NCBI GenBank assembly: GCA_025363655.1
Contig: JANYDK010000023.1
Span: 1-37,012 of the forward strand
Direction: 5' to 3'
Length of the DNA: 37,012 nt
DNA from: Deltaproteobacteria bacterium
Lineage (GTDB): Bacteria > Myxococcota_A > Polyangia > Polyangiales > JADJMO01
The notes below the pieces were generated by a model, which saw nothing but the letters and a program-made list of their open reading frames with translations, had not been told where the DNA came from and made no database searches. Shown one piece after another: positions 1 through 37,012 of the stretch; the first letter of the stretch is position 1, and each line of letters starts with the position of its first letter. The position numbers were made by a program, and so were the translations under genes.

Positions 1-1
1 C

Positions 2-439
2 ACCCAGAAGGGTCGGGAGGACTCGATCGCCGTGATCGCGGTCTCGCACTCGATCGTCAGCCCCCGTGACCCCCAGAGCGGCCTGCCCACCGGGCCGCGC
101 ATGCACAAGCCCTGGGTCTTCACCAAGGAGCTCGATAAGGCCACCCCGATCCTCTACAACATCCTCTGCACGAACGAGAACATCACCACGGCGACGTTCA
201 AGTTCTGGACGCCGCAGCTCAAGGCCGCCTCGGGCGTCGGCTCCGAGGTGCAGCACTACACGGTCAAGCTGACCAACGCGAACATCGCCTCGTACGACTT
301 CCGTCAGGCGAACATCCGTCACCCCGACCTCGTCAAGTTCACCGAGTACGAGGAGATCGCCCTCACGTACCAGAAGATCGAGTGGACCTGGAACGACGGC
401 GGCATCACTTCCGGCGACGACTGGGAAGCCCGCAACTAA
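2..439 (+). CDS. hcp: Hcp family T6SS tube protein (5' end outside window)
   Basis: The protein is an Hcp-family subunit; Hcp hexameric rings stack into the inner tube that the contracting sheath expels. The frame is open from base 2, reading TQKGREDSIAVIAVSHSI, so the GTG at 32 is internal and the true start lies upstream. The visible 145 residues contain the Hcp hallmarks: SHSIVSPRDPQSGLPTG, the conserved HKPWVFTKELDKATP segment, and the late beta-strand/tail IEWTWNDGG. By family length (about 160-170 aa) only some 15-25 residues are missing. It reads on its own towards a convergent operon and is followed by a strong hairpin terminator. It lies about 4.7 kb from the rest of the T6SS locus but is very probably the tube protein of that machine. 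Confidence 0.95.
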   Translation, partial: TQKGREDSIAVIAVSHSIVSPRDPQSGLPTGPRMHKPWVFTKELDKATPILYNILCTNENITTATFKFWTPQLKAASGVGSEVQHYTVKLTNANIASYDFRQANIRHPDLVKFTEYEEIALTYQKIEWTWNDGGITSGDDWEARN

Positions 440-453
440 GACCTTCGGGTCGT

Positions 454-729
454 TCAGTCTTCGATTGCGCGTGTGCGCCGAGCGGCTTCATCGCCACTCG
501 GCGCATCGCCTTTTTGTCCTTCACTCCACCGGCCGACGAGCTCGGCGGCGACGATCAGCGACCGAGCGTCGATCGCATCGATGAACGATCGGAGCTCCGC
601 AGGCATGAGCTCGCGGAGCTTTGCACGGAGAGGGGCAATGTCTCCTCGAGAAGCAGCGTCCGACGCAGCTCCCGACGAGAGTGCGTGAAGTAGCGCTTCC
701 TGGTAGGTCGCGAGAAGCTTTCGCGTCAT
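454..729 (-). CDS. 91-aa partner protein of MNIO oxidase, unknown family
   Basis: I do not recognise this family. The 91 residues are predicted helical (MTRKLLATYQEALLHAL, then LRAKLRELMPAELRSFIDAI) and end in a charged tail; there is no cysteine, signal peptide or membrane segment. Its ATG overlaps the stop of the upstream MNIO gene by 4 bases (ATGA), implying translational coupling. MNIO enzymes commonly need a small partner protein encoded next door that delivers the precursor (MbnC, TglI and DUF2063 proteins are known examples), so a partner role is inferred from position, not homology. The 3' end contains the hcp terminator on the other strand, and the stop is only 14 bases from the hcp stop. 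Confidence 0.7.
   Translation of the reverse strand: MTRKLLATYQEALLHALSSGAASDAASRGDIAPLRAKLRELMPAELRSFIDAIDARSLIVAAELVGRWSEGQKGDAPSGDEAARRTRAIED
474..516 (+). terminator. Rho-independent terminator of hcp
   Basis: A perfect 9-bp stem (TGCGCCGAG at 474-482 with CTCGGCGCA at 497-505) has a 14-nt loop and is followed by TCGCC and five T residues at 511-515. It lies 34 bases after the hcp stop and sits inside the 3' coding end of the convergent 91-aa gene, so the same bases serve both purposes. Confidence 0.8.
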
Positions 730-1625
730 CGTGGCGATCCTCCGGCGACCACCAGACGAGCGCGCTCGAAGTCTCGCCGCAGGCCTTCACGTTCGGTCTC
801 CTCGCTGAGTGTGTCTCCGAGCCGTTCGACGATCACTGCCTCGAGCTCGGGGCAGCGCGGGAGAACGCGGGCGAGGAGCTCGAACACCTCGTCGGGAACC
901 GGCCCGTCGTGGGTGTCGCGACGAAACAGCCGGCCATCTGGCGATGACCACGAACCGCCCGAGAGGTGCACCTCTCGGACGCGATGGAGCGGATACGTCG
1001 ATAGAATTTCGTCGGGTGCGCGGAGCCCGTCGTCGAAGTTCGCGAGCTGGCACCAAAGATTGTGCAGATCGAGCAGGAGGAACCCGTCCTTGCCGAAGGG
1101 TTCGAGGAGCGCCTCGAGAAACGCACCTTGTTCGTCGACGTCGCGACGGCAGAAGGCGAAGGCGAGGTTCTCGACGCCGATCGGTACGCCGCTCGCCTCC
1201 GCCAGCTCGACGAGACGTTCCCGTCCGATGTCGATCGCGGTCTTGCTCATCGGCACTGGCAGCGGGGCCGAGCGGGCGAAGGAGGGCGTGGTCATGAACC
1301 CGAAGTGCTCGGTGAGATGACGATGACGGTGACGCGCGCATTCGGAGCGTAATTTTACGAGGCGTCGTCGTCGCAACAAGCCATCATCGTGCGCAGAGAG
1401 CAGTGAGTGATGAACGCCGTGGGCGTAGAGCCGTCCCTGGGCGCCGTAGTGGGCGAGCAGAGCTTCGACCCAATCGGGCAAGGGCCGGGGCTCGTCCTCG
1501 AGCCAGTCCGTCGGGGAGTCGAAGCTCCATTCGAGAGCATCGACGAGCCCGTCAGCAAAGAGAGGGAGGGTCGCCTCGCGAAAGTCGTCCTCGACCATCA
1601 ACGAAAGGCCGATGCGCGGGACCAT
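726..1625 (-). CDS. MNIO / DUF692 family metal-dependent oxidase
   Basis: A 299-aa TIM-barrel type protein of the DUF692 family, now called MNIO (multinuclear non-heme iron-dependent oxidases), which modify cysteine or other residues of ribosomal peptides. The expected metal-binding motifs appear in order: the His-rich AHGVHHS (69-73), TEHFGF (H107), GVENLAF (E152), LLDLHNL (D186, H188, N189), VREVHLSGG (H220), RRDTHDGPVP (D237, H239) and AVIVER (E267). These line up with the ligand set known from MbnB. The gene starts 48 bp after the stop of the 130-aa CxxC-tail protein and overlaps the 91-aa gene by 4 bp, so the three form one operon. Family assignment is confident; the substrate is inferred to be the protein encoded just upstream. 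Confidence 0.88.
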   Translation of the reverse strand: MVPRIGLSLMVEDDFREATLPLFADGLVDALEWSFDSPTDWLEDEPRPLPDWVEALLAHYGAQGRLYAHGVHHSLLSAHDDGLLRRRRLVKLRSECARHRHRHLTEHFGFMTTPSFARSAPLPVPMSKTAIDIGRERLVELAEASGVPIGVENLAFAFCRRDVDEQGAFLEALLEPFGKDGFLLLDLHNLWCQLANFDDGLRAPDEILSTYPLHRVREVHLSGGSWSSPDGRLFRRDTHDGPVPDEVFELLARVLPRCPELEAVIVERLGDTLSEETEREGLRRDFERARLVVAGGSPR

Positions 1626-1673
1626 CGGCTGCCCATAGTCCCACGATGCACGCGACTTGGCGCGTGCTCGTGC

Positions 1674-2066
1674 TCAACCCATTCCGCACGCGAGGCACTG
1701 CCACGGCTTCTCGTCGCGCGGGAGTGGCTTCGCTACAGGCTTCTTGGCGATCGGCGCAGGCTTCGCCGTCGGCGCCGGCGGAATGGCGATTTCGACGTTG
1801 GCGCCGCCAGGCTTCGCGACCATCGCTTCGACCGTTTCCGGTTCGGCCGGCACGGGCGAGGACAATGGCTCGCTCACCAGCGTCGAAGGGACCGGAGGGG
1901 CTTCGACGGCGAGGGCGACGGGCGCCGATGCCGTCTGGCTGGTCGCGGCGACGGGTCCTTCGGGAGCTGGCTGAACGTGAGGCGTGGTGCGACAGCCGAC
2001 CGTGAGAGCGACGGCGACGCCTCCACCGAGGCGCAGGGCTTCGAGTAGGGCAGGGGGGAGTTTCAT
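1674..2066 (-). CDS. Candidate MNIO substrate: exported Pro/Ala-rich protein with C-terminal CxxC
   Basis: A 130-aa protein with three parts. The N-terminus has a hydrophobic stretch (LGGGVAVALTVGC, residues 13-25) that could be a lipoprotein signal with Cys25 as the lipid site, although the -3 residue is Thr rather than the usual Leu. The middle (26-115) is a Pro/Ala/Glu linker without cysteine. The C-terminus is RDEKPWQCLACGMG, where Cys124 and Cys127 are the only other cysteines. Exported proteins with clustered cysteines are typical MNIO substrates (bufferin-type precursors, for example). I chose the ATG at 2066 because the longer frame runs back through the terminator of the preceding gene. 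Its role as substrate is inference from the operon. Confidence 0.7.
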   Translation of the reverse strand: MKLPPALLEALRLGGGVAVALTVGCRTTPHVQPAPEGPVAATSQTASAPVALAVEAPPVPSTLVSEPLSSPVPAEPETVEAMVAKPGGANVEIAIPPAPTAKPAPIAKKPVAKPLPRDEKPWQCLACGMG

Positions 2067-2134
2067 GCTTCTAAAGACGCCGCAGCACGCGAAAAGTTCT
2101 CGTCGACGGCGGCAGTTCCCCAGTTGCGAAATGG

Positions 2135-2178
2135 ACACAAAAACGGGCGCGGCGTGCGCTCCGGAGAGGCACGCCGCG
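2135..2178 (-). terminator. Rho-independent terminator of the BI-1 family gene
   Basis: A perfect 10-bp stem pairs 2148-2157 (CGCGGCGTGC) with 2169-2178 (GCACGCCGCG) across an 11-nt loop that itself contains CTCCGGAG. Read on the minus strand it is followed by CCCG and five T. It ends the 2201-3397 transcript, so the MNIO operon downstream should have its own promoter in 2067-2134, where I see no clear -35/-10 pair. Confidence 0.85.
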
Positions 2179-2200
2179 AGGTGCACAGCGCCTGACGCGA

Positions 2201-3397
2201 TCAGCGCCGTGACATGAGAATGCGGAGCAGGAACATGAAGAGGTTACGTATCTGCACGAGGAAGACGAGCGCGTCACCGACGGCATCGTCCATGCGGCTC
2301 TTCCGGAAGATCCAGCTCGTTTGGTAGAGGATCCAGCCGACCGCGAGGAGCGCGCCGACCGATGCGACGGCGAGCGAGAAGATTTCGGTCTGGAAGACGA
2401 ACGTGAGAAGGCACGCGACGAAGACGACGAACGAGCCCATCACGAGGAAGGCTCGCATGAAGGAGAAGTCCTTCTTGGTGATCGACACGTAGGCGGTGCA
2501 GCCGATGAAGACTGCGCCGGTGAGGGCGCCGGCGTCGCGTACCGGGTTCGCGCTGAGCGTGTCGCCGAGCCCGCCGAACACCTGCGCGACGAAGACCATC
2601 GGCGCAAGCTCGAGGCCCATCAGCGCCGAGACGAGGAAGAGCATGACGAGGTTGAGGCCCTTGACCTTGCTCGTCCAACTCGCCACGAAGGTCATTGCGA
2701 AGAGCACGCCGAAGGAGGCGTACATCAGCATCGGGTTCTCCAGCATCGCGGCGACGACCGCCGGAACCTGGATTTTCAGCCCCTTGTGGCCTTCTACGGT
2801 GAACGGCGTGGTGCCGCCGACGGTGACGCAGAGGAAGCCGGCGAGGATCGCCGTGAACACCGCGCCGCTGAGGAGGAGGTAGACCTTGCGAATGTATTTG
2901 AGACGTTCGGTGGAGAGGGCAGGTGCCTTCGCATCGCTGGCCGCACTCGCCGCCGCGCCGGCGCCTGCACCGGCGAACGCCATCTGCTGTTGCTGCTGCC
3001 AAGCTTGCGGCTGCGCCGGCGGCTGCGAGGCCTGCGCCTGCTGCTGCTGCCAGGCCTGCTGCGCCTGCGCGTAGGGCTGTCCGGTGCCTTGCGGCTGCTG
3101 GTACTGAGCAGCCTGCTGCTGGTACTGCTGCGCCTGTTGCTGCTGGTACTGCTGCTGCGCCTGGGCCTGCTGCTGGTATTGCTGCTGTTGCGGCTGTTGC
3201 GGCTGGGCCTGCTGCTGCTGGTATTGCTGGTGGGGCGCGGCGCCCGCTTGGCTCATCCGGACGTGGTAGCCACCCGTGGGGAGCTGCTGCACCTGGAGTT
3301 GCATTCCGCTCGCCGTCGCCGACTGGCGGTAGGCCTCGACCTGTTGGCGGTCGAGATCGGGGTTACCAGTGTTGATCGTGTACTCCCAGCCGTTCAT
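2201..3397 (-). CDS. Bax inhibitor-1 (BI-1/YccA) family membrane protein with Gln-rich N-terminal extension
   Basis: A 398-aa protein in two parts. Residues 1-50 start MNGWEYTINTGNPDLD and look folded. Residues about 57-138 are an extreme glutamine-rich stretch (runs of QQQ with Ala, Tyr and Pro), followed by a Gly/Ala hinge. From about residue 171 there are seven hydrophobic segments, starting VYLLLSGAVFTAILAGFLC and ending LFMFLLRILM, the topology of BI-1/YccA proteins. Bacterial homologues are usually about 230 aa, so the extension is extra. BI-1 proteins act in Ca2+ flux or membrane-protein quality control; the role here is unknown. The ATG at 3397 is preferred over an upstream GTG because GAAGGAG sits 7 bases before it. 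The gene is monocistronic, with its own terminator. Confidence 0.85.
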   Translation of the reverse strand: MNGWEYTINTGNPDLDRQQVEAYRQSATASGMQLQVQQLPTGGYHVRMSQAGAAPHQQYQQQQAQPQQPQQQQYQQQAQAQQQYQQQQAQQYQQQAAQYQQPQGTGQPYAQAQQAWQQQQAQASQPPAQPQAWQQQQQMAFAGAGAGAAASAASDAKAPALSTERLKYIRKVYLLLSGAVFTAILAGFLCVTVGGTTPFTVEGHKGLKIQVPAVVAAMLENPMLMYASFGVLFAMTFVASWTSKVKGLNLVMLFLVSALMGLELAPMVFVAQVFGGLGDTLSANPVRDAGALTGAVFIGCTAYVSITKKDFSFMRAFLVMGSFVVFVACLLTFVFQTEIFSLAVASVGALLAVGWILYQTSWIFRKSRMDDAVGDALVFLVQIRNLFMFLLRILMSRR

Positions 3398-3404
3398 CTT
3401 CGGG

Positions 3405-3411
3405 CTCCTTC
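3405..3411 (-). promoter_or_regulatory. Ribosome binding site fixing the BI-1 gene start
   Basis: On the minus strand these bases read GAAGGAG, 7 nt before the ATG at 3397. No comparable site precedes the in-frame GTG at 3418, so the shorter protein beginning MNGWEYT is the better call. Confidence 0.75.
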
Positions 3412-3651
3412 TCTCCACGTGACACGTGAGACGAGAGGTGTTGGTGCGTCTAGTCGAGTTGTCGTCCTCGACGCCACGCCGTTACCACCGTCGCGCCTGC
3501 GCTTGCCGCCTGCGAGGGAGATCGTATCGCGCTCCAGCCAGCGCGCAAAGCGAGCTGACCACGGCTGAGAACGGAGACCTTTGCGCCAGATCAGCGGTGC
3601 GACTTCTCGTACCACTCAACCTCGTCGGCGCTTCGCGGTGCGCTGCGCGAA

Positions 3652-4260
3652 TCAGAGCTCGATGTAGCCGCCGGGGACGACGAACGAGTCGTCGCGGCCG
3701 GCCATCACGAAGACGCCCCAGCACGCGAGCTTGGTCTTCACTGCGAAGTTGACCGCGTCCGAAGTGGCGGCGATCGGCGCGAGGATCGCGAGGTTGGCGC
3801 GATGCACGCCCCACGAGCCTTCGCCGTGCTGCAACACCGCTTCGTGAAGCTCACGGCCCGCGTCGGCCGGCGTCTTCAGGATGGCGACGCGGAGGCGGAC
3901 CTTCTCGGTGATGCCCTCGCCCTTGATGATGTCGATGTAGACGAGGTCGTTTCGCGCGCGCTCTGCGGTCGTCTCGAAGCCTTGCGTCTTGAGGAAGTCG
4001 GCAAGGGCATTCTCGTCGAGCGTGCGGTAGTCGACGTGGATGTCGGAGTCTTTGCAGACCGAGCGTTTGAAGCGCATCTCGCCAGGCGCGAGGTAGCCGG
4101 ACATGCTCGTGCCCTGGCCTTCCATCTGCGCGGCGCCGTCGCCATGCGAGTAGTGCATCATCGGCGTCGAGCACGCCGTGGCAGAGAGGCCGAGCGCCGC
4201 GCAGAGAGCGGTGAGGGCGAGGCCGACGGAACCGAGGGGGAGGGAGCGCGGCGAAGTCAT
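3652..4260 (-). CDS. Predicted lipoprotein, unknown function
   Basis: A 202-aa protein of no family I recognise. The start MTSPRSLPLGSVGLALTALC gives a good signal peptide ending in a lipobox (SATAC, Cys30), so it is probably a lipid-anchored envelope protein. The mature part includes MHYSHGDGAAQMEGQG, a mixed alpha/beta region (NALADFLKTQGFETTAERAR; LVYIDIIKGEG) and a tail rich in small residues. The frame stays open far upstream (to 5076), but that part is antisense to the next gene and lacks a signal, so I start at 4260. It is divergent from the lipoprotein at 4393 across a shared 132-bp promoter region. Confidence 0.75.
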   Translation of the reverse strand: MTSPRSLPLGSVGLALTALCAALGLSATACSTPMMHYSHGDGAAQMEGQGTSMSGYLAPGEMRFKRSVCKDSDIHVDYRTLDENALADFLKTQGFETTAERARNDLVYIDIIKGEGITEKVRLRVAILKTPADAGRELHEAVLQHGEGSWGVHRANLAILAPIAATSDAVNFAVKTKLACWGVFVMAGRDDSFVVPGGYIEL

Positions 4261-4392
4261 CCTGTCCGGGATTTCTATCCCATCCGCGCCGGGGCGGCCG
4301 ACTTTCTCGCCAAACCCACCCCAGCCCGCGCCCGAGGCCGATGACACGAAGGATGTTTGCCACTCCGGCCCGCGTCTCACTAGACTCGCCCC

Positions 4393-5067
4393 ATGCTTCG
4401 CTCTCCGAGGTGGAACCTCCCGTCGGCCCTCACCCTCGTCGGTGCGCTCGCGCCCTTCGCCCTTGCCCTCGCCGGCACGGGATGCGGCGGCGGACCCGAT
4501 CCCGTCGCGTTCCAGAACCGCACGTTCTACGCGTACATGTTCAACGGCAATCTCGACGTCAGCTCGTTCGAGAAGCCGTGGAAGCCGTGGGACCTCGCGG
4601 AGCAAAAGCCGAACCCCGAGTACATCGGCGTCGCGCTCCTCAACGAGAAGGTGCACGTGTCGCGCCCGAAGAACTGGGTGATTCGCGACGCCAGCAACGC
4701 GCCCGGACAGCGTTACATCGAATACGCCTCGCCGAATGGCTACCTCTTCGCCATCTACGAGCGGCCCGATCGTCCCGATGATCTCTGGCGTGACATCATG
4801 GCGCGCTACGAGGGTGACGTGAAGGACTCTGGCGCCAACATGGTCGGCCAGCGCATCCCGATGGCGACGTGGAACACGCAGGGTCGCGAGTACGTCATCA
4901 AGCGCGGCGTCGCGGCCGCGAAGGCCCCCTTCGTCAGCGTCAGTCGCGAATACATCCTTCGCAGCGAAAAACGCATCGTCCTCGTCCAGGTGGTTCACCA
5001 GGGCGAAACGCTCAAGCCGATCACCGACGAGCTCTATCGCGTGATCGCGTCGATCGAAGTCCTGTAA
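4393..5067 (+). CDS. Predicted lipoprotein, unknown function
   Basis: A 224-aa protein with an N-terminal signal (SALTLVGALAPFALALAGTGC) whose lipobox Cys is residue 31. The mature region contains aromatic-rich stretches (FQNRTFYAYMFNGNLDV; FEKPWKPWDL) and two later segments, RYIEYASPNGYLFAIYERP and VSREYILRSEKRIVLVQ, that look like paired beta-strands of a compact domain reminiscent of PsbP/DUF1795-like folds; that resemblance is only suggestive. It ends in a helix (ITDELYRVIASIEVL). It is divergent from the lipoprotein at 3652-4260 and convergent with tssG. No T6SS assignment can be made from sequence. Confidence 0.78.
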   Translation: MLRSPRWNLPSALTLVGALAPFALALAGTGCGGGPDPVAFQNRTFYAYMFNGNLDVSSFEKPWKPWDLAEQKPNPEYIGVALLNEKVHVSRPKNWVIRDASNAPGQRYIEYASPNGYLFAIYERPDRPDDLWRDIMARYEGDVKDSGANMVGQRIPMATWNTQGREYVIKRGVAAAKAPFVSVSREYILRSEKRIVLVQVVHQGETLKPITDELYRVIASIEVL

Positions 5068-5076
5068 TTCGCTCAC

Positions 5077-5126
5077 CAGCTATGTCGACATAGCTGAGGG
5101 TCAACTCAGCGATACTTCACGTTTTT
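5077..5126. terminator. 20-bp palindrome plus overlapping hairpin between convergent genes
   Basis: Bases 5077-5096 form a perfect 20-bp palindrome (arm CAGCTATGTC, centre GTCGAC). Its right edge overlaps a second hairpin, GCTGAG at 5093-5098 with CTCAGC at 5105-5110, so the two structures exclude each other. Six T residues follow at 5121-5126. Position between convergent stops (5067 and 5175) fits a terminator, but a perfect loopless palindrome is also the form of a regulator binding site. Confidence 0.5.
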
Positions 5127-5174
5127 TGCGGCGCCTCCGAGTCCCGGAGACACGGGTGAATTTCGTCCTGCGAG

Positions 5175-6272
5175 TCAGTCGACGAGAGCCGGCTCGCTGT
5201 CGTCGAAGTCGTCGGGCAGGGCTTCGGGCTTCTGCTTGGCGCTGTCTTCGCTGAGGACCATTCGGTAGCGCATCGGCTTGCGGCGGCTGGTGACGAGCTG
5301 GGTGGTGATGCCGAGTTGGCTGCCGCGCCGGCTGTTGAGTTGGAAGCGCGGCGACTCGGTCTCGGACAGCTTGAGCTCGAGCTCGGACTCGAGGACGCCG
5401 CCGCTGAACTGGTCGACGATTTGGCGGAGACGCGTGTTGTGGCGCCCGCCTGGCGCGAAGGCTTCGAAGACGTCGTAGCCGACGGGGCCGACGACGATGC
5501 GGAAGGAGCCGCTGCGATCGACGACGCTGCGGCCGATGGTGTAGTTCTGGCCGAGCTCGGTGTTCTGCTTGCCGAGCATCACGCGCTGCGACTCATCGAG
5601 GCGAACGCGGCGCGCGACGAACATCTCGATTTTGACGTCGACGCCCGGGAGCAAGCGCTCGAGCACGATTTGCAGTGTTCGCGAGGGCCGCGTGCGCGTT
5701 CCGGAGAGGAGCGGGGCGAGCGGCAACAAGTCGCCGGGCGGGAGGCCGTGCCGAGGAATGGCGCCGGCGATGTCGACGCCGACGAAGGAGAGCGCGCGGC
5801 GCGTGAACGGATCGTTGGCGTCGCTGCGGAAGCCGGCGGAGAAGCGGTACTTCTTCCAGGCGCGGTAGTAGAGGCTGAGGATTCGGTGATGGAAGATGTC
5901 GTAGAAGTCGCGGAGCGAGTGATCGTCGCCGTCGTTCTCGGCGCGGATGACGTCTTCGCTGACGAAGTTGGCGAGCGGTGACGCCGAGCCGAAGAGGCCG
6001 AGGAACGACGTCATCACGCGGGCGAAGACGTGGCCTGGTTTGACCACGCGCGGCTCGACGGAGATGACGTCGCTGGCGTGGAAAATCATCCGCGTGTCGT
6101 GGATGAACCGCACCGCTTCGGCGTTGAGCGGGCCGAGCTCGCCGACGCCGGCCGCACCGCTCCCGGCAAGGCGCTGCAACAACTGCACGACGCGAAAGAA
6201 GTCGAAACGATTCCCTTCGTCGGCGAGCAGCTGGCTTAAATTAGCGTTAGGCTTCCGCTCCGGGCCGGCCAT
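5175..6272 (-). CDS. tssG: T6SS baseplate subunit TssG
   Basis: A 365-aa TssG (VasB/ImpH family) protein. TssG joins two TssF copies in each baseplate wedge, around the VgrG hub. The N-terminus NLSQLLADEGNRFDFFRVVQLLQRLAG is the characteristic TssG opening, and RFIHDTRMIFHASDVISVEP, followed by VMTSFLGLFGSASPLANFVSEDVI, matches the family core. The start at 6272 gives a 37-bp overlap with the tssF stop, typical of coupled T6SS genes; the frame remains open upstream only because it is a shadow of tssF. The C-terminus after about residue 320 is charged and probably flexible. It is last in the minus-strand tssE-tssF-tssG operon. Confidence 0.93.
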   Translation of the reverse strand: MAGPERKPNANLSQLLADEGNRFDFFRVVQLLQRLAGSGAAGVGELGPLNAEAVRFIHDTRMIFHASDVISVEPRVVKPGHVFARVMTSFLGLFGSASPLANFVSEDVIRAENDGDDHSLRDFYDIFHHRILSLYYRAWKKYRFSAGFRSDANDPFTRRALSFVGVDIAGAIPRHGLPPGDLLPLAPLLSGTRTRPSRTLQIVLERLLPGVDVKIEMFVARRVRLDESQRVMLGKQNTELGQNYTIGRSVVDRSGSFRIVVGPVGYDVFEAFAPGGRHNTRLRQIVDQFSGGVLESELELKLSETESPRFQLNSRRGSQLGITTQLVTSRRKPMRYRMVLSEDSAKQKPEALPDDFDDSEPALVD

Positions 6273-8002
6273 TGGAATTTCAGTTTGCTGTTGATGCCGT
6301 TGACGGTCACCTTCGAGAACGAGTTCAGCGACACGTACTGCGCGAAGAGGTGATCGAGCACCGAGCCGAAGAGGTAGAGCTCGCCGTCGCCGACGAAGCC
6401 CTTCTCGTCGAGATCGATTTCGATGGCCACGCCGCGCACCGGTGCTCCGCGGTAGACCTGATCGGCCGGCTTGACGCGCACCTCTTTGATGGCTGCGAGG
6501 CGTAGCTCGTTGGCGCGTTGCGCTTGGCGGTCGACGAGCGCGTGCTGGTTGTAGACGTCGAGCGCGGCGCGGAGCACCTCGACCTCGGTGAGCGAGCGCA
6601 CGCCCATCGCCGCGTGAGCGATGACGCGCCACTGCAGCTCGCGGCCGAGCGGCGGCGGGACGTGCGGGGTGACCGCGGAGAGATTCTTGAACGTGGCGAT
6701 GGCCGGCGAGCTCGGCGTCGGCACCGAGATCTCACCCGCACGAAGCGCTGCCGCGAGGTTGCGGTTGGTCGCCAGGAGATCGATGGAGACGACGTCGGCC
6801 TCGGGGAGGACACCCGCGTCCTCGGGCGTGCCGAAGGAGATGGAGATGTCGGCGCCATCGTTGACCACGCTCGGGCGGATGTGCGTCGTGTAGAAGAACT
6901 GCGCCACGCCCTGCGGTCCGACGTGCGAAAAATCGTAGAATGACGGGATGTGGAAGCGCTTGCTGGTGCCGCGCGAGATCGCCTCGACGTTGGTGATCGC
7001 GTAGACCTCGCCTTGCGAGGGTGCGAGGCCGGCCGGTCGCACGTAGAACTCTTCGCGCTGCGGGTTGAGGCGAATCGGCTCCGAGGTGGTCTCGAAGATG
7101 TTCACCACCGGCACGCAATGGAGCTTGAGCGCGTCCTTCGGCAGGCGCGAGCCGATCGGCAAGGGCGAGTCGAAGCGGAAGCCGATGGCGAAGCGCGAAA
7201 TTCCTGGATCGAGCTCGGCGAGGCGACGCACGCCTTCGACGTCGACGAAGAGGAACTTCGACGGCAGCGTGTAGTACTCCTGCAGAAGTCGGAAGCCGGG
7301 GAATGCCGTGCGCGGGTAGGGGAGGAGGTTCTCGTCCTCTTCGAACCCGACGGCTTGCAGCGCGCGCCGCCCGAGCGAGATTTCGCGCTCGGTGCCGCCC
7401 GTCGGCTTCGACTCGATGAGCACCACGTCCTCGGTGTGCGTGTGCAACCAGAGGAGCATTTCGTAGGCGTTGCGCGGCTCGCCGTGGAGGTGGAAGCGCG
7501 CCTTCTGCGGAGCGACGTCGCTGATCGGCAGCGCCATCGGCACGCGCATCTCGACGCGCAGCTGGTAGCGGCCGCCCGCGAGCGTCTCGACGCGCAGATC
7601 TTCGATTTGCCAGGGCACGAGCTCGCACGGCACCGTCGAACGGAAGCGGCAGCTCGTGCCGTCGACGTCGATGCTCCCGAACTCGGCGCCCGGCTTCACC
7701 ACGTACGTCTCGCGGAGGACGTTGGGGAGCGGCGTGATCTCGAGGATCGCCGCGCTCGGCAACGGGCGCGTCAGCTGCGGGAAGAGCAGCTCGGTGAGCG
7801 AGTGAATCGCCTCCGGGAGCTCGTCGTCGAGCTTTTGCCGAATGCGACCGGTGAGGAAGGCGACACCTTCGAGCAGGCGCTCGACGTCCGGGTCGCCGCC
7901 GCGATCGGAGAGCATCGGAGCGAGGGCGGGATACGCCTGCGCGAACTCGCGGCCCAACTCCCGAAGGTAAGCCAGCTCGTCTTGGTAGTACTTGCTGAAC
8001 AC
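6236..8002 (-). CDS. tssF: T6SS baseplate subunit TssF
   Basis: A 588-aa TssF (VasA/ImpG family), the main scaffold of the T6SS baseplate wedge. The N-terminus MFSKYYQDELAYLRELGREF with AYPALAPMLSDRGGDPDVERLLEGVAFL is diagnostic, as are LPEAIHSLTELLFPQLTRPL and the C-terminal GVAIEIDLDEKGFVGDGELY followed by LFGSVLDHLFAQYVSLNSF. The length equals the family norm (about 580-600 aa). It starts 54 bp after tssE and overlaps tssG, consistent with one mRNA and co-assembly of the TssE, TssF and TssG subunits. Confidence 0.96.
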   Translation of the reverse strand: MFSKYYQDELAYLRELGREFAQAYPALAPMLSDRGGDPDVERLLEGVAFLTGRIRQKLDDELPEAIHSLTELLFPQLTRPLPSAAILEITPLPNVLRETYVVKPGAEFGSIDVDGTSCRFRSTVPCELVPWQIEDLRVETLAGGRYQLRVEMRVPMALPISDVAPQKARFHLHGEPRNAYEMLLWLHTHTEDVVLIESKPTGGTEREISLGRRALQAVGFEEDENLLPYPRTAFPGFRLLQEYYTLPSKFLFVDVEGVRRLAELDPGISRFAIGFRFDSPLPIGSRLPKDALKLHCVPVVNIFETTSEPIRLNPQREEFYVRPAGLAPSQGEVYAITNVEAISRGTSKRFHIPSFYDFSHVGPQGVAQFFYTTHIRPSVVNDGADISISFGTPEDAGVLPEADVVSIDLLATNRNLAAALRAGEISVPTPSSPAIATFKNLSAVTPHVPPPLGRELQWRVIAHAAMGVRSLTEVEVLRAALDVYNQHALVDRQAQRANELRLAAIKEVRVKPADQVYRGAPVRGVAIEIDLDEKGFVGDGELYLFGSVLDHLFAQYVSLNSFSKVTVNGINSKLKFQWPARSGSLTLI

Positions 8003-8056
8003 GGGGAGCCCGAGGCTACACCAGCCAACGCGAGCGGTGGCAGTCTCGTTTTCGAA

Positions 8057-8464
8057 CTAGCGCACGTGGACTTTTCGCGCGGGATCGACGCTCGTCTCGA
8101 ATTTGACGGGCGACTTGTGGTCGCCGCTGATGAGCTGGGCGCTGATTTCGAAGCGCAGGGTGAGGTCGCTGCCGTCGCCAGGGATGTGGCGGATGACGAC
8201 GTTGGTCAGGCGCGGCTCGTAGTTGAGGATGCTCTGGCGCATCGTCCGGGCCATCAGGGCGATGGCGTCGGGAAAGTTGTGAATGAGCTCGCTGACGTCG
8301 ACGACGCCGAAGTCTGGCGCGGTGATCATCGTTCCCCGGCGGGTCGTGCACATCCGGCGGAGGTGCTGCATCACGCTGTCGCGGGTCTCGGAATCCGAGA
8401 TGTTCCGACGAGCGATCGCGTATTCGGGGTTTCGAATGCGCGTCAGCAGCGTGTGTCCAGCCAT
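8057..8464 (-). CDS. tssE: T6SS baseplate subunit TssE (gp25-like)
   Basis: A 135-aa gp25/lysozyme-like protein of the TssE family, the baseplate part that primes sheath polymerisation. Typical features are LLTRIRNPE near the start, HLRRMCTTRRGTMITAPDFG (the gp25 core with the RxGT-type motif), and ARTMRQSILNYEPRLTNVVI. It is first in the tssE-tssF-tssG operon. The ATG at 8464 lies 62 bp from the divergent lipoprotein start at 8527, so both are controlled from that short gap. Confidence 0.94.
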   Translation of the reverse strand: MAGHTLLTRIRNPEYAIARRNISDSETRDSVMQHLRRMCTTRRGTMITAPDFGVVDVSELIHNFPDAIALMARTMRQSILNYEPRLTNVVIRHIPGDGSDLTLRFEISAQLISGDHKSPVKFETSVDPARKVHVR

Positions 8465-8473
8465 GAACGGATT

Positions 8474-8506
8474 TTGACACGACCTGGGCGAGAAAGTTGG
8501 GTAAAT
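8474..8506 (+). promoter_or_regulatory. Possible promoter for the 318-aa lipoprotein
   Basis: A perfect TTGACA lies at 8474-8479 in the divergent gap between tssE and the lipoprotein gene. The matching -10 is weak: TGGGTA lies 18 bp on and GTAAAT 21 bp on. It is suggestive only. Confidence 0.3.
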
Positions 8507-8526
8507 CCCTCGGCCCCGACTACCTT

Positions 8527-9483
8527 ATGTCCATCCCCATGCGCAGGCCGCGTTCCCCCCGCTTTTCTCGTCTGTTCGGCCTTCTCGGCATCAGCGCGCT
8601 CGGCGTGCTTCCGGCGCTCCAAGGCTGCGCCGAAGCGACGCCACGACCGATGACGGAAGACAAGGTGCGTCGCGTCGCGCCGATCCCCGCGTGCATCATG
8701 TACCTCCCGCCGAAGAAGGACGGGAACGCGTTCATTCGCCAGCTGCGCGAAGATCAGTATTGGAAGCTCGTCTTCCCGGCGTTCGACGACCAGAAGATGG
8801 AGCTGCCGAAGGACTCCGTCGATTGCACGGGCCGTCCGCTCCTCAGCGACTGGCAGCTGAAGGCCGGCGACCCGGTCCGCGGTTGGCCGATCAAGGTCAA
8901 AGAGGGCGACATCATGTACGGCGCCGGCGGCGACCGCCTCAAGGTGGTCTGGCTGCGCTCGCATCGCTATCCCGACGGCGACATGGGCGGACCGATCGCC
9001 CTCGCGCGCACGATGGAGAACTTCGCCGAGACGTACGGCGTCGGCGTCCTCAAAGGTCGCAGCGAGCGCATGCGTCTGCAGCTCGAGCGCATGGGGCCCG
9101 AGGTCATCGTCACTGCCACCGACGAAGGCTGCGTCGTCGCGCCGCCGAACACTCCGTGCGAGTCGCGCTTGCAGGTCTTCCTCCCGCGCCACGGCATGCT
9201 CATGCCGATCGCCGACATCCCGCTCGAGCGTCGCGCGTACGCGCAGAACTTCGAGCCCGGCCAGAAGGGTCGCCTCGAATACAAGCTGACGAGCGCGCCC
9301 GAGTTCAAGCCTGGGCAAATCAAAATCTTCGAAAAAATCCAGGTCCGCGACGAGAAAGGCCGCGAGCTCCGCAAGGCCGAGCTGATGCGCCTCTTCACCC
9401 TCACCGACGACGGCACGATGGTGCCGAACGAGCCTGCGCTCTGGCCGAAGATCTACGCGCCGAGCCCGAAGAAGAAGAAGTAG
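8527..9483 (+). CDS. T6SS-locus lipoprotein, unknown function
   Basis: A 318-aa protein with an N-terminal signal: arginine-rich n-region (MSIPMRRPRSPRFSR), hydrophobic core, and a lipobox LQGC with Cys34. The mature chain contains ACIMYLPPKKDGNAF, the repeat-like pair DWQLKAGDPVRGWPIKVKEG and DIMYGAGGDRLKVVWLRSH, and a Lys-rich C-terminus ending in five lysines. I cannot assign a family. It lies between the tssEFG operon and the TssB-TssC fusion, inside the locus but transcribed opposite to both, so an envelope role beside the TssJ/L/M complex is possible, as is a passenger gene. An ATG at 8539 is an alternative start that keeps the signal peptide. Confidence 0.8.
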   Translation: MSIPMRRPRSPRFSRLFGLLGISALGVLPALQGCAEATPRPMTEDKVRRVAPIPACIMYLPPKKDGNAFIRQLREDQYWKLVFPAFDDQKMELPKDSVDCTGRPLLSDWQLKAGDPVRGWPIKVKEGDIMYGAGGDRLKVVWLRSHRYPDGDMGGPIALARTMENFAETYGVGVLKGRSERMRLQLERMGPEVIVTATDEGCVVAPPNTPCESRLQVFLPRHGMLMPIADIPLERRAYAQNFEPGQKGRLEYKLTSAPEFKPGQIKIFEKIQVRDEKGRELRKAELMRLFTLTDDGTMVPNEPALWPKIYAPSPKKKK

Positions 9484-9500
9484 GCTCGCCGGTTCGAACG

Positions 9501-9547
9501 AATCTGCCGACGCCGCCGCAAGGCCCGCGTCGGCAGATTGCGTTTTG
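9501..9547 (+). terminator. Rho-independent terminator after the lipoprotein gene
   Basis: A perfect 13-bp stem pairs 9501-9513 (AATCTGCCGACGC) with 9527-9539 across a 13-nt loop and is followed by GCGTTTTGTT. It lies between convergent stops (9483 and 9553). The T-tract favours the plus strand, but the stem could also slow minus-strand transcripts. Confidence 0.85.
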
Positions 9548-9552
9548 TTCTC

Positions 9553-11424
9553 TCAGGTTCCGAGCGGTGCGCCGAGGGTGAACTCCTCGAGGCCGACGTC
9601 GACGAAGCCGTGAGGGCGGATGGTCACCTCGAGGAGGTTCTTCTTCGCGTCGACGCGTGCCGAGACCTCGGGTGCGCGCGGCGCGCTGGCGACGGCGAAG
9701 AGCTCGGCGAGCGCGAGGCGCGCGACCTCGCTGGCAGCGCCGGAGTCCGTGCCAGCAGGAATGGCCGCGGCGAGTTGTTCGATGGCGTTGGCGACGCGGC
9801 CGATGAAGAGCTGATCGGCCAGCGTCCCTTCGGCGACGGGTTCACCGGCGGGGTGCGACTTGCCACGGTAGAGGACCGGCGCGCGCGAGAGCACCGCATC
9901 GTCGCGATTGGCCGCGCAAGAGAGGAGCGTGAGGCCAGCGCGCGCCGCTTCGCCTTGTGCTTCGGTGTTGGCAAGGCTCTCGAGGGGGAGCGCGAAGTGC
10001 CCGCCCTTCTCCTGCATCTCGTAGACCGGAAGGTTGTCGACGATGCCGTTGCGGCCACCCGCGAGCATGCAGGGCCAACCGACGCGGACGTAGCTGGCGG
10101 CGGCGAGGGCAGCGACGATCCAGACGCCGCCCGCGAAGACGATGGCGCCGCGATCGTTGGCCGACTCTTCGATGGTGATGTCGCGCACGCGCGAGGACTG
10201 CGCGGTGTAGGGGAGACGGGCGACGAAGCGGTTGAGGACGATGGCGATCCAGCGTGATTCATCGCGTGTCGAGAGAGCACGCGTGAGCACCGCGCGCGGT
10301 TCGTCGACGTCGGTGAGGCGGCGCTTGCTCGTGATCATCGACGGGAGATCGGGCTCGCCGACCATCGCCGGCGTGCCGTTGACGAGGAGCGGTGCTCGCA
10401 TCGCAGCTGCGACCGCGGCCCATCGCGCCAGTCGATCGAGCTCGGCGGCGTTCGGGCTCACGGTGTGATCGACGACGATGAGGTCGACTGGCGCGCGCTC
10501 GGATTCGTTCCCGCGTCGCTCGGCCATGCGCAGGAGCGCCGCCTCGACGTCGTCCGCTTCGGCGCTGAGCACGTCGATTTCGACGCCGGCGCGGTGATCG
10601 GCGCGATCGACGAAGAGCTTGAGCCCACGCCACGACTCTTCGAGACGACGCACCTGCGGGTGCTGAAGCACGTCGTGGAGGATGCGCTGGAAGGCGCGTT
10701 CGACCTTCTCGGGAGCCTTGCCGACGACAGGGGCAGGGCGGGTCTCACCGCGCGCGCTGCGGGCGACGGCGGCGATGAGATCGGTCGCTTGATGGGGCGT
10801 GGTGTCGGGCGGCGGCATCGGCACCGGCACCGCTTCGGCCCTCGGCATCTCGACCTGCGACAGGAGCGAGTCGAGCGCGGAGCCACCGGCGTCAGGTTTG
10901 GCGACTGCAGCAGCAGGCGAGGGGGCGGCGGCGCGTGCGTCACCGACCTCGCGCGTGAGCTGCTCGGCCCAGGACGCGCGCGGGAGAATGCGCGTCAGCT
11001 GCGTTCGCGCGGCTTCGGCGGTCATGCGCCTTTCGGCCACTTGCTGGACGACGTTCCTCGCCGACAAGAGCGCGCGCAGCACCGGCACTTGCTCGACGAG
11101 CGCGTCGGGGCGCATCGCCTTCGATTCGGCGAAGCGGAGGTCGATGCGCAGCGGCGCCTCTTCGGCGACGAGCGGATCGGGCACCTCGATGACGAACGAC
11201 GGCGCGAGCTGCGACATCAGTCGATCGAGCGAGAGCTTGTCGCAAGAGAGCGCCTCTTCGGGAGGAGACGCTGCCGTCGACGCTTCCTTCTTCGCCGTCA
11301 GCTCGGCGACGACGAGGACCCGGAAGGGTGCGCGATCTTCGTTCTGCTGCGGCGGCGAGGCGTCGCCCTGCTTACCGAACCCGATGCCGAAGCCTGCGAT
11401 CCCGCCGGATTTCTTGTCGCTCAC
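9553..11424 (-). CDS. TssB-TssC single-chain fusion (divergent T6SS sheath-like protein)
   Basis: A 623-aa protein with both T6SS sheath subunits in one chain. Residues about 33-150 are TssB-like: FRVLVVAELT, LSLDRLMSQLAPSFVIEVPD, then LRIDLRFAESKAMRPDALVE and QVPVLRALLSARN, parallel to the separate TssB of this locus. A Pro/Ala linker (about 165-235) follows. Residues about 245-615 are TssC-like: VERAFQRILHDVLQHPQV, RRLEESWRGLKLFVDR (compare KLESAWRGLKFTVDR in the real TssC), VDNLPVYEMQEKGGHFALPL and a closing beta region EVTIRPHGFVDVGLEEF. Canonical sheath genes exist at 27935-29913, so this is an additional, diverged copy. It may cap, nucleate or regulate the sheath, or form a separate structure; the function is unknown. 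Confidence 0.85.
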   Translation of the reverse strand: MSDKKSGGIAGFGIGFGKQGDASPPQQNEDRAPFRVLVVAELTAKKEASTAASPPEEALSCDKLSLDRLMSQLAPSFVIEVPDPLVAEEAPLRIDLRFAESKAMRPDALVEQVPVLRALLSARNVVQQVAERRMTAEAARTQLTRILPRASWAEQLTREVGDARAAAPSPAAAVAKPDAGGSALDSLLSQVEMPRAEAVPVPMPPPDTTPHQATDLIAAVARSARGETRPAPVVGKAPEKVERAFQRILHDVLQHPQVRRLEESWRGLKLFVDRADHRAGVEIDVLSAEADDVEAALLRMAERRGNESERAPVDLIVVDHTVSPNAAELDRLARWAAVAAAMRAPLLVNGTPAMVGEPDLPSMITSKRRLTDVDEPRAVLTRALSTRDESRWIAIVLNRFVARLPYTAQSSRVRDITIEESANDRGAIVFAGGVWIVAALAAASYVRVGWPCMLAGGRNGIVDNLPVYEMQEKGGHFALPLESLANTEAQGEAARAGLTLLSCAANRDDAVLSRAPVLYRGKSHPAGEPVAEGTLADQLFIGRVANAIEQLAAAIPAGTDSGAASEVARLALAELFAVASAPRAPEVSARVDAKKNLLEVTIRPHGFVDVGLEEFTLGAPLGT

Positions 11425-11439
11425 GCACCTTGGATATCA

Positions 11440-11471
11440 CAAAACGACGAAGCGCCGACTCTCGCCGGCGC
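11440..11471 (-). terminator. Weak hairpin after the PAP2-like gene
   Basis: On the minus strand GCGCCG and CGGCGC (11452-11457 and 11466-11471) form a 6-bp stem with an 8-nt loop; the T-run TCGTCGTTTTG starts a few bases later. It lies between the PAP2-like stop and the fusion gene start, so it may be a terminator or a partial block between the two. Confidence 0.35.
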
Positions 11472-11515
11472 CCCGCGTTTCATGCCTCACCTGGCCAGAG
11501 ATGGCCGGCGACCGG

Positions 11516-12217
11516 TCACCAGCAGATGAGCCCGCCGGTGTATCCGCACTCGGGGCGCTGGAGGAGCGCGTAGGTCATGCCGAGGAGGAAGCCGGTGCCG
11601 AGACCGAGGGTCGCGCCGACCAGGTTCTGACCGGGTTTCTCCCAGTTGCCGACGCCGCGGCCAGCGTAGGTGAGGATGCTGGTGAGCAGCGGCACGCCGA
11701 GGTTTCCGATGACCGAGAAGACGTTCACCCGCCCATCGCTCCACTTGGTGGTGTCGATGAGGAACACGCCGGCACCGTGGCCGAGGGCGGCGAACGCCGC
11801 GAACGTGTGCGTCGAGGGGGCGCCGTAGTCGGTGCATCCTTCGACGAGGTCTTGGTTGTTCTCGTTGCAGTTCGGCCGGTAGCCCTTGACCGAGTACTTG
11901 AGCTGGTACTCGTTCACCAACGCCAGGGTGGTGATGGTCATCACCGGCGCGAGCACCGAGATGTGCCAGCGGGCCTTCCAGCCTACCGTCACCTCCGAGT
12001 CGGTATAGGCGATGCGAGGCATCAGGAGCTGGGTCGCTCCACCAATGAGCACCGCGGCGCCGGTGACGTTCTTCCAGTCTTTTTGTCGCACCGGCGCAGC
12101 GCCGACTTGTGCGGACGCCTCTCTCGGCGTTGCGACGGAAAGGAAGATCGAGGCGGCGAGCGTGAGCCCGGTGGCGCGAGCGGCCAGAGTGCGAAATGAA
12201 AGGCTTCGGGACGTCAT
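11516..12217 (-). CDS. PAP2-like membrane protein, probably inactive as a phosphatase
   Basis: A 233-aa protein with a signal peptide (LAARATGLTLAASIFLSVAT, cleavage probably after ASA at about 36) and several hydrophobic segments. It keeps PAP2 phosphatase motif 1 (K107-x6-R114-P115) and motif 2 as PSTH (134-137), but in motif 3 (R-x5-H-x3-D) the His is Glu193 and the Asp is Gln197. In PAP2 enzymes the motif 3 His is the phosphorylated nucleophile, so catalysis should be lost. The start at 12217 has GAGGAT six bases upstream. It lies between the FHA gene and the TssB-TssC fusion on the same strand. PAP2 membership rests on my reading of three short motifs. Confidence 0.65.
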   Translation of the reverse strand: MTSRSLSFRTLAARATGLTLAASIFLSVATPREASAQVGAAPVRQKDWKNVTGAAVLIGGATQLLMPRIAYTDSEVTVGWKARWHISVLAPVMTITTLALVNEYQLKYSVKGYRPNCNENNQDLVEGCTDYGAPSTHTFAAFAALGHGAGVFLIDTTKWSDGRVNVFSVIGNLGVPLLTSILTYAGRGVGNWEKPGQNLVGATLGLGTGFLLGMTYALLQRPECGYTGGLICW

Positions 12218-12476
12218 GAATTCATCCTCGGGACGGGCCTTCGGCAAAGGACGGCTGACTTCTCTTGCTCTCGGTGATGCCTAGTGCGTCGACTTCGAGC
12301 AGGCGACTTCCGCGTGATTCGACGCGAGCCTCGCGCGAGCATCGCCGCGGCATGAGCAAAGGGCCAACCAAACGGCAGGCGTATCTACCTCATTCACCCC
12401 GGCGCTCGGAAGCCTATCGACGATCGGCTTTCAAATACCCGGCTATTTACATAATGCATCGATGTAATTCGACGAG
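12218..12476. other. Intergenic region with an AT-rich inverted repeat
   Basis: These 259 bp separate the FHA gene stop from the PAP2-like start on the same strand. I see no gene. Near the FHA end is an unusually AT-rich patch (12428-12470) with the inverted repeat TTACAT (12447-12452) and ATGTAA (12462-12467), spaced by 9 bases; it could be a regulator site for the PAP2-like and fusion genes. Confidence 0.35.
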
Positions 12477-13967
12477 TCAGCCGCCGCGACGTCCCCCAGC
12501 GGGCGGCGGTGGCCACTCGAAGGGGTTGGGAGCGTCGGGATTGCCCTTGGGCGGCGCGACGATCTTGGGGGGCATTTGCACCCCGAGCGGCGGGGTGACG
12601 TTGGCGGGTGGGAGCGCCGACTGGTTGGTGGGGAAGGAAGCGGTGCGCTGCTGTCCCGTCACCCGCTCACCTCCACCGCCTCCACCGCCGCCGCCGTGAT
12701 CGGAGAGCTGGGTGTAGGCCTGTACGAACTGCGGACCGAAGATGAGGCCGAACGCCTCCTTGTCTTCGTCGGCGAGATCGCTGTGTCGCTCGCCGTACAC
12801 CTTCCAGAGGGACTCGTAGTTCTTGCCGAAGAAGCTGCCGGCCACCTTCTTCTTCTCGGCGAGGTTCTCGATCTCGCGCGGGGAGAGCTCGCGGAGCAGC
12901 GACTTCACGCCGCGCATGACGCCGTCGAGCATCGCCACTTGGTGGATCATCAAGTCGGCGAAGATGCCTTCGATCGAGCGCGGTCCGTCGTTCGATGGAT
13001 CCATCGGATCGAGGAGGAGCTGACCGAGCTCTTTCGGATCTTTGGCGGTCTCGACGGTCTTCTTCCCGTCGGACTTCACCGCCGTCATCCGCTTGATCTC
13101 CATCTTCGACTCGAACTGCTTGTACCCGTCACGGAGCGGGATGAAGCACTTGAGGAAGACGTCCAGCGTGTCTTGCACCTTGCTGACGAACTGGACGATC
13201 GACTCGCTGCCTTCGATCGAGCGGTTCGGCGCGTACTGCTGCGCGAGCTCTTTCACTGCCTGCAGCGCCAACATTTCATCTTGCTTGGCGGCACCTGAAC
13301 CGACGGTCGGCGGAAGGTTCGCCTTGAACACCTGCGCCAGGCGTTGGAAGTCCGGCTCGAAGCCGACGGCGGGCGAGGTGAGGTTGAGTTGCTCGAGGAG
13401 CGACGCGCGCGAGGCGGGATCGAGCGTGCCGGCGTGCACACAGAGGTCTTGGTAGAACTTCCCCCAAGCCGCGCGATACGCGTCGTACATCGGCTTGAGC
13501 TTGCCCATCGTATCGCCGACCGCGGGACTGCTCCCCACCATCGGCGGCATCGCGGTGCCGCCGATCATCATCGACGCCGGCATCGAGCCTTCGAGGAAGA
13601 GGCCACCCTTCTTGCGCGCGACCGACGCTGCTTGCGTGTCGACCTCGGCGGGGAACGCCTGGAAGAAGAGCGACGAGATCGCGAACTCGAAATTGACCGG
13701 ATTGAGGTCGATGAGTTGGTGCGCCGTCACCTTGCCGCTTCCGCGGATCATCGTCCCGTTCTTGCTGCCGAGATCGCGGAGCATCAGGCTGTTGCCCTGC
13801 AGCTCGAGCACGGCGTGGAACTGAGAGACGAAGGGCGAATCGATTTGAAAGTCGTTGAGCGGATTTCGGCCAATACGAACCGGAAAGCGGTCGAATGTCC
13901 GCTCCAACATGTTCTTGTCTTGCGTGTTCGTCACGCGTAGCCGCAGACCGAGTGCCACGTCCCTCAC
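12477..13967 (-). CDS. tagH: T6SS FHA-domain protein (TagH/ImpI type)
   Basis: A 496-aa T6SS-associated FHA protein. Residues about 20-100 form an FHA phosphothreonine-binding domain with its hallmarks RIGRNPLNDFQIDSPFVSQFH and LRDLGSKNGT. Residues about 190-440 match the helical C-terminal domain of the T6SS FHA family, including AAWGKFYQDLCVH and LREIENLAEKKK-like helices. A run of nine glycines and a Pro-rich tail with APNPFEWPPPPAGG end the protein. In other species FHA partners act in the PpkA/PppA threonine-phosphorylation switch; neither gene is in this window. The start is uncertain between GTG 13967 and GTG 13958; the longer frame to 14060 lacks support. Confidence 0.87.
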   Translation of the reverse strand: MRDVALGLRLRVTNTQDKNMLERTFDRFPVRIGRNPLNDFQIDSPFVSQFHAVLELQGNSLMLRDLGSKNGTMIRGSGKVTAHQLIDLNPVNFEFAISSLFFQAFPAEVDTQAASVARKKGGLFLEGSMPASMMIGGTAMPPMVGSSPAVGDTMGKLKPMYDAYRAAWGKFYQDLCVHAGTLDPASRASLLEQLNLTSPAVGFEPDFQRLAQVFKANLPPTVGSGAAKQDEMLALQAVKELAQQYAPNRSIEGSESIVQFVSKVQDTLDVFLKCFIPLRDGYKQFESKMEIKRMTAVKSDGKKTVETAKDPKELGQLLLDPMDPSNDGPRSIEGIFADLMIHQVAMLDGVMRGVKSLLRELSPREIENLAEKKKVAGSFFGKNYESLWKVYGERHSDLADEDKEAFGLIFGPQFVQAYTQLSDHGGGGGGGGGERVTGQQRTASFPTNQSALPPANVTPPLGVQMPPKIVAPPKGNPDAPNPFEWPPPPAGGRRGG

Positions 13968-14354
13968 GCTACCACACCTCGCGAATCCGTCTGCGTGCTC
14001 TGGCGCGTTCCGGAGGGTGGCCGGTCGCCCATCATGGGAGACCCATTTGACGGGGCCCATTTAAGGAAGTGGTGATGCATGCGGTTTCGACGCGCCGCGA
14101 TAGACTCGGACGCAGTCTCGTCGGCGGCGACTCAGCCGGACGAAGCGCGCTCTTGCCGCCCGAGGGGGCCTCCGCCACAAGGGTCGGTCTGCGCGCCGGT
14201 GGATTTGTTGAGGTCGAGGGGGCGTGTGTGGGATCCTGCGCCGAGAGCGAGCGGATCGTGCCGGAAGGCACTTTCCAGCGAGCAGTCGAAGGGGCCTTCC
14301 CGACCTTCGGCGGGCGAACGTACCGACGACCAGAGCGGACCAACGGAAAAGCCG
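13968..14354. other. Divergent intergenic region with phased CCCAT repeats
   Basis: This 387-bp region lies between the FHA gene (minus) and the lytic transglycosylase (plus). No convincing gene fills it; frames that cross it are extensions of flanking genes. Three CCCAT copies start at 14028, 14042 and 14056, exactly 14 bp apart, and could be a direct-repeat binding site 60-95 bp upstream of the FHA start. A small GTGCC/GGCAC hairpin lies near 14270. Confidence 0.45.
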
Positions 14355-15620
14355 ATGCACAACCTTGCAAGACAGCTGGTGGCGACGGGATGCATCTTCG
14401 CCAGCGCCTTCATCGCCGGGGCCACGCCGCCGAGGCTCTTCTCCACGGCCGAAGCCGCAGGGATGAACGGGCCGAGCGAAGCCGCGGTCGAGGTCGCATG
14501 TAAGGATGGCGGCTGCGAGACCCCGCTCGCGATGGCCGACAAGCTCTGCGACACGAAAGCCGACGGCGTCGTCCAGAGCTCCGAGGCCTGCAAGCTTCCG
14601 ACGGCTCCGCTCGTGACCCCCGAGCCCGAAGACTACAACTACGAACCGGCGTGGATGAGCGGGCTCCGTAAGCTCGACATCCCTTTCAACTCGTATCCGC
14701 GCATCGAGAAATACGTCCACTACTGGACCGCCTCCAACGAAGGTCGTCGCATCTTCCGCACCTGGCTGCGTCGGAGCGGGAAATACCGGGCAGAAGTCGA
14801 CAAGGCGCTCGGCTCGCGGAAGCTCCCGATGGACCTCGCCGCGCTCGTCTTCGTCGAGAGCGGGTTCTCGCCGACCGCCAAATCGAAGGCCGGCGCCGTC
14901 GGGCTCTGGCAGCTGATGCCGGCGACGGCCAAGGAGTTCGGCCTCATCGTCGAGAAGGACTACGACGAGCGGCGCAGCGTCGCGAAGTCGAGCGAGGCGG
15001 CGGTCGATCACCTGGCGAGCCTCTACGGCAAGCTCGGCGCCTGGGAAAACGTGCTCGCCGCGTACGACCTCGGAGCCCGCGCGCTCTACAAGAAGCAGCA
15101 GGCCTTCGAAGCCTCCGATTTCTGGAACCTCTCTCAGATCGAGGGCGCGCTCCCGAAGGAGACCGTCCGCTACGTCCCGCAAATCCTAGCGTTCGCGCTG
15201 GTCCTCAAGAACCTCGATCGCTTCGGCTACGACACGCTCAAGCTCGAGATGCCGGTCGTCACCAGCGATCTCGACGTGCCGGCCGGCGTGCCGCTCGCGC
15301 TCGTCGCCCAAGCTTCGGGCACCAGCGTCGCCAAGCTCCGCGAGCTCAACCCCGAGTTCCTCCGCGACTACGTCCCCGACGCGGCCACCGTCGTCCACAT
15401 CCCCGCGGGGGGTCTGGCGCGCGCCCGGGTCATGCTGCCGCACCTCCTCTTCGACATGGAGAGCTCGCCCGATCAGGCCGGCCAGCCCGAGTTCGACTGG
15501 GGCAAGGAGAACGGCGCCGACAGCACCGCCCCCGGACTCCGCAACGGCAAAGACGCGAAAGGCGGATCGCGGAAGAAAGCCAAGCTCGTCGAAGGCACCG
15601 AAGAAGGCGCCAAAAAGTAA
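14355..15620 (+). CDS. MltD-type lytic transglycosylase in T6SS operon
   Basis: A 421-aa exported SLT-family lytic murein transglycosylase, which cuts glycan strands of peptidoglycan. A signal-like N-terminus (LARQLVATGCIFASAFIAGA) precedes an SLT domain with the catalytic VFVESGFSP (Glu168), the SKAGAVGLWQLMPATAKEFG block and the AAYDLGARALYKK block. A later segment (VTSDLDVPAGVPLALVAQAS plus AKLRELNPEFLRDYVPDAAT) resembles a LysM-type repeat, as in MltD. The C-terminus is Lys-rich. The start at 14355 has GGAAAA upstream and restores a proper signal; the frame is open further upstream. It lies 82 bp before tssH, so it probably opens cell-wall gaps for the T6SS membrane complex, a role shown for MltE in enteroaggregative E. 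coli. Confidence 0.88.
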   Translation: MHNLARQLVATGCIFASAFIAGATPPRLFSTAEAAGMNGPSEAAVEVACKDGGCETPLAMADKLCDTKADGVVQSSEACKLPTAPLVTPEPEDYNYEPAWMSGLRKLDIPFNSYPRIEKYVHYWTASNEGRRIFRTWLRRSGKYRAEVDKALGSRKLPMDLAALVFVESGFSPTAKSKAGAVGLWQLMPATAKEFGLIVEKDYDERRSVAKSSEAAVDHLASLYGKLGAWENVLAAYDLGARALYKKQQAFEASDFWNLSQIEGALPKETVRYVPQILAFALVLKNLDRFGYDTLKLEMPVVTSDLDVPAGVPLALVAQASGTSVAKLRELNPEFLRDYVPDAATVVHIPAGGLARARVMLPHLLFDMESSPDQAGQPEFDWGKENGADSTAPGLRNGKDAKGGSRKKAKLVEGTEEGAKK

Positions 15621-15702
15621 TCGGCCCCGTGTATCGTGCCTGGCGTCGTCGCCGTGAGGGTGCCGACCTTCCAGTCACCGGAATGAGGGGAGAAGACTAT
15701 AG

Positions 15703-18345
15703 ATGCTCGTCGCCGAACCGCGCTCGCTGCTCCGCAAGCTCAACGCCACTTGTACTCGCGCGCTCGAAGCGGCCGCGAGCTCCTGCATCGGTAGCCGTCA
15801 CTTCGAGGTGACGGTCGAGCACGTGCTCCTCGCCTTGATGGACGATCTCGAGAGCGACGTCGTCGCTGCGCTCGAGCACTACAAGATCGACGCCGGTCAC
15901 GCGAAGGGCCAGCTGCAGCGCTATCTCAGCGACCTGCGCTCGGGGAACGCGGGCAAGCCGGTCTTCTCGACGCTCCTCTTCGAGTGGGTGCAGGACGCCT
16001 GGATCTTCGCCTCGACCGAGTGGTCCGACGCCAACGTGCGTTCGGGCGCACTCCTCGTGCGTCTCGTACAGTCGCCGAGCAAGTACCTTCCCGGTGAGCT
16101 CCCGCTCCTCGATCGCTTCCCCAAGGAAGATCTGAAGAGCAACCTCACGACCCTCGCGGCGCACACCAAAGAGGCAGCCTCGTCGGGTCCGGCCGCTGCC
16201 GCCGGTGGCGCTGCTGCTGCTCCCGGCAAAGACGGCAAGGGCGCGGCGACCGCGCTCGGCAAGCCCGACGGCCCGCTCGCCAAGTTCACCACCGACCTCA
16301 CCGCCCGCGCAAAATTGGGCGAAATCGATCCGGTCTTCGGACGCGAAGCCGAGATTCGTCAGGTCGTCGACATCCTCGTTCGTCGCCGCAAGAACAACCC
16401 GATCATCGTCGGTGAAGCGGGCGTCGGTAAGACGGCCCTCGTCGAAGGTCTCGCGGTTCGCATCGCCGAGGGCACCGTCCCCGAGCAGCTGAAGAACGTC
16501 TCCATCCTCACGCTCGATCTCGGCGCGCTCCAAGCAGGTGCCGGCGTGAAGGGCGAGTTCGAGAATCGCCTCAAGGGCGTCATCGCCGAGGTGAAGTCGT
16601 CACCGCGCCCGATCGTCCTCTTCATCGACGAAGCGCACACCATCATCGGCGCTGGCGGCGCGCAGGGAAGCGGCGACGCCGCCAACTTGCTCAAGCCCGC
16701 GCTGGCCCGCGGCGAGCTGCGCACCATCGCGGCCACCACCTGGAGCGAGTTCAAGAAGTACTTCGAGAAGGACGCTGCCCTCGAGCGTCGCTTCCAGCCG
16801 GTCAAGGTCGACGAACCGTCGATCGAAGTCGCGACGCTGATGATCCGCGGCATCGCCAACAAATTCGAAGAGTCGCACGGCATCATCATCCAGGACGAAG
16901 CCGTCCGCGCAGCCGTCACGCTCTCGAGCAAGTACATCTCGGGACGTCTCCTCCCCGACAAGGCGGTCGACCTCCTCGACACCAGCGCGGCTCGCGTGAA
17001 GGTGCAGCGCGCGGCGATGCCGGGCGTCATCGAAGACGCGAGGGCCGAGCTTGCCGGCATCGAGCGTGAGCTCACGGCGATGGATCGCGACTACAAGGCC
17101 GGCCTCCCGCTCGACGAAGAAAACAACGTCAAGCTGAAAGAGCGCAAAACCAAGCTCGAAGAGCGCCTCACCGAGGCGACCGCGCGTCACACCGAGCAGA
17201 TGGCGATCGTCGTCAAGATCGACGAGCTGCGCAAGCTGACGGCGGCGGGCGACGCGGCGAAGGGTGAAGAGCTCCGCGCCGAAATCAACAGGCTGAAGTC
17301 GATCAAGCCGGAGCTGCGGCTGGTCTCGGCCGACGTCGACGAGGCACTCGTCGCTTCGATCGTCGGCGACTGGACCGGCATCCCGGTCGGCAAGATGGTC
17401 GCCGACGACGTCAAGGCGATCCTCAACATGGAGGACAACCTCCGTGCGCGCGTCCGCGGCCAAGACGGCGCCCTCGCGATCATCGCCAAGGAGCTCCGCG
17501 CCGCACGTTCGGGCATCAAGCCGACCACCGCGCCGCTCGGCGTCTTCATGCTCGTCGGGCCGTCCGGCGTCGGTAAGACCGAGACCGCGCTCGCGCTCGC
17601 GGATCTCCTCTTCGGTGGCGAACGCTTCATCGTCACCATCAACATGAGCGAGTTCCAAGAGCGCCACACGACGTCGCGCCTCATCGGCTCGCCGCCGGGC
17701 TACGTCGGCTTCGGCGAGGGCGGCATGCTCACCGAGGCGGTTCGTCAGCGTCCGTATTCGGTCGTCCTCCTCGACGAGTGCGAGAAGGCCGACAAAGACG
17801 TGATGAACTTGTTCTACCAGGTGTTCGACAAGGGCATGCTCTCCGACGGTGAAGGTCGAATCATCGACTTCAAGAACACCGTCGTCATCATGACGTCGAA
17901 CCTGGCGACCGACCTCATCACCAACGCCGCGCCTCCCGGTGGCGACATCCCGCCGCTCGAGGACATCACCGCGCTCGTCAAGCCGGTCGTCAGCGCGCAC
18001 TTCAAGCCCGCGCTTCTCGCCCGCATGACGCTCGTCCCCTACATCCCGATCGGCCCCGAGGCCCTCTTCGGGATCGTCAAGATGAAGCTCGGCGCCGTCG
18101 TCAAGCGCGCCAAGCAGTCGCAGAACGTCGACATCGCAGTCGACGATCCCGTCCTCACCGCGATTGCCGATCGTTGTCGCGAGGTCGAGTCCGGCGCGCG
18201 CAACGTCGATCACATCCTCCGAGGCAAGGTGATGCCGCTGATCTCCAACGAGATCCTCGGCGCCATGGCCAAGGGCGAGCCAATCGACAAGCTCCGTCTC
18301 AGCCTCGACAAAGATGGCGAAATCATCTGCGTCGTCGGGGGCTGA
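15703..18345 (+). CDS. tssH: T6SS AAA+ ATPase TssH (ClpV)
   Basis: An 880-aa ClpB-family AAA+ ATPase of the ClpV/TssH class, which disassembles contracted TssB/TssC sheaths so subunits can be reused. The N-domain contains SSCIGSRHFEVTVEHVLLAL; an Ala/Gly linker follows at about 165-190. The first AAA module has Walker A GEAGVGKTA (about 236-244) and Walker B IVLFIDEAH (about 305). A middle coiled-coil region follows, then the second module with Walker A GPSGVGKTE (about 618-625) and VVLLDECEKAD (about 687). PDKAVDLLDTSAARVK and NMSEFQERHTTSRLIGSPPG are further family signatures. It is the second gene of the plus-strand operon, 59 bp before tssJ. Confidence 0.97.
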   Translation: MLVAEPRSLLRKLNATCTRALEAAASSCIGSRHFEVTVEHVLLALMDDLESDVVAALEHYKIDAGHAKGQLQRYLSDLRSGNAGKPVFSTLLFEWVQDAWIFASTEWSDANVRSGALLVRLVQSPSKYLPGELPLLDRFPKEDLKSNLTTLAAHTKEAASSGPAAAAGGAAAAPGKDGKGAATALGKPDGPLAKFTTDLTARAKLGEIDPVFGREAEIRQVVDILVRRRKNNPIIVGEAGVGKTALVEGLAVRIAEGTVPEQLKNVSILTLDLGALQAGAGVKGEFENRLKGVIAEVKSSPRPIVLFIDEAHTIIGAGGAQGSGDAANLLKPALARGELRTIAATTWSEFKKYFEKDAALERRFQPVKVDEPSIEVATLMIRGIANKFEESHGIIIQDEAVRAAVTLSSKYISGRLLPDKAVDLLDTSAARVKVQRAAMPGVIEDARAELAGIERELTAMDRDYKAGLPLDEENNVKLKERKTKLEERLTEATARHTEQMAIVVKIDELRKLTAAGDAAKGEELRAEINRLKSIKPELRLVSADVDEALVASIVGDWTGIPVGKMVADDVKAILNMEDNLRARVRGQDGALAIIAKELRAARSGIKPTTAPLGVFMLVGPSGVGKTETALALADLLFGGERFIVTINMSEFQERHTTSRLIGSPPGYVGFGEGGMLTEAVRQRPYSVVLLDECEKADKDVMNLFYQVFDKGMLSDGEGRIIDFKNTVVIMTSNLATDLITNAAPPGGDIPPLEDITALVKPVVSAHFKPALLARMTLVPYIPIGPEALFGIVKMKLGAVVKRAKQSQNVDIAVDDPVLTAIADRCREVESGARNVDHILRGKVMPLISNEILGAMAKGEPIDKLRLSLDKDGEIICVVGG

Positions 18346-18404
18346 AGTCGTTTCACGATTCACCAACAGGAAAACGCCGAGATGCGCGAATCGAAGGGGA
18401 AGTC

Positions 18405-19091
18405 ATGAGCATGTCGAAGGCCTTCGGGCGAGCGCTCGGCGTCGTTGGGCTTGCCTGTCTACCGGTGTTCGCCGTGCCAGCGTTGCTCGCGAGTTGCGGG
18501 CAACGCGAGATCGCGGTGATCCAGCCGAAGCAGTGCGAGCTGCAAATCGTCGGGCTCACCGTGATGGCCTCGCCGATCATCAATCCCACCGAGGCAGGTG
18601 AGACGCGTCCGGTGCAGCTCCGCATCTATCAGCTGAAGAGCAGCATTCGCTTGGAGAATGCGTCCTTCGAGCAGGTGTGGAAGCAGGACAAGGAGATCTT
18701 GAAAGAGGACATCGTCAAGGTCGACGAACTCTCCATCTTCCCCGACAGCCGCACCGACGTGAAGTTCGAGCGCGCCAAAGACGCGCTCAACGTCGTCGCG
18801 GTCGCGCTCTTCCGCAACCCCAAGGGTCGCAGCTGGTACACCGTGTTCGAGCTGCCGCCCGAGCCGGGGAAGGGGGCCTGCGGTCTCGCGGTCGATCCGG
18901 CGAGCTGTCCCGACGGCAAGTGCCCCGACGGCGGGGGCGCGCCGGTGCTCAACCCGAAGTACTCGGTCTGGATCGATCAGAACCGCGTCGACGTCGGCGA
19001 CGATCACCTCGACGAATACCCCGACGGGGGTCGCGTGCAGACCGTCCATCTCACGGGCGCGTCTTCGGCCTCGCCGGCAGGGTCGAAGTAA
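18405..19091 (+). CDS. tssJ: T6SS outer-membrane lipoprotein TssJ
   Basis: A 228-aa TssJ (VasD/SciN) lipoprotein, which anchors the T6SS membrane complex to the outer membrane and contacts TssM. The signal peptide ends at LLASC (Cys31). The mature domain carries typical TssJ features: LRIYQLKSSIRLENASFEQV, the helix KQDKEILKEDIVKVDEL, then ALNVVAVALFRNP. The ATG at 18405 follows GAAGGGGA by 4 bases. The tail (CPDGKCPDGGG onward) is longer than usual and includes three cysteines. The stop is immediately followed by the tssK ATG, so the two are tightly coupled. Confidence 0.92.
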   Translation: MSMSKAFGRALGVVGLACLPVFAVPALLASCGQREIAVIQPKQCELQIVGLTVMASPIINPTEAGETRPVQLRIYQLKSSIRLENASFEQVWKQDKEILKEDIVKVDELSIFPDSRTDVKFERAKDALNVVAVALFRNPKGRSWYTVFELPPEPGKGACGLAVDPASCPDGKCPDGGGAPVLNPKYSVWIDQNRVDVGDDHLDEYPDGGRVQTVHLTGASSASPAGSK

Positions 19092-20447
19092 ATGGCACGC
19101 AAGCTCGTCTGGACCGAAGGCCTCTTCGTCACCCAGCACCACTTCCAACAACAAGATCGCTACCACGAGGAGCTCCTGCAAGAGCGCCTCTCGGCGGCGA
19201 TGGCGTTCGAGTGGGGCATCACCGACGTCGAGATCGACGAGCGAGCGCTCAGCGCCGGTCAAGTGAAGATCAATCGCCTGAAGGCCATCCTCCCGGACGG
19301 CACGCCGATCAGCGTCGGGGAGGGGCTCGACGACGCGGTCCCGATTCGCGCGATCGAAGCGGCGTTCACCGCACAGATGCGCAACTTCGAGATCCATGTC
19401 GCGATCGCCAACGAGACGGACAATCAGGCGAACACCGAGCTCGAAGGCAAGCCCGGCGCGCTGACGCGTTGGGTGCGCACCACCAGCTCGGCGCTCGACA
19501 TCAACTCGGCGACGCAAGAGTCGCAAATCAGTTGGGCGCGCAACAACCTCCGCATCCTCTTCGGCGACGAGCGACGTGATTCGTTCGACGCCATTCGCGT
19601 CGGCGAGCTCGTACGCGCCTCGACGGGGGCGGTGGTCTTCAAGGAGACGCACGTTCCGCCGGTCTTGCAGGTGCGCGCCTCGCCGTTCCTCATCGCCGGT
19701 TTCCGTCGCCTCCTCGGCGCGATGACCGCGCGTCAGCGAAGCCTCGCCGAAGGGCGTCGCATGCGCACGGCGGCGGCGATCGACTTCGCCGCGAGCGACG
19801 CGGCCAAGTTCTGGCTCCTCAACGCGCTCAACACCTTCATCCCGCAGATCAGCCACATCGTCGACCTCGGGACGATGCATCCGGAGCACGCGTATCTGAC
19901 GCTCGCGCAGCTCATCGGCACGCTCTGCACGTTCGCCGTCGACGGCGATCCGACGGCGATCCCGAAGTTCAACTACCTGACACTCGGCGACGTCTTCGGG
20001 CCGATGTTCGAGCTGGTGATGAACCTGCTCAACGCCGTCATCCTCGAGCGCTACGTGCAGATCCCGCTGCAGAAGCGCGAGGACGGCATGTACCTCGGCA
20101 AGATGGAAGACCCGAAGGTCCTCCGCTACGAGTTCTACCTCGCCGCCGCCGGCTCGGTCCCCGAGCCCCAAGTGCGCGATCGTCTCCCGAAGCTCCTGAA
20201 AATCGCCTCCTGGGGGCAAATCGGCCAGATCCTCAACTCCGCCGTCAACGGAGCGAAGATCGAGCTGGAATTCCGGCCCCCTGGCGCCCTCCCGATCAAG
20301 CCGGGGGTGACCTTCTTCAAGGTCATTCGAACCCCGGATTTTTGGGGGGACATCGCCGGTACGGGTACGATCGCTCTGTACCAGCCCGTCGACCCCAACG
20401 CCCTCACTCTCACGCTCTACGCCGTCGACCCCGCGAACCTCGAGTGA
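19092..20447 (+). CDS. tssK: T6SS baseplate-membrane connector TssK
   Basis: A 451-aa TssK, the trimeric adaptor that docks the baseplate onto the TssL/TssM membrane complex. The N-terminus KLVWTEGLFVTQHHFQQQDR is the family signature. Further marks are WGITDVEIDERALSAGQVKI, PDGTPISVGEG and the C-terminal helix and strand ending LTLTLYAVDPANLE. Length is standard for the family. The ATG starts at the base after the tssJ stop, indicating strict cotranslation; tssL follows after 50 bp. Confidence 0.96.
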   Translation: MARKLVWTEGLFVTQHHFQQQDRYHEELLQERLSAAMAFEWGITDVEIDERALSAGQVKINRLKAILPDGTPISVGEGLDDAVPIRAIEAAFTAQMRNFEIHVAIANETDNQANTELEGKPGALTRWVRTTSSALDINSATQESQISWARNNLRILFGDERRDSFDAIRVGELVRASTGAVVFKETHVPPVLQVRASPFLIAGFRRLLGAMTARQRSLAEGRRMRTAAAIDFAASDAAKFWLLNALNTFIPQISHIVDLGTMHPEHAYLTLAQLIGTLCTFAVDGDPTAIPKFNYLTLGDVFGPMFELVMNLLNAVILERYVQIPLQKREDGMYLGKMEDPKVLRYEFYLAAAGSVPEPQVRDRLPKLLKIASWGQIGQILNSAVNGAKIELEFRPPGALPIKPGVTFFKVIRTPDFWGDIAGTGTIALYQPVDPNALTLTLYAVDPANLE

Positions 20448-20497
20448 TCTGTCCGCAGTCGTAGCCAGCTCTCACCCGAATCGCGCCAAGGAACGCC

Positions 20498-21181
20498 ATG
20501 CTCGACAAGATGTATTGGGTCTGCAGTGACGTGCTCACGCTGGCGACGCAGCTCAGCACGGCGCGCGATCTCCCTTCTCCGGACATCCTCCAGCGTCGCA
20601 TCGACACGCTGTTCGAGCAGATGGCGGGCAAGGCCCGTGAAGCGAACGTCCCCGATCCCGATGTCGCCGACGCCAAGTACGCGCTCGTCGCCTTCATCGA
20701 CGAACAAATCTTCCGCTCGCCGTGGCCGGGTCGGAATCAGTGGATGGGGCGCCCTCTACAGCTCGTCTATTACAACGAGAACACGGCCGGCGAAGGCTTC
20801 TTCACGCGTCTCAACACGCTGCAGAACAACCCCTCGCGGGCGCACGTCCTCGAAATCTACTACCTCTGCCTCACGCTCGGCTTCCAAGGCATGTACGCGG
20901 TGCGCGGCGACGAAGCAGGGCTCGCTGCCGTCACCGAGCGTGCCGGCGCCGTCCTCACGCGTCTCCTCCCGCCGTCCGATCGCATCGCGCCCCACGGCGA
21001 TCCGCAGGACTCGGGGCGCAACCTCAACAGGCGCGACGCTCCGCTGATCACGCTCGGGCTCGTCTGTCTGGCGTTGGCGGTGCTCGCCTTCGTCGGTCTC
21101 AAATTCATGATCTCCTCGGCGGCCAGCGACGCCGTCGGCACCATGAACAAGGCCAAGACCACGCAGGGTTCGACCAAGTAA
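20498..21181 (+). CDS. tssL: T6SS inner-membrane protein TssL (DotU-like)
   Basis: A 227-aa TssL of the DotU/IcmH family, a cytoplasmic helical domain held by one C-terminal membrane segment. The cytoplasmic domain shows YALVAFIDEQIFRSPWPG, GRPLQLVYYNENTAGEGFF and EIYYLCLTLGFQGMYAVRG, the classic family core. The membrane segment is about residues 181-204 (TLGLVCLALAVLAFVGLKF), and the tail is short. There is no OmpA-like peptidoglycan-binding extension, so wall anchoring must come from another protein or the transglycosylase context. It lies between tssK and tssM. Confidence 0.95.
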   Translation: MLDKMYWVCSDVLTLATQLSTARDLPSPDILQRRIDTLFEQMAGKAREANVPDPDVADAKYALVAFIDEQIFRSPWPGRNQWMGRPLQLVYYNENTAGEGFFTRLNTLQNNPSRAHVLEIYYLCLTLGFQGMYAVRGDEAGLAAVTERAGAVLTRLLPPSDRIAPHGDPQDSGRNLNRRDAPLITLGLVCLALAVLAFVGLKFMISSAASDAVGTMNKAKTTQGSTK

Positions 21182-21266
21182 GCATTCGACGAGCGGCGCG
21201 CTTCGTAGGCGTCCGCGTTTCCCCGAGCGGCGCCCCTAGGCCGCGATTCTCCTGGAGAACACGACG

Positions 21267-24200
21267 ATGTGGGTCTGGATCTTAGCGGCGGTACTGCTCA
21301 CTGCGATCTGGGTCGGGGGTTACTTCCTCAGCCTGGTCCTCTGGATCAAAATCGTCGCCTCCGTCGGCGTCGTCTTGTTCCTCGTCACCATCCTCCTGCT
21401 CCGCAGGTGGAGGGCGGTGCGCGCAGCCAAGGCGCTCGAACGCGAAATCATGCGCCAAGCGGCGCAGCAGGCGGCCAACACCCGTCCTGATCGTCGCGCC
21501 GAGATCATCGAGCTCCAGGAGCAAATCCAGAAGGGCATCGCCTCTCTCAAGGCGAGCAAGCTCGGCAACGTCACCGGTGCGGCGGCGCTCTATGCGCTCC
21601 CCTGGTACGTCATCATCGGCCCGCCCGGCGCCGGCAAGACCACCGCACTCAAACACTCCGGCCTCGAGTTCCCCTTCCTCGATCCGCGCGGCGGCGGCGT
21701 CCGCGGCGTCGGCGGCACCCGCAACTGCGACTGGTGGTTCACCAACGAGGCGATCATCCTCGACACCGCCGGTCGTTACGCGACCGAGCAGGACGACCAC
21801 GAAGAGTGGATCGCCTTCCTCGGCATGCTCCGCCGCTTCCGCGTGAAGAAGCCGATCAACGGCGTCATCGTCGCCGTCTCGGTCGCCGACCTCGCGCAGG
21901 CCACCGAAGAGCAAATCGACACCTATTCGAAGAAGCTCCGCGCCCGCATCGACGAGGTGATGACCCGCCTCGAGATGGTGGTGCCGGTCTACGTCACCTT
22001 CACCAAGAGCGACCTCATCGCCGGCTTCGTCGAGTTCTTCGGCGACCTCCGCAAGAGCGAACGTGGTCAGACCTTCGGCGCCACCTTTCCGCTCGACGCC
22101 GGCAGCAACCCGGGCTTCGAGCCGGCGCGGGCCTTCGAGCGTGAGTTCGACATCCTCGTCGAGACGCTCCACTCGCGCGGCGTCAAGCGTCTGCAGAGCG
22201 AGCGCGTCGCCGAGGCGCGCACCAAGATCTTCCAATTCCCCCTGGAATTCCAGTCTCTGCGGAGCAACCTCGCCGAGTTCATCGGCGCGCTCTTCCAGAA
22301 GAACACGTTCCAGGAGACGCCGATTTTCCGTGGCGTCTACTTCACCTCGGGCACCCAGGAAGGTCGCCCGATGGACCGCGTCCTCGGGTCGATGGCCCGC
22401 GCGTTCGGCCTTCGTCCGCAGGCCGCCGAGGCGACCGAAGCGCCGAAGGAGAGCAAGAGCTACTTCGTCACCGACCTCTTCAAGAAGGTCTGTTTCCCCG
22501 ATCAGAACGTCGCCGCGCGCACCGCTCGCGAGTCACGTCGGCAGCGTCTCCGTCGCGTGCTCTACGCCGCTGCGGCGGTGGTCATCGCGGTGATGCTCAT
22601 CATCCCCTCGTCCTGCACCTACGTCCGCAACAAGGACCTCGTCGACTCCACCTCCGACATCGCGAGCAAAGCGACGAAGGTCAAGTGGGACGACGGCGGC
22701 GCGGTCCCCGACAAGACCGACAAGCTGGTCGGCATCAAGAACCGCCTCATCAAGCTCGAGGACTGGCGCCAGAACGGCGCGCCCATCGGGATGCGTTGGG
22801 GCATGTACACCGGCGACTCGCTCTACGAGCCGCTCCGCAATCTCTATCTCTCCATCCTCGACAAGGGTCTGCGCGATCGCACGAAGCCCCTCATCGAAGA
22901 GCGTCTGCAGAAGATCGATCCGACCTCGGTCCGCGAAGCGCAGCAGTACGGCCTCGCGTACAACGATCTCAAGCTCTACATCATCATGACCGAGCCGAAG
23001 AAGCGGCTCCCCGACTACCTCGACCTGACGAAAGCCGATCAGGACAAGGACTGCTCCCCGGCGCAGGGCGGTGGTGATCCCGACTGCTACGCCAGCATCA
23101 ACCTCACCAAGGCTTGGGCCGGCGCGCTGAAGAAAGAGGGCGACAAAGAGGCCGAGGACGCGCTTCGTCCGCACGTCAACGAGTACCTCCGCTACCTCAA
23201 GAGCGGCGATCTCAAGCCGTGGAAGGCCGATGACTCGCTCGTCACCAAGACGCGCGGCATCCTCCTCCAGGTCCCGCAGCTGCAGCGCAACTACGCGGCG
23301 CTCACGGGCATCGCCAGCGCCGAGAACCCGGCCATCACCAAGGAGATGATCTTCTACGGATCGATCGCTCCCTATGTGTCGTCGAAGAAGGGCGTGAAGG
23401 TCGACGGCGCCTACACCAAGAAGGGCTGGAACACGGTCCGTCAGGCGCTCCAGTCGCAGCAGTCGCAGCTCAACTCCGAGGTGTGGGTCCTCAACGAAGA
23501 CCTCACCGCCAAGGTCGACGTCTTCAAGCAGATCATCGACCTGCGCAACCAGTACTTCGAGAACTACAAGAAGGCCTGGCGCGACTTCCTCATGGATCTC
23601 GAGGTCGAGAAGCCCGACAACGCCGAGCGCGCGCTCGACGAGCTGCAGGCCCTCTCCGAGTCCGAGTGGCCGTATCAGCGCCTCATCCGCATCCTCGACG
23701 AGAACGTGACGCTCGACGTCGGCGAAGCGGAGGATGGTCCCGATCAGTTCGAGACCGGCGCGGCCGCCAAACTCAACCAGAAGATCAGCCAGAAGACGGG
23801 CTCCGCCCTCCAAGGCACCGGCATCGACTCGGGCGTCAGCGTCACCAACAAGCCGAAGGGTCGCCCGATCTCGCCGGTCGAGCGTGATTTCAAGCCGATC
23901 ACGAAGTTCGGCGTCTCCGGAGTGACGCCGAAAGAGGGCGAGCAGGGCCCGCCGACGAACCTCAAGCAGTACCAAGATCTCCTCGCCAAGATCGGCGCCG
24001 TCCTCAGCGATCTCAAGGACAGCAAGGCGCAGCCCGATCCGAAGGCGATGCAAGCGGAGTTCGAGACCGCGTTCCGCTCCGCGAGCGCACTCCTCGCCGA
24101 TCAGGACGGCTTCACCCGTCCGATTCTCTCGCCGCTGATCATGAACCCGATCACGCTCGCGTGGGGCGCCGTGCTCCACGACTCCGGCGGGGCCGGGAGC

Positions 24201-24950
24201 GCGCTCTGGGAGGTCAACGTCTGGTCGACGTACTCGAAGACGATCGACAAGCTCTACCCGTTCTCTCCCGAGTCGACGATCGACGTGAAGCTCGACGACT
24301 TCTCCAACTTCTTCAAGCCGAAGGACGGCCTCGTCTGGGGCTTCTACGAGACGAACCTGAAGGGCCAATTGGAAGAGCAGGGGGGAGTCTTCATCCCGAC
24401 CAAGCGCTTCAAGAACCAGATGGACTTCAGCCCGCAGTTCCTCAAGTGCCTGAAGCAGAGCAACGACATCACCAAGGCGACCTTCTTCGATCCGAAGGTG
24501 TCGGCGAAGCAGCCGACAGTGATGTTCGAGGTGAACTTGCACTCGGTGAGCGAGAACGTCTCGCACGTCTCGTTCGAGGTCGACGGCGTCGGCCACGAGT
24601 ACAAGAACGAGCCCGAAGAGTGGGTGAAGATGCAGTGGCCGGCGGAGAAGCCGGAGACGCACGGCGCCAAGCTGCGCGTCCGTGGCTTCGGTGGCCTCGA
24701 CGAAGAGATCGCCCGCGCGGGTGACTTCGGCTTCTTCCGTCTCATCGACGCAGCGTCCGAGATCAAGCAGGCGCCCCCCAAGGGTGGCGAGCAGCCGTCG
24801 CTCATCGCCGAGTGGCAGCTCAAGTCGCAATCGGCTTCGGTGCGACTCAACATCCGCCCGCTGAAGAAGGACAACCCCCTCGACACTTGGACCTCGAAGA
24901 ACGTCTTCCGCGGCTTCACCTGCCCGCGCCTGACGATGGCCGGCAAGTAA
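21267..24950 (+). CDS. tssM: T6SS inner-membrane protein TssM (IcmF-like)
   Basis: A 1,227-aa TssM/IcmF, the large inner-membrane protein spanning the periplasm to TssJ. Two N-terminal membrane segments lie in residues 1-45. A cytoplasmic NTPase-like domain follows with Walker A GPPGAGKTT (about 118-126) and GTRNCDWWFTNEAIILDTAG (Walker B region, about 150-170). A third membrane segment (LYAAAAVVIAVMLIIPSSC, about 428-449) leads to the long periplasmic part, which ends in the C-terminal beta domain (VSFEVDGVGHEYKNEPEEW and the final NVFRGFTCPRLTMAG). The intact Walker A suggests nucleotide binding. GGAGAA precedes the ATG; tagF starts 14 bp after the stop. Confidence 0.96.
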   Translation: MWVWILAAVLLTAIWVGGYFLSLVLWIKIVASVGVVLFLVTILLLRRWRAVRAAKALEREIMRQAAQQAANTRPDRRAEIIELQEQIQKGIASLKASKLGNVTGAAALYALPWYVIIGPPGAGKTTALKHSGLEFPFLDPRGGGVRGVGGTRNCDWWFTNEAIILDTAGRYATEQDDHEEWIAFLGMLRRFRVKKPINGVIVAVSVADLAQATEEQIDTYSKKLRARIDEVMTRLEMVVPVYVTFTKSDLIAGFVEFFGDLRKSERGQTFGATFPLDAGSNPGFEPARAFEREFDILVETLHSRGVKRLQSERVAEARTKIFQFPLEFQSLRSNLAEFIGALFQKNTFQETPIFRGVYFTSGTQEGRPMDRVLGSMARAFGLRPQAAEATEAPKESKSYFVTDLFKKVCFPDQNVAARTARESRRQRLRRVLYAAAAVVIAVMLIIPSSCTYVRNKDLVDSTSDIASKATKVKWDDGGAVPDKTDKLVGIKNRLIKLEDWRQNGAPIGMRWGMYTGDSLYEPLRNLYLSILDKGLRDRTKPLIEERLQKIDPTSVREAQQYGLAYNDLKLYIIMTEPKKRLPDYLDLTKADQDKDCSPAQGGGDPDCYASINLTKAWAGALKKEGDKEAEDALRPHVNEYLRYLKSGDLKPWKADDSLVTKTRGILLQVPQLQRNYAALTGIASAENPAITKEMIFYGSIAPYVSSKKGVKVDGAYTKKGWNTVRQALQSQQSQLNSEVWVLNEDLTAKVDVFKQIIDLRNQYFENYKKAWRDFLMDLEVEKPDNAERALDELQALSESEWPYQRLIRILDENVTLDVGEAEDGPDQFETGAAAKLNQKISQKTGSALQGTGIDSGVSVTNKPKGRPISPVERDFKPITKFGVSGVTPKEGEQGPPTNLKQYQDLLAKIGAVLSDLKDSKAQPDPKAMQAEFETAFRSASALLADQDGFTRPILSPLIMNPITLAWGAVLHDSGGAGSALWEVNVWSTYSKTIDKLYPFSPESTIDVKLDDFSNFFKPKDGLVWGFYETNLKGQLEEQGGVFIPTKRFKNQMDFSPQFLKCLKQSNDITKATFFDPKVSAKQPTVMFEVNLHSVSENVSHVSFEVDGVGHEYKNEPEEWVKMQWPAEKPETHGAKLRVRGFGGLDEEIARAGDFGFFRLIDAASEIKQAPPKGGEQPSLIAEWQLKSQSASVRLNIRPLKKDNPLDTWTSKNVFRGFTCPRLTMAGK

Positions 24951-24964
24951 GGCGGCCGAAGGAC

Positions 24965-25930
24965 ATGACTTTCGGTGGCGTCAGCGGTTTCGGCAAGGTC
25001 CCGCGCATGGGCGACTTCGTGCGCATGCGCGCCCACGAGGAACCGACGGCGACGTTCGAGGGCTGGATTCAGGAGGCGATGGCCTACGGCGAGAACAAGC
25101 GGAAAGACCGCTGGCCCGCCATCTACTCCGGCGGCGCGATCCACGCGTTCGTCTTTCGTTCTCCGAAGAAGGCTCGTCAGCAGAACCTCCTCTCGGGTGT
25201 CTTCAAGCCGAGCCAAGACGCCGTCGGTCGTCGCTTCCCGGTGGTCATCGGCGCGTCGATCCTCGAGCAGACGGTGGCGCCGGGTCCGCATCTCTTGCCG
25301 CTCGTCCTCGGTGACTATTTCGAGGAAGCGACCTCGACACTCTTCAACGTCGACAACGTCGGCTCGCTCTCGGACTTCGAGCGTGCCGTCGATCGCATCG
25401 GCCCGCCGCGCCTCGACTCGGCGGGCTCGCGCAGCAGCGAATATCAACAGTGGTCGTCGATCACGCCGACCTGGACTGCCTGGAGCACCGTCTACGGCAG
25501 CGAGGCCGCGCGCGCGCCCATCCACGCCATTCACACGATTCGCGAGTGCCTCGCGACCTTTCGCGGACAAGAGACGCTCGACACTCCGCTCTCGCTTCGC
25601 CTCCCGCTCGGCGGTGGTGGCGTCGCGGCGGCGGCCTTCTGGATTGACGTCGTTCGCCGCATCGCGCGCTGGAACACGACCGTTCCTTCGTTCTTCCTCC
25701 ACTTCGACGGCTTCACCGGCTCGATGCTCCTCCAACTCGGCGACACTCCTCCGAGCTCGCTCATCGAGCTCTGGGAGCCCGATCCATCGAGTGATTATGT
25801 TTGCGACCTGATGGGCAATGCGCGCTTCGACGAGGCCAAGATCCTCCCCAAGCTCCCACCGCCCGTCGCCGAAATGCTCCAGCGCCACGACCGCCCCGTC
25901 GCCGAATTCCTCGCCGCGCTCGCGCACTGA
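24965..25930 (+). CDS. tagF: T6SS-associated protein TagF
   Basis: A 321-aa TagF (DUF2094) protein. The hallmark N-terminus GVSGFGKVPRMGDFVRMRA is present, followed by SGVFKPSQDAVGRRFPVVIG and PGPHLLPLVLGDYFEEA, all family motifs. In Pseudomonas aeruginosa TagF is a post-translational repressor that binds the FHA protein; an FHA protein is encoded at 12477-13967, so a similar pairing is plausible. The chain seems longer than the usual TagF, with an additional region (residues about 190-320, including HTIRECLATFRGQETLDTPL) that I cannot assign. The start is at 24965, 14 bp after tssM, probably cotranslated. Confidence 0.88.
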   Translation: MTFGGVSGFGKVPRMGDFVRMRAHEEPTATFEGWIQEAMAYGENKRKDRWPAIYSGGAIHAFVFRSPKKARQQNLLSGVFKPSQDAVGRRFPVVIGASILEQTVAPGPHLLPLVLGDYFEEATSTLFNVDNVGSLSDFERAVDRIGPPRLDSAGSRSSEYQQWSSITPTWTAWSTVYGSEAARAPIHAIHTIRECLATFRGQETLDTPLSLRLPLGGGGVAAAAFWIDVVRRIARWNTTVPSFFLHFDGFTGSMLLQLGDTPPSSLIELWEPDPSSDYVCDLMGNARFDEAKILPKLPPPVAEMLQRHDRPVAEFLAALAH

Positions 25931-25998
25931 CCCGCGCACACACCCGCGCCCGCGCCTGCGCACACACCCGCGTCCGCTTCGCGTCCGCGCGCAGACCC
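25926..25998 (+). repeat. Imperfect GC-rich tandem repeat between tagF and tssA
   Basis: About three imperfect copies of a 23-24 bp unit start at 25934, built around CGCACACACCCGCG and CCGCG; the third copy is decayed (GCGCGCAGACCCGCGC). It lies in the 123-bp gap between tagF and tssA and does not code for a plausible protein. Confidence 0.6.
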
Positions 25999-26053
25999 GC
26001 GCTCGTTCTTCCCTTCCCAATTTTCCGATTCAGTTACCATCCGCCCTCCCGCC

Positions 26054-27694
26054 ATGTCCCTGCTCGAAACCCTTCAAGAGAAGACCGCCCCTCTCACCGC
26101 AGCGATCCCCGGCGACAATCCGGCGGGTCCCGATCCGACGTTCGAGCCCGAGTTCGAGGCGATCAAGAAAGAGATCGACAAGCTCAGCTCCGTCGAAGAC
26201 AAGCCCAATTGGGGCTCGGTCGTCACGGGCAGCGCGGCGCTGTTGAAGAACAAGGCGAAGGACTTCCGCATCGCCATCTGGTTGACCGTCGCGCACGTGC
26301 AAGCGAACAACTTCGCTGGCTTCGCCGAAGGCCTGGTGACGCTGCGCGGGCTCTGCACCCAGTACTGGGATCAGATGTATCCCGACGTGAAGCGCGGGCG
26401 CGCGCGCGCCAACATGATCACGTGGTTCATCGACCAGAACACCGCGGTGCTCGAGAAGGTCGACGTCAACAAGCGCAACGGTGAGGCCGTCAAGGTCTCC
26501 GACGACATGTTGAACGAGATCGACGGTGTGCTCTCCGAGAAGCTCGGCGAGCTCTACACCGGCCTCGGCAAGCTCCGCGGATTGATGCGCGACAAGGTGC
26601 GGCAAATCCCGCCCGACGATCCGCCGCCGCCCGATCCGAGCACCGTCGTCGTACAGGAGACGACGAACACCGCGACCGTCGCCGAGGTCTACTACCCGGA
26701 AGAGACGACGGCGACTACGAGCGACGCTGGCGCGGCTCCGGCGATCAGCGGCATCGGCGACGTCGAGCCGGCGTTGGCATTCCATTCGACGTCCCTCGTC
26801 AGCATCGGTCACGTGCTCCGTCGGGAAGATCCGAAGCAGGCGTGGGCGTACAAGCTGCTACGCGTCGGGCTGTGGCTGCCGTTCGCGACGACGCCCTACA
26901 ACGAAGGCAACGTCACGCAGATGGCGTCGCCGCCGCCCGATCCCATCGCCAACTTCGACGCGCTCGCCGAGTCGTCGAGCTGGGCCGATTTGCTCGAGGC
27001 GCTGGAGACCGAAATCCCCAACTATCCGATGTGGTTCGATCTCCACCGCCGCGCGGCGATGGCGCTCGAGAAGCTCGGCGGCGAGTTTCGGCCGGCTCGG
27101 AATGCGCTTGGTCGCGCGGTCGTCGGCTTCGTCTCCTCGTGCCCCGGCCTCGTCGAGCTGCTCTACGCCGACGGCCTGCCGATCTTCGATCCGCTGACGA
27201 AGGAGTGGTACCAAACCGAGGCCGAACGCCAAGGTGCAGGAAGCTCGTCGAAGGCCGATGCCGCCACGGCTGCCGAAGAGGCCGAGCTGAAGGGCCGCTT
27301 CGAGGAAGCGAAGGCGATGGTCTTCGGCGGGAAAATCGCCGAGGGCCTGACGATGGCGACGCAGCTCGCCGCCCGCGGCAAGGATTCGCGCGTTCGATTC
27401 CGTTCGCGTACCGCGGTCGGCCAGATGGCGCTCGACGTCGGACGTCCGGCGATCGCCAAGCCGATGCTCGAAGCCCTCTTCTTCGAGGCCGAGCATCATC
27501 ACCTCGAGACCTGGGAGCCGGCGCTCTGCGTGCCGGTCTACACCTCCCTCCTGACGGCGATTCGTGCAGCGCGTCACCCGGAGGACATCCTCACGCCCGA
27601 GGCGATGGCCAAGGAGGCGACGCTGTTCGATCGCCTCTGCCGGCTCGATCCTGCTGCGGCGATCAAGCTGTCGGGGCAGCCGACTCCGGGCTGA
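26054..27694 (+). CDS. tssA: T6SS assembly protein TssA
   Basis: A 546-aa TssA with an ImpA N-terminal domain (residues about 10-115: IPGDNPAGPDPTFEPEFEAI, then LRGLCTQYWDQMYPD). TssA proteins coordinate tube and sheath growth, either at the baseplate or as a distal cap. A Pro/Thr-rich linker (about 190-245) separates it from a C-terminal helical domain of the VasJ type (AYKLLRVGLWLPFATTPYNE; RAAMALEKLGGEFRPARNAL; HHLETWEPALCVPVYTSLL). That architecture corresponds to the long TssA class with a VasJ extension, not the short class. A gap of 240 bp follows before tssB. Confidence 0.92.
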   Translation: MSLLETLQEKTAPLTAAIPGDNPAGPDPTFEPEFEAIKKEIDKLSSVEDKPNWGSVVTGSAALLKNKAKDFRIAIWLTVAHVQANNFAGFAEGLVTLRGLCTQYWDQMYPDVKRGRARANMITWFIDQNTAVLEKVDVNKRNGEAVKVSDDMLNEIDGVLSEKLGELYTGLGKLRGLMRDKVRQIPPDDPPPPDPSTVVVQETTNTATVAEVYYPEETTATTSDAGAAPAISGIGDVEPALAFHSTSLVSIGHVLRREDPKQAWAYKLLRVGLWLPFATTPYNEGNVTQMASPPPDPIANFDALAESSSWADLLEALETEIPNYPMWFDLHRRAAMALEKLGGEFRPARNALGRAVVGFVSSCPGLVELLYADGLPIFDPLTKEWYQTEAERQGAGSSSKADAATAAEEAELKGRFEEAKAMVFGGKIAEGLTMATQLAARGKDSRVRFRSRTAVGQMALDVGRPAIAKPMLEALFFEAEHHHLETWEPALCVPVYTSLLTAIRAARHPEDILTPEAMAKEATLFDRLCRLDPAAAIKLSGQPTPG

Positions 27695-27934
27695 GCCCCG
27701 GCTCTCACCTCGGCACCACTGTCTGGACGCGCAGCGGGTGGCGGCTACGCAGGCTTCGTGCCCGCGCCGCCGCTCTCGCGGCTGGTTCATCCACGTCCGT
27801 GGTCGGATTCTGCACGTCCTGCGTCGGCCCCGAGCCGTCAACGGAACGATCGATGGTGCTTTACTGCAACCGCTAGTGAGCGATACTGGCGGTCCTTTCC
27901 TCGCAAACCGCGGAACTGAAAAGGGGATGGATTC
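27695..27934 (+). promoter_or_regulatory. Leader region of the tssBC pair
   Basis: A 240-bp gap, long for this operon, probably contains a separate promoter for the abundant sheath subunits. The only promoter-like signal I see is GG at 27891-27892 and GC at 27903-27904, spaced by 10 bases as in sigma-54 promoters, but flanking bases match the consensus poorly. A ribosome site AAGGGG lies about 9 bases before the tssB ATG. Confidence 0.35.
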
Positions 27935-28429
27935 ATGGGCAAAGAAGGATCGGTCGCTCCCCAGGAGCGCGTGAACATCACGTACAAACCGTCGACGGGC
28001 AACGCGAAGGAGGAAGTCGAGCTTCCCCTCAAGATGCTCTTCATGGGCGATTACACGGGTCGTGCAGACCCTCGTCCCCTCGAGGAACGCAAGCCGATCA
28101 ACATCGACAAGGACAACTTCAATCAAGTCCTCGCCGAGCACAATCTGAGCGTCGATCTCAGCGTCCCCGACGTCCTCTCCGGCGAGAAGGACGCGTCACT
28201 CGCGGTGAAGCTCAAGTTCCGCAAGCTCTCGGACTTCGGTCCGGAGGCCGTCGCAGAGCAGGTTCCGGAACTGAAGAAGCTTCTCGAGCTTCGTCAGGCG
28301 CTCACGGCTCTCAAGGGCCCGCTCGGCAACGTCCCGACCTTCCGCAAGAAGATCCAGGCGCTGCTGGCGGACTCGACGAACCGCGAGAAGCTGATGAAGG
28401 AGCTCGGCATCAATAAGGAGCAGGGGTGA
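27935..28429 (+). CDS. tssB: T6SS sheath small subunit TssB
   Basis: A 164-aa TssB (VipA), which forms the contractile sheath with TssC. Diagnostic motifs are RVNITYKPSTGNAKEEVELP, LKMLFMGDYTGRADPRPLEE and the helix LADSTNREKLMKELGI at the C-terminus. Length equals the family norm. The stop overlaps the region just before the tssC ATG, with 2 bases between them, so expression is coupled. The N-domain of the fusion protein at 9553 corresponds to this gene. Confidence 0.96.
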   Translation: MGKEGSVAPQERVNITYKPSTGNAKEEVELPLKMLFMGDYTGRADPRPLEERKPINIDKDNFNQVLAEHNLSVDLSVPDVLSGEKDASLAVKLKFRKLSDFGPEAVAEQVPELKKLLELRQALTALKGPLGNVPTFRKKIQALLADSTNREKLMKELGINKEQG

Positions 28430-28431
28430 CC

Positions 28432-29913
28432 ATGTCGGAAGAGCAAGCAGCAGGCGGCGCAGCCGCAGCAACTACGACCGAAGGTTCGCTTCTCGACGAG
28501 ATTCTCGGCGAGACGAAGCTCACGTCGGGCGACGAAGGTTACGACGTCACGCGACGCGGCGTGCAGGCGTTCCTCGCGGAGCTCCTCGCTCCCGCGCACG
28601 CTTCGGAGAAGGTCGACAAGGCGTTCGCCGACGCCCTCATCGCCGAGATCGATCACAAGATCTCCAAGCAGCTCGACCAGATTCTCCACGACGCGAAGTT
28701 CCAGAAGCTCGAGTCCGCGTGGCGTGGTCTCAAGTTCACCGTCGACCGCACCGACTTCCGCGAGAACGTCAAGTGCGAGGTGCTGAACGTCTCGAAGGAA
28801 GACCTCCAGGCCGACTTCGAGGACGCTCCCGAGGTCACCAAGAGCGGCATGTACCGCATCGCGTACACCGCGGAATACGGCACGTTCGGCGGCAAGCCGA
28901 TCGGCTGCATCTTCGGCAACTACTCGTTCGGTCCCGGCCCCGGCGACATCGCGCTGCTCCAGAGCATCGCGTCCGTCTCCACCATGGCCCACGCGCCGTT
29001 CTTCGCGGCAGTCGCTCCCGAGTTCTTCGGCGAGAAGGACTGGACCAAGCTCCCGAACCTCAAGGACATCAAGTCCATCTTCGAGAGCCCGCAGTACACG
29101 AAGTGGCAGTCGTTCCGCGAGACGGAAGACGCGCGATACGTCGGTCTGACGATGCCGCGCTTCCTCCTCCGTCTGCCGTACGGGCCGATGACCACGCCGA
29201 TCAAGTCCTTCACCTATGAAGAGGACGTCATCGGCAAGCACGACGCGTATTGCTGGGGCAACTCGGCCTACGCGATGGCAACGCGCATCGCCGACAGCTT
29301 CGCGAAGTTCCGTTGGTGCCCGAACATCATCGGCCCGCAGGCCGGTGGCACCGTCGAGAACCTCCCGCTGCACCAGTACCAGGCGATGGGCGAAGTGCAG
29401 ACGAAGATCCCGACCGAGGTGCTCATCAGCGAGCGCCGCGAGTTCGAGCTCTCCGAAGAAGGCATGATCGCTCTCTGTTTCCGCAAGGACAGCGACAACG
29501 CCTGCTTCTTCAGCGCGAACAGCGTGCAGAAGCCGAAGTACTTCGGCCAGTCGGCCGAGGGTCGCGAAGCGGAGATGAACTACCGTCTCGGGACGCAGCT
29601 CCCGTACATGTTCATCTCGTGCCGCATCGCTCACTACCTGAAGGTCCTTCAGCGTGAGCAAATCGGTACCTGGAAAGAGCGCGGCGATCTCGAGAAGGAG
29701 CTCAACGACTGGATCGGCCAGTACGTTGCCGACCAGGACAACGTCACGCCGGCCATTCGTGGTCGTCGTCCGCTCCGCAAAGCCCAGATCATCGTCACCG
29801 AGGTCGAAGGCAACGCGGGTTGGTACAAGGTCGACATGAAGATTCGCCCGCACTTCAAGTACATGGGCGCGTTCTTCACCCTCAGCCTCGTCGGCAAGCT
29901 CGACAAGGACTAG
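28432..29913 (+). CDS. tssC: T6SS sheath large subunit TssC
   Basis: A 493-aa TssC (VipB), the main sheath subunit. The Ala/Thr-rich N-terminus leads to KLESAWRGLKFTVDRTDFRE, then SIASVSTMAHAPFFAAVAPE, MPRFLLRLPYGPMTTPI, FRWCPNIIGPQAGGTVENLP and the C-terminal helix-strand region PHFKYMGAFFTLSLVGKLDK. I use the ATG at 28432; a GTG at 28426 would overlap the tssB stop and is less likely. The gene is followed by a strong terminator, so it ends the plus-strand T6SS operon. Length is normal. Confidence 0.97.
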   Translation: MSEEQAAGGAAAATTTEGSLLDEILGETKLTSGDEGYDVTRRGVQAFLAELLAPAHASEKVDKAFADALIAEIDHKISKQLDQILHDAKFQKLESAWRGLKFTVDRTDFRENVKCEVLNVSKEDLQADFEDAPEVTKSGMYRIAYTAEYGTFGGKPIGCIFGNYSFGPGPGDIALLQSIASVSTMAHAPFFAAVAPEFFGEKDWTKLPNLKDIKSIFESPQYTKWQSFRETEDARYVGLTMPRFLLRLPYGPMTTPIKSFTYEEDVIGKHDAYCWGNSAYAMATRIADSFAKFRWCPNIIGPQAGGTVENLPLHQYQAMGEVQTKIPTEVLISERREFELSEEGMIALCFRKDSDNACFFSANSVQKPKYFGQSAEGREAEMNYRLGTQLPYMFISCRIAHYLKVLQREQIGTWKERGDLEKELNDWIGQYVADQDNVTPAIRGRRPLRKAQIIVTEVEGNAGWYKVDMKIRPHFKYMGAFFTLSLVGKLDKD

Positions 29914-29946
29914 GAAGCGACGTCGTCTCTTCGTGAGACGAACGCG

Positions 29947-29986
29947 AGGCCTCGTGCGCTCCGGCGTACGGGGCCTTCGTGTTTTT
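29947..29986 (+). terminator. Rho-independent terminator of the T6SS operon
   Basis: A 13-bp stem with two G-T pairs joins 29947-29959 (AGGCCTCGTGCGC) and 29964-29976 across the tetraloop TCCG, followed by TCGTG and five T at 29982-29986. It begins 34 bases after the tssC stop. Confidence 0.9.
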
Positions 29987-30002
29987 GCGTTAGGCTCGCA
30001 GG

Positions 30003-30173
30003 ATGGGCGGCAAAGCGACCGGCATCTTCAACATCCTCATCGGCCTCGGCGGCCTCTACATGGTGTCGCAGAAGGGAGCAGAGTTCGCCGTGCTTCCGAA
30101 GCCGGTCGGTTACGGCATCTGCGGCCTGCTCATCGTCTACGGCATCTATTTGCTCGCGCGAAAGCGTGACTGA
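30003..30173 (+). CDS. 56-aa membrane peptide
   Basis: A small gene starting MGGKATGIFNILIGLGGLYM and ending LLARKRD. Two hydrophobic stretches (residues about 8-20 and 37-51, GICGLLIVYGIYLLA) flank a short polar loop with EFAVLPKP; the tail is positively charged, so both ends may be cytoplasmic. No family is recognised. It lies just after the T6SS terminator and has no clear ribosome site (GCAGG lies right before the ATG). GC-rich third positions support coding. It may belong to the T6SS region or be independent. Confidence 0.55.
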   Translation: MGGKATGIFNILIGLGGLYMVSQKGAEFAVLPKPVGYGICGLLIVYGIYLLARKRD

Positions 30174-30206
30174 CGCACGAGCTGGAAATCGCGTACTCGA
30201 ACGGCG

Positions 30207-30998
30207 CTAGAGGCCTTCCGAGCAGGAGTAGAGACCGAAGCCGCAGTTCTGCTGCATGCACTTCACCATCTCGTTCCGCCCGAGCGCGTTCATCCCCGAG
30301 AGGTAGGTTCGACACTCGACCGGGGAGACCCCTTTGCACGATTGCGTGATCACGCCGCAATACGGATCGGCGCCTGGATCAGGACATGCCGTGTGCAGCG
30401 CGTCGTCCTTGCAGTCATAGACATGGAGCGCATCGCAGAGCTGCAGCGGCGACTTCGAGCGGATGCAGGTGACCGCGCGTTCGGCGATCTTCGGCTTGTA
30501 GAATCGCACCGCGTCGCTGCACGCGCCGTTGATGAAAGGGAAGGGGGAGCAGCTCTTGTCGATCTTCAACGTCGTGCAGCTGCCCGGCTTGCCGACGTTC
30601 TCGTCGATGCCGCAAATCGGCGTCGGGCTCGGCTTCTTCTTCGGCGGCGGCGCCCACGCGCCTCCACCTTCACCGACCGGACCACCCCCACCAGGCCAAT
30701 AGCCTTCGGCGGTCGGCGTCGGCCAACTCCCTTCTTTCGGTGGCCCGTAGCCGTCACCGGTTGGCTTCGGCCAGTTCGTCGTCGTCGGAGGTGTGCTCGT
30801 CGCCGGCGTGCCGATGGCGCTCGTGCCGGTAGTGCTCGTCGTGCTCGCGCCCATGCTCGTGGTCGTTGGGCTCGCGCTCGTGCTCGCGAGCGCTCCCCCC
30901 GGCGGGCTCGTCGCCTCGTTTCGGGGGCTGCATCCAGCGGCGATCGCACCGACGAAGAAGAGGAAGCGCGTGCGATCGATGGTCAGCCCTTCGCTCAT
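30207..30998 (-). CDS. Cys-rich predicted lipoprotein
   Basis: A 263-aa protein. The N-terminus has a signal ending in a lipobox (AIAAGC, Cys23). Residues about 30-130 are a Thr/Ser/Pro/Gly-rich stalk (TTTSMGASTTSTTG; repeated WPKPTGDGYGPPKEG-like motifs). From about residue 130 there is a compact domain with at least a dozen cysteines (ICGIDENVGKPGSC, QLCDALHVYDCKDD, YCGVITQSCKG, KCMQQNCGFGLYSC), probably disulfide-bonded outside the cell. Unknown family. The ATG overlaps the HNH gene stop by 4 bp (ATGA), so they share an operon. Stalk plus Cys domain is a common build of myxobacterial surface lipoproteins (inference). Confidence 0.75.
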   Translation of the reverse strand: MSEGLTIDRTRFLFFVGAIAAGCSPRNEATSPPGGALASTSASPTTTSMGASTTSTTGTSAIGTPATSTPPTTTNWPKPTGDGYGPPKEGSWPTPTAEGYWPGGGGPVGEGGGAWAPPPKKKPSPTPICGIDENVGKPGSCTTLKIDKSCSPFPFINGACSDAVRFYKPKIAERAVTCIRSKSPLQLCDALHVYDCKDDALHTACPDPGADPYCGVITQSCKGVSPVECRTYLSGMNALGRNEMVKCMQQNCGFGLYSCSEGL

Positions 30999-31537
30999 TC
31001 GGGTGGCCCGTCCTCTTCCAACGCGACGTTCCAATAGACGTAGCTCGCCCAAGCTTCCGGCACGTTGGTCCCGAAGTTGAGGTGCACGGTGATCGGCAGC
31101 GTCTTCGGCTTCACCGGCGTCGAGAGGAGCGTCATCCCCGCTTGATCGGGCGTGCGGTTGCGTTTCTTCGCGTTGCACGGGTAGCACGACGTGACGATGT
31201 TCTCCCAGTTGGTCCGCCCGCCGAGATGGCGCGGCACCACGTGGTCGTAGTTCAGCTCGCGCATCTTCTTCTTCACGGCGCAGTACTGGCAGGTGAACTT
31301 GTCGCGCGTCATCACGTTGATGCGCGAGAACTTCACCGCCCGCTTGATTCCGCGAAAGAAGCGAAGGAGTCGGACCACCGAGGGCATGCGAATGGTCAGC
31401 GTCATCGAGCGATAGAGCACCTCATCGGTCTCTTCGACGACCTCGACCTTGCCGAGAAAGAGCATGTTGATGGCCTTTTGCCACGACACGATCCGGTGAG
31501 GCTCCATCCCCGGCGTCAACACCAGCACCTGCGACAT
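30995..31537 (-). CDS. HNH endonuclease family protein
   Basis: A 180-aa HNH nuclease family protein. A zinc-binding pair (C83 and C86 in FTCQYC; C118 and C121 in SCYPCN) brackets the HNH motif (D98-H99 in NYDHVVPRHLGG; then NIVTSCYPCNAKKRNRTP). Before it is a conserved N-terminal region (LTPGMEPHRIVSWQKAINML). This standalone architecture is widespread in bacteria, with poorly known function, perhaps DNA repair or phage defence. The start at 31537 is preferred because it follows a purine-rich site (AAGGAGAAAGGGG); the frame remains open up to 31681. It is cotranscribed with the Cys-rich lipoprotein. Confidence 0.87.
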   Translation of the reverse strand: MSQVLVLTPGMEPHRIVSWQKAINMLFLGKVEVVEETDEVLYRSMTLTIRMPSVVRLLRFFRGIKRAVKFSRINVMTRDKFTCQYCAVKKKMRELNYDHVVPRHLGGRTNWENIVTSCYPCNAKKRNRTPDQAGMTLLSTPVKPKTLPITVHLNFGTNVPEAWASYVYWNVALEEDGPPE

Positions 31538-31935
31538 CGCTCGGGACCCCTTTCTCCTTCTTTCTTCGCTGTGAGTCTGTTTCTCGGTTGGGCTCGCTCG
31601 GCTCGTGTTCTCCGGGTGTTCTCCCGGTGTGCGCGATCCGGATGAACGATAGCACCTGAACGGTGGTCGAGCGGCAAACACCCTGTGATCTCGCGTGTCC
31701 TACATTTGTGCACCACTGATCGCGAAAAGCGCTCGCGTCTGCGAGAGGGCATGCAATCATCGCCGGCTGTCCTCTCGTTCCCTCGCTGGAATGGTGCGCG
31801 GGTAGTTCGAGAGAGAAGTGCATTGCCTGCCGACGACGCCAAGGTCAGAACCCGCGGCGCTGCCGAGGTCGTGACTCGACTGCGGCATAACGAAAAAACG
31901 AGCGCCCGCGTACGCCGCGCTCCGTGAGGTACTCC
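31538..31935. other. Divergent intergenic region between HNH and citrate synthase genes
   Basis: Nothing codes convincingly in these 398 bp. A candidate -10-like CATAAC lies at 31885-31890, but no matching -35 is clear. A 6-bp hairpin (GAGCGC 31900-31905, GCGCTC 31917-31922) lies just ahead of the citrate synthase ribosome site and could affect its translation. Confidence 0.4.
31926..31930 (+). promoter_or_regulatory. Ribosome binding site fixing the citrate synthase start
   Basis: GAGGT sits five bases before the GTG at 31936. The alternative GTG at 31924 overlaps this site and lacks one of its own, so the protein probably starts MSTETEGKK. Confidence 0.65.
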
Positions 31936-33243
31936 GTGAGCACCGAAACCGAAGGCAAGAAGCAGTCGCTCAGCATCACCGACAATCGCACCGGCAAGTC
32001 CTACGAGGTGCCGATCGCCGACGGGACGATACGCAGCACCGACTTACGGAAAATTCGCGTCGATGCCGACGACTTCGGCCTCATGACCTACGACCCGGCG
32101 TTCATGAACACCGCGGCGTGTCGGTCGGCGATCACGTACATCGACGGCGACAAGGGCATCCTTCGCTATCGCGGCTACGACATAGCCGAGCTGGCCGAGA
32201 AGTCGACGTACCTCGAGGTCGCGTACCTGCTCCTCTCGGGCGAGCTCCCGACGCAGACGCAGCTCGACGAGTTCACCCGCAGCGTCACGCTCCACACGTT
32301 CGTCCACGAGAACGTGAAAGAGCTGATGGACGGCTTCCGCTACGACGCGCACCCGATGGGCATGCTCATCGCCACCGTCGGCGCGCTCTCGACGTTCTAT
32401 CCGGAGGCGAAGAACATCTTCGACCAGCCGACGCGTCACCTGCAAATCGTCCGGCTCTTGGCGAAGATGCCGACCATCGCAGCATGGAGCTACCGGCACA
32501 GCGTCGGGCTCCGCTACATCTACCCCGACAACGACCTCGCCTACGCCGGCAACTTCCTCTCGATGATGAAGCGCATGGCCGAGCTCTCGTACAAGGTCAA
32601 TCCGATCCTCGAGCGCGCGCTCGACATCCTCTTCATCCTCCACGCCGATCACGAGCAGAACTGCTCGGCGAGCGCGATGCGTGGCGTCGGTAGCTCGCAG
32701 GTCGATCCATACTCGGCGGTGGCGGCGGCGGCGGCGGCCCTCTACGGCCCGCTCCACGGCGGCGCCAACGAGGCGGTGCTGCGCATGCTTCACCAAATCG
32801 GCAACGTCGCCAACGTGCCTGCCTTCATCAAAGAGGTGAAGGGCGGTAGCGGCAGCCGGCTGATGGGCTTCGGCCACCGCGTCTACAAGAACTACGACCC
32901 GCGCGCGAAGGTCATCAAGAAGCTCGCGGACGAGGTCTTCGAGGTCACTGGCAAGAACCCGCTCCTCGACATCGCCCTCGAGCTCGAGCGTATCGCCTTG
33001 CAGGACGAGTACTTCGTCTCCCGCAAGCTCTACCCCAACGTCGACTTCTATTCCGGCCTCATCTACCAAGCGATGGGCTTCCCGGTCGACATGTTCCCGG
33101 TGCTCTTCGCCATCCCCCGCACGGTCGGTTGGCTGGCGCAGTGGGAAGAGATGCTCCTCGACAGCGAACAGAAGATCGCGCGCCCGCGGCAGATCTACAC
33201 CGGCAAGGACCTCCGTTCGTTCGTCCCGATGGACAAGCGCTGA
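31936..33243 (+). CDS. gltA: Citrate synthase
   Basis: A 435-aa type II citrate synthase, condensing oxaloacetate with acetyl-CoA in the first step of the TCA cycle. The catalytic triad is visible: His274 in PLHGGANEAV, His314 in GFGHRVYKNYDPRA and Asp370 in NVDFYSGL. Other family marks are KGILRYRGYDIAELAE and ADHEQNCSASAMRGVGSSQ. The length and N-terminal beta region (LSITDNRTGKSYEVP) match the long bacterial type. Start at GTG 31936 is preferred on ribosome-site grounds. It is a housekeeping gene with its own promoter region, so the T6SS locus ends before this point. Confidence 0.96.
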   Translation: MSTETEGKKQSLSITDNRTGKSYEVPIADGTIRSTDLRKIRVDADDFGLMTYDPAFMNTAACRSAITYIDGDKGILRYRGYDIAELAEKSTYLEVAYLLLSGELPTQTQLDEFTRSVTLHTFVHENVKELMDGFRYDAHPMGMLIATVGALSTFYPEAKNIFDQPTRHLQIVRLLAKMPTIAAWSYRHSVGLRYIYPDNDLAYAGNFLSMMKRMAELSYKVNPILERALDILFILHADHEQNCSASAMRGVGSSQVDPYSAVAAAAAALYGPLHGGANEAVLRMLHQIGNVANVPAFIKEVKGGSGSRLMGFGHRVYKNYDPRAKVIKKLADEVFEVTGKNPLLDIALELERIALQDEYFVSRKLYPNVDFYSGLIYQAMGFPVDMFPVLFAIPRTVGWLAQWEEMLLDSEQKIARPRQIYTGKDLRSFVPMDKR

Positions 33244-33250
33244 GCTCCTA

Positions 33251-33308
33251 GCGAGCGCGCTCGCCGTTCGCGCCTGCCGGAAACTATCCCGATGGTGATC
33301 AGTTCCGG
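33251..33308 (+). other. Palindrome and hairpin downstream of gltA
   Basis: Eight bases after the gltA stop is a perfect 14-bp palindrome (GCGAGCGCGCTCGC, 33251-33264). A second stem with one bulged A pairs 33277-33285 with 33301-33308 (CCGGAAACT and AGTTCCGG). Neither is followed by a T-run; they may be transcript-end structures or protein-binding sites. Confidence 0.45.
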
Positions 33309-33490
33309 TAAGGCGCGGGGATGCGTGAGGTGTCCCCTCGGCTGCCGTGCAACCTGCGCACGCCCGTCCGAAATCTGCCCGCCAACGTGCGGTTGCGGAC
33401 ACCTGCGCCCTCGGTTTTTCTCGCCGAGCTGACGCCGACCGCGCCGACGATCACGCCGGCTACGACTTCCGCGTCACTCGAGACGCTCGC

Positions 33491-33553
33491 GACGCGATCG
33501 ACGCGATCGATGCGATTGACGCAATCGATGCGATTGACGCAATCGACGCGGCG
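33491..33553 (+). repeat. 9-bp tandem repeat at the 5' end of the SGNH lipoprotein gene
   Basis: Seven consecutive 9-bp units of the type GAYGCRATY (GACGCGATC, GACGCGATC, GATGCGATT, GACGCAATC, GATGCGATT, GACGCAATC, GACGCGGCG). The unit is a multiple of three, so copy changes keep every frame open. Two units provide in-frame ATGs (33510 and 33528) for the downstream gene. Confidence 0.85.
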
Positions 33554-34898
33554 GAAGGTCTCACGGGCTCGGCGATCTCCTCTGGCATGGCTTCCGGTGT
33601 GGGCCTTCGCGGCGTGGGCGGGAGCTTGCTCACCAGCGCCGTCGCGTGCCGGGGATCGCGCGCTCGCCGAGGTGGCCACCGCCAAGCCGCGTGAGCCTGC
33701 CGCGTCGATCGTCCCTCCGCCCGTCTCGCCACCGAATGTTGCACTTGCGGTGCAAGATGATTCGGGCGACCCGAAGACGCGCTATCTCGTCGGTCCGCTG
33801 CACTCGCCGATGACCAAGTCGGTGATCGATCGCATCGCCGCCGTGCTCGCGCGCTCGCCGCATCGTCGCAACGTCTTCGCCAAGGTCGGCGACTCCCACA
33901 GCGTCAGCCCGAGCTTTCTCGCCTGCTTCGCCGGCAAGGACGTCGATCTCGGACCCTTCGCCGAGCTCGAGCCGTCGATGGCGTTCTTCCACGGTTGGTC
34001 GCGCGAGTCGGAGGCGGCGAAGGTCGGATGGCACGCCGTGCAGACGCTCGGTCCCCCGCTGCGCGCCGAGATCGACGCGATGCGACCGGCGTGGGCGGTG
34101 CTGATGCTCGGCACCAACGACACGCGCCAGACGCCGCCGGCCGAGTTCGAGCGCTACCTGGTGCACAACATCGACGCGCTGCTCGCGGAGGGGGTGGTGC
34201 CGATCGTCTCGACGATTCCGCCGCGCGGCGACAGCGAGCTGACGACGCAGCTGGTGCCGGAGATGAACGCGATCATCCGCGCGGTGGCGCAGTCGCGGAA
34301 GGTACCGCTGGTCGATCTCTACGGCACGCTCTCTCCCGTCCCTGCGCATGGCCTGACGCCCGACGGCATTCATCTCGACGTGCTCACCACCAAGGGCGTG
34401 CACGGCTGTTGGCTGACGGAAGAAGGCCTCCACCACGGGATGAACCAACGCAACCTGCTGACCCTCGCGGCGCTCGATCGCATGCGTCGCTTCGTGCTCG
34501 AGGGTGAGCCTGCCGAACCGCCTCCGCCGCGCCTCGAAGGCGAAGGGACCTGGCAGCGGCCATACTTCGTCGACGCGCTTCCGTTCGCCGACGAGGGCGA
34601 CACCAAGCCCTTCGCTGGGGTCGCGACATCGTACGGATCGTGCGGCGACGCTGATGGGGGCGAGGTCGTCTATCGTGTCGATCTCGAGGTCCCGACACGC
34701 CTTCGCATTCGCGCGTTCGCCGACGATGGAGCCGCCGTCGTCCTCCGATTCCTGGACGGCGAGACCCCCGGCACCTGCGTGTCACAGGCCGATCACGCGC
34801 TCGAAGTGACGGCGAGCGCAGGCATGCACCGGATCGTCGTCGACGGACCTCGCGCCAAAGCCGGCGCCTTTCGCCTGACCGTGGTCTCGGTTCCCTGA
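33510..34898 (+). CDS. SGNH/GDSL hydrolase lipoprotein
   Basis: A 462-aa (if started at 33510) exported esterase-type protein. An Arg-rich n-region and hydrophobic core (SPLAWLPVWAFAAWAGAC) end in a lipobox with Cys40. The SGNH hydrolase fold has the nucleophile in KVGDSHS (Ser129), the GTND block (201-204) and DGIHLD with Asp285 and His288. A C-terminal beta-sandwich (VVYRVDLEVPTRLRIRAF) resembles pre-peptidase C-terminal domains. The start is uncertain: the frame opens at ATG 33321, which has the better upstream purines, but that adds about 63 residues before the signal peptide; ATGs at 33510 and 33528 lie inside the 9-bp repeat. Substrate unknown. Confidence 0.82.
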   Translation: MRLTQSMRLTQSTRRKVSRARRSPLAWLPVWAFAAWAGACSPAPSRAGDRALAEVATAKPREPAASIVPPPVSPPNVALAVQDDSGDPKTRYLVGPLHSPMTKSVIDRIAAVLARSPHRRNVFAKVGDSHSVSPSFLACFAGKDVDLGPFAELEPSMAFFHGWSRESEAAKVGWHAVQTLGPPLRAEIDAMRPAWAVLMLGTNDTRQTPPAEFERYLVHNIDALLAEGVVPIVSTIPPRGDSELTTQLVPEMNAIIRAVAQSRKVPLVDLYGTLSPVPAHGLTPDGIHLDVLTTKGVHGCWLTEEGLHHGMNQRNLLTLAALDRMRRFVLEGEPAEPPPPRLEGEGTWQRPYFVDALPFADEGDTKPFAGVATSYGSCGDADGGEVVYRVDLEVPTRLRIRAFADDGAAVVLRFLDGETPGTCVSQADHALEVTASAGMHRIVVDGPRAKAGAFRLTVVSVP

Positions 34899-34911
34899 AT
34901 CTTCGCGCGTG

Positions 34912-35967
34912 CTAGCTGCGCGTGAAGAGCGTGCGCATGTCGTCGCCCGGGGATGCCGGCACGAGGATCGCCGCGATGCCGCCTTCGAGCGCCGCGTGAT
35001 CGGGGACGACCCAAGCGCCGGCTTCGCCGACGAAGACGCGCACGCGCACGCCGACCGCCAGGGGGAGCTCGACCTCCGCCCTCGCCTCGGCACCGGCGGG
35101 AACGATCGGCATAGCTGGTGAGGCTTCGGCGGCGTCGCGACGCATCGTCTGCAAGAGATCGCTCTCGCCCTCGTCTTCCGGCACGTCCATGTTGCGCGCG
35201 AGGAAGTCGGCGGCGGCGATCGGGAGGATCGACGTCACCTCGTTGTCGGGCTCCTCGTGCACACTCGGCTGCGGAGGCGTCAGCTCGGCCGGCGCCCCGG
35301 TCATCCCCGGAGGAATCTCCACCGGCTGCGCGGCGCGCGTACGTGCGGACGGCGGCGTCGCGCCTGCATGCACGGCCGCGAAATTCGACGAGCTCGATGA
35401 GCTCGAGGAGGTCGACGTCGAGCCGGAGGAGGCGCCGGTCGCAGCCGGAGCCATCGGCGCAGCGCCTCCGAAAGTCCCCGGCGGCGAGGACTTCTTCGGC
35501 GCCGCCGAGCTACGTGTCGTCGGGGGCGGCGCGGCTGCGGTCGCCGAGCCGAGCGGGCGTAGCGGCGGAAGCGGCGCCAACTTCGCGCCTGGTCGCATCG
35601 AAGGCTTGGCGGTGGGCGGCCGTGTCGGCGGACGTTGAGGCATCGGCGCCGGCGCGCTCGTCGCCGGACGGGTGCCGCTCGGCGAAGTCGAGGCCATCGG
35701 AGCCTTGGCTTCCGGCTTGTTCGAGCCAGCGCCAGAGATGGCCGCGGAGGTCGGCGCGTTCGCCAACTCGGCGGCCGCTTTGGCGAGCTCGAGGGCGCGG
35801 AGATCGGCCTCGGCATCGCTGGCGCTCTCAGCAGCGCGTCGCAGCCATTGAAGAGCATCGCCCGTCTCTCCGCGCGCCCACATCGCGGCGGCGATCGAGA
35901 GCTTGTCGGCGACCTCTTCGGGATCGTCGTCACGCGGCGCGGGGATGTTGGGGGCGTTTCGCTCCAT
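34912..35967 (-). CDS. Low-complexity protein of unknown function
   Basis: A 351-aa protein without recognised family. Residues 1-70 look like a helical repeat (DKLSIAAAMWARGETGDALQ, AESASDAEADLRALELAKAA), possibly TPR-like. The centre (about 75-240) is Pro/Ala/Ser-rich and disordered, with an STSSSSSSSSN run. The C-terminal 60 residues form a beta-rich domain (ELPLAVGVRVRVFVGEAGAW followed by VVPDHAALEGGIAAILVPAS). No signal peptide is seen. It ends 13 bp from the convergent SGNH gene. The layout of folded ends joined by a long disordered linker is common in myxobacteria (inference). Confidence 0.72.
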   Translation of the reverse strand: MERNAPNIPAPRDDDPEEVADKLSIAAAMWARGETGDALQWLRRAAESASDAEADLRALELAKAAAELANAPTSAAISGAGSNKPEAKAPMASTSPSGTRPATSAPAPMPQRPPTRPPTAKPSMRPGAKLAPLPPLRPLGSATAAAPPPTTRSSAAPKKSSPPGTFGGAAPMAPAATGASSGSTSTSSSSSSSSNFAAVHAGATPPSARTRAAQPVEIPPGMTGAPAELTPPQPSVHEEPDNEVTSILPIAAADFLARNMDVPEDEGESDLLQTMRRDAAEASPAMPIVPAGAEARAEVELPLAVGVRVRVFVGEAGAWVVPDHAALEGGIAAILVPASPGDDMRTLFTRS

Positions 35968-36293
35968 CGACTCGCATGCTCCGTCGCACGCGGGACCGGC
36001 CTACGGCGTCCTCAGGGTGCGACGAGCACGTTAGCTGGCCAGACGTCACCAGGGCGAAGACAAAAAAAATGCACCGCGGAGGGCCCAGGGGGGGGGGCAG
36101 GCCTCGTCCGCGGTGCGCCATAAGTCTTTGCAGCCGTCGTACCAACCGTTTCTGACCATAAATCAGCTAGTTAGCCAAGCTTGTGCGGGGTCGTGCCTTC
36201 ACTTCTGCAATTTCGCTCTCGCGCGTGAAAGCTCCGAAGGTCGGGGCGGCTTTCGACTTGGCAAAACCTGCGGCATCGAGGACAAGGGCCTCC
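35968..36293. other. Intergenic region holding a minus-strand terminator
   Basis: This region separates the low-complexity gene start (minus) from the YkgJ-type gene start (plus). It holds the terminator at 36061-36115 and a stretch 36116-36290 whose minus strand encodes a possible 42-aa peptide. No tRNA is seen. Confidence 0.5.
36061..36115 (-). terminator. Strong minus-strand terminator without a clear gene
   Basis: A perfect 10-bp stem pairs 36071-36080 (GCACCGCGGA) with 36106-36115, and can extend inward with GGCC/GGCC. On the minus strand it is followed by eight T (from AAAAAAAA at 36062-36069). The T-run is only on that side, so it terminates leftward transcripts, yet no ordinary minus-strand gene lies to the right in the window. 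Confidence 0.8.
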
Positions 36294-36295
36294 AT
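36167..36295 (-). CDS. Possible 42-aa peptide (low confidence)
   Basis: A frame from the ATG at 36295 to the TAG at 36167 would encode a peptide starting MEALVLDAAGFAKSKAAP and ending RPRTSLAN. It lies about 50 bases before the minus-strand terminator, which gives it a plausible transcript. Against it: no good ribosome site, third-position GC lower than in neighbouring genes, and its first two bases overlap the YkgJ-type start codon on the other strand. The frame continues upstream, antisense to the YkgJ-type gene, so it may be only the tail of a chance frame. Confidence 0.25.
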   Translation of the reverse strand: MEALVLDAAGFAKSKAAPTFGAFTRESEIAEVKARPRTSLAN

Positions 36296-36935
36296 GGCCA
36301 GCACCGTTCGTCGCCCCCTCTGGCGTGCCTTTGCCCCCCGTGAGCTGACCCGCGCCGCGAAACACGCCCGAGCGGGGGGCATTTCGGTGGTGAAAGACCG
36401 GCGCTGGTACTTGCTCGGCGACGCAGGGCCGGCGGGAGAAGACGTCCCTCTCTTCGTCGACTGGGCGCTCCGCGCGATCGAATCGGAGACCTGGGAGGAG
36501 CAGGTCGAGGGCGACGTCTCCGGGCTCATCAAGGCGACGGTCACCGCCGATTGGCGCGAGCGTGTCGGCGAGTGGATCGCGCGCGACGCCGACTTTCGTG
36601 GCTCCTCGGCCAACTCGAAGTTCGACTGCGTGAAGTGCGCTGCGTGCTGCGTCGACAACAAGGTGCTCCTCGATCGCGCCGACGTCGCTCGCCTTCGCGC
36701 GGGCGGCGCGGCGATCGGCCGCTCGATTCGCACCGTTCGCGGCAAGCGCTACTTGCCGCTCGCGCCGCCGGTTGAATCGATGAACGGCGCCAAGCCGTGC
36801 GTCCACCTCCGGGAGCTCAAGTGCGGCATCTACCCGCACCGGCCGTTCATGTGTCGCGACTTTCCTGCAGGCACCGAGCAATGCATGACGTCGCGCGAAG
36901 ATCTCTACGGCTCGCCGTTTCCCAAGGGGCGATAG
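36294..36935 (+). CDS. YkgJ-family cysteine cluster protein
   Basis: A 213-aa protein of the YkgJ/CxxCxxCC family (UPF0153), presumed to bind zinc or an Fe-S cluster. The cysteines are C112, C115, C118 and C119 in FDCVKCAACC, then C169 (KPCVHL), C177 (KCGIYPHRPFMCRDFP, also C187) and C197. The N-terminal 100 residues are extra compared with the shortest members and hold no known domain. The start at ATG 36294 follows AAGGG; the GTG at 36183 would add 37 residues of Ala/Arg-rich sequence without support. Function of the family is unclear, perhaps oxidase-related or in metal handling. Confidence 0.85.
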   Translation: MASTVRRPLWRAFAPRELTRAAKHARAGGISVVKDRRWYLLGDAGPAGEDVPLFVDWALRAIESETWEEQVEGDVSGLIKATVTADWRERVGEWIARDADFRGSSANSKFDCVKCAACCVDNKVLLDRADVARLRAGGAAIGRSIRTVRGKRYLPLAPPVESMNGAKPCVHLRELKCGIYPHRPFMCRDFPAGTEQCMTSREDLYGSPFPKGR

Positions 36936-36969
36936 TCCGGCGACCGAGCGGAGCGAGATCGACCGGACG

Positions 36970-36995
36970 GCCAAAGTTGCGAAGCAATCTTTGGC
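36970..36995. other. Hairpin at the right edge of the window
   Basis: GCCAAAG (36970-36976) pairs with CTTTGGC (36989-36995), with an inner TTGC/GCAA stem and one bulged T. It follows the YkgJ-type gene by 34 bases; upstream of it, CGAGCGGAGCGAG looks like a small imperfect mirror element. No T-run follows, so it may be a REP-like element or transcript-end hairpin. Confidence 0.45.
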
Positions 36996-37012
36996 GAAAC
37001 GAGACTGCCCGG

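Follow-up and report, generated by a model that had tools for sequence, protein, structure and literature searches.

A predicted chryseobasin-subfamily DAG-RiPP cassette with a separately encoded ChrH-type helical domain in a member of the Polyangiales

The chryseobasin subfamily of MNIO enzymes was characterised in 2023 with ChrH (PMC10214503) and in 2025 with DybH (PMC12636315). As described in the main text of the latter study, DybH, ChsH, HymH, and MelH together with MelHc generate an unmethylated product with a mass change of -4 Da, and both the unmethylated and the methylated product are obtained with ArlAH of Archangium. In the DybH product a thiohemiaminal macrocycle takes up one thiol, so that a single free thiol is left, and the aromatic chromophore of methanobactins and bufferins is reported to be absent. 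The tail of the substrate is sufficient for DybH, even when it is placed on GFP, and the enzyme accepts changes within the ring. DybA is triacylated via its SPII lipobox, and such hybrids have been named DAG-RiPPs. MelHc is a helical domain that binds MelH and is needed for its activity; this split is reported in Cyanobacteria (PMC12636315).

The window analysed here, a stretch of 37,012 nucleotides from a 9.0-Mb genome, carries a three-gene cassette on the minus strand at 454-2066, in the order P0001, P0002 and P0003, with all three reading frames intact. Very probably the product of this cassette is a DAG-RiPP of the chryseobasin (ChrH/DybH) subfamily, for which the MNIO and its detached helical domain (Hc) work as one enzyme on a precursor that receives a ring in its tail and a lipid on Cys25. 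It fits the published scheme in every part that can be tested on the sequence, except for the proline of the tail. Because the subfamily is already characterised, the tail is expected to carry a macrocycle and a hydantoin, with a mass change of -4 Da (+10 Da in the case of S-methylation), and Cys25 is expected to be lipidated. New in this work are the identity of P0003, the repeated switching between split and fused enzymes, the deviations of the window (tail Leu, Arg88, long spacer) and a conserved N-terminal element of the precursors. The DAG-RiPP kind is hereby extended to a lipoprotein that would display its modified ring on a long spacer.

When compared with the described systems, the cassette is most like DybA/DybH of Dyadobacter crusticola in having a ChrH-branch MNIO, an SPII lipobox, a C-terminal CxxCGMG and a minimal cluster, and the Dyadobacter relatives L042 and L043 start with MKISK..., which is the same N-terminal element as in the window precursor. 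According to PMC12636315, the helical domain is fused in that system, the related precursors have about 50 residues and the tail is CPACGMG, whereas in the window the domain is split off, and the precursor has 130 residues, a long spacer and the tail CLACGMG. The helical domain is a separate small gene, and the substrate is large, also in MelA1/MelH/MelHc of Candidatus Melainabacteria, but MelA1 is described as a 34-kDa TPR protein that is exported via SPI (PMC12636315), unlike the window lipoprotein. ChrA/ChrH/ChrI of Chryseobacterium shares the MNIO subfamily and the target of the tail chemistry (PMC10214503); the chryseobasin system has a fused enzyme, an SPI precursor and an S-methylated +10 Da product, and its membrane protein ChrI and additional genes chrE/chrP are missing from the window. 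ArlA/ArlH is, like the window cassette, a Myxococcota member of the subfamily, but ArlA is reported to have an embedded CPACGMMM motif, giving a mixture of methylated and unmethylated product (PMC12636315), whereas the window precursor has a C-terminal motif and a lipobox.

The initial annotation had described a minus-strand operon at 454-2066 with a possible lipoprotein signal, a Cys-free linker, a WQCLACGMG tail and an ATGA overlap, all of which are confirmed by direct reading, the signal as a lipobox. The same holds for the independent upstream terminator that it had noted. This is a terminator-like structure at 2139-2178 (minus strand), at the 3' end of the upstream Bax1-I gene, consisting of a perfect 10-bp hairpin (CGCGGCGTGC...GCACGCCGCG) followed by a T5 stretch (CCCGTTTTT), and it sets the cassette apart from the upstream gene; the fold z of -3.0 is computed for the region 2125-2200. 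The hairpin is missing from the standard scan, probably because the loop limit of that scan is 8. The upstream gene itself (2201-3418, minus strand) encodes a membrane protein of the Bax1-I family, whose N-terminal part has a long tract rich in Gln. Within the cassette, the 48-bp gap between P0001 and P0002 holds a 7-bp hairpin, GCACGCG/CGCGTGC (1648-1667, minus strand; region fold z -2.3), which may serve in transcript protection or attenuation, and the start of P0003 overlaps the stop codon of P0002 by ATGA, a coupling that is also present in other split loci. At the other side, the cassette lies at the edge of a T6SS cluster (32-439, plus strand, and 5175-28429) with Hcp, TssG, TssF, a gp25-like TssE, a ClpV-like ATPase, TssK, TagF and TssB; the stop codons of Hcp and P0003 converge, 15 bp apart.

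P0002 (726-1625, minus strand, 299 residues) is identified from Pfam, NCBIfam, alignment and structure matches as an MNIO (DUF692) enzyme of the ChrH/DybH subfamily that comprises the TIM-barrel part only. It matches Pfam PF05114 (MbnB_TglH_ChrH) with an E-value of 3e-27 and the NCBIfam model MNIO_ChrH (NF050165) with 1e-85; the latter match covers positions 2-282 of the 363 profile positions, and the uncovered rest is the C-terminal domain. The score of 288 bits is below the curated cut-off of 600 bits for full-length proteins, which is perhaps unsurprising for a divergent barrel that lacks the C-terminal domain. The next-best MNIO models (bufferin, HvfB, ApyH) reach 2e-20 (BufB) or weaker values. 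In the tree, P0002 groups with the ChrH-like loci and apart from three other Myxococcota MNIOs, with support of 100/100. By profile and tree, it is thus assigned to the ChrH/DybH (chryseobasin) branch and not to BufB, HvfB, TglH or MbnB. Membership of the bufferin/oxazolin group (BufABC, HvfABC) was also considered and rejected, the cassette having neither a BufB/HvfB-type MNIO nor a precursor of the EGKCG or DUF2282 type. Three more MNIO genes, distant in sequence and belonging to other subfamilies, are present in the host genome (C109, C86, C38; L001-L003), and the reading frames downstream of L001 and L002 resemble, by eye, bufferin-type partners.

The iron ligands were located via the alignment to 80 relatives and the family profile onto the solved structures of TglH (8hci/8hi7/8hi8), whose ligands are His71, His107, Glu151, Asp184, Asn187, His216, Asp229, His231 and Glu258 (PMC10880893). 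All nine positions equivalent in TglH/MbnB are occupied in P0002, by H69, H107, E152, D186, N189, H220, D237, H239 and E267, in agreement with the full ligand set that had been noted initially. The enzyme has Arg88 at a position where all 80 relatives have Trp. Together with the Leu that takes the place of Pro in the tail of the precursor, this residue means that the activity or the product of P0002 could differ. A co-variation of the lost tail Pro with the lost Trp88 is ruled out, as other non-Pro tails are paired with enzymes that keep the Trp.

P0001 (1674-2066, minus strand, 130 residues) is classified, from a match to NF050125 and the tail survey, as a precursor lipoprotein like ChrA/DybA. 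It reads MKLPPALLEALRLGGGVAVALTVG, then, after the predicted cleavage point, C25-RTTP...-W-Q-C124-L-A-C127-G-M-G130, with the stop codon directly after. A positive n-region and a hydrophobic core are followed by the lipobox L-T-V-G-C25, as read directly from the sequence, and Cys25 (1992-1994) is the predicted site of diacylglycerol attachment and SPII cleavage; the lipobox is kept in the precursors of most relatives. The only other cysteines are C124 and C127 of the tail, there being none between C25 and C124, and residues 26-123 (1698-1991) form a Pro/Ala-rich, Cys-free spacer of about 98 residues. The C-terminal core C124-L-A-C127-G-M-G130 (1677-1697), recognised by sequence and by the tail survey, is the predicted site of the macrocycle and the hydantoin. 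It keeps both Cys and the GMG of the CPxCGxG pattern, and the Pro is replaced by Leu125. At this position Pro is found in 78 of 86 tails of relatives, and the eight non-Pro cases include intact members with the tails CGPCGMG, CTACGRG, CLSCGMG and CIACGMG.

The initial annotation knew of no matching precursor type, a statement that is overturned by the ChrH-type MNIO and by the match of P0001 to NF050125 ("chryseobasin-related MNIO RiPP", ChrA_rel_RiPP) with an E-value of 1.1e-7, its 32.4 bits being under the curated cut-off of 40 bits. On these sequence comparisons the precursor is of the ChrA/DybA type of the chryseobasin subfamily, as a divergent member. Pfam gives no family match for P0001, and the EGKCG motif is absent from it. 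Searching 379 Myxococcota genomes with P0001 by tblastn returns no precursor homologue except P0001 itself, presumably because the spacer is unconserved. Within the host genome there is no second cassette and no second copy of the precursor N-terminus, and the CxxCGMG-stop ending is found in the window copy only.

The association of such tails with the enzyme was analysed in 80 related loci, using a strict rule in which a same-strand reading frame ending in C-x-x-C-[G/S]-x-G-stop lies at most 1.3 kb upstream of the MNIO gene; both Cys and the last Gly are demanded by this pattern, whereas any residue is allowed after the first Cys. By this rule, 75 of the 80 loci have a tail precursor close upstream of the MNIO gene (86 reading frames); the number is 77 with the inclusion of L037 and L046, which fail the rule because of the script's choice of an ambiguous MNIO start. 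Upstream of the enzyme, 85 tail reading frames occur in 0.107 million strand-bases, versus three in 1.49 million elsewhere in the same loci, these three being those of L037 and L046 and a second precursor in L025. The tail precursor beside the MNIO gene is not a chance pairing. Some related loci have two or three precursors. Non-adjacent precursors occur in two Myxococcota genomes, on another contig in G309 and about 3 kb away in G034, and searching the Myxococcota genomes with the tail pattern yields one further convincing precursor, that of G309. The proposals of an MNIO RiPP locus with an exported lipoprotein as likely substrate, and of its two tail cysteines as the likely target, are supported by this co-occurrence in 75-77 of 80 loci and by the conservation of the tail among the family precursors, in which both Cys are set by the search pattern. 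The initial observation is sound; its interpretation is superseded.

P0003 (454-729, minus strand, 91 residues) is identified, from profile matches and an AlphaFold2 model, as the C-terminal helical domain of ChrH encoded separately, like MelHc. With a profile that contains fused C-terminal domains alone, from Myxococcota, Cyanobacteria and Acidimicrobiales, it gives an E-value of 1.1e-7, and with one made of the remaining split reading frames 6e-11, the best E-value among the controls (397 decoy reading frames and 5000 shuffles) being 0.04. With a broad, Bacteroidota-dominated profile of fused domains the E-value is 0.56 and two shuffles rank higher; the homology of P0003 is therefore shown through intermediate sequences. 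The small split reading frames of relatives also match the C-terminal domain of the fused enzymes, and Gln10 and Trp68 are invariant across 59 aligned helical domains. No significant relative of P0003 is found in the PDB, either by sequence or by fold. The model of the fused relative L025 is confident and shows two domains (pLDDT 90.6, pTM 0.90), of which the barrel matches TglH and MbnB. On these homology searches, P0003 is assigned as the ChrH C-terminal helical domain encoded apart, as in the cyanobacterial MelHc, and not as the MbnC/TglI-like partner that had been proposed for the 91-residue protein. The mystery partner would thus be the enzyme's own detached domain, and experimenters should co-express all three genes.

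It is quite unlikely that P0003 is instead a separate, RRE-like substrate-binding partner of the MbnC/TglI/BufC type which recognises the precursor. Its position and translational coupling are as for partners of other MNIOs, and such partner proteins are common (PMC12452194), but P0003 is clearly homologous to the fused ChrH domain and finds no partner-family match in Pfam or NCBIfam. The beta-sheet fold by which MbnC and TglI bind leaders (PMC10214503) is also in disagreement with the AlphaFold2 model of P0003, which is all-helical and without strands (pLDDT 87.6), and this type of partner was rejected. The two readings overlap in function, since a detached Hc could still aid substrate binding. 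Decay of the cassette, which would leave the cysteines in their unmodified form and yield no more than a common CxxC lipoprotein, is improbable to the same degree: W88R deviates from 80/80 relatives and P125L from 78/86, and the cassette is missing from family neighbours, but three intact reading frames, all iron ligands and the Hc-invariant Q10 and W68 are kept, other intact members are also without the Pro, and DybH is reported to tolerate changes in the ring (PMC12636315).

The two tail cysteines and the lipid anchor would also suit a surface chelator of copper or another metal, similar to the lipidated bufferin/oxazolin relatives, for which a role in copper sequestration at the membrane has been proposed (PMC12636315). 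This is unlikely, although slightly less so than the two readings above, given that the enzyme is of the ChrH and not the BufB/HvfB branch, that the DybH product as described in PMC12636315 has a single free thiol and no aromatic chromophore, and that no metal transporter or regulator was recognised by eye in the cassette or as shared among six related loci inspected. The metal-binding or redox peptide that had been suggested initially is likewise unsupported; the homologue DybH spends one thiol in the thiohemiaminal macrocycle, and the main text of PMC12636315 assigns no function. Least probable is a T6SS accessory role of the lipoprotein (TssJ-like or Hcp-associated) in place of a RiPP. The cassette is only 15 bp from the hcp stop codon, at the edge of the T6SS cluster, but it is convergent with hcp, no T6SS genes were recognised by eye beside the six related cassettes inspected, and the co-occurrence of the tail precursor with the MNIO is strong and of the RiPP type.

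For the preferred DAG-RiPP reading, the sequence of events can be proposed by analogy with the characterised homologues. In the cytoplasm, the P0002 barrel and the P0003 helical domain would assemble as one enzyme, like MelH/MelHc, whose di- or tri-iron site would take up the C-terminal CLACGMG and carry out a four-electron oxidation with O2. Cys124 would become cross-linked to the beta-carbon of the former Cys127, the thiol of Cys127 would shift to the alpha-carbon, and the Gly-Met backbone would close to a hydantoin, giving -4 Da; S-methylation (+10 Da) is possible but less likely. Sec export, lipidation of Cys25 and the cut by signal peptidase II would then follow, in an order of steps taken from the homologues. 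The end state would be a membrane anchor, a flexible Pro/Ala-rich spacer of about 98 residues and the modified ring at its distal end.

The N-terminus of the precursors has a conserved element, MKLPPALLEALR in the window (2031-2066, minus strand), with the family consensus M-K-[LI]-[SP]-x-x-L-L-x-A-[IL], as derived from a regular expression and from column information. The expression fits 74 of 85 precursors and none of 167 other signal-peptide-like reading frames of the same loci, including 0/37 of those with a lipobox; the contrast is descriptive, because the expression was written after the sequences were seen. The column information comes from a set of 46 precursors, made up of a single representative of each enzyme group under 65% identity together with the window precursor and three more. 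In it, positions 3, 4, 7 and 8 of the element carry 2.6-3.4 bits, compared with at most about 1 bit at positions -14 to -10, where the spacer ends. The element is kept in Bacteroidota, Myxococcota, Planctomycetota and Obscuribacterales (Cyanobacteria), and the spacer drifts freely. The comparison covers precursors other than Chryseobacterium ChrA, none being above the cut-off among 299 genomes of the order. The Myxococcota elements hold acidic and basic residues (MKLPPALLEALR, MRLPPALLEQLR, MHLPSGLLERLR), and in Obscuribacterales a basic or polar stretch lies between the element and a separate membrane segment; the element would therefore be more than a hydrophobic signal core. These sequences do no more than suggest a function for it, with common ancestry contributing to its conservation. 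Tentatively, and with more doubt than confidence, it can be seen as a docking or hold-back signal. The MNIO/Hc complex would then let go of the precursor only after modification of its tail, and this step would be coupled with export and lipidation. For the precursor N-terminus, relaxed selection is proposed in the main text of PMC12636315, where the element is not discussed. The element offers a testable handle on how modification outpaces export, a point that is raised but left unsettled in the main text of that work.

The split arrangement of the window is found in 11 loci from genome contigs, where a short MNIO is followed by a reading frame of 62-78 residues overlapping its stop codon; other loci have a single MNIO of 360-400 residues. 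Cyanobacteria are not the only group with split helical domains, which are also present in Myxococcota, Planctomycetota, Verrucomicrobiota and Acidimicrobiales. Parsimony gives at least six changes of state on a tree of 45 barrels, whose deep forks are poorly supported, and three of them fall in supported groups: L025 within L019/L029/L032/L038, L056 versus L067, and L099/L101 beside L096 (89/90). The enzymes have switched between split and fused across phyla, at least three times. The barrel of L025 is 79% identical to that of the split L019, and its fusion runs through 7.4 copies of a 14-bp tandem repeat (2108-2211), with the former start Met of the small gene retained. Since 14 is not divisible by 3, changes in the copy number would toggle between the split and fused states.

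A ChrH-type MNIO at E < 1e-50 is present in nine of the 379 genomes searched in the phylum, and the four remaining genomes of the family to which the window belongs show no ChrH-like match. The nearest enzyme found is that of the planctomycetal locus L010 (Isosphaera sp.), with 59% identity over 276 columns and a tree pairing of 89/80. This patchy distribution and the cross-phylum affinity suggest that the cassette may have been acquired by horizontal transfer. L010 is also like the window in its split helical domain and has a lipobox precursor, starting with MNLPANLL; it differs in its tail (CPACGQG), its shorter precursor and a PqqD/M50-like protein upstream. By eye, the region upstream of its precursor (2297-4618) looks to encode a membrane protease with PqqD-like and M50-like parts, with an HlyD/WD40-like protein before it, and the PqqD/M50-like protein is a possible export or processing partner in Planctomycetota.

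Other arrangements are seen in further Myxococcota genomes. In two of them, L099 (reverse strand) and L101, the fusion of the MNIO and the helical domain continues into a zinc alcohol dehydrogenase (ADH_N of Pfam at 1e-25 in the part from L101), and no CxxCGxG-tailed precursor was found near either. L104-L111 form a second Myxococcota MNIO group, which is distinct from ChrH, with a distant match only, and carries a partner or C-terminal extension of about 100-145 residues (motif ARLRFERL.GS..., FR.YH.E.P). In L112/L113 (5096-5324), precursors without an obvious signal peptide and with the embedded motif GPEYC[MA]ACGLVAH... adjoin a split MNIO and helical domain, and these precursors resemble the published embedded-motif type of Archangium.

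What the first reader, a model, noticed from the sequence alone, without database searches (positions are those of the whole stretch)
9553..11424. Single-chain TssB-TssC fusion beside normal tssB and tssC
The 623-aa protein reads TssB-like then TssC-like, joined by a Pro/Ala linker, while separate canonical tssB and tssC lie 16 kb away. Many TssC core positions differ, so it is probably not a spare sheath subunit. A fused protomer fixes 1:1 stoichiometry and could serve as a cap, a nucleation ring at the baseplate, a sheath stop, or part of a different contractile structure.
Basis: partly seen in the sequence, partly recalled or inferred. Interest (0 to 1): 0.78.

Follow-up and report, generated by a model that had tools for sequence, protein, structure and literature searches.

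The report
Single-chain T6SS sheath-like accessory protein
Many Myxococcota and some Planctomycetota with a type VI secretion "crossbow" also keep a second, odd sheath protein in which the two normal sheath subunits are joined in one chain; it is conserved, goes with the machine, and looks built to sit at the sheath without contracting, but its exact job is unproven.

Summary
Window 9553-11424(-) encodes 623 aa: TssB-like (res. 28-160, E=4.5e-19), Pro/Ala linker, TssC-like (240-513, E=4e-34), beside canonical tssB/tssC. It is a conserved family, not a one-genome oddity: full or partial copies in 53 of 240 genomes sampled from the class (51 of 92 with TssK, 2 of 148 without; p=4e-24), in Polyangium, Minicystis and Sorangium, and in about 15 of 246 Planctomycetota genomes. 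In both trees fused and canonical halves fall on opposite sides of one branch. dN/dS is 0.09-0.47, so it is under purifying selection. The predicted fold is a TssB:TssC protomer in one chain, like phage/eCIS sheaths.

All fused proteins lack the canonical RxRRPLR and EYGxFGG signatures. Myxococcota members mostly lost the two charged residues that V. cholerae VipB needs for assembly (K223) and contraction (D333), and the TssB arm length, fixed at 12 in canonical TssB, is no longer fixed. A ClpV-motif-like helix (LDxLL) is kept in the linker. Best reading: a T6SS-dedicated, non-contracting sheath-like accessory subunit, perhaps an end ring (0.45). Position and function are inferred. I found no published description in the library searched.

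The parts
9553..11424 (-). Fused TssB-TssC gene (623 aa, GTG start)
11341..11424 (-). N-terminal arm, residues 1-28, with FGIGFG motif (putative TssB beta-1 donor arm; 15 residues to the APFR strand in this protein, 12 in canonical TssB)
   Evidence: strand role inferred from PMC5807055
10945..11343 (-). TssB/VipA-like domain, residues 28-160
   Evidence: PF05591 E=4.5e-19; solved TssB chains matched
10708..10944 (-). Pro/Ala-rich linker, residues 161-239; low model confidence over most of it
10849..10878 (-). Conserved LDSLL helix in the linker (residues 183-192), aligned with the ClpV-binding LLDEIL motif of canonical TssC
   Evidence: motif from PMC4239648
9886..10707 (-). TssC/VipB-like core (sheath N-terminal domain), residues 240-513
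   Evidence: PF05943 E=4e-34; VIA Z 22-24 to TssC structures over 231-508
9556..9828 (-). C-terminal domain (residues 533-623): two helices and three strands like the gp25-like domain of TssC, lacking the RxRRPLR loop; no Pfam VipB_2 match
27935..28429 (+). Canonical tssB
   Evidence: PF05591 E=8.9e-57
28426..29913 (+). Canonical tssC
   Evidence: PF05943 E=2e-129 and PF18945 E=2e-43
12477..14060 (-). T6SS FHA protein gene, same strand upstream of the fused gene
   Evidence: PF20232, PF00498; near the fused gene in several other loci
11516..12247 (-). PAP2-like membrane protein gene between FHA and the fused gene; same order in L035 and L032/L033
8497..9483 (+). Conserved putative lipoprotein (LQGC lipobox), no Pfam match; homologue next to the fused gene in L035, L037, L038, L040-L042, L044, L046
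8057..8464 (-). tssE (gp25)
   Evidence: PF04965 E=9.2e-14
6236..8002 (-). tssF
5175..6632 (-). tssG
15703..18345 (+). tssH (ClpV)
   Evidence: TIGR03345, 1125 bits
18174..19091 (+). tssJ
19092..20447 (+). tssK
20498..21181 (+). tssL
21267..24950 (+). tssM
26054..27694 (+). tssA (ImpA_N + VasJ)
32..439 (+). hcp (open at the window edge)

Best explanation
The gene encodes a T6SS-dedicated accessory subunit: a TssB:TssC sheath protomer folded as one chain. It most likely docks on the ordinary TssBC sheath through its retained N-terminal arm and C-terminal strand, forming a small special layer at an end of the sheath rather than building it. It should not contract like the bulk sheath, and probably does not grip the Hcp tube in the normal way. 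After firing it may be recycled by ClpV through the LDxLL helix in its linker. SHOWN by computation: the fused chain, its fold class, its family-wide conservation, its link to the T6SS, purifying selection, and loss of canonical signatures. INFERRED: entry into the sheath, an end position (distal rather than basal is only a lean), non-contraction, altered tube contact and ClpV recognition. The fusion itself is geometrically easy: in the P. aeruginosa sheath the untraced stretches, including the TssB C-terminus and the TssC N-terminus, lie at the outer extremity and termini (PMC5807055).
For: Both halves match Pfam TssB and TssC; of 24 family members, 24 match TssC and 21 match TssB. The AF2 model (mean pLDDT 72.6) aligns to solved TssC at Z 21-24, and to single-chain phage/pyocin/eCIS sheaths across both halves (residues ~29-507) at Z 12-15. 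Fused and canonical TssC parts are split by one branch, 100/100 support; the TssB part likewise, SH-aLRT 91. Co-occurrence with TssK: 51/92 vs 2/148, p=4e-24. It persists when unlinked from T6SS loci, e.g. 100-375 kb away in Sorangium and Minicystis. dN/dS 0.09-0.47. VipB K223-equivalent: K/R in 38/40 canonical, 5/43 fused; D333-equivalent: E/D in 40/40 versus 3/43; in the window protein they are L and T. In V. cholerae K223A stops assembly and D333A gives sheaths that do not contract (PMC5797969). The TssB arm linker is 12 residues in 35 of 36 parsed canonical proteins but variable in fused ones, +3 in the window protein; in V. cholerae, lengthening it by 2 or more residues abolishes killing. 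The RxRR part of the RxRRPLR loop is absent from essentially all 49 fused proteins. LDxLL helix; LLDEII is the ClpV-binding motif. Precedent: PVC/AFP use several sheath proteins.
Against: No direct evidence that it enters a sheath. Planctomycetota members keep the K223 and D333 charges (5/7 and 7/7) and have a near-canonical arm length, so loss of contraction is not a family-wide trait; within the window's own subgroup D is kept in 2 of 5. One subgroup (L037, L038, L040, L042, L045) lacks the N-terminal arm. Relative conservation of donor and acceptor strands does not single out an end, because canonical TssC shows the same gradient. TssA, a known sheath-end protein, is also present. In Sorangium and Minicystis the gene is far from T6SS genes.
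Confidence: 0.45

Rival explanations
1. Soluble regulator or decoy: the fused protomer does not join a sheath but binds sheath subunits, TssA/TssE or ClpV (through the LDxLL helix) and tunes assembly or recycling; its place beside the FHA gene would fit post-translational control.
For: Same-strand neighbour of FHA in the window, L035 and several other loci; conserved LDxLL helix; assembly- and contraction-critical charges lost in Myxococcota members.
Against: The whole protomer fold and the C-terminal strand are kept, more than a decoy needs; in Polyangium the gene sits by tssC-tssB, not shown beside FHA.
Confidence: 0.22
2. Minor subunit mixed into the sheath along its length, stiffening it or setting its stability.
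For: Fold and arms compatible with copolymerisation; Planctomycetota members keep K223/D333 charges and near-canonical arm length.
Against: Low similarity to the canonical partner (24% identity); loss of nearly half of the near-invariant TssC positions; RxRRPLR loop missing.
Confidence: 0.15
3. Sheath of a separate contractile or non-contractile structure built from the fused protein alone.
For: Predicted fold resembles single-chain sheaths that self-assemble; gene unlinked from T6SS loci in Sorangium, Minicystis and genus g288.
Against: Presence tracks TssK; single copy beside canonical sheath genes; no second tube/baseplate set was noticed beside it in the loci read, though this was not searched for systematically.
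Confidence: 0.08
4. Redundant or decaying duplicate of the sheath genes.
For: Evolves faster than canonical TssC (dN/dS 0.09-0.47 vs 0.07-0.13; longer branches).
Against: Purifying selection, open frames in distant families and two phyla, conserved motifs.
Confidence: 0.03

Closest known systems
Canonical T6SS sheath TssB/TssC (VipA/VipB; solved in M. xanthus 5urw/5urx, V. cholerae 3j9g/5mxn, P. aeruginosa 5n8n)
   Same: Homologous in both halves; same predicted fold; LDxLL-like helix and H1 helix before the TssC core; C-terminal strand kept.
   Different: One chain; separated by one long branch; lacks RxRRPLR and EYGxFGG; in Myxococcota mostly lacks K223/D333 charges; arm linker length not fixed; scores below both NCBIfam equivalog cut-offs.
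Multiple sheath proteins of eCIS (PVC, AFP)
   Same: A second, divergent sheath protein beside the main one; single-chain sheath fold.
   Different: Those belong to phage-like extracellular particles; here the partner sheath is a two-chain T6SS sheath with ClpV. The analogy is functional and untested.
TssA/TagA sheath-end proteins
   Same: Proposed to act at a sheath end or in sheath assembly.
   Different: Unrelated family (ImpA_N); the window has its own TssA.
TssE/gp25 sheath initiator
   Same: The C-terminal domain of TssC is gp25-like, and the baseplate end is one possible site.
   Different: TssE is separate and present; the fused protein is a whole protomer.

Membership tests
TssB (VipA), PF05591 / TIGR03358 | Match to the TssB profile | tested here: met
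   PF05591 69.2 bits (cut-off 24), residues 28-160
TssB (VipA), PF05591 / TIGR03358 | Score above the canonical TssB equivalog cut-off | tested here: not met
   TIGR03358 69.5 vs cut-off 97.25
TssB (VipA), PF05591 / TIGR03358 | N-terminal arm with fixed linker length | tested here: not met
   12 in 35/36 parsed canonical; 15 here, variable or absent in the family
TssC (VipB), PF05943 + PF18945 / TIGR03355 | Match to the VipB N-terminal domain | tested here: met
   118.5 bits (cut-off 27)
TssC (VipB), PF05943 + PF18945 / TIGR03355 | Match to the VipB_2 gp25-like C-terminal domain | tested here: not met
   No match at E<=0.01; a similar order of helices and strands is predicted
TssC (VipB), PF05943 + PF18945 / TIGR03355 | Score above the canonical TssC equivalog cut-off | tested here: not met
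   TIGR03355 110.3 vs cut-off 271.5
TssC (VipB), PF05943 + PF18945 / TIGR03355 | Charged residues at VipB K223 and D333 | tested here: not met
   L and T in the window protein; 5/43 and 3/43 in the fused set; kept in most Planctomycetota members
TssC (VipB), PF05943 + PF18945 / TIGR03355 | N-terminal ClpV-binding helix (LLDEII type) | tested here: inconclusive
   LDSLL aligned at that place; binding not tested
Single-chain contractile sheath fold (phage, pyocin, eCIS) | Both parts in one chain in the same order and fold | tested here: met
   Z 12-15 alignments spanning model residues ~29-507; predicted model only
eCIS accessory sheath subunit (PVC/AFP type) | Located in a distinct layer of the particle | not testable with these tools
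   Needs imaging or a complex structure
T6SS component | Co-occurs with T6SS core genes | tested here: met
   51/92 TssK+ vs 2/148 TssK- genomes, p=4e-24

The most novel reading that the evidence does not exclude
[quoted passage not shown] An even bolder sub-reading, that it descends from a sheath that never split into TssB and TssC, is not excluded but is less likely.
Probability: 0.3. Interest if true: 0.82.

Novelty: new variant of a known kind. Interest (0 to 1): 0.62.

Why it matters
[quoted passage not shown] cholerae reconstruction (PMC5813253). A conserved, one-per-genome, single-chain protomer that has lost contraction-critical residues in myxobacteria gives a named, deletable candidate for a specialised sheath layer, and a natural tool for asking how sheaths start, stop or are held uncontracted.

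Tried and rejected
1) Arguing for a distal position from a degenerate acceptor strand (b11) and conserved donor strand (b13): canonical TssC shows the same gradient, so this was dropped. 2) A family-wide non-contractile claim: dropped, since Planctomycetota members keep the K223/D333 charges and near-canonical arm length. 3) A genome-contig scan with the single window protein found nothing, and the broad alignment gave no searchable stretch; the narrower alignment A3 worked, so the named list is biased to Polyangiaceae. 4) tblastn on plasmids: 57 records match, none over 80% of the query. 5) Taking 8016-8480(-) as tssE: wrong frame, the real tssE is 8057-8464(-). 6) Literature: no natural TssB-TssC fusion found with the terms tried; subscription papers are not in that library. 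7) Residues of the Hcp contact could not be taken from open papers, so altered tube contact stays an inference.

Full report
OBSERVATION. The ORF at 9553-11424(-) is real: 623 aa from a GTG. Residues 28-160 match T6SS_VipA (E=4.5e-19) and 240-513 match VipB (E=4e-34). The stretch between is Pro/Ala-rich, with one conserved LDSLL helix. Canonical tssB and tssC are at 27935-28429 and 28426-29913, within a T6SS cluster that also holds tssE, F, G, H, J, K, L, M, A, an FHA gene and hcp. The window's genome holds one fused gene and one canonical tssC.

A FAMILY. A profile of ten relatives run over 377 Myxococcota genomes gave a bimodal result when scored on the fetched loci: mostly full-length single ORFs of about 500-660 aa at 200-777 bits, and canonical TssC at about 140 bits or less. 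Sampling 240 genomes of the class, I count 53 with a full or partial fused gene. The same sample searched for TssK gives 51 of 92 TssK-positive genomes with the fused gene and 2 of 148 TssK-negative ones, Fisher p=4e-24. The two exceptions are incomplete assemblies, and one (G023) carries the gene next to a T6SS FHA gene. Named bearers are Polyangium fumosum and other Polyangium, Minicystis rosea, Sorangium cellulosum So0157-2, So ce26 and So ceGT47, and a Planctomycetota MAG. In Planctomycetota about 15 of 246 genomes carry it (my count); most of those read share the N-terminal FGFG and the linker motif. The nine genomes of named records checked have one fused gene and 1-5 canonical TssC.

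NEIGHBOURS. In the window and L035 the order is FHA, PAP2-like, fused gene, with a lipoprotein gene converging on it; in L037, L038, L040-L042 and L044 the FHA, lipoprotein and fused genes lie together. In Polyangium the fused gene faces tssC-tssB. In Sorangium and Minicystis it lies 100-375 kb from the nearest tssC; in So0157-2 its neighbour is a homoserine dehydrogenase gene. Retention without linkage argues for function.

HISTORY AND SELECTION. In a tree of 43 fused and 40 canonical TssC parts the two groups are the two sides of one branch, 100/100 support, 1.9 changes per column; the TssB parts agree, SH-aLRT 91. This favours one old origin over repeated fusions, though long branches meet and the root is unknown. 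dN/dS between close relatives is 0.09-0.47 (canonical 0.07-0.13): purifying selection, faster change.

FOLD. The model (pLDDT 72.6, linker mostly under 50) matches TssC structures at Z 21-24. Phage, pyocin and eCIS sheaths match across both halves at Z 12-15, in the same order. So the chain is predicted to fold as one protomer. Fusion needs little: in the P. aeruginosa sheath the untraced residues, described as at the outer extremity and termini, include the TssB C-terminus and the TssC N-terminus (PMC5807055).

WHAT IS LOST AND KEPT. Of 109 near-invariant TssC positions, 48 are kept in under 10% of fused proteins. The RxRR loop and the EYGxFGG motif are gone in essentially all 49. VipB K223 (needed for assembly) and D333 (needed for contraction; PMC5797969) correspond to K/R in 38/40 and E/D in 40/40 canonical proteins, but only 5/43 and 3/43 fused; the window protein has L and T. 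The TssB arm linker is 12 residues in 35 of 36 parsed canonical proteins and of variable length in fused ones; in the window protein it is 15. In V. cholerae, insertion of 2 or more residues there abolishes killing. Kept: the C-terminal strand, the WRGL helix, and a helix aligned with the LLDEII ClpV-binding motif (PMC4239648). Limits: Planctomycetota members keep both charges and near-canonical arm length, and one Myxococcota subgroup lacks the arm.

MECHANISM. Best reading: a T6SS-dedicated, sheath-like accessory subunit that docks on the TssBC sheath and makes a special, non-contracting layer, possibly at an end, with ClpV recycling through the linker helix (0.45). PVC/AFP have several sheath proteins (PMC8894135), and the V. 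cholerae distal end was left unassigned, sheath subunits without Hcp being one option (PMC5813253). Which end is not decided: a conservation argument for the distal end failed its control. Rivals: soluble regulator (0.22), mixed minor subunit (0.15), separate structure (0.08), decay (0.03).

NOVELTY. It scores below the equivalog cut-offs for TssB and TssC, and no paper found in the held library describes a natural TssB-TssC fusion. I call it a new variant of a known kind.

Noticed in passing
window 32-439 (+) and 726-1625 (-): hcp (PF05638) sits next to a MbnB/TglH/ChrH-type RiPP-modification enzyme gene (PF05114).
   Followed up: no
window 8497-9483 (+): Putative lipoprotein without Pfam match, conserved beside the fused gene in several T6SS loci; possible new T6SS accessory.
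   Followed up: partly
window 3652-5076 (-): Protein without Pfam match whose homologues lie in the T6SS neighbourhoods of L033 and L035.
   Followed up: no
window 14079-15620 (+): SLT lytic transglycosylase inside the T6SS cluster, divergent to FHA; related proteins in L032 and L035.
   Followed up: no
L039 12749-14233 and 14375-15883 (+): Two tandem canonical-like tssC genes; the second is 62.6% identical to the window tssC.
   Followed up: no
Planctomycetota genomes G618:C7, G736:C16, G581:C202, G639:C111, G696:C8, G603:C76, G725:C14: Pairs of tandem TssC-like ORFs, the second more divergent; a possible second kind of sheath paralogue.
   Followed up: no
genomes G516 and G524: Single-contig genomes with 6 and 5 TssK genes and no fused gene seen.
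   Followed up: no
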